A DNA stretch of 64,000 nucleotides from Hymenoscyphus infarciens (lineage: Eukaryota; Ascomycota; Leotiomycetes; Helotiales; Helotiaceae), in contig LLCB01000166.1 in assembly GCA_001414345.1 (NCBI GenBank), positions 1-64,000 on the forward strand, given 5' to 3'. The notes under the pieces were generated by a model. The model saw only the letters and a list, made by a program, of their open reading frames with translations. It was not told the origin of the DNA and made no database searches. The translations under genes and the position numbers were made by a program. Shown here piece by piece: positions 1-64,000 of the stretch (its first letter is position 1; each line of letters starts with the position of its first letter).

Positions 1-240
1 GATATATATATTATATATATATTATTACTACTTTTAGGCTTTAATAGACTAATAAGTCTAAAAGAAGTATAGAAATAAATAGAATATATATAGTATTAAT
101 ACTTTTTAGACGTTAATAGACTAATAACAGTTCTTAATTTAGCCCTAGCTATCTAACTATATAATAGTTATATTATAGCTATACTACTATTAGCGGTTAT
201 TCTATAGCTCTATTAGTTATATATTTTCTAAGCGTTTGTT
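1..240. other. AT-rich, RIP-like block (left edge)
   Basis: The sequence is dominated by TA-rich words (runs of TATATA, TAATA, CTATA) with almost no CA or TG dinucleotides. It looks like the larger AT-rich blocks later in the window, and I infer RIP-degraded repeat DNA. No coding frame or recognisable element boundary is visible. Confidence 0.7.
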
Positions 241-258
241 ATACTATCTCGAACTACG

Positions 259-304
259 CCGAGTTGTAACGCTCTAACCGAGTCGTAACGCTCTAACCGA
301 GTCA
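259..304. repeat. 19-bp tandem repeat, about 2.3 copies
   Basis: The unit CCGAGTyGTAACGCTCTAA occurs at 259-277 and 278-296, and a third partial copy starts at 297 and runs into the hairpin that follows. It sits where the AT-rich block gives way to normal-composition DNA. Its origin is unknown. Confidence 0.8.
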
Positions 305-369
305 TATGACCCTTAGGAGGGCCAGTCATACCGGTTATGACTGGCCCTCCTAAGGGTCGGGCTCGGTTA
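294..369. repeat. Long hairpin / near-perfect inverted repeat
   Basis: The 23-nt arms at 308-330 and 336-358 are exact reverse complements, separated by 5 nt. An outer 8-nt pair (TAACCGAG at 294-301, CTCGGTTA at 362-369) extends the symmetry. The arms are GC-richer than the flanking AT-rich DNA. It may be a foldback-element remnant or a transcript-end hairpin; the sequence does not decide this. Confidence 0.8.
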
Positions 370-1544
370 CTTTTGCATGCCCGTGGTGCTTCTCCTCTTG
401 CGGAACTGTGAAAAGACAATGTAGAATCGTGTTTGTTGACAAAATCAATAAGGAAAGCGCTGTTTGCGAAACTGTTACACAGTTCTCCCGACTAAAAGCT
501 CTATAGGACCATAATTGGCAAACTCTACAAGAGAAAAAGGGAATAAACCCTAGAGAAACAATGACATTTTTCAAAAAACAAAACAAAATACAAGATTCAA
601 CTCTAGAACCTTATCCTCCTCCTCCCCCCTCTCCCAAGCGAAAGTCTAAAAGTCATAGGTTGCTCTCTTATCCAGGCAGGCATTGCGCCACCCAAAAGTA
701 TCTCCCGTCTCTTTTCTTACCTGAGAAATGGGTTAAAAAGCGTCGAGACCGCCGAATAAGAAAGTCGTTCCTTCCCTCTTTCCCCTCCAGCCCAATCAAC
801 CTGGGGCTGAAAAGGCCTCCCAGTCTCGACCTGGCCATCGTTCCTTCCTGACATCGAGTTCAAGCCACAGTGAAGGGTCAAAGTCTTTTCTTCCTAGAGC
901 CTCGAAGTTCGAGGTGTCAAGGGTTGAGGCTCCCGCTTTATCACATCTCCATCCTGTTGCACCTACTGTGGGAAAGGTGTAGTTGTAGAGTAAATCACAA
1001 TATTACTCCAAGCAAAATTCACATCACAAGATAAACTGCTTTCACAAAAACAAATTACAAGGAAAGAGGAACAAAGTATCTGTATTGTCGTCTATCGACA
1101 AAGTCGTTCACTACTGTAGCTAGGTAATTTTCCGAAAAAGAAGAAGGCCGTCGCACTAATCTTTACCAACTCCTTTGGTTTGAAGAAGGAAAAGGAAAAG
1201 AGTATCCGATCAAACGTAGGGTATCGCAAAGTTTTAAGAAAAGACACCAGGTACCATGCAAACACACACCTTTTCCGTGCGCCATTTCATTGCCTGAAAA
1301 TGAAGAACTCCTCGACTTCAATGCTTTCGGGGATTCGACACTGAGGTCAAAGATTCAAAGATCCAAAGATCCAAAGATTTCGTTGGTTTCGTGGAACCAA
1401 TTAGTTGGCGTCGAAAAAGTAAACGCAAGAGGAAATTGGAGTTCCTAGGACGTTTTTTCTTTCTTTCATACAAACAAAGGGAAAGTAGAAATGTATCTAG
1501 TAATTTTACAAGTCGAACGTAGAGAGTGGGTGGGCGTTGCTCAT
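370..1544. other. Intergenic, no gene supported
   Basis: This is downstream of the minus-strand zinc-finger gene, so its start-proximal part may hold that gene's 3' UTR. The short open frames lack codon structure and splice context. A short 8-bp repeat (TCAAAGAT/CCAAAGAT, about four copies) lies near 1347-1380. Nothing else is recognisable. Confidence 0.6.
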
Positions 1545-4500
1545 TCAGAGAGTCATGTCTTCAAGATTGAGGATTTTGGAGTCGTCGCCAAGGAATTTAG
1601 TACGATGAGCAATGATCTCCGAGGCGATCACGTCAAAGTCCTTGATTTTCCTGGCTCGGAGGTCGGTCAAGACACCTCGTAAGCCTGCGCAGAATTTTTC
1701 TCTTTGCTCGTCGTTGAATTGATCGGGGCTACCGAGAGTTGTCAAAACAGCATCATCTAGTTAGAAGTCAGCCTGGGGGACGGAGGCAATACTAAGAATC
1801 AAGCCCAGCCTGTTGCTGCTGGCTTTAAACAACCCACGCACCAGGGAGACCGATTTCTTTAAAGTGTTGGAATTCACAGGTAGTGTCATTGCAGATGCCT
1901 CCTGCTAATTCGAATGGGCAAAATTCCTTCAATGGGTCAATCTTGTTGCTGAATGTTAGCGATCGCAATCCTCCTGCGACTTCTTGCTTGTAACTAGGAT
2001 GGAACCGGAAGGCCCGAAAGTATTTTAGAGGACTTTGATATGGCGTGAAAAGCTGGACTTGTTCTGGCTTGTCCTCGGCCTTGCTCTATGTGACAATTAG
2101 CAAAACGAACTGTGTGAGAATGTATGGTGTTATTTTACAGGGATGGGTGGTATGACGGCTGTCGATGGTTCGCCTCGTAAAACTATTTCCTGTACACCTT
2201 GATTTTCACTTTCATCACTAACCTGCATCGGCTCATCTGCTAGTGCGGGTTCAATGACTTCAGGGGGAGCGGGGCTGAAAGGGGGGGATTCAATGGGAGA
2301 GGGCGCATCAACTGGTGGCGTGGCCTCTGGAGGCTCATATATATCCGAATCACCATCCATATCCTCCGCAACTGTTCCTTCTAGAATTGGACTATACTCT
2401 GGGCTGTGTATCTCTCCTTCGGCGGGGTTTGAACAAGATTCCGGTGCCAATTGGTTTGGGTCGGGGGCAAATGAGGTATCCATCTCGGTGTCACTGTAGC
2501 CTTGAGCATGGGAGTCCGCTTCAGCTCGTACTGCTTCTTGCAGTGCAGCCTCGAGGGCCCGATCAGTTGAGACTTGCTGCTTTGGGTCAGCGGCTTGCTG
2601 TGCTGAGGCATCTACAGTAGTCGTCTCGGCTTCCGCCGTTTCTGGAACGAGCTCTCGAGTGGCCGAGTTACGAGACGGAGTTGAAGCAACTGGCTGTTCT
2701 GGTTCTGGAACGTCTGTCATCAGTTCATCGGAGAATTGTACTGGCTCCTGGGTCGATTTCTCGGGATGGCCCTGGATTGTGGCTGTCGCCGGAGCTTCAC
2801 TAGAACCCTCGTTTTCTGTGTTCAAGGGGTGAGTCGGGGCTGAAGAGTAAGTTGTTAATGGATGCGAAAAGGGAAAAGAAAGGGGATGGGGGTGATATAT
2901 GAGACGACAACTAACCGATATGGGTGGCGATCTCCTCTCGAGTCAAATCTTGGAGCTTTTCTCTCTGTGTTTGAAGTTGCTGGTCAGTTTCTCTACCTAG
3001 GCGTTCCATTTCCTCGGCCATTTGGCGCTTCGCCTCGAGGTTCTTTTGTACCTCTTCCTCAAGTCTCGCCATTTCAGCTCTCAGTTGTTCTAGTTTCGTC
3101 TGACTTTCTTGAACTTGTGCATCAACCAGCGGAAGGTCGGATGCGATCCTCTGAAGACGAAGTCGTTTTCTCTCCTCTTCTTGGTTCTTCAACTCCGCCT
3201 CATTTGCAGCTTCAGCAACATGCGTTTCCATTAATTTTTGCTGATCAGAGTGAACCTTGTTATCCACTACTCCAATCAGTTGCTGCATCTTCATTGAAGC
3301 TTCGACCTTGCTGGCGAGATTCGCGGTACCGTTGCCCTCTTTTCCATCAACGCTTTGAGTGTTGGCATCGCGAGGTGTTTGCCCACCTGTTGGGGTTTGT
3401 CGGGCTTTCTTTCGAGCCTCCGCCTCGGCAATCTTCTTCTTCAATTGTTCAATCTCACTTTCCTTGCGTTGTAGAACTTCAGGTCGTCCGATGTTGAACT
3501 TGGCTCCATTTTGTGATACGGGAGGGGTATTTGCAGCTGAACTAGGCGGGGAGCTAAAGGGTTTGCGTGAAAATTCCAAACCTGGTAGATTGGGAAGTGT
3601 GGCAGACCGATTCTCGGACAGTTTTCGAGTAGGCTGAGAAGGTGAATCCTGATCGGCTTGAGATTCGAGATCCATCTCAACATCCTCATCGTCGGAGTCC
3701 ACTTCATCCTCACTAACATCAATTACTAGAGGCTGCTCATTGCGGCTATGGCCAAATGGTCGCTTGAAGGTTGAGACTGGTGTGGGTTGTTCGAAATCGG
3801 CAGCAACTGGTCGCTTACGATGGTTACTTGAGGGTTGAACCGCCGTAATAGATGTACTTGGGGCAACAACCGGTGGTGGCGCTGGACTTGGAGCGGTCGA
3901 GGTCGAAGTTAGAAACAGGCCTGGAATGGCCGGAGCCTGAGGAGGATTGACGGATTGCTTGGGCGACTGGGGGGGAATCGCAACATTTGGGCGAGCAGGT
4001 AGAGAAGGAGGTGCTGGTTCAGGTTCAGAAACTAGGGCTTTGGCAGGTGGTACCACTGCAGATGGTTGCAATTGAATTGGGGCTGGGAGAGTAGGAGAAG
4101 TAGCATCTATGGGTGACTTCGCAGTGCTTTTAGCGGCTGCCTTTTGGGCGCGTTCTTCTCGCGACTTTCGAAGAGCTTCCATTTTCGATTGGAGGGTGCG
4201 CTCTTTTTCGGTCATTGCTGCAGTGGTTGGGGCACTAGGGGCTTGAAAGGTAGCAAGCTTTGGCAGGCCAGCTCCATTTGTCGTAGCATTTGGGCCGTTT
4301 TTTTTATTTGAGTTGCCATTTAGCGATGGTTGCTGGCTTCCCATTTGGACACCATTTGATGTGCCCTCTGTGGTAGCCTTGGTTGGTCCCCGCGGCTGGC
4401 GAAGATCATCAAAAATACGGCCAACCAGCTCTTCCTTGATACCCTCATCCACGTAGTTCTGATAACGAATTCCGTAAGGCAAAAGATTCAGGACTGCGCT

Positions 4501-5543
4501 CTCGGCCTTCTTACGAGCTTCCGCGAGAGGTTTGCTCACAGTGGCACTAGGCACCTGAGCTGAAGAAGCTGGTGGAGGGGGGAGAGAAGATTGTTGTTTG
4601 GCAGTATCCGCGCTTGTCGGGGTGCCTGCAGCGTTTGCACTCGATTGGGCGTCTGAGACTTTGGGATCAATGTTCTTTCTTCCTCCTGTTTTGTCTCGGG
4701 AGCCATCGTTACCCCGACCCCGTGTATAGTTATTGGTGCGTGGATTGGGGTTATTTCCTTTCGCCTGTTGACCCGGATATTCGGGTACTTTTGGTGAAGC
4801 ATAGGGGGAATACGCATCGGAGGGTTGTACTCTGGATTGAGGAGAATCTCTAGGAGGGGCGTTGTAGCCGTTGGCTGGGTTCTGATTAGCAAAAAAGACA
4901 CATGGCCTTTGTGAGGATGTGTAAAAATACCAGGTTGATAAGCTCTTTGTGCGGCCTGGGCTGCATTTCCATTATAGGTTGGTGTGGGCTCGCCATAATC
5001 GTTCCGATCATACTGATTCGCCACATGTGGTCCAGGATGATTGTTCATCTGGTGCGAGTTGGCCCGAAATTCACTCTCACTCACCTCACCTTCGTCATAT
5101 GGCTGTGAGGCCTGTGGCATCGGTTGATGGTTTGGTTGATAGCTGGACTGGCTTGGTTGACCAACATAGTATTGGGAATTGTGATGGGCGTTTTGGGCGT
5201 TCGTATCAGCGTATCCCATGTACTGCTGGTTATTGCTGGGGTTAAAGGGAGGCAATGGCATTGAATCTTGATTCCAACCTTGATATATGGGCAATGGCGG
5301 AACGCCCGAGGCCAAGGTCGAAGCACTGAACGACGGCGCGGGCACAGGCGCAGGAGGACCATTATATCCATACCCCGACGCGTCATAACTAGATGACATG
5401 CTGCCTTGTGCTTGTCCCATGCGACCGTTGTCTGGCTGCGTCTGCATCCCATATTGCGGGTATGGTTGAGGCGGGAGGTACGAAGGCGCTTGACTGTGGT
5501 CTTGCGCTCCGTACCCGTAATTCGCAGGAGGATATTCTGACAT
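1545..5543 (-). CDS. Red1/ZFC3H1-type zinc-finger protein (zf-C3H1)
   Basis: Five exons: 5543-4931, 4874-2916, 2839-2139, 2085-1842 and 1756-1545, giving 3,729 nt and 1,242 aa. The introns (56, 76, 53 and 85 bp) were placed from GT...AG signals and frame continuity. The N-terminus (about 1-260) is rich in Tyr, Pro, Gln and Asn, the middle is low-complexity Pro/Ser/Thr, and a charged coiled coil covers about 740-857. Exon 4 holds the diagnostic zinc finger C1147-x8-C1156-x4-C1161-x3-H1165, matching the putative zf-C3H1 domain (PF10650) of fission yeast Red1 and human ZFC3H1. Those proteins act in nuclear RNA surveillance, linking the Mtl1/MTR4 helicase to exosome decay. The Red1-like role is inferred from the finger, its C-terminal position and protein length. 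The start has no upstream in-frame rival. It is transcribed away from the myosin gene across a 713-bp shared promoter. Confidence 0.85.
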
Positions 5544-6256
5544 TGCGACAATATCACCAATATGGCTGGAGATTGGATGCGCCTGATGGCTCGTCTTGCG
5601 CTACGAACAGTGGAAACAATTAGTGAAAAAGCGCAGATTCGGGATGCAGGTGATGTTCAATAGAGACTCGGGTCGTGGAACATGATGCCAAAGAAAGAAA
5701 GGGTTGGGAGGAGAAGGTGCAGGTGCCAGATGCCGATGGATGGGTAGAAGTTCGAGGACGGAGAAAGGAAGGGATTCGAGTCGTTTCTACCTCCAGCAAA
5801 AGAATGTCACGATTCTGGTGTTGATGAGGAAAGTTCGAGAGTTGGCGCGGGACGACTTTCGAAGCTCACGATTTATACTATACTATTTCGGGCCTAGCGA
5901 GTCCTCGGCGCCAAGCTTCTCCTCGACGCCCTGTCATTGGCCAAACCCTGGGACCCGCGTCCAGACTGTGGAACCTTGTCGGTTGATGCAAGAGCAACCT
6001 GCCCTGTAAAGTAAATAAACACTGGTGATCCAACTTCCTTCCACCACGCACGCACGCAACCACAGCCCTTTCCAACGACCATCCACCTGCGGAACTGCAA
6101 TCGCATATAATTTCTGTCGTCTTTTCTGGGCAGCTTGTTACATTCGCTTTGGTTTTCTGCAATCGCTAAATTTCCATTTCACCACTTTAATAAACACTGG
6201 ATGGCTTGACGCCGACGACAACAACCTTTTCTCCAACTACATGGAGAGCTCCCAAA
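5544..6256. promoter_or_regulatory. Divergent promoter region, zinc-finger gene / myosin
   Basis: These 713 bp separate the two start codons. An ATTGG (inverted CCAAT box) lies at 5936-5940. Near the myosin side are two upstream ATGs: a two-codon frame ATG-GCT-TGA at 6201-6209, and a 15-codon frame at 6241-6288 that overlaps the myosin start. Whether both lie in the transcript depends on the unknown transcription start. No other strong element is recognised. Confidence 0.5.
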
Positions 6257-9200
6257 ATGGCGTCAAACTCTGGACATGTACGAAATAATCCCTTCACCCG
6301 AGGGAACTCGCCCTCAACGGGTCCAGCACCTGCCAATGGTCGGCCTAAATCTATGATAGCGTCGCCGCTGTCGGGGATTTCCAGCCCTCCAAATCCACAA
6401 TCGCATAATCGAAACCAGTCCTTTACCTCTCTCGCCGGCGCGATGGTTCCCAGTCGAAGTATCACCAACCGAACGCGGGCAGACTCGAAAACGGCACCCT
6501 CGGCCTCGAATACGTTTGCGCCTTCATTTATAAAGACCGAAGAAATGCGACGCCCAGAGACAGTCAAGGGAATAGAAGGGGAGAACGATTTTTCGGGCAA
6601 ACGATATGTTTGGTTAAAGGACCCCCAGGTGGCATTTGTGAAAGGGTGGATTGTGGAAGAAACGGCAAACAACCATATTCTCGTTCAGTGTGACGATGGC
6701 AGCGTATGGCAACACAGCTCTGAATTTTGATGCCCCCTCACTAATCGGTCTCTTAGCAACGCGAAGTAAATGCGGATACTGTTGACAAAGTCAACCCCGC
6801 CAAATTCGACAAGGCGGACGATATGGCAGAACTCACTCATTTGAACGAGGCCTCGGTCGTACACAATCTGCACATGAGATACCAGGCAGATCTCATTTAC
6901 ACATACTCCGGGTTGTTCTTGGTCACCATAAACCCATATTGTCCACTGCCAATTTACACGAATGAGTACATCAATATGTACAAGGGACAGAGCCGGGAAG
7001 AGACGAAACCCCATATTTACGCCATGGCAGACGAGGCTTTTCGAAACCTAGTAGATGAGGGGGAGAATCAAAGTATTCTTGTTACTGGAGAATCTGGCGC
7101 TGGAAAGACGGAAAATACGAAAAAGGTTATCCAGTACCTCGCAGCCGTAGCACACTCAGAATCGCCCGTCAAAAAAGCAGCACAGCAACACTCGAATCTT
7201 TCACAGCAAATTCTTCGCGCAAATCCTATATTGGAGGCGTTTGGAAATGCTCAGACTGTACGGAACAATAACTCTTCCAGATTCGGAAAATTCATCAGAA
7301 TTGAGTTTACGCGAACCGGCACGATTGCGGGTGCTTTTATAGACTGGTACTTACTCGAAAAATCTCGAGTAGTGAGATTGAATGCCCATGAACGAAATTA
7401 CCATGTGTTTTATCAACTTTTGAAGGGAGCCGATCGGAAACTAAAGCGCGACTTTTTAATCAACGACGGAGATGTAGAGGATTTTGCCTACACAAGAGAT
7501 GGACATGATACGATTACTGGTGTCTCCGATAAAGATGAATGGGAGTCCTTGATTGAGGCTTTCAATATCATGGGTTTTTCCGAGCAAGAGCAGGTCTCAA
7601 TTCTCCGAACCGTAGCCGCTGTTCTTCATCTAGGAAATATCGCCGTCATGAAGGAAAGCAGAGGCGCCGATCAAGCCCGGTTAGCTCCAGATGCTCGTGC
7701 GCATGCTGAGAAGGTGTGTAGCTTACTCGGTATGCCAGTTGAGCCATTCCTGCAAGGCTTGTTACATCCTCGAGTCAAGGCCGGTAGAGAATGGGTGGAG
7801 AAGGTTCAGACACCTGAACAAGTCCGTCTTGCAATCGATGCCTTAGCAAAGGGTATTTACGAGAGGAGCTTTGGTGACCTGGTTACCCGTATTAATAGAC
7901 AGCTGGATAGATCAGGCATGGGAATGGATGATTCCCACTTTATTGGAGTGCTTGATATTGCTGGATTCGAAATCTTCGAGGAAAACAGCTTCGAGCAACT
8001 TTGCATCAATTACACCAACGAAAAGCTTCAACAATTTTTCAACCATCACATGTTTGTTCTCGAGCAGGAGGAGTATGCTCGAGAGCAGATAGAGTGGAAA
8101 TTCATCGATTTTGGCCACGATCTTCAGCCCACCATTGATCTCATTGAACTTCCTAACCCCATTGGTATCTTCTCGTGTCTGGATGAAGATTCAGTCATGC
8201 CAAAAGCCACCGACAAGTCGTTCACTGAGAAACTTCACTCTCTTTGGGACCGAAAGACTCCAAAATATCGATCCTCGCGACTTGGCCAGGGGTTTTTGCT
8301 TACCCATTATGCGGCCGAGGTAGAATATTCTACTGAAGGGTGGCTGGAAAAGAACAAGGATCCGTTGAACGACAACATCACAAGATTGCTCGCTGTTTCG
8401 ACCGACAAGCACGTTGCTAATCTCTTTGTCGACTGTGCTGACCCTGACGATGATAGCGGCGCTACTCGAAGCAGAGTGAAGAAGGGACTTTTCCGAACTG
8501 TTGCACAGAGACATAAGGAACAACTCTCGAGTTTGATGGCACAGCTTCATTCAACACATCCACATTTTGTGCGATGTATCATTCCAAATCACAAAAAGCG
8601 GCCAAAACAACTCAGCGCACCGCTCGTCCTTGACCAGTTGAGATGCAACGGTGTGCTGGAAGGAATTAGAATTGCCCGTACAGGTTTTCCCAATCGACTC
8701 CCATTTTCGGAATTTCGCCAAAGATACGAAGTTCTATGCAGAAACATGCCCAAAGGCTATCTGGAAGGTCAAATGGCTGCAACCCTCATGCTTGACAAGC
8801 TTGGTCTGGACAAAGCTCTCTTTCGAGTTGGTCTCACCAAGGTGTTTTTCAGAGCCGGTGTCTTGGCAGAATTAGAAGAGCAACGAGATACTTTGATTCG
8901 AGAAATCATGTCTCGATTCCAGTCCATTGCTCGAGGTTTCACGCAGCGACGTATTGCGCACAAACGTTTGTACAGAACAGAGGCAACCAGAATTGTGCAA
9001 CGTAACTTTCAGATATATCTCGATCTTTGTGAGAACCCTTGGTGGAGACTACTGGTCAAGATGAAACCCCTTCTCGGTGCAACACGAACTTCTGGCGAGG
9101 TCAAGAAGCGGGATGAGATGATTCTAAAGCTCAACGATAAGATGAAGCAGGAAGCAGCGGAGCGCCAGCGTTTAGACGAAGAACGTAGAAATGCCCACAC

Positions 9201-12200
9201 CGAGATGCAACGAATCCAGCAAACACTGGAAAGTGAACGTGCCTTGGCATTGGATAAAGAAGAAATCTTTAAACGTCTTCAATTGCGGGAAACTGAATTG
9301 AGCGACAAACTCTCCGGGGCAATTGATGACCAGGAAAAACTTGAGGACCAGCTTGATGACCTCCTCGAGGCCAAGAAAAAGGCGGAGCACAAATCTGAGC
9401 AATGGAGAGCGGAATTGGAACAGGCAGGTCAGATCATCTCGAAGCTGGAACACGAAAAGCAGGAATTGTCGGAACAACTGGATAATCTGGATGCACAACT
9501 CAACGATCTAGCACAAAGCCAATCCGCAAGAAGTGAAGAGGAGTCCCGCCTCACTCAAGAAGTCAACATGCTGCAAAGTCAACTCAGCTTAAAGGAGCGC
9601 AAAGTTCATGATCTCGAAGGCAAGCTTCTCAAGGTTGACCAAGATCTAGATATCAAGCTAGTGAACGCCAACAAAGAGCTCCAAGCTACCAAAAAGAGGG
9701 AGTCGGAATTATCTACAGAAAACAGACGAGCCCAGAAACAAATCTCGGAATTATCGGCAACATCCACCAGCTACGAAGACCTTGTGCGCAAAAAGGAGAG
9801 CGAGCTCTCAGTACTGAAATCCGACAACCGAAAATATGAGGATGAGCGCAAGAACTTTGATGACGAAAAGAAAACATTGGCCAAAGAGAAAGAAACAGTC
9901 GTCAATCGACTTCGTGAAGTCCAAGCCGAGATGTTCGCAATGAAATCGCAAAAGCAGCACCTTGAACGGGAAGCAGCCGATGCAAAGAAGTTGCTCGATG
10001 CTAGACTGACTGAGGATGCTCAAGCTGGCCAAAACCGTAGAATGCTGGAAGGCCAAATTGCTGATCTCAAGGAACAGCTCTCGGAAGTCCAAAGGGAACT
10101 CAGCAAGGAACGTCAATCAAGAGATGATGTACAACTTCTTGCTGAGCATCGATATCGTGAATTGAATGAGAAGTTCCAGGAACTCAATGAAGCCAAAATC
10201 ATCATTGAGAAGGAGCTCTACGTTCAACAAGACACCCTCCGACGAGCTATGGAAGCCCGAGTTACTGCTGAAAAGGAACGTAACGAGGCTCGTAGCGAGA
10301 TTAGACGACTTCGAGAGGCGAAATCTGCTCTTGAAGAGGCAAGGATTCAAGCAGAATTATCCAACGACCGAGCCGCCTCTAGACAAGCTCGTGAGCGAGA
10401 GGCTAGCGTGCGTAAAGATCTCGAAGCCGAACAGAGCCGAGCAAAGTACTTTGAAGAAGAATGCGGTCGCCTGAGTTTGGAAGTGAAGGAGCTGAACAAG
10501 ATAATTGCTGAGTCTACAGACTTTGGTATCCGAAATGACAAGGAAAAAGAAAGACTGGATCGCGAACTTAACACGGTCAAAAGCCGACTTATGGCTTCCG
10601 AAAACGATAATCGTGCACTTCTCAACAAACTTCAACAGAAGGGACTTGAGCTTGCGCGATCGGGTTCCAAGGCAAGCGAAACATCCCGCGGTCAGCTGCT
10701 CAATCTTCAACGGGAGAAGGTTAAGGTCGACGAGCAAAATCAGAAGCTGAACAAGCAGCTTGGTGATGCTCAGTTAGCTGTGGCGTCGCTCGAAAAACAA
10801 AAGGAGAAGCTTTCACTAAGTCTAGAAGATCTCAACCATGAGGTTGCCCGTGAACACAAGACTAGTAGAAATGCTGAAAAGGCATCGTCGAATTTTACTA
10901 GCCAAATGGCCGAGGCCAATCGGAAGTTGGATGATGAGCGCCAGTTACATTCCCAGGCACAAGCAAAAAATCGGCAGCTTCAATCTATCATCGACACTCG
11001 CGAGAAAGAGGTTCTCCAACTTATGAAGCTTGTTGATCCGGAAATGACAACATCTCCGGTGCCGCAATACGATGGAGAGAGCGATCGAAGTCCCAGCAAA
11101 GCGCCAAATCTCGTTCCAAATCTCACCCAAAAAATCGAGGAGTTACAAAACAATCTCCGAGTCCAGTCTGCTGGGCGATCGAATGCAGAGTCACAACTCT
11201 CTGATCTGCGTAGAAGATACGAGGATGAGTTTGGCGAATCTCCCGACAAATATCCTAGTCGCCCTAGGTTGGAGGAAATCAATCCAAACCAAGCTCCTTT
11301 CACCCAATCTCCAACTCGTCTCCGAGATAAACTCAATGCCAGACCTCGCTCCAATGTATCCACGCCCACAAGAAGATTCCCTAGTAGCGGGGCAGATGCT
11401 GCACAAGATTCGGCAAGATCTGATCGAACTGCTGATATCTTGAGCTTTAACAATCGCATGGATCTCAAGGCTGATGTCGAGGAGCTGCAAAACCAGTTGC
11501 AGATGACACAGATGCAGAATAGACACCTCCAGCGCCAGCTTGAGCAATCGACTCCATCCCGAGAATTGTGGCCTGAAGATAGTCCATCACTACGACGAGT
11601 CCAGAAGCTGGAGCAAGCCAACAGTAGGCTCCACGAACTTTTGGATGATTCCGCTAAGAAAGTATCTGGCCTGGAAAAGAGCATCCAATCAGGCGAATTA
11701 TCACTCCGTGATGTTCAGACAAGATCTCACGAGGAGCTGTTTGAACTCCTCAACAACCAGGAGGATTCCAGGAGATCTATTCTCCATGCTCATAAAGATA
11801 CTGTAGCCGATTTGATCGACACAAAGAAGCATTTGGAGGGGCTTAAGCATGCTCGCGCAACTTTGGAAGTCGAACTGAGAGATGCCAGATCTGATTTGGA
11901 AGATATGAGTTCCCAGAGAGATCAGGATGCGGCTAGCCGAAGTCAGCTTCTACAGGAATTTGCCGACCTTCAAATCCGACTAGATGCTGAGTCCTCCAAA
12001 TTGGTAGATGTCACTTCGAGTCTATCTTTGTACAAGAGCCGTGCAGACGAGTACTTCAGCAAGCTGGAGCAAGCAGAAATTGCAGTCCTTAAGGCATCAA
12101 GAGCAGAGCAGTTCGCCAGAGCACAGGCCAAGGAGGCTGAAGAGACATGTGCTGAAATCATGTCGGAGCGTAAGCAGATGGATGCTACAATTGAGGATCT

Positions 12201-13563
12201 GCAACGACAAAATCAACGACATGAGGAGAAGCTGGAAGACATGTCCGCCGATCTGGAAGCTGCCGTTCAAGCGAGAAAGCGTCTGCAGCATGAGCTCGAA
12301 GATTACAGAAGTCAGAGAGCTATGGATATCGAGGACAAGGAATCCAGCATGGAGCAAACTCGCAAGAAGTATCAAGCCGAGTTTGCGACTCTTACCAACG
12401 AGCTGGATGTGGCTAGAGAAGAGAAGCTCTTCAAACAAGCTGAAAGCACCAGACTACGAGAAGAGCTTGATGAACTTCGATCTAAGTGGGATGATGAAGT
12501 CCTCAACAGCTCCACCTGGTCGAAAGAAAAGGCACGACTCGAATCAACCATGTCGGATCTCTCAGCTTCTCGAGACGAGGCCGCCAATGCTCATAAGGAT
12601 GCACAAGAAAAGATTGTTGGTTTCCTCTCCCAGGTACGGAACTTACGAACAACCATCGATGACCTCAATGCGGAACGAGACATTCTTCACCGAGAAAAGC
12701 GTGGGTTGGAAGCTCGTCTGGAAGAAGCCAAGGCAGGACTTGATGATCTTTCTCGAAGTGATAGCCCGACATTACGGAATGCTGCCGGCATGGACCGAGA
12801 ACTTCTCGAGCTCAAATCATCACTCGCTCAACAGGAAGATATTTCTGCTGCTGCTGTCGGTAAGATGAGACGTGCTGAAGCTCTATCTGCGGAGATGCAG
12901 AAAGACATTGTCGCAGAGAGAGAGATGACTGCCCAGCTCAGCAAGGAGAAGGCTGCTTTGGAGAAATCGCTCAAGGAGCACCAAGTAAAACTCGTAGATC
13001 TCGAGACGAAGGGATATTCGAGTGCAAGTCAGGATGTGAGATTTTTGCACGGTCGCGTTCAAGAGGTAAGTTTCGAAAATCATCGCATCATATTGTTCTA
13101 TGCTAATTCTAATTTCCAGCTCGAGGCACAACTTGAAACCCAAGAAAACGAACGCAACAAGTCCCAACGCTCCGTCCGTAACGTCGACCGTACGGTCAAA
13201 GATTTGCAATCCCAAATCGATCGTCGCGATAAGATTAACGCACAATTGGAAGAAGATGTCACGCGTGCTCGTGACCGCGCTGAGAAGCTACTCAAAACTA
13301 TTGATGAGCTTCAGGGTAGTGATTCTACCAACCAACTTAGCGCCCGTAGAGCCGAGCGTGAATTGAGAGAGGAACGCGAGAAGGCTTTGCGACTTGAGCG
13401 CGAGCTTGAGGGTTGGAAGGCTATGAAGGCTAATGATAGCGGTAGTGTTAGGAGGGGGACGTGGATGGGTACTGGGACGGGGGTGAAGGAGAATGGGATT
13501 GAGGTTCCGAAACGGAAGAGCAGTGTTAGTCGACAGCCTAGTATGAGTAAGGGGTTTTTGTAA
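6257..13563 (+). CDS. myoB: Class II (conventional) myosin heavy chain
   Basis: Exons 6257-6703, 6757-13065 and 13120-13563 sum to 7,200 nt and 2,399 aa. A low-complexity N-terminus (1-105) precedes an SH3-like region near 115. The motor follows: P-loop GESGAGKT at 260-267, switch I NNSSRFGK at 320-327, switch II DIAGFE at 549-554, and the SH1/SH2-helix region from R778-C779. An IQ-like segment at about 867-905 leads into a coiled-coil tail of some 1,400 residues, with a proline/serine-rich break at about 1578-1718. This is the layout of fungal conventional myosin, the actin motor of the septal contractile ring (MyoB in Aspergillus nidulans, Myo2 in fission yeast). The ATG at 6257 has A at -3. 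Intron 1 is 53 bp. Intron 2 (13066-13119, GTAAGT...GCTAAT...CAG) is 54 nt without a stop, so it can be mistaken for coding sequence. Confidence 0.97.
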
Positions 13564-13930
13564 GGGGAACTGGAATAGGGGAAGGGGTATGTGTATAATT
13601 TTTGTGCCGGGGCTGGCGGATGATGGGATGAGGTAATGCATTTATAAAAGGCGTTTGCTATTTTATACTACTAAAGGATGGGACGGGTGTTTGTGGTGTA
13701 TCTAGAAACAGTACTTGTATTTTATGGATTGGTTGCGGGGTGGGAGGCGCCTTTTTCTGAGCAGATTATATATTGCAATTGAGTAGTGTTTTCCTGTCAT
13801 ACTTTGCTTTTTTTTGGTCTGATGATAAGAGGCTAAGGTTTTTCTTATGTTTACTATCACCTATACTGTGAGTTATTGATGTGAGTTACTAATCGACTAG
13901 CGTTGGAATCTTACATTTCCAAGTCTATAG
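13564..13930. other. Myosin 3' flank and transition to AT-rich DNA
   Basis: Normal-composition sequence follows the TAA, presumably including the 3' UTR. Near 13,930 it passes into DNA with few CA/TG dinucleotides. No gene is seen. Confidence 0.6.
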
Positions 13931-15051
13931 CTTAATATTACGCCTTCTTCTCATTAGCTCTAGGTGTTGCTAGGCGATAGATAGCTACCGTTTCTATGTT
14001 TCAACACCTCGACCACTTTTATACTAAAACTCGACTCAAAGCCTCTAAGACTTTATAGTAACCTCTTGCTTTAGAGTAAAAGAATACTTATTTAATCTAC
14101 TTATTCTTAAGATATCTAACTTTTCTACTATTATAAATAGTTTTTTAAAATATAGTTCTAAAGCTATAAAGCCTCAAAGTTAGCTAAAATAGACTTTAGC
14201 TAATTTTATATATAAATCTAGCTAAAATCGCTAAGTTTTAAGCTTAATCTACTTTAGATCTACTTAAATTACGAATTACTAAGTGATTAGTAATTATTTT
14301 ATAAGTTACTAATTTTAAGTTATTCTATTTAGCTTAGTTATATTATCTTATATAAATTAATTCTATAGATATATATTAATAGAGATATTACTAAGACTAC
14401 TTTTATCTATTTTTAGTATAAAATCGCGTATTATATAGAATTTATAGACGAGTACTAGATCTCTTATAATAGCTAGCTATCTAAAATAGTTAAGCTAACT
14501 TATTAGTTATACTTTAGACGTCTATATTATAGACGTCTATATCGTCTCGGTTCTAGACTCTAGATATAGTCTAATTTTCTATATATAGTTATTTTAACTC
14601 TCTCTTAATATAAAAGGCTAATTTTAGTCTTTTTATTTATATTAAGCCTAGTATTTATATACTTTATTCTATAGAACGTACTTCTATATATTACTTTAAT
14701 AATTATAATAAGTTAAAGAGATTTTTTAATTCTTAGCTTATAATAATATTTTAATATAAGCTATAAAGATTTTTATAAGTATTTCTACTAAATAACTTAA
14801 ATTAAGTTAGTTCTCTACTTTTTATAATCTCTATTCTACGCTAGTTTTTAGACGTGTTTTAAGCTATTCTACTATTATATATATAGCTTTTCTCTATCTC
14901 GTGCTTTTTAGAGAAGAAACGTCTAGATTTCTTCTAACTAATTACTCTACTAAAACTATCTAAAAAGAGATTATTTATCTATTAATCTTCTTATAATAAT
15001 AAAACCTTATAATATACTTATTATTTATATTATTCACTATCTTTTAACTTA

Positions 15052-15731
15052 GGCTCTATTTAGATTAGATTATTTAAAGAGAATTATTTTAGAGATTATT
15101 CAGGATTATTTAGAATTATTTAGCTCTAAATAATCTAAGATTATTTAGAAGAATTAATAATAATCTAAACCTCTAAACACTTCTATAGATATTAATTCAC
15201 CTCTCTTAAGTATCGCGTCTATAAATTATAAATTATTATATAAGCTCTACTCTTCTATCTTTTATACTAAGATAGCTAATCTATAAGTATAAGAGATAGC
15301 TCTAGCTGTTAAATTATTAGATTCCTAAGATTATATACTAGATATAGACATAGTTAGTATAATTAAGAAGCTCTTTTATATACTTAGAGCTCTTAAGATA
15401 GTCGATACTAAGAGAGCGCTTTTTAGATTATAATTATAATAATAAAAGGCTCTAGAGAAGAAGTAATTATAAGCGATATCGCTCTTCTCTATTATCTTAC
15501 TCTATAGTAAGTAGTAATAGTAGTAGTAGTAGAGATATAGATATATAGAGTACTTAGAGTAGATAATCTAAATTCTACTTAAAATCGAGTATAGTTTATT
15601 TTAGTAAGAGATTAACTAAGATTATTAAATAATTGTTAAAATCTACTAACGTGTTTATATTAGAGAGATTATTTAGAATTATATTATAATCTTTAAAATA
15701 ATCCTTAAAATAATCTAATTCAAATAGAGTC
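15052..15731. mobile_element. TIR element, 680 bp, TTA target duplication
   Basis: The left end starts GGCTCTATTT and continues ATTAGATTATTT...; the right end is its imperfect inverse, finishing AAATAGAGTC. The similarity extends roughly 35-45 bp inward. TTA flanks both sides (15049-15051 and 15732-15734). Terminal inverted repeats, small size, no coding capacity and a 3-bp TTA duplication suggest a non-autonomous PIF/Harbinger-like MITE. The superfamily is inferred from the target duplication only. Confidence 0.6.
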
Positions 15732-16280
15732 TTAAATTATTAAAGATATATAAAAAGTATTTTAACTCTTCTTATATAAAACGTTCTTTTAAAAGAGTAA
15801 GCTATTATTTCAAGAATAGAGAAGCTAGAAGAGTAACTAGGTAAAGTAATTAAAAGAATAGTAATTAACTAATTTACTCTCTATTTAATTTAAAAGAACT
15901 ATTTTACTCTCTAATTAATTTAAAAGAACTAATTTACCTCTCTTATTAAAAGAGAGGTATTTAGATTAGAAAAGAGAGATATTCTAGTTAGTAAGTATTT
16001 ACTATTTTCTATATATATTTATACTTGAATTTTAGTAAATAAAAGCTCGTATATTAAGATAATAGAACTTAATTACTTAAGTATTATATTATACTAGCTA
16101 TTTCTTCTCTGTCTTCTATTCTATCTACTATTAATACTAATATACTAGTACTCTAGTTTATTAAGAGAAAGAGTTTCTAAGAGAACTATTATAAAGAGAC
16201 ATATAAAAGAGTATCTTATCTATAGCGTATATAAAGCTAATAGCTAGATACTATAGATATACTAAATTAGCTAAACCCCG

Positions 16281-16490
16281 GCTTATATAAGAGCTAAAAC
16301 TAACGTAAGAATTCTGCTCTACTAAGAGTCGTAGAATCTTATCTAAATTCTTATAGAATAAAAAGTTAGCTATTAAAAAAATAATTCTATATAAAAGCTA
16401 AAACTAATATAAGAACTTAGCTCTACTAAGAGTTATAGAATCTTATCTAAATTCTTATACTTATAGAATAAAAAGTTAGCTATTAAAAAA
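16281..16490. repeat. Tandem duplication of about 105-110 bp
   Basis: Two adjacent, near-identical copies (about 16281-16388 and 16390-16490) share GAGCTAAAACTAA-type starts and end in a run of A followed by TAAT. The second carries a small insertion. Both are AT-rich. There are no coding features. Confidence 0.65.
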
Positions 16491-17252
16491 ATAATAGCTT
16501 AGAATAGAAGAAAGTTTATTAGAAGATAGTAAGTAAATAGGTTTCAGAAGTAGTTATAGAATTAGTTATTTATCGTTCTCTTCTAAACTTACTACTCTTA
16601 AAGCTTTCTTATCTATCTAATCTATTATATACTTAGCTTAAGACTTTATAAGTAAACGCTTCGCTTTATAAACTTTATTTATAACGCTCTAGTCTCTTTT
16701 ATAAGCTTTTTAAATTATTTTAAAATAACTTATTATAAGATATACTCTTAAGACTTTTATAAGATTAAGCTATAGTATAGCTCTTTTATTTAGAGTAATA
16801 GAAGAATTAGAAATATAAGAAGTAATAAGAAGAGTAGTATTAAAGAAAAGAGAAAGTTTTTAGTTTTAAGAGTCTAGTCTATAATAGTAAAGTAGTAATA
16901 GAGTAGAGAAGTAGTCTATTTATAGTTATTAATACGAAAACTAAAGATAAAGAGCGAAGATAGCTCTGAATAATACTAATATATAAGATTCTACTAGGTA
17001 GTAAGAAGTTATATAATAGGTCTAAAACTATTATATTTCTCTCTCTTTAGTAGAGCTCGCTCTCGAGCTCTATAGAAACCTATATACTTGTTTATTTATA
17101 TATCTACTAGTTCTAGCTTATACTCTTACTCTTTCTACTACTAAGATAGCTATAAGATACTAGCTCTATAAGAGTAGTAAGATACTAGCTATACGCCTAG
17201 TTATCTAAAACTCTCTATATTCTCTTTTTAGTACTAATCTATATAATCTACT

Positions 17253-17729
17253 TATAATAGCACGAAATACATATAACTATAGTAGAGGTATATAGAAGTG
17301 CGTATAGTAGAATAACGTATATAGATACTAGACACTAATATAGAAGAAAATAATAACTATCTCTCTTCTATATCGAATATAAACGTCTATATATAAGAGT
17401 TTAGAAGCTTCTAAGTTCTAATAATAATAATAACTAAGCTCTATCTAATATAGCTAATACTAAATAATAAGAGCTAAAAAGCTAAATATATAACCTCTAA
17501 TCCTTTAAAAAGCTAAACATATAATATCTAAACCTTAATTCTTTCTATATATAAATATTAGATATTTAATACCTTTAGTACTTTACTTATATAAGTATTA
17601 GTTATTCGTAATCTCGGCTCTAGAGGTATTAGAGGTATTAGTAGTGCTTAAGAGTATCGGTAGTTTTATAAATACCGACAATTCAAGATAGTACTATTAT
17701 ATAATAATCTAAGATAGTATATTATTATA
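17253..17729 (-). repeat. 3' LTR of the gypsy element (477 bp)
   Basis: It has the same length and sequence order as the copy at 24825-25301, differing mainly by C/T and G/A changes. The plus-strand left end reads TATAATAGCACGAAAT. It borders CTACT on the outside. Confidence 0.85.
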
Positions 17730-20700
17730 TCTCCTCTTCTTTAAAAAGACTCGTCCTAAGTCTTCGGTTATTAATCGGCGTAGTATTAGGTTAATTAGAG
17801 TATTATTTATCTCTTTATTATAAAGAATATGATTTATCTACTATTATAGTATCTAGTAGTCGAGGTAGAGTCGGTGGCTAGTAGTATTATTATTTAAGAG
17901 TTAATCGCTCTTTATTTACTACTATATACTATATAATAATAGGATACGAATAGAAGAGAAGCTAATAATTAGCTAGTAAGTAGGAAGTAGTACGCTACTA
18001 TAGAGTTATTATATTCTTACTATTATTATATATTATAATAGTAATTATTAAGTAATAAACAACAATTATAAAGTAATAGCTATTATTATAAGTAGTATAT
18101 TAGTAGGCGACTTTTCCTCGATTCTAACTTCTCTTCTTCTTTTCTTTTTATCTAAATAATATAAATAGTAAGAATATCTTCTAATTAGGTATATCCTTAT
18201 ATACTAACTTATCTTCCTAGAATATATATATTATATATATATATATAAAAGTAAGTTCTTCTCTTCTTAATTAGTCCTAATTTAAGGCTAATCTAATATA
18301 GTAAAATACCTTTCTCGTATCCTCCTAGTACGCTTCTAGCTGCCTACTAAGTCTACTATATTTAATACTTTTAAGTAAAATCTTAGAATAGAGATTATAT
18401 ATACGCTTTTAAAAAGCCGAAGTCGAAGAAGTATAGGTACTATATAGAGTAGAATACTATATATATCCTAGTAAGTTTTATTCTAAATATATACTAAATC
18501 TATTCTAACTTAAGTAGTTGTTATAGTTTATTAGGAAGGAGTTTAGTAAGCTTAAGAGTAAAGAAGAGAAGAGAGAGGTTAAGAAGGCTACTAAGGCCTT
18601 AGATAAGGTATTAGTTATTACTAGTATAGAGGTACTAAAGAATAGTTTAGAAGTATAGTTTACTCTCTTAGAAGAGACTTAGGCACTTTATACTAAGGTT
18701 ATTATAAGTACCTCTTACTTATTAAAGAGGTTTTAGTTACTAATATTTAATAGTCCTTATACTATACTATAGAGAGTAGGACCTCCGTCTAAACCTAGGT
18801 TTAGGTCCTCTTTAAGGCCTATCTAAAGAGTTTATAAGCGTCCTCTCTAAAGCCGGTTATAGAAGGTTACTAAGATAAGAAGCGTCCTTATAAGAAGGAG
18901 GTAGTAGAGAAAGAGCTAATTTAGGCTCCTTACGCTTAGAAGGGTAGAGAGGAGGATAATAAGTTAGAGGAAGAAAAGGCTATAGCTTAGAGAGGGTTAG
19001 TAGGCTCTATTTTAGTAGTAACTTAGTCTTAGTTCTTTACTTTATTAACTTTAAACATTCCTATTAGTTAGTGTTTTATCTTAGGTTTTTATTATAAGTT
19101 CCTTATTAAGAGTAACTAGAATTAGAGAGTATTAATAGAGTTTTATAAATTAACTCTTTTACTTAATTCTTATCTAATTCCTATATATTAAGCTATTTAG
19201 AGAGGTATTAGAGTAGTCCTAGCTCTTTTAGATATTTAGTATAAAAGTCTCTTAGATAATATAGTAAACCTTAAAAATTGTCTATAGAATACTAAGTAGG
19301 ATCTAAATTATATCTAACCTATTTTACTTAATACTATAGCTATCTTCTAAAAAGTCTACTACTAAGTATTTCTTATACTTTCTATTCTTATATACCTTTA
19401 ATAATATCTAGTAGAGGCTCTAGAGCCTCTTATTCTAGTAAAAGGGTGTTTAGGTTCTTTAAAAGTATATTAAGAGTAAAAACATTATAAATTAATAATC
19501 CTTCTAGAAGTTTTAGCTTATAGAAGTATCTTATATAATCTAGTATTTTAAAAGGTCTTATCTACTATTTAGTAAGCTTTTAGCTAAGACAATTTATCTT
19601 AAGATTCTTAGTAAATAAGTAGACTTTATTTTTAACGTCTTAGTTAATAGCTCTTTAGTATTAATTTATACTATTCTCTATTCTTTTCTAGGCCTTATCT
19701 ATATTATCTTTAGCTATTCTCTAAGTAGAGTATATATATTAGGCTACTTTTACTATCTTATTATAGTTAAGACGTTTCTAAAGAATAGACGTCTTTAGTA
19801 TATTCTAGTCTTATAAAGTTCTTAGGTCGAGTCTAAACTTAAGCTAATAAGAGGTTATACTAATAGATAAGTATAGAAGTGTTATTTATACTCTATCTAT
19901 TAGAGAGATTAATTCGCTCTAGTTATCTTAATAGTAGGTTATAAAGAGCCTTAGTCTTTAATTAATATATTAGTTTATTATCTTTATCTATCTATCTATT
20001 TATTTATAGTAGATAGTACTAAGCTTAAGCTTAATACTAATTATTTAATAAAATTTAGTCTAAAATAATAATATAAATTAGAGTTCTTAATTAAATATAA
20101 TTAATTTAAAGTAGTAACTAAAATAGTAAATCTATTAAATAAAGAGTTTAGCTAGGCTTTTAGTATTTATAGTTAAGTAGTAGAGTATTAATACTAAATC
20201 CTTTTTAAGTTAGTTAATAAATACTAATATAGTATTAAATCTATGTTTATCTTTTAAGAATAATTTAAAGTCTATATATAAATATTATATAAAATAGTTA
20301 GGTATAGGTAGAGAGTAAAGAAAGCCTTATTACTTAGTTTATTAAGAATAGGAGTATTTATAAGCTTAATAATTCCCTACGTACCTCTTATAGTCTAAAA
20401 ACATTCTAACCTAGTAATAGTATTATACTAATAACTAGTATATCTTTTTTATACTTAGGTAAGTACTAGATACTTAGTTATAGACTTCTTAGATTAGTTT
20501 TATATAGAGTTTAGTATTCTTTTAAATATAAAGTTAATTCTTAAAAAGTAGTAAATTGTCTAATAAGAGGTAGTATCTATCTAGAAGTTTATAACGTTCT
20601 TACTAAAAGGAGTATAGGTTATCTTCTTTTAACTTCTAAATTAGGTCTAAACTTAACTCTAGAATAATATCTATTATATTAAGAGATATAGATTATTCTT

Positions 20701-21470
20701 ATAAAAAGATCTAAGTAAGTTTAGTGTTAATTTAAGAGTTTAACTAATTAGGTCTTAAGAGAGTATATAAGTAGCTATCTAATTTAGCTCGATTATAGGT
20801 TTTTAGGTCTTATTTACGTCGAGTTAATATGTCTACTTTTTAATTACTCTTCCTAGACGTGAATTAGATCTAAAAGTTAAAGTCTAATAAAAACTCTATT
20901 TATTAAACTTACTTAGCTATAAGTAGCTTAGTTATTATAAAGTATTCTAATAATCTATAGTTTAAATATATATTAATATACTTCTAATATAATATAAGTT
21001 TAGAGTACTATTTCTTAAAAGCTTTTATAATAATAGATAGTTCTTTATTATAGATCTTTTAATTTGATTTATAGCTAACTAGGATATATAAGTAGAACCT
21101 AATAAGGTACTAAAGGCTATTATGTTATTATAAGAATATACTAGCTATTACTTCTTCTAAGGAGTCTATTTCTACCTTTATATTATAATTAGAGTTAAAG
21201 TAGTATAAGGTTTATATAGTAAGTAGCCTAGTTCTTAGTACTTTAAAGGCTTTATTATATTTAAGTGTTTATAGAAATAGCTCTATAAAGTATGTTATTA
21301 TAGTTAAGGGTTTAGTAATCTTAGTATAACCTTTAATAAATTATCTATAGAATCTTATAAACCTTAGATAAGACTTTATACTTATTATAGTATTAGATTA
21401 GACCTAGTTTTATAAAGGCTCTACTTTTTTAGAGTTAACTTTAAGTCTTTTTATAGTTAAGATAAATTCT

Positions 21471-21959
21471 AAATATTTAACTCTAGTAATACTAAATTCG
21501 CTTTTCTTAATATCTACTTAAAGTCCTACTTCTTAGAACTAATTTAGAACCTTTCTAATCTATTCTTTATATTCTTTAATAGTATCTAAATAAATTAAAA
21601 TATCGTCTAAGTAAGTAATATAGAAGTTATCTAAATAGTTAATTAAGACGTTATTTATATAATATTAATAGATAGTAGAGCTATTATAGAGTTTAAAAGA
21701 GAAGACCTTATATTTATATATACTATACCTAGTTCTAAACGTGGTTATCTCTTCTAATTTAAAGTCTATTTAGATATAATAGAAAGCTTATCTAATATCT
21801 AATTTAGTAAAGATTTTAGCTATTCTTATCCTAAAAAGGAGCTTATTAATATAAGAGATTAGGTAGAGATTATTTTAGATTAGAGTATTTAGCTTCCTAT
21901 AATCGATATAGAACTATAACTTATTACTATTAGCCTTTTTAATAAAGAGTACTAGAGAG
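21471..21959 (-). pseudogene. Reverse transcriptase remnant of the gypsy element
   Basis: One minus-strand frame reads through the RT palm with recognisable motifs in order: LFIKK, IDYRKLN, KLDIR and, at about 21593-21616, the catalytic YLDDIL. At least nine stop codons interrupt it but there is no frameshift. Several stops stand where Gln or Arg is usual, as expected from C-to-T and G-to-A changes. It belongs to the Ty3/gypsy class by motif style and element layout. It is inactive. Confidence 0.85.
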
Positions 21960-24824
21960 GTAAAAGAGCTATTACTATTAATAATAAACCTTTTATCTAG
22001 ATTCTCTATAAGATACTTCTTCGTAGCTTTAAGCTCTATAGTTAACTATTAATATAGAGGCAAAAAGGAGTTAAGAAGTAGCTTATTTAAAGTAATCTTA
22101 TAATCGTATTCGTAGTAAGGAGAGAGCTTATTAGAAGCTACTTTTAAGAACACGTCTTTATAAGATAAGTAATACTTTAAGAGTTAAGCCTATATTAGAG
22201 CTCTTATCTTATTATTATCTTAGAGAGAGGCTAATCTCTTATTAATAACCTAATCTAGCTTATAGAGGCTTATTATATAAAATTCTAAATTAGGCTATTT
22301 TATATTATAATATATTACGTTTACGCTTATTTTATAGATAAAGGAGTATAAGGTCTAGTCTTTTAAAGCTATACTAGTAGTTTATAGAAGCTTTAAACTA
22401 AAGTTAGATATTAAAATTTTAAGAGATATTATTATAGATAGAAATAATAACTTAGCTATATTTATAAGTCTACTCTTTTTACGTCTTTCTTATTACTAAA
22501 TAGTATATTCTCTTTAATTTATATCTAACTAGTAATTTAAAAAGGGTTTCTAGTTCTAGCTAAAAAGAGAAAGTAAAATTTCCTTACTATAGTAGAGAGT
22601 TAGAGAGTAATTAGCTAGCTAAATAATCTAGCTTTTTAAGAAGTTAAGAAGAACTTTAAAGTAGTTTAATTATTTATTACTAATAATTAAGTCTTACTAT
22701 TTAAAGTCTAGGATAATAAAAGAGTAGTTAAGAATATAACGTTTATTAATATTTAGATATAGTTATATAAACTAATTTATTTAGCTTTTAGTACTATTAT
22801 TATATCTATAAATAGATACTATATATAGTAATCTCTAAATCTTTAAACCTATTAACTTAGATAAGTATAGAGCTAGAGGCTAATTTAGAAACAGGTACCT
22901 GTTTACTCTTATATCTACTAAAGCTTATATTTTAATACTATATCCTTATATACTAAGAGTAGTATTTATAAGGAATTGTTTTCCTCTTATAAGCTTAGAA
23001 AGATTAAGTCTAGCTAGATTACATTTATATAGGCCTAAGAAAGAATTTTTACCTAGGCCTCTTCGTTTTCCTTCTAACTTAGCTTAGAGTTAGAGTACTC
23101 TTTAGAAGGTTATTCTTTTTTAAGTTAATTATCTATCTTATTAATAGTAGGAAGATTAGAGTAATTAGGTTTAAAATACCTAAGCTTACTATAATAGTAA
23201 TACTTTATACTAGTAAAGACTTAGTCTATTAATATAGTCTTTAATTTTTCGCTAGTAGAAAATAGTCTAGGAGTTTATAAAATCTTCTAAGATATAGGAT
23301 TAAGTCTATATAAGAGTAAGAAGGTTTTTAGAGTAAAGCTAAGTAAGAATTAAAAAGTACTTATCTTTTTAAATAATAAGGTTATACTAATTAGTTTAGC
23401 TATAGTACTAGTTATAGATAACTCTATATTTTAACGCTTCTCTTTATCTAAAGCTAAAAGATATACTACTATCTTATTAAAATTATAATTCTAATCTTTC
23501 TTAGCTAAAGTAGAGCTACTTTAGAGCTATAGTATAATCTTATTCTATATTAAGTAGAATCTTTCTAACTCTAGTATTCTCTTAAGTATAGCTATACTTA
23601 AGAAGTATACTCTAAAATCTAAAAAAGTTTCTCTTATATAACTCTTTCTATCTATTTATAAAGCTTAAAATTTATTCTAAGTATCCTTCTTCTTATAACT
23701 AGTTAGAAAGTAGGAATTAAGGAGTTTAATTATATCTTATTAATCTTTAAAAGCTATATTACCTATATTAAACTTATATTAAGGCTCTAAGTAGTTCCTA
23801 GTAAGTTTCGTAGTCGTCTCTTAAATAAGAGCTTTATAAGTTTTAAGTATATAGTAATAGTTAGCGTTTACTTAGAGTCTATTATATATAGATATCTTCT
23901 ATTACTTATAAGTAGATAAAGTACTATTATCTAAAAGTTTAATTTTCTCTATAATCTTACTTTTAATAGGTTAAAAGGCTTTTAAAGTACTTTTAGATTA
24001 TAGATATAGAGTAGGTTATTATAAAGAAGGAATATTAGAGATAGAGTCTTACTTCTAATAATAGTTTAAAGAGATAGAAGAAGGTGTTTATATAGGTTAG
24101 ATAGAACTTAGACTATAATTATTATTTAATAGTTATTAACTAATTTACTATACTAGGTCTAATAATTAAGTAATCTAATTATCTTACTCTAAAATTTTCT
24201 ATTCTTTTTCTTAATCCTTAGCCTCTATAACTTAGATTATACTCTATATCTCGTCTATATTAGAGAAGTTCTATTAATCTCTCTAGCTTCTAGGTACTAA
24301 GCCTTTACCTTTATTATTCTTAAGCTTCTTAGTATTCTTAGAAGTATAGTACTAAGTTAGAGACCTTTTAGTAAAAGCTTAACTTTATTATCTAAAGAGA
24401 GGCTCTATACTTAGAAGCAAAGCTTAAGAAGGACCTAGGATTACTCTAGATTCTAATATATTAAATATTAAATTAAAGGAGTAAAAGAAACGATTTAAGA
24501 GTTTTCTAGATAACTGTTTATATTATTAACTATCTAAATCATATATAGTAATCTCTATATAAAGAGAGTTATTAAGATTCTTAGAAACACTTAGTATATT
24601 CTAATCTCTTAATATATAAAACACGATTTTCACCAGCTATCTATATAGATACTAAACCCTAGTATTACTAGCTATCTAAGAGATCTCTAGAATCCTAGCT
24701 ATTTAAGAATATATTATTATAGTCTAATTCTAAGCTAAATCAAAATCGAAACAAAAAAAGCAATAATAAGCTTAAAAGAGATATTATAAAAGCTATTACT
24801 AGTAAAGAAGAGTTATTATTTTTA

Positions 24825-25301
24825 TATAATAGTATAAAATATATATAACTATAGTAGAGGTATATAGAAGTATATATAGTAGAATAACGTATATAGATAC
24901 TAGATACTAATATAGAAGAAAATAATAACTATCTCTCTTTTATACTAAATATAAACGTCTATATATAAGAGTTTAAAAGCTTCTAAGTTCTAATAATAAT
25001 AATAACCGAGCCCTGTCTAATATAGCTAATACTAAATAATAAGAGCTAAAAAGCTAAATATATAACCTCTAATCCTTTAAAAAGCTAAATATATAATATC
25101 TAAACCTTAATCCCTTCTATATATAAATATTAGATATTTAATACCTTCGGCACTTCGCTTATATAAGTATTAGTTATTCGTAATCTCGGCCTTAGAGATA
25201 TTAGAGATATTAGCAGTACTTAAGAGTATTAGCAGTTTCACGAATACTAATAATTCAGAATAGTACTATTATATAATAATCTAGAATAGTATACTATTAC
25301 A
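24825..25301 (-). repeat. 5' LTR of the gypsy element (477 bp)
   Basis: This is the partner of the LTR at 17253-17729. Its outer end preserves the unmutated terminus, CTATTACA on the plus strand, and abuts the CTACT target duplication. Confidence 0.85.
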
Positions 25302-25310
25302 CTACTAAGC

Positions 25311-25786
25311 TATAATAGCACGCTATTCTAGATTATTATATAATAGTACTATCTTAAATTATCGACATTTATAAAACTACTAATACTTCTAAGTACTACT
25401 AATACTCTTAATATATCTAAGGCTGAGATTATAAATAACTAATACTTATATAAGCGAAGTATCGAAGGTATTAATATCTAATATTTATATATAGAAGGGA
25501 TTAAGATTTAGATATTATATATTTAGCTTTCTAAAGGTTTAAAGGTTATATATTTAGCTTTTTAGCTCTTATTATTTAGTATTACCTATATTAGATAGAG
25601 CTTAGTTATTATTATTATTAGAACTTAGAAGCTTCTAACCTCTTATATATAAACGTTTATATTTAGTATAGAAGAGAGATAGTTATTATTTTCTTCTATA
25701 TTAGTACCTAGTATTTATATATATTATTCTACTATATATACTCCTATATACCTCTATTATAGTTATATATATTTCGTACTATTATA
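25311..25786 (+). repeat. LTR, left copy of the second element
   Basis: It is the inverted counterpart of 24825-25301, beginning TATAATAG and ending CTATTATA. One base shorter than the 477-bp LTRs. Confidence 0.8.
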
Positions 25787-28700
25787 TAAAAATAATAACT
25801 CTTCTTTACTAGTAATAGCCGTAATAATATCTCTTTTAAGCTTATTACTACTCTTTGTTTAGAAGTCGATTTACTCTCGATTTAGAATATTACAATAGTA
25901 TTCTTAAATAGCTAGGTAGTTAGAGACTATCTAGATAGCTAGTAATACTAGGGTTTAGTATCTATATAAATAGCTAGTAAAAATCGTATTATAGATACGT
26001 TAAGAGATTAGAATACGCTAAGTATTTCTAAGAGTCTTAATAACTCTAGGTTTAGTAAATAAGTTAACTTATAATAGTTATCTAAAAGGCTTTTAAATCT
26101 AATCTTACCTCTCTCTCTCTCTAAATCGACATCTTCGAAATATCGAACCTAGTTCTACTATAAGGTATTAAACGCTCTTCTAGGGCTATCTCTCTTTCTA
26201 AAAGCCGCCTAAATAGCACCTATATACTAAGATCTAGAAGATCCTAATAAAACAATAGTTAAAGAGACTAGTAAGACTTCTTAAATATAGACTAGATATA
26301 GTTAGTTATATAAGCTTTAGAAGTAGAGAACTAAGAAATAAGGAATTAGCTAGCTAAGCTAGAAAGATAGATAAGTAATCTTATAATTTAAAGTTAATAA
26401 AATACTTCATCTTTAAACTCTCTCTAATCTAACTCTCTCTTACTTCTAAGCTTAAATTTATACCTCTTTTAGCTATAAGCAGCTATCTCTAATACTTTCT
26501 AATAACTCTCTTCTAGAGCTACTTCTTCTTTTTAAAAGACTCTCTAAACTCTCTCTAATCTATAACTATATACTAAGACCTAGAAGATCCTAATAAAATA
26601 ATAAGTAAGACTTCTTAAATATAGATAATATATAAATAAGATAGTAGTATAAAAATAAAAAATAAAATAATTAATTAGACAAGATAGATATAATTATAAG
26701 TAAACTATAAAGTTAATAAAAAAATAAAAAAAAACACTCTACCTCTAAACTCTTACTAATCCAACTCTCTTTTAAACCTTTATTTAAACTCTTCTTTACT
26801 TTTTAAAGCCTATATTTAGACCTCTTTTACTTATAAGCCTCTGTCTCTAATAAACTTCCTACTACTTCCTAAACCTTAAATCGAGTATAAATCAGTTAAA
26901 ATACGCTTTCTATTAAGACAAAACTTAGAAGTAAGCTCTTAGCTAAGTTATCGCTATTAATCTTAACTAAATATTATCTAACTCTACTTTAAACCTCTCT
27001 TAAACTAAAAGACTATAATTACTTAGTTATAAACTAAGTCCTAGTAGCTAGTATAAAGGTTAAAAGAGATAGAAGTAGAATTAGAATAAGATTATACTAA
27101 AGAAACTTTTACTAACTTTAAAAGGTTACTTTTTAAGTATAGCTATACTTAGAGAGATACTAGAATTAGAAAGGTTCTTTTATATATAGAATAAAATAAG
27201 ATTATACCTTAGCTCTAAAACACGTCTACTACTCTTAAGAGACGCTAGAATTATAACTTTACTAAGATAGTAAATAATCTTTTAGCTATAGATAAAGAGA
27301 CTTACTAAAATACTAAGTTATAAGATATTAGTACTATAGTTCAAAATACCTCTCTATCTAGCTTTAAACTCCTTATAATATAACAACGAATCGTTCTCTA
27401 CTTTAGAAGTAGAATTAGAATTAAAAGATAAATAAGTTCTTAAGTACTCTAAAGAGAATAAGATAGCCTACGAGCCTAAGTAATATAGTTTATATAATAG
27501 TACTAATAAATATCGTACCTAAAACTATCTCTTTTATTATTCTAAACTTTAGATAGTATTTTTAACTTCGGTAATAACTTCGCTTTTAACTAGCTAAAAC
27601 CTAACTAACTCTAATCAGAGTCTTATAGTCGTTACTTTCTTACTTTCTTTTACTTCTAGCAGAGCTAGAAGTTCTTTTTTTATCTAAATTCAACTTAGAT
27701 ATAAATTAGTATACTCTTAAAAGAATAGTAACCTCTTAGCTAAGTTATTACTATCTATAACATTATTAATTTTTCCGTTTCTAACTTTACTCTAAGTCTC
27801 CGCTAACCTTAGACTCTTTTTTTTTTCGAATTCAAATTAGATACAAATTAGTATACTCTCGAAGTAAGCTCTTAACTAAGTTATTACTATTACTTATAAC
27901 GTTACCTCTTAATATTCGCTTCTAACTCTATTCTAAATTCGCCTCTATCTCTATTTTAAACTTTTTAAACTTTAAACTTTTTCTAATCTACTAGATAGAA
28001 TTAGACTATACTCTTTTAGTAAACACGAATACTTATACTTTAATATTAAAGGATTAAAAACAAAGTCTCTTTTAAAAGTATCTACGAAGTTAGATACGAT
28101 TCAGATCCTACTTAGTATTCTATCTCTTTAGTTATTCTTATACTCTATATATAGACGTGTTTAGTAGTCCGGTTTAAAACTACTCTTATTTAAGGTAGTT
28201 TTAGACTAAAATCTAGGTAGCTTCGAACTACGATACTGCTAAACTAGTTTAGGAGTGCTAAGATATTAAAATCTGAATTAAAGTAAGAAACACGTCTATA
28301 AGACGTACTTAAGAGGCCTTCTTTTTGAGGACTTTTTTAGTAGAGGTTTTTAAACATAAGATTATAGGTAAATTATTATTTAATTTCTATATTATTATAT
28401 ACTTTAGTAGAGTTTAAAGAATAAGATAATGATTTAAATATTTAGTTATATTAGAGCTAGAAATATAAGATTAGAACCGCGTTCTACTAAATCACGTAGG
28501 TTATAAGAATAACTAAAGAGATAAACAATTTTTAGAGTTTACTATATTATCTAAAAGACTTTTATACTAAATATCTAGAAGAGCTAGAACTACTCTAACA
28601 CCTCTCTAAATAGCTTAATATATAGGAATTAGATAAGAATTAAATAAAAGAGTTAATTTATAAAACTTTATTAATACTCTTTAATTCTAGTCACTTTTAA

Positions 28701-30054
28701 TAAGAAACTTATAATAAAAACCTAAGATAAAACACTAACTAGTAAGAATATTTAAAATTAATAAAGTAAAGAACTAAGACTAAGTTACTACTAAAATAGA
28801 GTCTATATATCCTCTTCTTCTTCTAACTTATTATTCTCCTCTCTACTCTCTTAAGTATAAGAAGCCTAAATTAGCTCTTCCTTTACTACCTCCTTCTTAT
28901 AGAGACGCTTCTTACCTTAGCGACCTCTTATAACCAGCTTTAGAAGAGATATCTATAAACTCTTTAAATAGGCCTTAAAGAGAACTTAAACCTAGGTTTA
29001 GATAGAGGTTCTACTCTCTATAGTATAGTATAAGAACTATTGAATATTAGTAACTAAAACCTCTCTAATAAGTAAGAGATACTTATAGTAACCTTAGTAC
29101 GAAGTATTCGAGTCTATTTTAGAAGAGCGAACTATACTTTTAAACTATTCTTTAGTACTTCTATACTAGTAACAACTAATACCTTATCTAAGGCTTTAGT
29201 AGCTTTCTTAATCTCCTTCTTCTCCTTCTTAAGCTTAAGCTTATTAAACTCCTTCTTAATAAACTATAATAACTATCTAAGTTAGAATATATTTAGTATA
29301 TATTTAAGATTAAACTTATTAGAATATATATAGTATTCTACTCTATATAATACCTATACTTCTTTAACTTTAGCTTTTTAAAAGCGTATACGTAATCTCT
29401 ATTCTAAGATTTTATCTGAAAGTACTAAACGTAATAGACTTAGTAGATAGCTAGAAGCGTACTAGGAAGACATAGGAGAGGCATTTTACTATATTAGATT
29501 AGCTCTAAATTAGGCTTAATTAAGAAGAGAAAGACTTACTTTTATATATATATATATATTCTAGGATATAAGTTAGTATATAAGAATATACTTAATTAGA
29601 AGATATTCTTACTATATATATATATTATTTTAAATAAAAAGAAAAAAAGAAGAGAAGTTAGAATTAGAGAAAAGTCGTCTACTAATATACTACTTATAAT
29701 AATAGCTATTACTTTATAATTATTATTTATTACTTAATAATTACTATTATAATATATAATAATAGTAAGAATATAACAACTCTATAATAGTATACTACTT
29801 TCTACTTAATAGCTAATAATCAGCCTCTCTTCTATTTACATCTATTATTATATAGTATATAATAGTAAATAAAGAGTAATTATTCTATAAAGAATAATAC
29901 TACTAGCTACTAAACCTACTCCGACTACTAGATACTATAATAGTAGACAAATTATATTCTTTATAACAAATACGTAAATAATACTCTAGATAATCTAATA
30001 CTATATTAATTAATAACTAAAGACTTAGAATAAGTCTTTTTAAAGAAGAGAGAA

Positions 30055-30426
30055 TATAATAATATACTATTCTAAATTATCTAAATTATTAGTATTTATA
30101 AAACTACTAATACCTCTACGACTTATAAGAAGAAAGATATTAAAGAGAGTAAGAATCGGATATTATATATTTCGCTTTAAGACCTTATATATTTAGCTTT
30201 AAAGCTCTTATTATTTTAGTAGCTATATTAGAAAGAGTTTAGTTATTATTCTTATTAGAACTTAGTAGTCTCTAACCTCTTATATATAGATGTTTATACT
30301 TAGTATAGAAGAAGAATAGTTTTTTCTTTTCTTCTATATTAGAGCCTAGTATTTATATATATTATCCTATCTTAAACGTACTTCTATATACCTCTTTACT
30401 AGTAGTATATATTTCGTGCTATTATA
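30055..30426 (+). repeat. LTR, right copy of the second element, deleted
   Basis: It starts TATAATAA and ends GTGCTATTATA, and matches the family at both ends. About 105 bp are missing in the middle compared with the full 477-bp LTR. Confidence 0.7.
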
Positions 30427-31400
30427 TTTCGATATTATATAGTATATAGAGCCTTCTTATTACTAGAAGCGAAGTTCTAAATCGAGGTTCCTTTTTAGAG
30501 AGTAAGTATAATATAGCTTAAAGTAACCTCGTTAACTTAAATTCGTCTTTTCTAGTAAGAAGGCTAGAAACTATACTAGATACGAGATATTAAAAGAACG
30601 TTAGTACTAGTATTAGATATCGAGTAATAAAAGCTAAATTAAAAGCTAGAAACCGTGTTAGATACGAGATACTAAGAACGTTAGTACTAGTATTAGATAC
30701 TAAGTAATAAAAGCTAAATAGTTTAAAAGAGACAAATTCGTCTTTCTATTAAAAATAAGAAGTTTAGAATAGATACTACTTAGTAGCTATCTATAAAGAA
30801 GCTATTAGATTAATAGCGAAGGAATAAGTTATTAAAATAATAATAAATTATACTAATCTATATTTACCTTATTACTAGATACGAGAAAGTAGGAAGTTAT
30901 ACTTAGCTACGAAGCGAGCTAAACTAATTATTAAACTCTTTAAAAGCTATAAAGGTCCTTCTTAGAACTAAAATAACTAAAATAGTTACTTATAATCTAG
31001 AATAAGAGATAAAAAGTACTTACTAGAGCGACGGATAGAGAGTATAAAACTAGATATTAAAGAAAGCGTGAATAGTAAAGAAGTAGATAGCGTAGACACT
31101 AGCGCTATTCTAGAGAGTATAAATAGTTATACTTAGCAAATTAAAGAGTTTCCGCTATATCTTTATAATATATAAAATTAATATTATTTAGTTATATAAG
31201 ATATAAAATAGTTATTATTAGAATTATTACTAGTATAGAGCTATATAGAGTAAATCTAGACGTTTATTCTATCTTTAAAGAGCACGCGTTTAGATACTAG
31301 TTTAGCTACTAGAGAATAAAAGAAGTAGTATAAGAAAGAGTTTTAATTATAGTATATTTATTCGTAGAATATAGAATAGAGAATAGAGAATAGAGCTATA

Positions 31401-31689
31401 TATAATAATACGAATCGTATACTACTATTAAAGAGATATATAGAAGTACGTAGAATTAGAATAATATATATAATTACTAGGCTTAAATACTAAGAAAAAG
31501 AATAAATTAGCGTTTATAAAATAGAGAGAGAGATATATAAGAGTTTAAATAATATAAATAGAGGTTTAGAGAAAAATAAAAGGTTTTAGAACTAAACCTA
31601 CTCTAATATAGATAATAATAATAGTCTAAAGTCTAACTATTAAGTAATCTTAGTTATTATAAATAGCTAGTTATTATATAGCTATTATA
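31401..31689 (-). repeat. LTR-like fragment
   Basis: The ends resemble the TATAATA.../CTATTATA termini of the LTRs nearby, and internal words such as AGAAGTACGT and TACTAGGCTTAAATAC recall the second LTR family. It is strongly degraded and placed by eye. Confidence 0.35.
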
Positions 31690-32243
31690 TTATACTTTAT
31701 AAGTTTTTAATTATAAATTAGCACTTCTAGAGAAGATTTATAGCTCCTAGCTTTCTTTTTAATTTCTAGGCTCTTATATTTCTTCTTTATATAATAGGAT
31801 ATTAGAAGAGTAGTAGTATCTTCTACGTAATCTCTCTAGCTACGTAATAACCTATTATACTTTGCTTCTATATTATACTCTCTAGAGTCTTTACTCTCGC
31901 GCTTTTAATCTAAGAAAATAATTATAATTATAAAAGTAAAAGATTATATACTCTTCTCTTCTCTCTAAATAAGATATAAGCGTATAGCTATTATATTATA
32001 CTAAAAGTCTATATAGTCTATATTTTATTTAGAGAGAGAAGAGAGAGTAAGGTTTTTATATCTTATATACGCGCTTTTTCTAGAAGAGAATAGAAAGGTT
32101 ATATAAAATATCTAAAAAGGCTTAGTAACTATAAGAATCTAATACTCTAGTCTCTATTTTTTTCTTTATATCTTTTCTACTCTTCTCTTATTCTCTTCTT
32201 ATCTATCTCTCTATTCTATCTTTCTAAAAAGTAGAAGAGATAT

Positions 32244-32631
32244 TATTATAGCCTATTACTTAGGCTATTCTAGATAGCTAAGAGTATCTACTATATATAA
32301 GGTTCAGCTATAGTATATTTAGCTTTCAGCTATTATTATTTTATATTATCTAATTTAGAAAGGTTACGTACGTCTATACGTCTATCCGGACTTTTAGACG
32401 TACTTCGTAGAGTTTAGGCTTTTATATTAGCTAATATATATCGTTATTTAGTTTTAGACCTCTTTTATACTATCTAAACCTCTTATATATAGCTGTCTAC
32501 TCTTCTAGAGTTAGAAAAGGCTAGTTTAGTCTTTTCTTCTATATTAGAGCCTAGTATTTATATATATTATTCTGTCTCAAATATACTTCTATATATCTCT
32601 TCAGTAGTAGTATATATTTCGTACTATTATA
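32244..32631 (+). repeat. Solo LTR, family 2 (388 bp)
   Basis: It is closely similar to 56261-56617 (same strand) and 59359-59682 (opposite strand). Shared blocks include GGTTACGTACGTCTA, CTCTTATATATAG and the TTCGTACTATTATA end. No matching LTR lies close by in the same orientation, so it looks solo. No target duplication is seen. Confidence 0.65.
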
Positions 32632-32681
32632 GAGAAAAGTAATAAGAAAGACGTACTCTAGTAAGTAAGAAAGACTAAGTA

Positions 32682-33386
32682 GTAGCGTTTTCATTCTTCT
32701 AGTCTACTAAACACGCCTTTCTAAGCTAATTTAGTTATTCTTCTCCTAGCCTTACTTTTTACTCTTACTCTTCTTATTCTAACTAATTAAATCGCTTAAT
32801 TCTTCTTTTCTATTCTAGTATAAAGAGTGTTTAAAGCCTTTCTAGGCCTAGTAGATAAGTAGACTAGATAAAGCGTTTAGTCTATAAGTTAATAAACTAA
32901 GAGGTAATTAATTACTAGCTATAGTCGATAAATTAAAAGATAGTTAATTACTAGCTATAGATTATAATAAAATTAAATATTAGTCTTCGTTTACTCTAAT
33001 AGAGATAAGCTCTTAGTATTATTAATAAATATAAATTATACTCTCTAATAGCTATACTATAGATATATTATATAATAGACTTAGTTTAACTCTTCTTCTC
33101 TATCTAGTTTTGTCTATTTTATTAGTTTTTAGTATTTTTAATACTTTTAGAGGTTCTATTTAATACTACTTTTAGGAATTCTAGCCTAGTCTACGTTCTT
33201 CTTTCTTAGCTATCTAACTTTTTTACTTCTTCTATCTTATTCTATTCTCTCTCTTAAGCCTTATCTAGCCTCGTCTCTCTTACTAAATCCGGCTATAAGC
33301 TTACCTTTGCCTAGCCTAGAAGAGGTAGATAGTCTAGATTAGCTAGTACTTAAATTAAGAAGAGACTAGGAGAATAAAAACGCTAC
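32682..33386. mobile_element. TIR element copy 1 (705 bp), TA target duplication
   Basis: The left terminus GTAGCGTTTTCATTCTTCTA and the right terminus (inverse, about two mismatches over 22 bp) are each flanked by TA (32680-32681 and 33387-33388). There is no coding capacity. A TA duplication with short TIRs suggests a non-autonomous Tc1/mariner-Fot1-like MITE. It is homologous in reverse orientation to 34140-34619. Confidence 0.65.
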
Positions 33387-34139
33387 TAGGTAGCTAACTA
33401 GAAGAGTAAGAAAAAAAAGGCAAAAGTAGAAAGTATAGCTAGAAACTAAGTATTATCTAGTAATTTATAATTAAAAAGTATAGCTCTATTCTCTATTCTC
33501 TATTCTATAGTTGAAAGGCTTTTGAAATTTTTATCTACTTTTACTTACTCTAGAGAGACTTAACTTACTAATACTTTTACTAGCTATTATTAGCGCGGGA
33601 GTTAGTAGTTTAGTTATTACGAATTAGTTAAATAAAGATAAAGAAGATAAAGAAGATAAAAGTAGTAGAGTTTTAGCGAGAGATAAGAGAGGAATATAAA
33701 GTATATAAAGATTATTTCTAGAACTAGTAATAAAACGTAAGAGAGTAAGTACTTTTAATCTAGTTATTTTTTACTATTTAAAAATCTATTCCTAGAATAG
33801 TAGAGTAAGTAAAGTTATATAGATTATTAAATCCGCTAATTTTGCTTTCTAAAAGCGATACTAGCGGCTAGAGTAGTATAAACGTACTAATTACTCTAAG
33901 TAAGTGGAATTAATTCTATAGAAGTTCTAAAAGTAACTAAGACTAGAGTTAAAAGAGATTTATAAGTTATTAGCTCTAATCTCTAAGATTATCTAATAGC
34001 TATTATATAGTTTAATTTATCGAATTAATAATTCTCTAATCTCGACTTAATATTTAATAATCCTTCTTATAATACTAGTATATAGAAGGAATACTTCACT
34101 AGTTATATAAGGCGAATTACTTCTACACGCTCTAGAATA

Positions 34140-34619
34140 GTGTTTTCATTCTCCTAGCCTCTTCTTAGTCTAAGTACTAGCTAATCTAAGCTAACTACCT
34201 CTTCTAGATTAGGTAAAGGAAGACTAGTAGCTAGATTTAGTAGAAGAGGCGAGGCTTAAAAGAGAGGATAGAATAAGACAGAAGAAGTAAAAAGATTAGA
34301 TAGCTAAGAAAGGAGACTATAGACTAGGCTAGGAACGATATAAATGCTTATCTCCGTCGAAGGTTAATTTTATTACGACTTATAGCTAGTAATCGACTAT
34401 CTCTTAATTTATCGATCTATAGAATAAACGCCTTATCTAGTCTATCTATCTACTAGGCCTAGGAAGGCTTTAAATACTCTTTAGACTAGGATAGAAAAGG
34501 AGAATTAAGCGATTTAATTAGTTAGAATAAGAAGAGTAAGAGTAAAAAGTAAGGCTAGGAGAAGGATAACTAAATTAGCTTAGAAAGGCGTGTTTAGTAG
34601 ACTAGGAGAATGAAAACAC
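34140..34619. mobile_element. TIR element copy 2 (480 bp), TA target duplication
   Basis: It starts GTGTTTTCATTCTCCTAG and ends with the inverse CTAGGAGAATGAAAACAC, flanked by TA at 34138-34139 and 34620-34621. Both halves match copy 1 in the opposite orientation, with roughly 225 bp of the middle missing. It carries fewer RIP-type changes at the ends than copy 1. Confidence 0.65.
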
Positions 34620-35187
34620 TACTCTAGAATAGTAGCCTTCCTCTCTCTACGAAAGTAAGATAAGTATCTAGAACACTCTCTTAGTATATCTAGTATACTC
34701 TAATAAGGGTTTTTATCTCTATAAGTAAGCTAGTTAGGATTAAAGAGTAGAATTTATAATAGTAGAGTAGAGACTACGGGCGCTAGCTTTATTATTTTAA
34801 GTGTTTTAAGAGACTAAAGAGGTTAATAAATAAGTACGTATTCTCTTTTAAAGAATAGTTAGTACTCTAGCTATTACGTGTTCTCTTTTAAGGAATAGTT
34901 AGTACTCTCGGTATTTAGAAATAGCCTTACGTTATATAATTATCTAATTACTCTCTTCTTTCTTTTACTATTCCGCTACTTCTACGAAATTACTTCTTTT
35001 AAAAGAATAAGCAATGAAATTAGACGTTTTAGACAAAGTTTACTACTTCGCGCGCTTATACCTATACGCGCGTCTATAGATAAGCTCTTAAATTCCTTAC
35101 CTTCGAAGTAACTTAGAAGAATCTATCTACTTCAAAGAGAGAGAAGAGAGAGAGAAGGAAGAGAGAGTAAGGAGTAAGAGAAAGCGT

Positions 35188-35226
35188 AAAATTTAAAATT
35201 TAAAATTTAAAATTTAAAATTAAAAT
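35188..35226. repeat. AAAATTT microsatellite
   Basis: About five and a half copies of the 7-bp unit AAAATTT stand at the inner edge of the AT-rich block. Confidence 0.85.
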
Positions 35227-35301
35227 ACCTTAAAAAAGTCTAAGCTTTATTGATTATAGACCCTTTACTCTTATAGAATATTATTAACTTTTAACACTAA
35301 A

Positions 35302-35356
35302 CTTCCTTATAACTTCTTTATAACTTCCTTATAACTTCCTTATAATTTCCTTGTAA
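35302..35356. repeat. 11-bp tandem repeat, five copies
   Basis: Five consecutive 11-mers follow the pattern CTTCCTTATAA: 35302, 35313 (one change), 35324, 35335 and 35346 (two changes). The array marks the switch from AT-rich DNA to normal composition, directly before the GMC remnant. Confidence 0.85.
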
Positions 35357-35456
35357 ACCTCTTAACTGGGCCTCGAGTAGGCTATATTCCGTATAGTACA
35401 GAACACTCACGACAGGGGGGGCGCTTTGCTTTCGTAGGGTCTCGCTACCATAAGTC

Positions 35457-36134
35457 ACCACTAAGGCTGGTTCTAGAACCGCGGGTCTTCTCTCACAAAA
35501 TGCAATCGACTTTTTACCCAGTGTGTACAACTTTCCACCACTCCTTCGTGGATTCGAAGCCCAAAAGAAACCCCTGGCAAAAGTATTTGCTTCAAACACA
35601 TCAGGTGTAGCTGGATACCCCTTCCGAGGAAACGGTGCATCCCCGGCACCCTCCCATAAAACGACCTCTCGCGGTACCATAACCCTTGTTCTAACAAACC
35701 CTCACTAGCTCCCATTAGTCCAATTCAACACACTTCAAAATCCAACCGGCACAGCAATCATTCTAGCAGTAGTAAAGCACGCCCGTGCCTTCTGGACTTC
35801 TCCTGAACTCGCGCAGTTCAAACCAGTTGAGATAACACCAGGTGCTCAATACCAAACAGTTGAACAGCTTCTAGAGGCATTGAAAGCTGGGTCTTTACTT
35901 CCCTCTCTTTCTCAACCTATTGGGACTTGTGCTATGATGCTGGAGAGGTTGGGATGTTGTCTGGGGAGTGATTTGAAGGTTTATGGAGTGAAAGGGCTGA
36001 AGGTTGTAGATGCTAGTATTATTCCGTTAATTCAAGGTGGCGTTTTGCAGGCTGGTGTTTATGGCATTGGGGAAGTGGCTGCTGATATAATTAAGGGACG
36101 ACGTTGGATTATTGTACTGAGCTTGACTTCATGA
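35457..36134 (+). pseudogene. GMC oxidoreductase, C-terminal remnant
   Basis: One plus-strand frame reads a GMC C-terminal domain: RGTITL, then an FW..PEL region, QPIGTCAM, GLKVVDAS, and a final QAGVYGIGEVAADII. A single TAG at 35706-35708 interrupts it and the FAD-binding N-terminal half is absent. In the family the motif is HPxGTC, with a catalytic His; here it is Gln. The second catalytic position (Asn or His before xQA) reads Val. It therefore cannot be a working oxidase or dehydrogenase of the usual kind. It lies against the AT-rich compartment, so the 5' half was probably lost to rearrangement there. Confidence 0.8.
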
Positions 36135-36584
36135 TCTAGTTTGAACGTCGGGGCATGAAACAACGGATGCGGGGTTTTGATTATTTCGCTTCGATGGCTC
36201 CCGTTCTCGGAATCTTGGTGGTAGTGTTTATTTCACTTAATGGTCTTTGAAGACGGAACTTCAGTGTTTTCTTTCGGGCAATCCTTTAAAATTGAAAGTT
36301 GTTAAGAATAAACATCTCTACTTTGCCAAGCAAATTGGTAATACGCTGATAACCAGCCAAACTCCAAACCAAGATACAAGTAAAACCAGTACTCCAACTC
36401 AAGGATTTTCGGACCTTAAGCGAGCTACCCCTCTCGTGGAATTACCAATTCTGGGCTGCCTTTTCCTGTAGAAGTCAAACTAAGGGAAGACAAAAAGAAA
36501 AAAAGAAAAAGAAGACAAAAAGAGACCAACAACACTAGGAGCTTACAAAAACCCTCGTGCTCCATCATTTCTACATGGTCGGCC
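36135..36584. other. Intergenic
   Basis: This lies between the GMC remnant and the convergent GFA-like gene. The composition is normal. An A-rich stretch around 36,480-36,525 may belong to the GFA gene's 3' region. No gene is supported. Confidence 0.6.
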
Positions 36585-37244
36585 TCAAGCGCCAACCTTT
36601 CCACAAACTCCTTCACCCCTAACCTCACTATAATCCTTCAAAATTCCTTCATCAGTATCTCTCTCTACAGCTCTCTCCTCAAAATGAACAGTCTTTCCAT
36701 CCCACCATAACCCGCTCTCAGGAATCAACCACTCCTCTCTCAACCCCTCTCGTACCAATGTTTGCATAGAAAGTTCCACCATCCCATCATCAAACGGGAC
36801 AAAAAGATGTGTTCCACATCTCGAGCATGAAACTCTGGGTTTTGAATCAACGGTCTTGATCGTTAAGCAAGAACATCGGAGACTGGGGTCTTCTAGCATT
36901 GGAAGGATGGAGGTCCATTTTCGTGCTGGTTTTGAGGGCACCGCTGGTTTTACATCTGTAGGGAGTTGAAGGAGGGGCAGGAAGGTATTGGTTTGTGCTG
37001 TTAGTGGTGGGGTTGTTGGGGGGAGTGAGATTGTGAGTTCGGAAAGAGGTGTTAAAATGATTCGGGGGGTTGTTTTAGTGGTTTGGTGGGGGTGGGGGTG
37101 GGAGGTAGGAAGGATGAGTGGGAGTTTGTGGTTGGATTTCTTTTCGGTTGGTCTGGATTTTTGAGAGGGGATGGAGATTTCGAAGAGAACCGAGTTGCAT
37201 CTGCATGCTCCGGAGAGAGTGAGTGAGTGGTTTGGTAGTGGCAT
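36585..37244 (-). CDS. GFA/CENP-V (Mss4-like) domain protein
   Basis: A single-exon frame of 219 aa. The ATG at 37244 (A at -3) is preferred over an in-frame extension to 37430, because the GFA domain normally starts a few residues after the initiator, as here (SGACRC, C14 and C16). The C-terminal part has RCSC (C124, C126) and SCSRCGTHLF (C140, C143). The family (glutathione-dependent formaldehyde-activating enzyme-like) usually binds a structural and a second zinc through CxC...CxxC...CxxC clusters. The central CHCxxC-type cluster is not found; at that place is a His/Pro-rich stretch (about 48-53). A formaldehyde-activating role is therefore unlikely, and the function is unknown. A TATA-like ATTTATATATAACA lies at 37374-37387. 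Confidence 0.7.
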   Translation of the reverse strand: MPLPNHSLTLSGACRCNSVLFEISIPSQKSRPTEKKSNHKLPLILPTSHPHPHQTTKTTPRIILTPLSELTISLPPTTPPLTAQTNTFLPLLQLPTDVKPAVPSKPARKWTSILPMLEDPSLRCSCLTIKTVDSKPRVSCSRCGTHLFVPFDDGMVELSMQTLVREGLREEWLIPESGLWWDGKTVHFEERAVERDTDEGILKDYSEVRGEGVCGKVGA

Positions 37245-40200
37245 TTTGGGAGTTCGCTTTTGAATTGACTTGGTGAAATGTGGAAGTTGCAAGATGTGCT
37301 TGGCAATGGCAATGATTGAAGACTTGATATAAGGATGCTTTGTTCTTTCTAAAAAGAAACGTCTCTCTCCTTCATTTATATATAACACCCCCGTAACACG
37401 ATTCTCAGCCATTATGCGGGATATCCACATCGGGGAGATGATCTGACTTGGCGGTAGATCTGTACTCTTTCTGTGAAGTACGTCTTCTCTTGGCTTACAT
37501 TTCTACGATTCTTGGCTTATTGGCTTCGCTTTCCGTTTGGCTTGGTTTGAGTCTTGGTGTGGGATGAGAACGTATGTGTAGATTTGATGTGAGACAGTTA
37601 ACTGATGTGGTGTTGTTATACGGTAAGATTTTAGTACTTGGCGGTGTGCTATTGTGTTGCACCGTTTCTTGGCTGTGTTGAATTTAGGTGTAGTCGTGGT
37701 AAGAGAGGCGGGAGTTTTGCACTTTCTCGTGGTGTGAAAAGACACTTGGGGAGTTCGCCTGCAACTTTAACACCAATACCGGTCGAAGAGGCTGTAAAGT
37801 GGTTTCTGTGCTGTTTTGACAAGTATTGGGTTGACCAAATAAGCGAATTTCCAATAGGGTTACCGGTATAGCTAACTTATTGCAGGGCTACCATGCCAAA
37901 GAGTCAATTGTGAAAGAGAGGCTTGGATAAGAAATGTTTTCCCCTACGAAAGCAATTGTAGCACCGTGGTTTCCTCCCAACTTCAAACGCATCACTTCTC
38001 TCCAAGTCTCAATCCTGACAGCTCTTACCACCAACTGCACCCTTCTGGATGTGAATGAGCAGCACAAACCCGATGATAAGACCGACTCGTAAGCCCACAT
38101 GGCGTTGCCAGTATCACCATGTTGTACTAGCCCTCGCCCTGCCAACGAGTTCCGCGCAAGCCAAACCCAAACGGTCATATTTCAGTCACACAGAGTGGTG
38201 TAACCCGGTGATCGATTTAAGAACCTTGCCAAGCGGAAGAAATTAGGTTCGAGAAGATTCTGTTTCAGCAGATCGAGGCTCGTTCAAAGGGGAAGGTGAT
38301 ACTGTACTTCACAAACATAATATTGAGTAACGCAGAGCATCTACATTCTTTATAGAAGAACGATCTCACCACTGCCTCTCATTCTGCCCACGTGGGCTAT
38401 CTTTACGATACCTGGGCGTTAGTCCAAGATTGTAACACTAATTAACTATCACAGCTTCTCTTTGGCATGAGCTATGAGTAGAGCACATATAAAGCGTATG
38501 TGTTTGGTTGTCTTAAAAAGAGATATGTGGCTTTCTGTCAAGTCCACTAAGCCAACTATCGCACCCATCCCATAGAGAAGGTTTAGAAACGTGCATCAAA
38601 ATTAAGTGGCCTTAGGCCAGAAACAAACACATTCAGCGATTTTGACCATGTGCGCGTATAACCATGAGTTTGCTGCCATCCCCCAAAACCCGCCTTTCGT
38701 CCCTAGACGTACCCATTCAGGCGCACTTTTGCGTGCACGTTTCCAAGCACCTTCTCTGGGATGAATGGGATAGTATTGCGTACAACGAAACCTTGCAAAA
38801 GGGATAAAAACAGAAGTGCGAAGGAAAAGTTCCATTCAAGCCCTGAGAATTACTTATCCGCTCGTACGACCTTTCTTACAAGGAAGCAACCGAATTATTT
38901 TTACGAGTCATCTGAGTCTTATTTTCCCCTTGAATCAAGAAGAAAAAAAAGGCTGTCTACAGCGGGGAAACACATCACTCTTGAAGGTCCCTATGAGTTA
39001 CATGGGCACAGCTTCTACATAGATGAGAAGTGGTTCAAGAAAGGAGTCGGAACTTTAATAGTGGAGTTGTCAATGGTTCTACGATGCTACAGCCTCTTGT
39101 GAGAGTAGACAGGATGTTTCGTACTCTCTGAATCCTTGGAATTGATTAAATCGTATATAACTTACCTTGTAAAATACCTTGCAACGGACTAGTAGATACT
39201 CTTACTTCCGGTCTATTACTACTAGAGTTATATCGGCTTTCTCTTCTCGCGGAAAGTATATAATATTAGCTAGCTCGAGCTCGAGCTCGAGCTCCAGGTT
39301 CAAGCTAAAGTCAAACTTTAAGCTTATTAACTCGAAAGTGCTCAAGAGATTCAAAGAAGTAGCGATGTTTGAGAGAAGCATAAGGTTTGATGTTGCCCGT
39401 ATACTTAAAACAGGGGGCTATTTGAAGGGGAAAACTCGCTGATGACTCGGCCCTTTTCAGCACGATACACATGCGAACTCGAAACACGGTACATGTAGTG
39501 AGTGAGAGTCTCACGATCTTCCGTTGTTTCACAGCAGCTAGAACACTTCTCCGTAGAATACTACTCGATTCTACTAGTTTTTTTTTTTCAATATAAGCGA
39601 TTCAATAGGATGAGCTGACACCTAAGTGTGCGACACAGAAGGCAGACCTAATCGCTGCAATACTAGTGTACACACGGAGCCCGAACTTATTTCCAGACAT
39701 GACATGAAACTAAAACCAAAATTAGAAAGAGTGTCATGCTACACCATACTAGAGCCATTGTTTCCTGGTCCTTTTTCCCTAGCCAGCTACTGATCTCTTT
39801 AAGCTTTTATCGTAATACAGCCCCGGCCCTGAGGAAAGGTTGGATTGGGTTTTTGAAAAGACATCCATGTTGTTTTTGGTTAACAGAGTAAAAACCTACC
39901 TACCACCCATCCACTCTCAGCATGTAACTATGGGTACTGTCTAAGACGAGTTAGAACAATCGAAGGGATTGTTCAAAAGGTCTAAGAGGATAGAAAATAG
40001 AAAATAAAATCCTTGATTCTCCTCTTTATACCATCCTAGATCTTCAAAACAATAAAACTCGCAGAAGAATATTCAGGAATCTCACTAAACATCCTATACC
40101 AACCGCTACATGTGAGACTAGTGCCAGGGCTAAGGAACAAGCTCAGATCTCCCAGAATATTACTCCTTGAAACCAGCTTCTTCGTGATATGTCTATACGG

Positions 40201-40495
40201 CCCGGCCCGGCCCTCGAAAACTTTTCAAGCGAGCGATTGGATTGTAGAGTGGACCTCGTCTCCTCGTATCTGGCACTCAAACAAACAATTCCCTTTCGTC
40301 AACAACTAAATCGCTACCCAAATTTCCAAAGCAGCCCAGTCGTAATATATCTGTACGGCACGGCCCGTAACCCATATTTTTTTACCGGATTAAAGAGTAA
40401 CGAGGAGCTGGTTAGTAAACACCTCCACCCTACCACCTAGAAAACACTCTTCCCCCTCTGGATCTCACATAGACTCACAACCCACTCCCGACTCC
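37245..40495. other. Intergenic, 3.2 kb, no gene supported
   Basis: The composition is normal and scattered short frames on both strands lack domain, splice or codon support. Noted: the TATA-like element at 37374-37387 upstream of the GFA-like gene, a (GAGCTC)n run at about 39271-39294, and two similar short segments at about 40186-40206 and 40346-40368 (ATATSTSTACGGCMCGGCCC type). A lineage-specific or RNA gene cannot be excluded. Confidence 0.5.
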
Positions 40496-41728
40496 TCAAA
40501 AACTAACCCTCTCCCTCTTGACCTCCCTCAAAAACCCCGCCAAAATCTCAACGACTTTCTCAGGTTGTTCCTGCTGCACCCAATGCCCAGCACCTTCAAC
40601 CATAACCACCCCCTTAAAATTCGTATACACGCTCCCCATATTCTCCAAAGCCCCCGGCTCCTGATAACTCCCCCAATCCTTCTCGCCCGCAACATACAGC
40701 GCCGGTACCTCAATTTTCTTCCCCGCATAAACCTCTAAATCCACCCCGTACTTCCCCAGATCAGTCGCAACACGATACCAGTTCAACGCCCCCTGGAACC
40801 CTGTTTTTGCCCAGGTGGAGGTGTAGACTGAAAGATCTTGATCGCTTAACCATTCATAGCTCGCGAGTTTATCCTCACTTTCCATGGCTTGTGCAACCGC
40901 TTCGTGCATATTGGAGTGGAGAGGCATGATGTAGTAGGTGGGTAGTTGCGCTAATTCTGTTGCGGACCAGGAGGTTAGGGGGTGGGGGTTATTTGGTGCC
41001 CAGGAGGCGGATTTGAGGTGGAAATAGCCGCGGAGGAAGGTGTGAAGGTCGGAGACGAGGGGGTTGAGCATTTCATGAGCGGCGGGGGGTGAGGAGTAGT
41101 AATATTTATAGTGTTTTCGCGGGGGGTCGAGAGAAGCTAGGACGGTGTGGATGTCTTCTTTTTTGGTTCCGGGAGAGGATGAGGAAGAGGGGCCGGAGGG
41201 GAGGGAGGGGGCGCCTTTGAAGGGGTGGGATAGTATTACTACTCTGTTTTTGGATGTTAATTAGCTAACTTCTCCTCTTCAGTTCTTCAGCAAAAAAAAA
41301 AGGAAAACTTACGATTTAAAAATATCACCCCTCATCAATGAACACATCCCCGCACCTAAGCCTCCAAAATCATGACCTATGATACATGCAACCTCTTTAT
41401 ACCCCAAAGCATTTACCAGAATTATCACATCCCTCACTACTCGTGTGAAAGAGAAGGTATTCAAATCTACTTCGTCAAAAGAACGATTATCCCAACCGGT
41501 TGTGAGCCCGTATCCTCGCTGGTCGAATGCTACTACATGGTAGCCCTCTGCGGCTAGAGGGACCATTATCTTTCGCCATGAAAATGCGAGTTCGGGGAAG
41601 CCGTGGAGGAGGAGGATGAGGGGATGGGAGGGGGAACCGGCGGAGAGGAGGTGGTAGGTTAGGGAGTGGGTTGGGAGGTAGGATTGTGTGATTCCTTGAG
41701 GGAGGGGGAGAGGCGGTGGGGTGGTCAT
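40496..41728 (-). CDS. Epoxide hydrolase (alpha/beta-hydrolase fold)
   Basis: Two exons, 41728-41313 and 41243-40496, give 1,164 nt and 387 aa. The 69-bp intron has GTAAGT, GCTAAT and CAG. The fold signature is complete: oxyanion HGFP at 42-45, DQRGYG at 69-74, nucleophile D120 in GHDFGG, acid D328 in GEKDWGS, and base H359 in GAGHW. GHDxGG with HGFPE is typical of soluble epoxide hydrolases, which open epoxides by an alkyl-enzyme ester on Asp. A Tyr-rich cap (KHYKYYYSS) follows residue 190. There is no signal peptide, so it is probably cytosolic. A haloalkane dehalogenase is possible by fold but less likely. The substrate is unknown. Confidence 0.9.
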
Positions 41729-42668
41729 TTTTGCTTGTCTTTCACGGGGAGAGATGAGATGGGCTTTCCTCTGATGTTGTGAGTAAAGTGAAGAAGCGAA
41801 AAAGGATCGGAGGAATTACACCTGTTCTCTGAGAACGACGGAGAATCCCAATTCTTCTAGACGTTCTCGCAGAATGCCGCCTTACTAGCCTTTAGGTTGT
41901 AATTTAAGGTATACTAGTAGATCTTGAAGTATTCGTAGATCAGTTTGGAGAGGGATGTGGAAAGCACTACTGTTCAGCCAAAGCTGTTCAACCTCGGCAT
42001 TGTTTGAGGAGGGTGCAGGTGTTGTATAAGAAAACAACGTAGCAATACTATACTACTAGATAGAGCTGAGCCCTGGCTCTGGCCTAGCTGTATATAAAGA
42101 AACTCTTCGATATATGTTCTTTCAAATATATTCGATGCTGTCCCAACCCAACCTAACCCAACCGTCGGGCTGAGGGGAAGCCGGGATTTCTCCACAGAAC
42201 TCGGCAGATTTATGTGGCGTAATGACGTCTCGTGGCTGACTTGAACACCTCCCGTCAGAGGTCTAGGCCGTACAGAGTACACGCGAGCGCCGGGTATTAC
42301 CGAGTAGCTCTTGGGCAGCTCTGAGGTAGAGGTGGGTAGTTCAAAAAACGTGTGTTGATGTGTTGTTAAATTCATGCGAATTATAATTCTGTATATCTGT
42401 GTGTCGAAGTTTCTATTCCGGAAGTTCCGACATGATGAATTCCTTTGTTGGTGGAGTTGTGGCAGTTGAAACTTGGAGATGTTTGGCGTGGTTTGCATAT
42501 GCAGCATGGCAGTTGTTGATTGTTGGACTTTGAGAAGGGGGTTAGTTAGCGTTCAGCTTCAACAAAAGTCAACGAGTAAGGTCACCGACACTCATCAAGC
42601 TTGAATTTGCCTCTTGAGGTGTCTGAAGAAAAAGCTCATTCCTCTTCACCTCATCTACCATACAAGAT
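41729..42668. other. Intergenic
   Basis: This lies upstream of the epoxide hydrolase and far upstream of the Seg-like gene. A weakly AT-biased patch is near 41,885-41,945. No gene is supported. Confidence 0.6.
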
Positions 42669-42745
42669 CGCTTGACCATCGCTTGACCATCGCTTGACCA
42701 TCGCTTGACCATCGCTTGACCATCGCTTGACCATCGCTTGACCAT
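42669..42745. repeat. 11-bp tandem repeat, seven exact copies
   Basis: CGCTTGACCAT is repeated seven times without change over 77 bp, ending 309 bp before the start codon of the Seg-like gene. The perfect identity implies recent expansion. It could act as a cluster of binding sites upstream of that gene, or be a neutral minisatellite. Confidence 0.95.
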
Positions 42746-43054
42746 CGCATTGTGAAAGATCGTCAAGTTGTCTTCCGCAAGCAGAGTCCCGGTATCCACA
42801 CCAAATCCACACCAAATCCACAATCTTGTCCATCCAACCAATCCTCCAGCTGCACGCAACAGTGAATGGCACTCTGGCTCCTCTTCTCGCCAAACCACAT
42901 CAACTGCGCCATCGTCATACCCGGCTCGTTGAAACGGATGTTTGTTGCGAATTTCTTCTCAACCTCATCAGCGCCATCCTCTCTGCCTATGCGATAGCAT
43001 TCTTGACACAGCCCCTTGTTGGCAAAGGTCCTACCAGACCGCCCAATTCTCGAC
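42746..43054 (+). promoter_or_regulatory. 5' flank of the Seg-like gene
   Basis: This region is C-rich and pyrimidine-rich with a short CCACACCAAAT duplication near 42796-42820. Several short ATG frames occur but none continues into the gene. Promoter status is inferred from position only. Confidence 0.4.
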
Positions 43055-46000
43055 ATGTTTGGGAACAGAAGGAGAAGAGCGGCTTCCAATCCGGTATGTA
43101 CTGTGCTGTGCTGTGCTGTGCCAATTCTATGCAAACCGATCTCATGCCACAACTCTCCCCTTTCATCATCATCCCGCGCGATGCGACAACGCGTCGGTTG
43201 GCGCGCATCGACAAGGACAACCACCATTCCACATAAAGCTCATATGCTCAGTCATTGATTGCACAAGACGACTGACGATGTAAATCTAGCCTCCCAACGA
43301 ACCAAACATCAACTCCAATGCGGCCGTCGCAGCGGCGCAGGCATTTTTGAACAATCGCGCATCGAATACTTCATTATCCTCCGCTGCTGCTGCGGCAGCT
43401 CTGCGATCCAGGCCGACGACTCCCGTATCCGTGGCAGATGTACAGACCAAGAGGACGATGAGACGAGCCAGTTCAGTCAATTCGACGGGCAGTGCGGGAT
43501 CAGGAAGACCTCCCTTGGAACGGAGGGGAAGTTCGGGCTCAATGTCAGAGAGGACTTTCAGGGATCCATCTCCATCACGGTCATCACAGCCAGTACCCAG
43601 TGCTGCAGATGCGCCTCCAGTTCCTGCGCTTCCCAAGAATATCCGGCCAGCCATTCCCGAGAAATCACATCGAAGGGTCTCCAGCATGGAACTTTCCTCA
43701 GCGCGCATCGCCTCTCCGCCACCCAACACAGCCAATGGGCGAGGGTCAAGCTTGGGACCCGCTAGAATGGCACCACAAAATGGGAGGGCTGGACCGAGAG
43801 ATTCAAGTCTGTCTAGTCTACAGGAGAGAAGTGGAACACCGTCGCATAGAGGGTCCGTCAATTTTTCTTTGCCTACGAATTCAAGACCTGGGTCACCCAT
43901 CTTCACACACAGACGGCTAACATCTGCACCTCAAAGAGCAAAACCCCCAATGATTACCTCGCCTACTAATAACAGTCTCGTATACGACCCCAATACCAGA
44001 AGCTTTCTACCCAAAGTTGAGGTATTGGCTATTGAACAGCGAATGTACGATGCGGCAAATGCACCCGTGAAGAAGAAGAAAAGAATGGCGCCAAAGCAGG
44101 CCACGGGAACACTTCTTGCAGACAAGACAGTGGGGGGAAGACCCAGAGGCACAGCTATAGATGCCATGGAGGCTGCGACTGTACACAAGTCAGAGCCAAT
44201 GAGAGCTATCGAGCCATCCGATCGAATGATAGAACCAGTAAATGCGCCAGAAAAGGTCGCAGAAGCACCCAGAAAAAGGAAGAATAAGGTGGTAGTGAGC
44301 GATTCTGAAAGCGACCAAGCATCATATATACCAAATTCGTCGGATGGGGATAGCGACTATACTATTCATGCTCCAACAACAGACATTCGAGATGGTTTGC
44401 AACTCGCTAAAAAGCCATCAATTGTGAGGGAAGACAGAGAGCGGGAGGAAGAGGAAGACGATACACCAAGAAAGACACAGCAGAATATTCCCAGGCTGGA
44501 TACTAACACCACGCTATACCGGACGACTTCTCCACCAACTCTCCCAAGGTCAGCCGCGGGGAGGGGGAAAGGAAAGGGTCATGCTTCTCCTGAAGTTTGT
44601 GAAGGACCGCCGCAAGCTATGCCAGCAGGCGATTTGAATGCGGTATCGCCAGATAAATTGCTCCCGACAAATGGGGCAACACCTACCGGAAAAGAAAGCA
44701 TTCCAGGTGGTAGGGTAAAATCTGTTAGCCCGGCGCGATCTACGCATTTTGCAAATTCCCCATCAGACAACCTACTCATAAAACACCAACCTCCGCCTCG
44801 ATCGATATCTCCTCGCAAATCTGCATTAAAGCATGCAGGAGCTGCTCGCGGATCATCACCACTCGCGTTTGAAACGAACCATGGCAGCATGTCCAACGAG
44901 AGTCCGGAAGAACTTTCAGTTCCCAGAAAAAAGGCAAACCGCGTTAGTTTTGATGAAACCAACGTGATTGTTGGACCGGCTGCCCCGTCTATCGCCACGG
45001 ATTCTCCAGTTGTGCAAAGTCCGCAAACGAGAAGGTCGTGGTTCAGCATAAGCAGAGGGAAAAAGAAGGAAGCACCCTCATTTGACGACGATGACGATGA
45101 GATTATGAAGCCAAGGCCAGCTCTACCTTCCTTTGGGAGTGTGCGAGAGAAGAAGCCACAACGAGATATCACCCCAGAGCGACCATTGATCCAACCAACA
45201 ATGACTGATGACCATGACACTACTCTTCCATCTCCACCCCCCACCACACCACCTACCGCTGAAGTTCCTGAGGATCCTCTCGGTCAATCCAATGACTTTA
45301 TAGCTGGCTCAATTCTTGCTCAAGATGCAGCCATGAAGAATACGGCAAACATATCAAAATCTCGGGAACCACTACCTCCACAGGTCACATCTGTTGAAGG
45401 TGATGGGTATCTCTCGGATACAAATAGTAGCATCGCCAGCCGAGATGAATTCGAAGATCCAGAAGTAAACACTGGAACCGAGAATGGCAATGGTGACCTT
45501 CACCTCGATACCTCCCAACCCACTACAGACGAGTTTACTGGCAACGAGGACATTGACGAGTCAAAGGTTAATGGTGGAGTGCCGGATATTTCCATCACTG
45601 GAGCAACTCCCACCATGGAGGCAACGGAGAAAATGGAAAAATGGCCAGGCATGCCAGGGGGGTGGGGTGATGAGCACTCAGATACCGACCAAGAGGATCC
45701 TACGACCAACGTTGAAGATCTCACACCCGCCGCTGTTGGGATTGCCGAACCAACACCAGAGGTCGCCCCACTCGTCTCGCCCGTTATCACAGGATCTAGC
45801 TCTCGACAGCAAACTGATGCGATCATTGAAGAGAGTGAGGAATCTGAAGGCGACAGTATTTATAGTGATGCTGCTGAGGACATCTCTGACATCGATGGAG
45901 ATGGCTTCATGTCTCTAGATGCTGTAGTCGAAAGCCCAATCATCTCAAACTCGGGCGCTGAAACTGCTCTCACTACACCACCTAACAGTCCAACCTCCAA

Positions 46001-47795
46001 GGCTGTCAAGGAGAGGGCATACCGACAGAGCCTGCCTGCAGGCAAAACGGATGAGCAAGGCTGGGGAAAAGCCCAAGAATACTGGAAAAGTCTTTCTTCC
46101 GATAAAAAGAAACAGTTAGAACTCGAAGCAGAAGCTGAAAGCACCCCTTCTCCTCCAACCAAACCGAAAAAGAAGAAGACAGCCGTGAAGCCGTCTCAAT
46201 CAGCAACGGTTACAACCTCTCGTCAACCTGCACCCAACAATCAGAGGACTTATATGCTTGCACCTGGTACAAAGCATGATCAGCAACCAATTCCGCTACG
46301 GTCTTCTATGCGTGCAGCGCCCCAGAATACCCCTACCGAAACTCATATTCGAAAATCTATGAGAAGTCCGGGTGCCGCGCGTAGTTCTTTCCGGGAATCT
46401 GAACCTACAGAGCAAAGAGGGACTTTGCAGAAGAAACATCGTCCAATCTCCCGCGGTACAGATGAATATAAGCCGGATCCTGAGGCTGTTAATGCGATGA
46501 TGAAAAAATTGACTGCTACGAAAGCGGCTGCAAACAAGCGTGAATCTGCACCCCCAGCGCCTGTTCTTCGACGAAGAGGATCAGCGGATAGTGATAGCAG
46601 CTTCAAGCGTTCTAACAAGGCGTCTGCTGAGATACCTCGCTTCAGGAGTTCTATGCGAGGCTCTACGGATCACGGTTCAGATGACCGAAAACAATCCCCA
46701 ATTCCCTCGGGACGCTTCAGTCTTAGATCTATGTCACAGGGTTCAACAAAACGTCTGCCATTCAGCAGTGGTGGAGTACCTCCAATGCCTTCGTCTCCTC
46801 AACCTCATATGAGAAATTCGATGCGCAACTCGGTTGGAGCAGCCCCTACTCTTCGTGGCCCTCCATCTCGTGCTAAATCGCCACTTCGTCTCCCCGGCTT
46901 CGGTCGCTCCTCAACCAAGCCAAAACAAAATCAGACAAACAGGTCGGGAAGTCGGTTCGGTGATTCAAGCGATGAGGAAGATGTTCGACCCGCGTTCCGT
47001 AGTCGCTTCAATGACTCCTCTGATGAGGATGATGAGCCTCCACCCCCGAAATCAAATGGAATGCAAAAGACGATGCGATCGAACGCCCCAGTCCGTGGAA
47101 TTCCAAGGCGTTTTGGTACTGAAGATGGGGATTCTAGTGACCTCCCTGATTCCGACGACGAGAAACCAACCCCTAAACCTGTTAAGACTGATCCAGCAAA
47201 GACCACAGATTCCTATGGCGCAAATAGAAAGGATGGAACTTCTAATGAAGGTGGTGCCTTGGCATCTGGCTCCCTCCGTAGATCAGGTAGTGGAAGGGGA
47301 GCTATGAGTCCTGTTGCTGCAAATGGACCGCCGACACGACCTGGTCATTCGAGGAGAGGGAGTTTCATGAGTATCCTCCGTCGCAAAAAAGCAGATCCCA
47401 ACTCGAAAGTGAGAAAAAGCGAGGCTGAGAGTCCGGCGAGGAGGGATACACCGCTAGAGAGGAGTCGATCTGATCTTGCTACTTTGAAAGCTTTGGAACG
47501 ACCGATGAGTCCCAAGTTGCAGAAGAGGAATCCTTTTGAGAGAGTGAATAGTGGGACTGTTGCTGAAAATGGAAATAATTGGCCTTTGACTGAACCGCCT
47601 AAGATTGGCGGGGAGGAGAAGAGACCTGATACCGCTGGGACTGAGGGGGGAGCTGAGATGGATGATAGACCGATGCTGGGGAACCGGAGACATACTGCTA
47701 CGGGGCTGGGTGGCGTGGATGTTCTAGGTGTTACGGCGGGGAAGAAGAAGAAGAAGTTTGGGGCGTTGAGGAGGATGTTTAGGTTGGATGAGTAG
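43055..47795 (+). CDS. Seg1/Seg2-like eisosome protein (putative)
   Basis: Two exons, 43055-43093 (13 codons) and 43290-47795, give 1,514 aa. The 196-bp intron starts GTATGT, contains a CTGTG run and ends TCTAG. The protein starts MFGNRRRRAASNP and continues through Ala-rich AAVAAAQAF and SSAAAAAALRS segments. This resembles the basic MF-RRR-ASN start and Ala-rich segment of yeast Seg1, which organises the eisosome scaffold at the plasma membrane. The rest is long, disordered, Ser/Pro/Asp-rich sequence with many phosphosite-like RxxS motifs. The C-terminus is a basic tail (KKKKKFGALRRMF then RLDE) suited to membrane binding. The Seg assignment rests on these short similarities and overall design. 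A gene model starting inside exon 2 would lack the conserved N-terminus. Confidence 0.65.
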
Positions 47796-48769
47796 AGGGA
47801 GGTGGCTGACCTAAGGATTTACCTCTTTGGTTGGTTGTCGCATGTCGCATCGATCGAGATGTAATTTCTTTCTTTTGTTTGTCTGTTCTATTTGTACATT
47901 TGGGGTGGGCATGGGGTTTTCTGAGTTTTCTTTTGGGGGGAGTTTGGATTGAGCATGAGCATGGGATATACAAAGAGGGTCTTGGAACTGGGACTGTGGC
48001 ATACACATTGGGAAAACTGAAGGAGGGAAGGGGTGGTTTTCTCTGCTTGTTTTCTGTTTGAATGAGGATGAGATAGTTTGGTAATGGAGATGTATATAAT
48101 CCTGCTTTTTTTGTTGAGAATGTATATGTAAAGGTTTTCAAGATTGTAAGAATATTCTTGATGTTTGTGTGTTTCAGTTATTGTACGGAAAATCTTGAGC
48201 AAAGCCCGGGCGTCTCATTTGAAGACAAATAGTTTTGGGAATAGGATACTTGGGCCAAAAACTATAAAGGGGTGGTTCCCGGGGTTAATCACATGATATC
48301 AACGTGAGCCGAAAATGACAGAAGTTAGGTAGAGTTCGACTTTACATTCCAGGCGTGGGGTAGATATTACAGAAAAGAGACCAAGTTTCAGCCACGCCGA
48401 GAGACAAGACTTAAGGTCGAGGTCCAGGTCGTTCCTTCCTTGACTTGAATTTGTCTCTCGATTCGACCAACCCGGGCCTCTTTAGACGAGACTGTCATGA
48501 TCGCTCCTTCCTTCCTTCTATAAGACCAACTTGACCCTTGGCCGTTGACCTGTCACACCCATAGTAAGAATGGAAGGCACGAATTCCTGTTATTCAGGTG
48601 AAACGGGTCTTGAAAATCTGGTCGCCCAGGTTTTCCGGACTGATGCGAGAAGGTTATGCAGGAACTGGTGATGATTTTATTGACTAAAGAGAGAAGTTGT
48701 CTAACATCAATACTGCATATTCCAGGATGAAACAAGCACGATAAAAGTACACTGGACCTTGCCACCCCT
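47796..48769. other. Intergenic between convergent genes
   Basis: It holds the 3' flanks of the Seg-like gene and of the UstYa-like gene on the other strand. No gene is supported. Confidence 0.6.
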
Positions 48770-49828
48770 TTAATCCTGGTCTCTGAGATTATCCCACAAA
48801 GTGTCCCAAACAGCTGGATTCTCCCCCTTCCTCGGATAATAAACCACATCTTTCGGATTTGTTCCGTCTCTCAAAGCCTGAATATCCTCAACCCTGGGGT
48901 GTGGCGTACTATCCATTGTGGGCTCACCATTAACCATAGGATAACTAATACCCAACTCCGGATGCACCAAGCTCTTCTCATCGAATAACGAGAAAAATCG
49001 GTCCCCAGCCCAGTTATCGAGAGCTTCCCAATTTGCACATTCCCCGTCGACTTTAAAGTTGGCCCAGGGACGACGGTAATTGGGGAGCCAATCGTAAGTT
49101 ATGATGCTAAAATCTGCGTTGCATTGCACCGTTTGACGGAGGTCCTCGAGGCAATGGTCTATTTGAATTGTCAGTCTTCTTCGATTCACGCAATTGAAAA
49201 GGGAAAAAGAGGAGTGAAGTTTACCAAGATGACTCCACATCCAATCTTCCTCGGGTAATCCGTAGTAGTCACGATACAACACTCTTCGAACACTTTTTAT
49301 ACAATGCAAATGGTGATGTGCACTCAAGCCGCCAAAGAAATCACCACTTCCATCTTGTAATTGTATACTCGTGCGGTTCAGTTTCTTCAACTCCTCGGCC
49401 GAGATGCGAATGTTGGAATTGTGAAGAAGGTCGCGCCATGCTGCATCACCTTCTGGCGTTGGGTAGCCCGCGTATGGTGACTTTTTCATGAGGTCGTTAT
49501 TTGCATGTACGAGCTCGTATTTAACTGCTGATCGTGCAGGTGCTGGATTTTGTTAGAAAAGGTGAACAAGAAGTACATATTTGAACTTGCAAAAGATCAT
49601 ATCGGGGTGGCAGTTTTGACCGCGAAGTGTCTTGGCCATGGAAATGAAAGCGATTGTGTAAGACACAAATATTAAAATGTGGATGTATAGTGGTCTCAAA
49701 CATGTTCGGGATTTCTTCCTTGGGATGATATCTTCTTCAAAGCCATAGTCTTGCTGATCTTGTAGAAGGAGAGAGGAACTTGAGTTCGAGCCCTCTTCAG
49801 CGGCGTCATGTTCTTTGGGTTCCGACAT
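48770..49828 (-). CDS. UstYa-like protein 1 (DUF3328)
   Basis: Three exons, 49828-49591, 49542-49225 and 49158-48770, give 945 nt and 314 aa. Intron 1 (48 bp) is GC-AG: donor GCAAGT, branch CTAAC, acceptor CAG. Only this splice restores the family's SPA motif (S80-P-A) in frame. Intron 2 (66 bp) splits the second HXXHC. A cytosolic N-terminus precedes one membrane segment (about 46-66). The luminal domain carries HHLHC (156-160) and HLDHC (184-188), followed by LRQTVQC. The paired HXXHC motifs define the UstYa family, copper-dependent proteins that oxidatively cyclise ribosomal peptides (ustiloxin, asperipin) or modify related products. It is divergent from the KR-repeat precursor across 602 bp, so that peptide is the likely substrate. 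Confidence 0.9.
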
Positions 49829-50430
49829 TTAGAGAATTTTTGAAACTTTCGGGCGTGGGACGCTCACTTCGTTATGAGAAGGTATTCAAAAGACTGGGAG
49901 TTATTGTATTAGCAAAGAGGTCTCTGAGAATCATTAGAACGAGCTTACGAGCCCCACCGCCACTAGTCTTCAAGTATTTGCAAAACTATTCCCTAGTAGA
50001 ATGACATCCGTAAGCTGCATGCATGCATCGAAGTGGCAAAAGATGATCACTGGGCAACGGCCTGTAAATTGAGTACAAGGATCTTTGACCGCCCTTTCGG
50101 CAACAAAGATTATGCAATGCAAAGGACCCAAAGGCCTCATCAACACGTTTAGGTGCGAAGTTGCATTCCTGAAAGGGAAAACGACGTGCATATGCGAAGA
50201 GTGACATTCCTGAAGAGGTAAAACGCAATACCGTGTGCTTTTGAAGCATCACGAGTCTCGTTGGATAGCATGCTACATCGTTTATACATCGTCATTACAC
50301 CACTCTCGACTTCATAAGAAACCAAGCTCCTATACTTATAAGAACAGCAACTTCAGACTTCTCAATATCCAGTTCAACTTCATCTTCCACTTCCACCTGA
50401 AATTACGAAACGCTCAAGGAATACTTCAAT
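49829..50430. promoter_or_regulatory. Shared divergent promoter, UstYa-like 1 / repeat precursor
   Basis: The two start codons are 602 bp apart, facing away. An imperfect direct repeat CATTCCTGAA(R)RGG-AAAACG lies at 50164-50183 and 50205-50225, 41 bp start to start. A TATA-like CTTATAAGAA is at 50335-50344, about 90 bp before the precursor ATG. The geometry suggests joint control of both genes. The direct repeat is a candidate activator site but untested. Confidence 0.5.
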
Positions 50431-51032
50431 ATGCATTTCTCCAAATTACTCTTGTTGCTTCCAGCACTTGCTGCCGCTGCTCCATTACTACAGGGAGCTG
50501 CTCAACCTCCAATTCTTGTAGCTCGGGCTGTGGATGAAGATTTGGCCAAGTCAGTACCCAGTTGGGAATCTCAATTGGCAAGAACTGACATCGAAACTTC
50601 AAGATATGGCCGCAGCACTGACGAAGACCTCGCCAAGTAAGTAGAATATATCTCCAAATTCCCTGCCTGTATCACCCGTTCTAATCCACACCAAGGTATG
50701 GCAAGCGCGCAACCGATGAGGACCTTGCAAAATACGGCAAACGTGCTACTGATGAAGATCTCGCCAAGTAAGTAGAATTATCTCCGATTTCCCTGACTTA
50801 ACAGCGCGTTCTAATAAACACCAAGATACGGCAAGCGTGCCACCGACGAGGATTTGGCCAAGTATGGCAAGCGTGCAACTGACGAAGACCTCGCCAAGTA
50901 CGGCAAGCGAGAAACCGATGAGGACCTTGCCAAGTATGGCAAGCGGGCAACTGATGAGGATTTAGTCAAGGTAGGACTCCCCTCCAACTCGCTCTCCACT
51001 GCAATCTGACTGAATCATAGTATGGCAAGTAA
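50431..51032 (+). CDS. Secreted KR-repeat RiPP precursor (KEP-type)
   Basis: Four exons, 50431-50636, 50696-50767, 50826-50970 and 51021-51032, give 435 nt and 144 aa. Introns are 59, 58 and 50 bp. Residues 1-17 form a clear signal peptide (LLLLLPALAAAA). A leader to about 61 already holds DEDLAK-like pieces. From Y70 the unit YGKRATDEDLAK is repeated six times and ends YGK. Kex2-type cleavage after the six KR sites (72-73, 84-85, 96-97, 108-109, 120-121, 132-133) would release four identical ATDEDLAKYGKR units, one starting E, and a last one with V for A. Codons differ between copies although the peptide does not. This matches Kex2-processed repeat precursors of dikaritin RiPPs, with UstYa-like genes as neighbours. 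Alternatives are an unmodified secreted peptide family or a signalling peptide. It lacks the usual alpha-pheromone W-C motif. The mature product is unknown. Confidence 0.85.
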
Positions 51033-51933
51033 ATGCTTCGGCAAAGCATGTTTTTTAGTTGCACGGAACTTCAAAAGCATAGAGAAGTAGAACAACGGAA
51101 AGTCCTGGACATTAGATAGCTGCAAATACAAACCGATTGGTGTTCTGTGATTTTTGGCATTCCTTTTCAAGATGTCAGTTTGGTATACTTATGTGCCGTT
51201 GTTGTGTATGATGTAAAGACCTAAAGAATAAGTAAAATGGTGGTTGTAAGTGAACAGTGTATACAAGGCCATAGCCAAAAGACTAATACTCAAAAAAAAA
51301 AACGATTGTATTTCGTTCGAAGTCCGTTGCTGGTTTAAGCTTTTCAGTCTAAGCGAAGGCGAGAATGTGAACTCCCCCAAAAACAAGGCGTAGTATCAAT
51401 TCACCGTAAAAGTATATTACCCCTGTTTAAAGTTGTAGGACTTTTTTAAATTTCTCATAAAGTGTTGTCACCAAAATGATGGTTTCACTTGTAACTGATT
51501 ACGTGGGATTGTCGCCAACTTGTCAATGTGGAGTCTTGATGACAGTTGACAACGTCGTGCAGTCCCGAACGGGAAAGTAAAATCAAGGATGACCGGAAAG
51601 AGGCCGGAGCACGTGTAAAACTCGACAACCCCTATCATATTAAGTGTTTCTCTGATTCGATACTGTATTGATTTCATTAGTGGATTACTCCGTATCTTTG
51701 ACGTTGAGGTTGTCTTGGACCTATTTTCCCGCTAAAGGGATCTACGATGGAGTACGGGGGTACCTCCGTATATAGCGGGCCGCGCCGCTCCACCCCCGCC
51801 CCGTACGGAGTGCCACCGGTCAACGTTCAACACCCATAAACGTCAAGCTCTCACTGCTTCTTTTTTCACTTACTACCCCATGAATAGATCGCTCGTTCCT
51901 CATTCCAGCTAGAACATCTCCACATCAACAAGC
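51033..51933. promoter_or_regulatory. Intergenic; 5' flank of the GNAT gene
   Basis: The first part is the 3' flank of the precursor. The last 250 bp hold three CTCCGTA/TACGGAG words (51686-51694, 51749-51770, 51801-51810) in GC-rich DNA, possibly promoter elements of the acetyltransferase gene. No gene is supported. Confidence 0.45.
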
Positions 51934-52557
51934 ATGGCGACCGATATCGCGGACGTCTTCTCCTCCTCTCGACTGAGGTACCGCGCCGTTGAAGACACTC
52001 CCGAAGACGAAGCTTTATTCCACGCCATCCAGTCCGACACAGCAGCGTATGCAGGCTCCGACACCGGTCTCCTCAAGCCAATGACGAAGAAAGAAAGCCT
52101 CGAGCACAAGAAATACGTCCAGGACAAGACTCTCCTCGGAGTTGTCATCTGTATGCCTCAACCCGAGGGACACGCTCCGCTACCGATCGGCTGCATCTAC
52201 CTCACGGAGACCAAACCCAGTCAGGCGCACCATCGAAATTCCTTCATCAGCATTGATATTCTTGCCTCGTATCGGCGGAAGGGGTATGGCGGGGAGGCGA
52301 TTGAGTGGGCCTTGGGCTGGGCTTTCAGGATTGCGGGATTACATCGTGTGGGGATTGAAGCCTTTTCCTACAATGAGGGGGCGAGGGAGCTATACGAGCG
52401 GCTAGGATTCACATATGAAGGCTGTAAGAGGGAGCTTTTGTGGTTCAACGGCGGCTGGCACGATTACCTCTCCTTTTCCATGTTGGAAGGCGAATGGAAG
52501 GCGAGGCAGGAGAGGAAAATAGAGCTGGCACTTGCGAAGGAAGAGAAGAAGGAATAG
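51934..52557 (+). CDS. GNAT-family N-acetyltransferase (RimJ/RimL-like)
   Basis: A single exon of 207 aa. The ATG at 51934 is the first in-frame ATG of the gene. The acetyl-CoA site is visible as RRKGYG at 114-119 after a beta-strand SFISIDILAS; the family's C-terminal N-x-x-A-x-x-x-Y-x-x-x-GF pattern is present (NEGARELYERLGF), then a charged Lys/Glu tail. These enzymes acetylate alpha-amino groups, small amines or antibiotics. There is no signal peptide, so it is likely cytosolic. It lies between the precursor and the second UstYa-like gene; it could tailor the peptide or be an unrelated neighbour. A secretory-pathway peptide would be out of reach of a cytosolic enzyme, which argues for the latter. 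Confidence 0.9.
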   Translation: MATDIADVFSSSRLRYRAVEDTPEDEALFHAIQSDTAAYAGSDTGLLKPMTKKESLEHKKYVQDKTLLGVVICMPQPEGHAPLPIGCIYLTETKPSQAHHRNSFISIDILASYRRKGYGGEAIEWALGWAFRIAGLHRVGIEAFSYNEGARELYERLGFTYEGCKRELLWFNGGWHDYLSFSMLEGEWKARQERKIELALAKEEKKE

Positions 52558-54056
52558 AGAGCACGATTACTGTTACGAATTTACGAATAGAGGATTGGAG
52601 CGGCAAATACCCGGAAAGCTACGATATGGATATGGTGAGTTTTCCTTATCTTGTTCAAAAGCTCGAGAGGGAATGAATTAAGCGGCAGTAAGGTGGGGTG
52701 GGGTCAATTGAAGCTTTCCAACGCATTCCAGGTTGTTTATTGAGCCTCTATTTTGGTGGAGTAGCGCTTATGCATAAGATGGTAATGTAACGCAACAGCG
52801 TTACACCCCGAGTTGATATGGCGCTCACAGGTGCATCTCTTGATAACAACAGTTCTCGACCACCCCGCGATCCTCGGTCAGCACTAGGTATCCAATCTTA
52901 CATGTACGCGTGACAAGTCGTGCACCATGTACAATGACCTTCCTCATCTCGTTAGCCTTACATCATGCCAAGGTAGCTGCATTGTTGTGCGAAGGAAGCT
53001 GGGTGCGGAGTAGCCAAATGCAATAGTGGCAAACAAAGATTACACAGATTAAGTAAATGCAGCCTCTTGGTGGGCATTACATATGGTAGTCATTAGGCCT
53101 CCTCTACACTCTGTCCTAGCGTAAATGACTCAACGCAAAAAAAGATACCCATCCAAAGACTTGTGGTATAGTAAACTAGTAGCCTGCGCATCTAGACTTA
53201 TTTTTATCTTATTTTTACGACTATTCTTTATCGAAAAATCTTCATCTCTAATATTCGTGAGGCCACCTATTTACTGCCACTTACAATGTCCATCGGAAAT
53301 GCATCTTCTAACGCCACTTCAAGGTGCCTCGCTAATGCAGTTGTCGATGGTACGATGCATGCAGCATAACTGTTTCGTTTATGCCCCGTCATTTTTCTAT
53401 GCAAGGACAAGGAAAAAAGCACATCTTATACCGAACTTGCGTGCACAACGGCAAATGTCATCAAGGCAAAATTGGTCTTACAGGCATACCCGTCTTGAAA
53501 GTAAGATTATAGTACACTCGCTGAAAGCTTCACCGAATTGATTACCACCGAGAAAAGTGATATGTCTACTGCAACAATGTGGCGAAGAAGAGTCCTTTGC
53601 GGGGGATGAATAGCCACGGCTTTATGCGCTTTGTAAGGAATTGGAATAGACAACACTGCACCAACAGGAATGGGACACGATTAGCCCCCTCTTTTTTCAT
53701 CAAAAATCAGAGTGTACAGTGTAGCCTGGTAGTGGAGTCAACAACTAAATGTCATCCATTCATGTCTGTAGGTGAGCAAGGGCGAAAGTTTTGTTGTGAG
53801 ATGTTGACGTCGATGTTTGAAAACAAATTATGAGAACAGGATCACGTCGGCCTTTAGCCCACAAAAAATGGAAGAGTAATATATGAGGCGCTGGGATTTT
53901 CTTGAGCAGTTGCTAAATCAAGATGCCCTTTCTAACTGGACAAGTTGGGGTGGATGTTCTTGCTCCTGATGATACTCATGTCAATCAGATTCCAATGAGC
54001 TCGGTCTGATTTCGCCATGGAAATTTTCAAACTGGGTAGGAAGTACTATTCTAAGA
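52558..54056. other. Intergenic, 1.5 kb, no gene supported
   Basis: Composition is normal. A 138-codon frame at 53125-53541 has no domain or signal and a random-looking composition. No element ends are seen. Confidence 0.5.
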
Positions 54057-55003
54057 TCAAATGTGGTGATTGTGATTGTGATCATGCCCGCTCGATGGCA
54101 TACTATGCTCCTCCATGAAGCCTCTGATAAATTCCTAATATTCAATTAATAAGTCTAGAATATGTAGAGAAAACCGAATGTCTCTTACCCGGCTGCGACA
54201 TTGATGTGACATCCCATACCCATTAATATGATAAAGGCCCCCAAGCTCGTCCGGTTCCTCCGCCGCCCATTCAACGGTCATATCTGCATTGCACTCCACA
54301 GTCTGACGAAGGTAATCAAAACAGTGTGTAATATGGTGCAATCGTTCTCGATCTTGCGCATCCAAGTGTTCTTCCCCGTTGACGAAGTCGCTTTTGTTGC
54401 TCAGTAACAGGCGGTATTCATTTCGAATCATCATGAGACAATGCGTTTGGTGTGTCCAACTGATGCCGTATTTATTGCGCTCATGATTGCCGCTTGGGAG
54501 GCCCGGAGGAAAATCTAATTGTGAGGGATTTTGGATGTATATCATGCCGTCTCCGTTAGGGAGCCAATTGGTCCAAGATTCGTCGTCTAGTTTTGGGAGG
54601 ATGACGGTAGGCTCCATTGGGACTGTCACATAATAATCAGTTTTGCGAATTCCAAATTTGTTTGTTCCGAGGAAGATGGGGAGAGAGATCAAGTAAAGAA
54701 AATTTACACGATAAAAATGTACATACTCGGAGTCTGAAAGAGTTCTTTCCTCGAAGTCTGTGTGTCCCTGAGAAAATACAAGCCAAAAATAAAGAGAAGG
54801 ATCGCTCCTGAAAGACCTGCGCAACATAAAACAAAGTAGCGGACAGCGAAACTCTGCTTCTTATTTTGTCGCAATGATTCATGAAGCAGATCCATTTCGC
54901 TCTGATCATCTACTGTGAGAGGTTGGTAAATCTTGAAAGACTCTTTGAAATTAGAGAAGGACCATTTTGGTCGTTGATAGAAGACCTTCTCGACAAAACT
55001 CAT
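54057..55003 (-). CDS. UstYa-like protein 2 (DUF3328)
   Basis: Three exons, 55003-54727, 54622-54189 and 54134-54057, give 789 nt and 262 aa. Introns are 104 bp (GTATGT...CAG) and 54 bp (GTAAGA...TAG). The ATG at 55003 follows CCCAAA; the frame upstream has no ATG. A basic cytosolic N-terminus precedes a membrane segment at about 54-77. The luminal part has DESWTNWL, then HQTHC (150-154) and HITHC (189-193), followed by LRQTVECNAD and the C-terminal HQCRS. The last exon adds 25 residues ending in a His/Asn-rich tail; reading into intron 2 would replace it. It is strongly divergent from UstYa-like 1 and so probably does a different step. Dikaritin loci often carry two such proteins working together. 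Confidence 0.88.
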
Positions 55004-55394
55004 TTTGGGTGAAGGAAAAAAGGTATAAAAAAGTGTAGTCAAGAAGAGGTTAAAAGAGGGAACTCTGGAAAAGATGTTGTGTCACTCGCTTACTACCCAC
55101 TCTTACACGTGCTTTACAAGGATGGAAAAAACTACCATTCGGCACTTCCTTCTTGATAACGACATCGACCTGGGCCCTTGGCCTCTTGGAGCACAGCGAG
55201 AAGGGAATGTACGATAGAGTCTTGATCAAGTGTGACAGATCGATCCCGAACCTTTAAGTTTGGTTACTTCCTATTTGATTGAGAGGTGGTTAGCCGTGTT
55301 TTTGTTCGAGAGGAAGTGAGACGAAATGTACAGGAGACTTGTAGGTTTTCGAAAGTTGAAAGAGTGTCTGCTGATTTTGTTTCCTGGCATCCAT
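55004..55394. promoter_or_regulatory. 5' flank of UstYa-like 2
   Basis: This is the intergenic region upstream of the minus-strand gene. The CATTCCTGAA repeat of the precursor promoter is not found here. No strong motif is recognised. Confidence 0.4.
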
Positions 55395-55660
55395 TCATTG
55401 AGTTGGGAAAGTCCCTATGTCAATATCATCTAAGCCTTCGTCACCAACATCCACTTCTTCATCTCCGTCTGGACTGTTCGTAGGCTTACCATCAGGCCCA
55501 ATGCATACAGGTGGAACTCCAGGCTAACGAGCGTGTGAGCATCACTTCATAGAAATATTTGAATGACGCAGAGCTGAAAGAGATTTTAACATACAGGAGG
55601 TAAGGTTGGATAATTCCTAGAGGGCCAAGTATAATTGGGATGACAACGATACCCAGTGGC
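55395..55660 (-). pseudogene. 3' remnant of an unidentified spliced gene
   Basis: Two minus-strand segments, 55660-55595 and 55523-55395, join in frame over a 71-bp GTATGT...TAG intron to give 64 codons and a stop. They read Pro-rich sequence (YPTLPPPGVPPVCIGPDGKP) and an Asp/Glu-rich tail. Further upstream (about 55,700-55,860) the same strand reads Pro/Thr-rich peptide with stops, in DNA already drifting to AT-rich. It looks like the C-terminal linker of a secreted protein whose 5' part has decayed. I do not recognise the family; a chitinase-type C-terminus is only a guess. Confidence 0.3.
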
Positions 55661-56260
55661 CTAAACCATATAGGCAAAATGATAAAATCGTCATAACTGT
55701 CTTTTGTTTTCGTAGCAAAGAAAGAGACTAAGAACCTATTATTAGTGCAAGGGTTTCCGAGGAGGTTGAGCCTATGTAGGTGGTAGTCTACGGTGGGATA
55801 ACGATAGGAGGTCTCGTTCCGCCGGGTGGAATTATAATAGATACTATAAAGACTCCGTCTGTTACTTATAGCAGCCCAGATAACGATGTTAAGAATACTT
55901 TTGTGAATAAGCTAGAGGAGTATTCAACTCTCCTCCGTTCTTCGTCCGACAAAGTAACGCGGAATATAGAAGCAACGGAATAAATACTACGAGTAATGTA
56001 TTAGTCGTAGCTTTCAAAGTGCGAGAAGGACTCCCGATTTACGATTTTATATATCCTATACACCTATGACTAACTGTTTCCTAAGTTTGCCTTAAGAACT
56101 TCTGTGACGGTTTCAGACCTATCACGTGACTCCTCACCGCCTGGCAGAATCCTGTATATTAGCATCGTTTAGAGCTGTCTTCGCTCTTTACCTTTAGTTT
56201 TCGCGTTAATAACTACGAATAGACTACTTCTCTACTCTACTCCTACCTTATTATTACATT
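55661..56260. other. Transition zone to the right AT-rich compartment
   Basis: Composition moves from normal to AT-rich. It holds the decayed 5' part of the gene remnant and a segment 56103-56258 that starts TGTGACGG and ends TTATTACA, perhaps an unrelated LTR fragment. No gene is supported. Confidence 0.4.
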
Positions 56261-56617
56261 TGTAATAGCATACCGTCCTATATAGCCGAGATTACATAGT
56301 ATATACTATATATATAAGGTTTTAGCTATTATTATTTTATATTATCTAATTTAGAAAGGTTACGTACGTCTATCCGGACTTTCAGACGTACTTCGTAGAG
56401 TTCAGGCTTTTGTATTAGCTAACGTATATCGTTATTCGGTTTTATACCTCTTTTATATCGTCTAAACCTCTTATATATAGTAGCCTACTCTCCTAGAGTT
56501 AGAAAAGGCTAGTTTAGCCTTTTCTTCTATATTAGTATCTAGTATCTATATACGTTATTCTACTAAACGCACTCTTATATATCTCTTCTATAGTTTTATA
56601 TATTTCGTACTATTATA
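56261..56617 (+). repeat. LTR, family 2 (357 bp), least mutated start
   Basis: It begins with the unmutated TGTAATAG and ends GTACTATTATA. It is similar over its length to 32244-32631 and, inverted, to 59359-59682. No target duplication is seen. Confidence 0.65.
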
Positions 56618-59358
56618 ACTTCTAAGTATTATTCTCTATTATCTTCTAATTTCTAATATAAATTCAGCTCGTCTAGTACTAAAGACTATAGCGAAGATAC
56701 TACTTAGTAATATATGTCTTTCTCTACGAGCTTAGTTATATTAATAGAGATCTCTTATATATTTCAGGTCGGACTAAGATAGCTATATATACTATTAACT
56801 AGCTCGCTTTCTATTTAGAACTTCCTTATTAATAAGAGTGAATTTAGATAATAGAGGAATAGAAAGCGGATTACTTCTCTAATAAAAGGTCTAGCTTATC
56901 TAATTCTTCAAGAATAAGGCCTAATAATAGACGCTAAAAAGCACGCTAAGAAAGAGAATACTATAGCTAAAATCGTTTATCGTCGAGAGCTTTCTATAGC
57001 TAGCTTATCTAAGAACTACTTCACGGATATAATTTTCGAGTAAATTCGAATAATCTCGATAGAGTTCAAGTATACGTAGAATAAGAAACTCGTATACGAT
57101 ATATCGTTTCTTATAAACTCTAGAGTAGTAATAGTCGAGTAGTATAATACTAAGAACCTTCGTACTATAATCCGAATATAGATATATATTCGCTAGTTTT
57201 ATAGTCGTTATAAATTAAAGAGGTATTATTAGTAAAGTTCTAGTCTCTATCGAATAAGGTATAATTAGACTAAAAACGGTTTTAAGCCTTCTTATAGTTA
57301 AATAGAATCTTTTTACTTTAGGAAAGCTTACTACTATTAATATAGTTAGTTATAAGTTAAGCTTCCCTAGTTTTAAAGAGCTGAGAAAAGCTAAAAAAAA
57401 AGGTTTTGAAAAGTCCGTGTCTTAAAAAAAGCCTCTCTAATACCTCTCTCTCTCTCTCTCTCTCTCCTTTATCTAGATTAAAGACTCTCTATCTTCTTCT
57501 TCTTCTTTTCTATAATCACCTCTATTTAGAGCATTATAGTAGTTCTCTTTAAGTATAGCTATTAAGTATTCTTTATAAGCCTCTTTATCTTTCTCTTTTA
57601 TCTTAACCTTTTTAAGTATCTTTTATATCTCTTATACTTAGAACTTTCTCTTCTTCTCCTTTTATCTATATAATAATTCTTAAGAGTAGATAGTGTTTTA
57701 ACTTATAATAAACTCTTAATATAAGAGGCTAAAATTAGTAAAGTATATTTTAAAAATAAGTTTAATATACTTTTTAATTTAATTAAAGTTATTTATAATT
57801 TCTTAGAGATTCGAGGTATTATTACTATCTAAAATAGTATTAAGAATAAGGTTCTTTTTATAATAAGTAAGTTTTAAAGCTATTATTATAATATAAGAGA
57901 AGAGATTTTAAGATATAGACTTTTTAAAACTTTTTTTTAGCTTTTTCTTATCTTTTAAAACTAAGGAAGCTTAACTTATAACTAACTATAATTTAGATAT
58001 TTATAGTCTTAGAATAGTAATATCTAAGGTTTATTTCTACTCTTTCCTTACTTATAGTAAGTACTAATACCTCGATTAGTAAAATACTATTATATCTATA
58101 AGAATTAATACTCTCGAAGAATAATTTAATAGATAAGCTATACTACTATACTACTACACTTTAATAACTCTTAGTTTAGTTAAAGTTTATAAGATAAGAG
58201 TGAATTACGTAAGAAGTAGAAGATAAAAAAGAATTAATTAACTTAAATAAAAAAACTAAGAAGCTATCTACTCTATATATATATATATAAGCTATAGCTA
58301 GCTTTCTAGTCTAAAACTAGTATAGTTCTAAGTCTAAAACTATAGATATAACTAATCTATTAGATAAGGTTAATCTATATACTCGGATAGTATTTAGTCT
58401 ATTAAATAGTATTAATCTATATTAGATATTATTTAGTTTATTAAATAGTATTAATCTATATTAGGTATTATTTAGTCTAAGCTAGATATTATTAATCTAG
58501 TAATATTATACTATACTAGTATAATTTAATACTAGTATAAGTGCTTATTATATACTAATATACTCTCTTAATAAGTACTTCTATTTAACTTATTTTAATA
58601 TATTAGTTAAGAGTATTAATCTTAAGTTTTCGCGCGTTAGTATATAACTTATTATTCTAATTATATAAGAAATTATTAGAATTTTATTTTATTAAGTGCT
58701 TTAGTAAAGCTATCTATCTTTTAATTTATTAATTTTATATATATTAGATTTATAGTTCTTTTAACTAATAAGTCTCTTATATAGTAGTATTTAAAAGTTA
58801 TATACTTTATTTTTTTATAATATATTAAGTTATAGCTTAATTATAGAGCTTTTTTATTATTAGTATATAAACTAAATCTCTTTTATTTATAAAAACCTAG
58901 TTCTTTAATTAAAGCTATTATATAAATAGATTATTTTAAAGCTATATATATAGTTATATTTAGCTTTAGTTATAGATTAAGATATAATACTTTATAGCTT
59001 AGAATACTATATAATTAGTCTTCTAGCTAAGTAGAAAATATATCTAGTAGTTAATTTAGTACTATTAATATTACAAATATAATTAGAGTTATAAAACTTA
59101 CTTATAAAATAGTATTATACGGAAATAAAGTTATATAACACTCTATTTACTCTATATATATAGTAGAGTTTTCGAATATAAGGCTTTTTAAAGTGTTTTC
59201 AACTTAAAAATACGTTATAGTTATAAGCTCGGTTTATATATATAGTATATTAAATTTATACTTATAGTATACTCTATAATATCTTTAACTTCTACTTATA
59301 TATTTAACGTTACTATGTATTTAGAACGCTCTCTGCTATTAGTTAGTATAATTAATTA

Positions 59359-59682
59359 TATAATAGTATAAAATATATACTACTATAGAAGAGGTATATA
59401 AGAGTACGTTTAGAAGAATAATATACGTAGATACTAAGCTCTAATATAGAAGAAAGAGCTAAACTAGCCTTTTCTAACTCTAGGAGAGTAGGCTACTATA
59501 TATAAAAGGTTTAGATAATATAAAAGAGTCTAAAACTAAATAATAACATATATTAGCTAATATAAAAGCCTGAATATATATAACCTTTCTAAAACAGATA
59601 ATATAAAACAATAACTACTAAAACCTTATATATAGCAGATACTTCTAGTTATTTAGAATAGCCTAGGTAATAGACTATTATA
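59359..59682 (-). repeat. LTR, family 2 (324 bp), inverted
   Basis: The plus strand starts TATAATAG and ends CTATTATA. The interior is the reverse complement of the copies at 32244 and 56261, including TTAGCTAATATAAAAGCC. It faces the copy at 56261-56617 rather than forming a direct pair with it. Confidence 0.6.
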
Positions 59683-60418
59683 AATCCTTCGATACTTACG
59701 TTCGACGTGTATTTAGAAGCCTAGCTACGTATAAAGCTAGTATATCTTAATTTAGTAGCTTACTCTCTCGAAGAGCTTATATAAAGCCTAGCTACGAAGC
59801 TAGCTACTACTACTCTTAGAGGTGTTATAAACTAGAAGCTACGCTAGCTTACTCTAAGAGATACTCGAAGATATATTCGAATTCAAAAGCCTAGTATACT
59901 ACGAAGCTAGTATATATATATAACGCTAACTATAAGCTACTATTTCTTACGAACGCTACTCGCTATCTTTATTAAAGCTAGAGCTAATAATATACTAGAG
60001 TATAAGAGAGGAAGTTAGATAGAATCTAGGAGTAAGAACTTACTCTTAGATCGCTATTTAGAAGTTTAAAGTAATCTATATAGCTTTGTAGAATTATCTA
60101 GAGTAGGAATAGAGAGCGATATAGTTAAGAGATTCTTTTATAATCTAGCCGTTGTTTATAAGCCTAGGAAGTTGTCTCTTCTAGACCTAAGAAGTATATT
60201 ACGTAGAAATAGAGTTATATAATACTCTATTTCCTCTATATAGATAGTAGAGTTTTCACCTCTAAGTATAAGGCTTCTTAGAGCGTTTTTAATCTAAAAA
60301 TACGTTATAAATAGTAGCTAGATATAACTTTTATTATATATATAATATAATAGTAAAGAGTTGTTTTTAGATATCTTAATATATACTTAGCTATTATAAA
60401 GTACGCTTTAAAAGAGTT

Positions 60419-63400
60419 TAATATATACTTATATACTCTCTACTAGGGTTTTAAGCTAGTATTAACTTAGACTTAATACCGGTTTAATACTGGTTTAAGA
60501 TATTAGTTATTTCTTAAAATAGTTCTAATACGTTTTATAAAACGATTTAAGGTAATTTAACCTGATTTATAAAACGATTTAAGGTAATTTAACTTGATTT
60601 ATAAAACGATTTAAAGTAATTTAAGCTAATTTATAAAATAAATTAAAATAAGAAACTAATTTATAAAATAATTTAAAGTAATTTAATCTAATTTATAAAA
60701 TAATTTAAGCTAATTTATAAAATAATTTAAAGTAAGAAACTAATTTATAAAATAATTTAAAGTAAGAAACCGATTTATAAAACAATTTAAAGTAATTTAA
60801 CTTAATTTATAAAATAATTTAAGTTAATTTATAAAACGATTTAAAGTAAGAAACTGATTTATAAAATAATTTAAAATTATAAACTAACTTATAATCTAGC
60901 TCTTAACTTAGTTTAAAAAATATATTTAAAATAAAGTACTTAGAAGAAAAAATAAAAAGTTTAAAGAGAGTATTTTTTTTTTAAAAAACAATTTAAGTAG
61001 CTTTTTATATATAAACCTTATATAATTTTTAAATTCTAATAGTCTTTAAATTTAAAGCTACTAGTATATAAATTTAGTAAGTTATATAACTAAAGTAAGT
61101 TATATAGTAGAGCGTAGCTTTTATATTAGAGTCGCTCTTACTAAATATAGTATACTACGTATAACTAGCTATATAACTGCTAAGACCTAGTATATAAGCT
61201 ACTTCTATCTTCGACTTTAATATCTTTGACTTTAATATCTTCGACTTCGATACTTTACTTTAACGACGACGACGACGACGACGATAACTATCTATTACTA
61301 TTATATCGTATTTCTTACTCGGTATCGGCATTAGACTACTTATTAGTATTATAATCTAGGTCGTATTCGTTGTATTCGCTACTCTAGTTAATTCTACGTT
61401 ATTGAATAATAATAATAACTTATCTCTTCTTTTTCGACGATTTAGGTATATTTTACGGTTAGACTTTTAGTAGAGTGAATAAGAAGCTCTGAATTAGTTA
61501 TCTAGTGAATTAGAAGCATCGGATTTATTATCTACGTTATTACTATCGCTGTTACTGTCGCTATTACTTTTATAGTATATACTATTTCTACTCTTGCTTT
61601 TTAAACTAACGTACGTGTCTTATAGTTTCTAATCGACTAACTAATCTAACTAATTAAATCGAGGTATATATATAAGAATAATGTTATTTAAGTTAGTAGA
61701 ATCGGTGAAATTAGTAGAATCAGTAGAATCGGTGGAATTAGTAGAATTAGTAGAAGTAGAACTTAGATATTCGACGAACTAGAGTATATTATATAAGAGT
61801 AGTATAGCTACGTAATATACGTCTAATTACGTGATTTTAGTCTTTTTTAATACTTTACTACTAATTAGTAAGAGTTTTAAGTCAGGGTTAAATTAGGTTT
61901 AGAGGTGATTTAGACTAATTCTAAAAGCGTATTTAAGTTAGTTTATAAAATAGATTAAAGTAGTTTAAAATAATTTAAGAACTAGGTTTAATATACTTTA
62001 AAACTGACTTAAGATAATTTATAGTAGTAAAACTTAACTCGTTTTAGTAAGTTGAACTAGGTTATAAACTAGGTTAGATAAGTTAAGTTAGTATTAGATA
62101 CTAGTTTAACTTAATTCTAGACCTATCTTAAACTAGTAACTTAGTATTAGAGTAGCTTTAAATTAGTACTAAAAACTATTTATTACTAGTAAATATATAT
62201 TAAAAAAGACTAAAATTACGTAATTAGGCGTATATTACGTAGCTATACTACTCTTATATAACGTGCTCTAGTTTGTTGAATACCTAAGTCTAAGTTCTAC
62301 TTCTACTAATTCTACTAATTCTACTGATTCCACTGATTATTCTACTAAATGTTCTACCGACTTAAATGACGTCATCCTTATATATATACCTTGATTTGAT
62401 TAGTTAGATCAGTTAGTTAGTCAGTTAGTTAGTTAGAAACTATAAGATATATATATTAGTTTAGAAAGTAAAAGTAGAAATAGTATATACTATAAAAGTA
62501 ATAGCAATAGCGATAGCGATAGTAATAACATAGATAATAAATCTAAGGCTTCTAATTCGCTTTGTTGAAAGTCTAACTATAAAATATGTCTAAATTGTTA
62601 AAAAAGAAGAGTTATTATTTAATAACGTAGAATTAACTAAAGTAGTAAACGTAATAAATATAACGTAGATTATAATACTAATAAGCAGCCTTATACTAAG
62701 TAATAAATATAATATAATAGTAAAAGAGAGTTATTATTATTATTATTATTGTTATTATTATTAAAGTAAAGTATTAAAGTCGAAGATGTTAAAGTCAAAG
62801 TTAAAGTTAAAGTTAAAGTTAAAGTTAAAAGTAAGAGTAGCTTATATACTAGGTCTTAGTAGTTATATAGCTAGTTATATATAACATACTATATTTAGTA
62901 AGAGTAACTTTAGTATAAAAGCTATACTCTATTATATAATCTACTTTAGTTATATAACTTACTAAATTTATATACTAATAGCTTTAATTTTAAAAACTAT
63001 TAGAATATAAAAATTATATAAGGTTTATATATAAAAAGCTACTTAAATCACTTTAAAAAAAAAAACACTCTCTTTAGACTTTTTATTTTTTCTTCTAAGT
63101 ACTTTATTTTAAATATATTTTTTAAACTAAGTTAAGAGCTAAATTATAAGTTAGTTTATAATTTTAAATCGTTTTATAAATCAGTTTCTTACTTTAAATT
63201 ATTTTATAAATTAGCTTAAATTATTTTATAAATTAAGTTAAATTATCTTAAATCGTTTTATAAATTAGGTTAAATTACCTTAAATCGTTTTATAAATCAG
63301 TTTCTTACTTTAATTCGTTTTATAAATTAGCTTAAATTACTTTAAATCGTTTTATAAAACGTATTAGAGCTACTTTAAGAAATAACTAATATCTTAAACT

Positions 63401-63812
63401 ATTATTAAACCAGTATTAAGTCTAAGTTAATACTAGCTTAAAACCCTAGTAGAGAGTATATAAGTATATATTCGCTAGTAATAAATAGTTTTTAGTACTA
63501 ATTTAAGGCTATTCTAATACTAAGTTACTACTAGTTTAAGACGAGTCTAGAATTAAGTTAAACTAGTGTCTAATACTAACTTAACTTATCTAACCTAGTT
63601 TATAACCTAGTTTAACTTACTAAAACAAGTCGAGTTTTACTACTATAAATTATCTTAAGTTAGTTTTAAAGTATATTAAACCTAGTTCTTAAATTATTTT
63701 AAACTACTTTAATCTATTTTATAAACTAGCTTAAATACGCTTTTAGAATCGGTTTAAATCACTTCTAAATCTGATTTAACTCTAACTTAAAACCCTCGCG
63801 AGTTAGTAGTAA
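60419..63812. repeat. Nested long inverted repeats (A-B-A'-B')
   Basis: Block A (about 60,419-61,850) is the reverse complement of A' (about 62,195-63,471), and B (about 61,862-62,197) of B' (about 63,467-63,812). A and B both begin near a GGGTTTTAAG word; A' and B' end near its inverse CTTAAAACCC. The arms are AT-rich, diverged and include simple repeats (CGA, TTAAAG and GTAGAAT types). Boundaries are by eye. Likely nested TIR-type elements; no coding sequence is recognisable. Confidence 0.6.
60530..60890. repeat. Degenerate ~32-bp tandem array
   Basis: Words such as ATTTATAAAACGATTTAAGG recur about every 16-33 bp with GTAATTTAA or GTAAGAAAC linkers. The array is mirrored at about 63,150-63,360 as part of the large inverted repeat. 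Confidence 0.65.
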
Positions 63813-64000
63813 AGTATCTTAATAGTAAAATAATAGTATAGATGATATCTAACCTAGTATAGATAAATAGATATCTAGTAGATAGTTAAGTAGTACTTAA
63901 AATAGTCTAGTATCTTCTAGACTAGCTTAAAGTTAATTTAGTATTAATTTAATCTTAAGATTATTAATATATAGATAGAATTATAATTAAGAAGATTATA

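Follow-up and report, generated by a model that had tools for sequence, protein, structure and literature searches.

A probable small dikaritin-type RiPP locus with a repeat precursor and two UstYa-like genes in Hymenoscyphus infarciens

Does a gene for a series of near-identical short units, set beside two genes for UstYa-like proteins, give rise to a cyclised peptide or to linear ones? The question is raised by a locus in a 64,000-nucleotide stretch of Hymenoscyphus infarciens DNA (contig LLCB01000166.1, positions 1 to 64,000; hereafter the window). The name dikaritin was coined for KEPs with products that UstYa homologs cyclise, and by 2022 no more than five such peptides were on record (PMC10512285, excerpt); a survey has catalogued 1758 UstYa-linked precursors (PMC7329392, excerpt). 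We consider it likely that this is a small dikaritin-type RiPP locus in which Kex2 would free 10-mers and the UstYa pair would oxidise them. The fungus thus probably makes an undescribed modified peptide, from a known kind of system.

The precursor gene and its repeat units

A sequence-only reading had proposed a precursor with two neighbouring genes for membrane proteins, and gene models place all three where it had located them (Table 1). It had also described the precursor as a 144-residue protein with six units. The six units ending in KR are indeed present, but the 144-residue form corresponds to the gene with intron 1 retained, and the spliced model comprises 126 residues: a signal peptide, called by hydrophobicity only, and then eight repeats.

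Table 1. Features of the locus (positions in the window)
Feature	Position	Strand	Details
UstYa-like protein A, 314 aa	48770..49828	-	exons 49828-49591, 49542-49225, 49158-48770; PF11807
Upstream region common to the genes for protein A and the precursor	49829..50430		602 bases; the two genes divergent
Precursor gene	50431..51032	+	gene model and translation; exons 50431-50549, 50604-50636, 50696-50767, 50826-50970, 51021-51032
Precursor repeat region	50527..51029	+	eight DEDL[AV]KYG units; three further introns 50637-50695, 50768-50825, 50971-51020
Precursor intron 1	50550..50603	+	54 bases, in frame; GTCAGT..CTGAC..CAAG
GNAT acetyltransferase, 207 aa	51934..52557	+	PF00583 45.1 bits, PF13302 45.5 bits
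UstYa-like protein B, 262 aa	54057..55003	-	exons 55003-54727, 54622-54189, 54134-54057; PF11807

The gene model contains four introns, their splicing being predicted from sequence. Intron 1 begins with GT, ends with AG and contains a branch-like CTGAC motif; its excision regains an exact repeat (AVDEDLAKYGR, directly followed by STDEDLAKYGKR). With this intron removed, two extra units appear, AVDEDLAKYGR as the first and ATDEDLVKYGK, followed by the stop, as the last, which brings the total to eight. Introns 1-3 split the repeat at one identical position (AA/R-TAY-GGN), and intron 4 lies one base further. A database gene prediction from a 2893-base contig (P0021), identical to the start of the window's precursor, extends 7 residues into the modelled intron 1 and then ends, and thus lends the intron-1 splice no support.

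The ATDEDLAKYG units are bounded by KR or R and are of five kinds: AVDEDLAKYG, STDEDLAKYG, ATDEDLAKYG (four times), ETDEDLAKYG and the terminal ATDEDLVKYG. Unit positions 3-6 and 8-10 are invariant in all eight, and every unit has one aromatic residue, a Tyr (8/8). Most differences between the repeats are silent (pN 0.09 versus pS 0.79 over unit positions 1-10), so the peptide itself is conserved. TRF reported periods of 36 and 130 bases in the repeat region. In a repeat scan, the 35.5 kb of the window that are not AT-rich yielded 30 word hits, against none in each of 30 dinucleotide shuffles, and across the whole window the precursor gene was the sole non-AT-rich location. Arrays at 60.5, 63.0 and 60.6-60.7 kb were discarded as AT-rich, and an 11-base array at 42.7 kb was discarded from the KEP scan described below.

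That the genes are adjacent by chance, or that the locus is dead, seems very improbable. Such an explanation would suit the position between AT-rich stretches (14-34 kb with approximately 21-29% GC, and 57-64 kb with 19-27%), but it is opposed by the silent change, with little amino-acid change, among the repeats, by the empty shuffles, and by the models of the precursor, A and B, all of which are open with ordinary introns.

The UstYa-like neighbours and their genomic context

The two membrane proteins, described in the sequence-only reading as carrying two HXXHC motifs each, do so and belong to the UstYa family by Pfam PF11807 (161 bits, E 5.1e-47 for A; 65.5 bits, E 8.2e-18 for B). Both have a strongly hydrophobic, anchor-like 19-residue stretch close to the N terminus, starting at residue 47 in A and 57 in B. 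The HXXHC motif has a metal role; protein A has HHLHC (156) and HLDHC (184), protein B HQTHC (150) and HITHC (189), and after the second motif both proteins carry a matching LRQTVxCNAD stretch. The first intron of A is of the GC-AG type. A has relatives with 76% identity (over 78%) and 66% identity (over 51%), and one relative belongs to Halenospora varia (Helotiales). No PDB chain matched A at E up to 1; the predicted structure of one relative, P0004, has a mean pLDDT of 59.8 and a pTM of 0.46 (alignment A3, 15 database proteins). Protein B is encoded 3 kb from the precursor, and the GNAT gene sits between them. Pfam recognised no methyltransferase, peptidase or transporter among the 8 + 3 window frames submitted to it. 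UstYa proteins also act in non-RiPP pathways (PMC12048977, excerpt). We counted this, the distance of B and the lack of such Pfam hits in those frames against a dikaritin-type reading.

Some 0.38% of the 65.6-Mb genome is located 5 kb or less from a UstYa match, so that the pairing of the precursor with UstYa genes is unlikely to be due to chance. The genome has one match to a Kex2-type P-domain. We also scanned UstYa neighbourhoods for KEPs: 20 regions from 16 contigs and, in addition, the contig of the window, which together make up 17 of the 19 contigs that have UstYa matches (C425 and C728 were left out). KEP-like repeats were found near UstYa matches on at least 5 of these 17 contigs, namely the window's and 4 of the 16 others; this is a lower bound because the scan would miss diverged or single cores. 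Also discarded from the scan were a lone word (L039), an antisense reading (L035) and wrong-frame readings (L033, L043). The earlier assignment to the dikaritin type, from Kex2-processed repeats and UstYa-family proteins, is supported by Pfam, the gene models, silent-site conservation and co-localisation.

Precursor relatives and the proposed maturation

Database searches with the precursor, both of which scored only the approximately 7990 candidates sharing most words, returned 3 and 4 rows with five different proteins in total, three of which were kept as relatives (P0001, P0002 and P0020). One hit, P0003 (E 0.076), carries the name Streptomyces shenzhenensis and was discarded as a chance match; P0021 was not kept because it represents the N-terminal part of the precursor found in the window itself. 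Among viral_contigs, 29 pattern matches to the precursor were found and none was confirmed. The three relatives sit on contigs of 684, 941 and 1332 bases, and their full units keep D[EQ]DLAK[YF]G, mostly with dibasic sites. P0002 and P0020 have Tyr at the aromatic position, whereas P0001 has Phe. While ATDEDLAKYG gains support as the core, this Phe weakens the proposal that the cross-link is made at its Tyr.

Could the decapeptides be secreted unmodified, as signal or effector peptides, with the UstYa genes serving another role or being relics? Linear KEP peptides and alpha-type pheromones are likewise processed by Kex2 from repeats. Most KEPs (6120/7878) have no UstYa neighbour (PMC7329392, excerpt), many KEP peptides are linear (PMC9769878, excerpt), and a Tyr/Phe exchange within a unit whose whole DEDLAK stretch is conserved would suit recognition by a receptor. 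We nevertheless regard this explanation as improbable, given two UstYa genes, one of them divergent from the precursor, in a genome with so little sequence that close to a UstYa match. Moreover, DUF3328 neighbours are missing from almost all mating-factor/pheromone KEPs, with three exceptions, in the excerpted text of PMC7329392.

For the preferred dikaritin-type reading, the precursor would enter the secretory pathway, where Kex2 would cut after KR/R and a carboxypeptidase would trim the basic residues off the released units. Up to eight decapeptides of five kinds would thereby be released, the terminal ATDEDLVKYG perhaps with its K. Oxidation by UstYa-like A and B, whose HXXHC motifs would face the lumen, would follow, and we infer that they cyclise the peptide. 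Most likely the ring would link the aromatic residue, at position 9, to a side chain a few residues upstream. Linear ATDEDLAKYG has a calculated [M+H]+ of 1082.50, which loss of 2 H would lower to 1080.48 and loss of 4 H to 1078.47.

A special case would be an ustiloxin/phomopsin-type product, with an ether from the Tyr oxygen to a beta carbon. The Tyr present in 8/8 units and in 2/3 relatives is in line with such a bond, as are the two UstYa genes, which ustiloxin has as well (PMC6514808, excerpt). This subtype, however, has a YxI-type core and a cluster tyrosinase: the repeat unit here contains neither YxI nor EDYxI, and none of the 31 tyrosinase matches in the genome is on the precursor's contig. 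As Tyr is also not kept in all relatives, we consider the ether unlikely.

Because Tyr stands here and Phe in one relative, a bond without a strict need for the Tyr oxygen, or a different bond per species, is favoured over a Tyr-specific one. In victorin, a ring joins the side chain of a C-terminal Phe to an internal Leu (PMC9233826, excerpt), and this makes a Tyr/Phe-tolerant bond conceivable. A more speculative and rather unlikely reading is a dikaritin subtype with x-x-D-[EQ]-D-L-A-K-[YF]-G as its core, where the two UstYa proteins, with no other enzyme, might join the aromatic ring, rather than a Tyr oxygen, to an upstream side chain, e.g. that of the Leu three residues before, and would tolerate both Tyr and Phe. 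With its few genes, its single aromatic residue in each core and the natural Tyr/Phe exchange between species, the locus would offer a clean test of the substrate needs of UstYa proteins.

Comparison with known systems

The dikaritins ustiloxin B, phomopsin and asperipin-2a share a signal peptide, KR-bounded repeats and UstYa-family genes beside the precursor gene, and the present locus likewise combines a secreted precursor with dibasic-bounded repeats and UstYa-family (DUF3328, HXXHC) genes in the cluster. In contrast, ATDEDLAKYG is unlike any of the conserved Pezizomycotina KEP cores in the excerpt of PMC6339444 (the EDYXI motif and four others), and it matches neither YAIG nor FYYTGY in the excerpted sources. 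The strings DEDLAKYG and TDEDLAK had no match in the literature texts searched (the KEP lists in the supplements of PMC7329392 and PMC6339444 being outside this scope), and DEDL, DLAK, AKYG and KYG are absent from the main text of PMC7329392.

The asperipin-2a cluster is also very small and lacks a tyrosinase, its four genes encoding the precursor, AprY, a transporter and a reductase (PMC6514808, excerpt). It differs in having one UstYa gene instead of two and an unrelated core, whose several aromatics form a bicycle, whereas each unit here has a single one; neither a transporter nor a reductase was recognised here among the window frames given to Pfam. The epichloecyclin cores have a sequence different from ATDEDLAKYG, and the victorin core, GLKLAF, departs from it in both length and sequence. 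The epichloecyclins (GigA) are nonetheless alike in their secreted precursor with KR-bounded repeats and in having Tyr and Lys in the core (PMC6514808, excerpt). With victorin, the core of this locus shares a near-C-terminal aromatic residue (Tyr, or Phe in P0001) placed three residues past a Leu.

Gene structure and setting of the precursor locus

The gene arrangement on which the sequence-only reading based its candidate fungal RiPP locus is real and was correctly recognised there. The window covers bases 1-64000 of contig C75 (124,650 bases) in a genome of 65.6 Mb on 742 contigs, and around the locus, between two AT-rich tracts, the DNA carries genes and has 42-51% GC. No frame of at least 150 codons was found in these tracts, which may resemble transposon deserts that have undergone repeat-induced point mutation. 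The GMC oxidoreductase fragment at a tract's edge is possibly a truncated gene.

Features of the window and of UstYa-associated regions on other contigs of the genome
Feature	Region	Position	Strand	Description
AT-rich tracts	Window	14001-34000 and 57001-64000		19-29% GC
GMC oxidoreductase C-terminal domain	Window	35709-36134		64.5 bits; at edge of AT-rich tract
Tandem array	Window	42667-42748		Perfect; 11-base unit, 7.5 copies (ATCGCTTGACC)
UstYa-like A gene	Window	48770-49828	minus	Three exons, intron 1 GC-AG; Pfam UstYa 161 bits
Precursor gene	Window	50431-51032	plus	Five exons in gene model
GNAT acetyltransferase gene	Window	51934-52557		Between precursor and UstYa-like B genes
UstYa-like B gene	Window	54057-55003	minus	Three exons; Pfam UstYa 65.5 bits
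Short open 3' end of a candidate gene (..PPVCIGPDGKP..)	Window	55420-55620	minus	Adjoins AT-rich tract; read by eye
L038	C110:29100-39000	~3100-3340	minus	Units ending VGI[AST]KR, near UstYa match
L035	C167:54000-63900	~5870-6060	plus	Four DGTQIGEGW repeats, KR-joined (DGTQIGEGWKR); Trp core, not Tyr
L033	C169:214201-224100	~3640-4030	minus	Eight DSDYTIYK units (REPAQQDSDYTIYKEKR) and one altered, KR-bounded
L043	C381:200500-210400	~7000-7400	plus	Alternating cores EPYSISADKR and SPEPYTIATTDKR, near UstYa match
Tyrosinase match	C381	202871-203530		Read through ten stop codons; 1.9 kb from UstYa match

The precursor gene was confirmed, but its product is probably shorter than the 144 aa first assigned to it, a reading that keeps intron 1. 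The spliced model encodes 126 aa, starting with MHFSKLLLLLPALAAAAP, followed by a short leader with VAR at its end and by eight units: AVDEDLAKYGR, STDEDLAKYGKR, ATDEDLAKYGKR (four times), ETDEDLAKYGKR and ATDEDLVKYGK before the stop. In this model intron 1 is in frame and without stops. We infer that it would be removed from the mRNA, giving the 126-aa form, on three grounds: both ends and the branch-like motif look ordinary, introns 2 and 3 interrupt the repeat at this very point (between AA and R-TAY), and an exact unit is regained once it is spliced out. Against this, P0021, a predicted database protein that matches the precursor's start residue for residue, extends seven residues into intron 1 and then ends. 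Introns 2 and 3 are similar to each other and TRF reports a period of 130 bases, which points to a probable joint duplication of exon and intron.

As had been claimed, both UstYa-like neighbours carry two HXXHC motifs, and their Pfam scores bear out the assignment; close to the N terminus of each, 19 residues form a strongly hydrophobic stretch. The A gene starts 602 bases from the precursor gene in divergent orientation, and the B gene lies 3 kb past it. The two proteins are distant (31% identity over 70 residues). In an alignment of A, B and 16 database relatives, several of which are fragments without the second motif, the H, H and C of the first motif are invariant. The closest named relative of A by identity is from Halenospora varia (Helotiales; 66% over 51% of the protein), and the best by E-value is from Kalmusia (53% over 82%). 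The gene content indicates a filamentous ascomycete, and these relatives of A give no more than a hint of its lineage.

Genome-wide, 41 UstYa exon matches were found on 19 contigs (39 above the Pfam cut-off), merging to ~31 genes in 20 neighbourhoods. Regions at most 5 kb from such a match make up only 0.38% of the genome, so a KR-repeat precursor would be unlikely to sit beside UstYa genes by accident. When 35.5 kb of the window were scanned for repeats, 30 word matches came up, versus none in each of 30 shuffles.

Conservation of the repeat unit

Across the eight units, positions 1-10 gave a pS of 0.79 versus a pN of 0.09, which is a description rather than a formal test because the copies arose by duplication and are not independent. 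Residues 3-6 and 8-10 (DEDL, KYG) are identical in all eight. This pattern suggests that the peptide rather than the DNA is preserved.

Two protein searches yielded three relatives of the precursor, P0001, P0002 and P0020, on contigs of 941, 684 and 1332 bases, beyond which any neighbour genes would lie. Together with the window precursor they define the unit x-x-D-[EQ]-D-L-A-K-[YF]-G, mostly followed by KR or RR and sometimes by R alone. The proposal that Tyr belongs to the core holds for all eight window units and for P0002 and P0020, but not for P0001, where Phe takes its place in all three full units (GTDEDLAKFGRR) and also at the C terminus. The leader of P0001 closely resembles that of the window precursor, and its last unit appears to be broken up by a read-through intron.

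Other repeats near UstYa genes

Repeats resembling Kex2-processed repeat precursors (KEPs) were present near UstYa matches on 4 of the 16 other contigs examined. The L033 frame lies between two UstYa matches, ~2-3 kb from each; its core is similar to the DYxI type of ustiloxin-type peptides and, as with the L043 cores, to the Y-x-I type seen in ustiloxin and phomopsin. At L043, repeats, UstYa and tyrosinase form the set expected of a ustiloxin/phomopsin-like cluster; given its ten stops, the tyrosinase match would be either intron-rich or broken. C167 carries about five UstYa genes, and at L038 neither Tyr nor Trp occurs in the five units that come after the first KR, and two of these contain Phe. 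C167 and C110 suggest that a UstYa neighbour does not need a Tyr core.

Proposed maturation and relation to known systems

Following known KEP biology (PMC9769878), the precursor, bearing a signal peptide, would be cut by Kex2 and trimmed by carboxypeptidase, after which the UstYa pair would oxidise the released decapeptide. The whole genome contains one Kex2-type P-domain match. UstYa proteins are required for ring formation in ustiloxin and asperipin (PMC6514808) and for phomopsin cyclisation and desaturation (PMC10512285), and Tyr occurs in 65.6% of UstYa-linked repeats versus 38.2% of others (PMC7329392). A Tyr ether at the ring site is the usual guess. The Phe form in P0001 calls for care here, since that species may form a different bond or may lack a UstYa partner, or the bond may be independent of the Tyr oxygen. 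The victorin ring is reported to join the side chain of a C-terminal Phe to an internal Leu (PMC9233826), so aromatic-to-Leu rings with Phe are already known. A cross-link through the aromatic ring, common to Tyr and Phe cores, would be a less probable reading.

As anticipated, the core is unlike those of ustiloxin and phomopsin: the unit has no YxI core, and contig C75 has no tyrosinase match. A search of the main texts of papers did not find the repeat unit. The name dikaritins was introduced for KEPs whose products UstYa homologs cyclise (PMC10512285), and a survey counted 7878 KEPs, 1758 with UstYa neighbours and 2560 without homologs (PMC7329392). The locus therefore adds one member to a large set that is still mostly unexplored.
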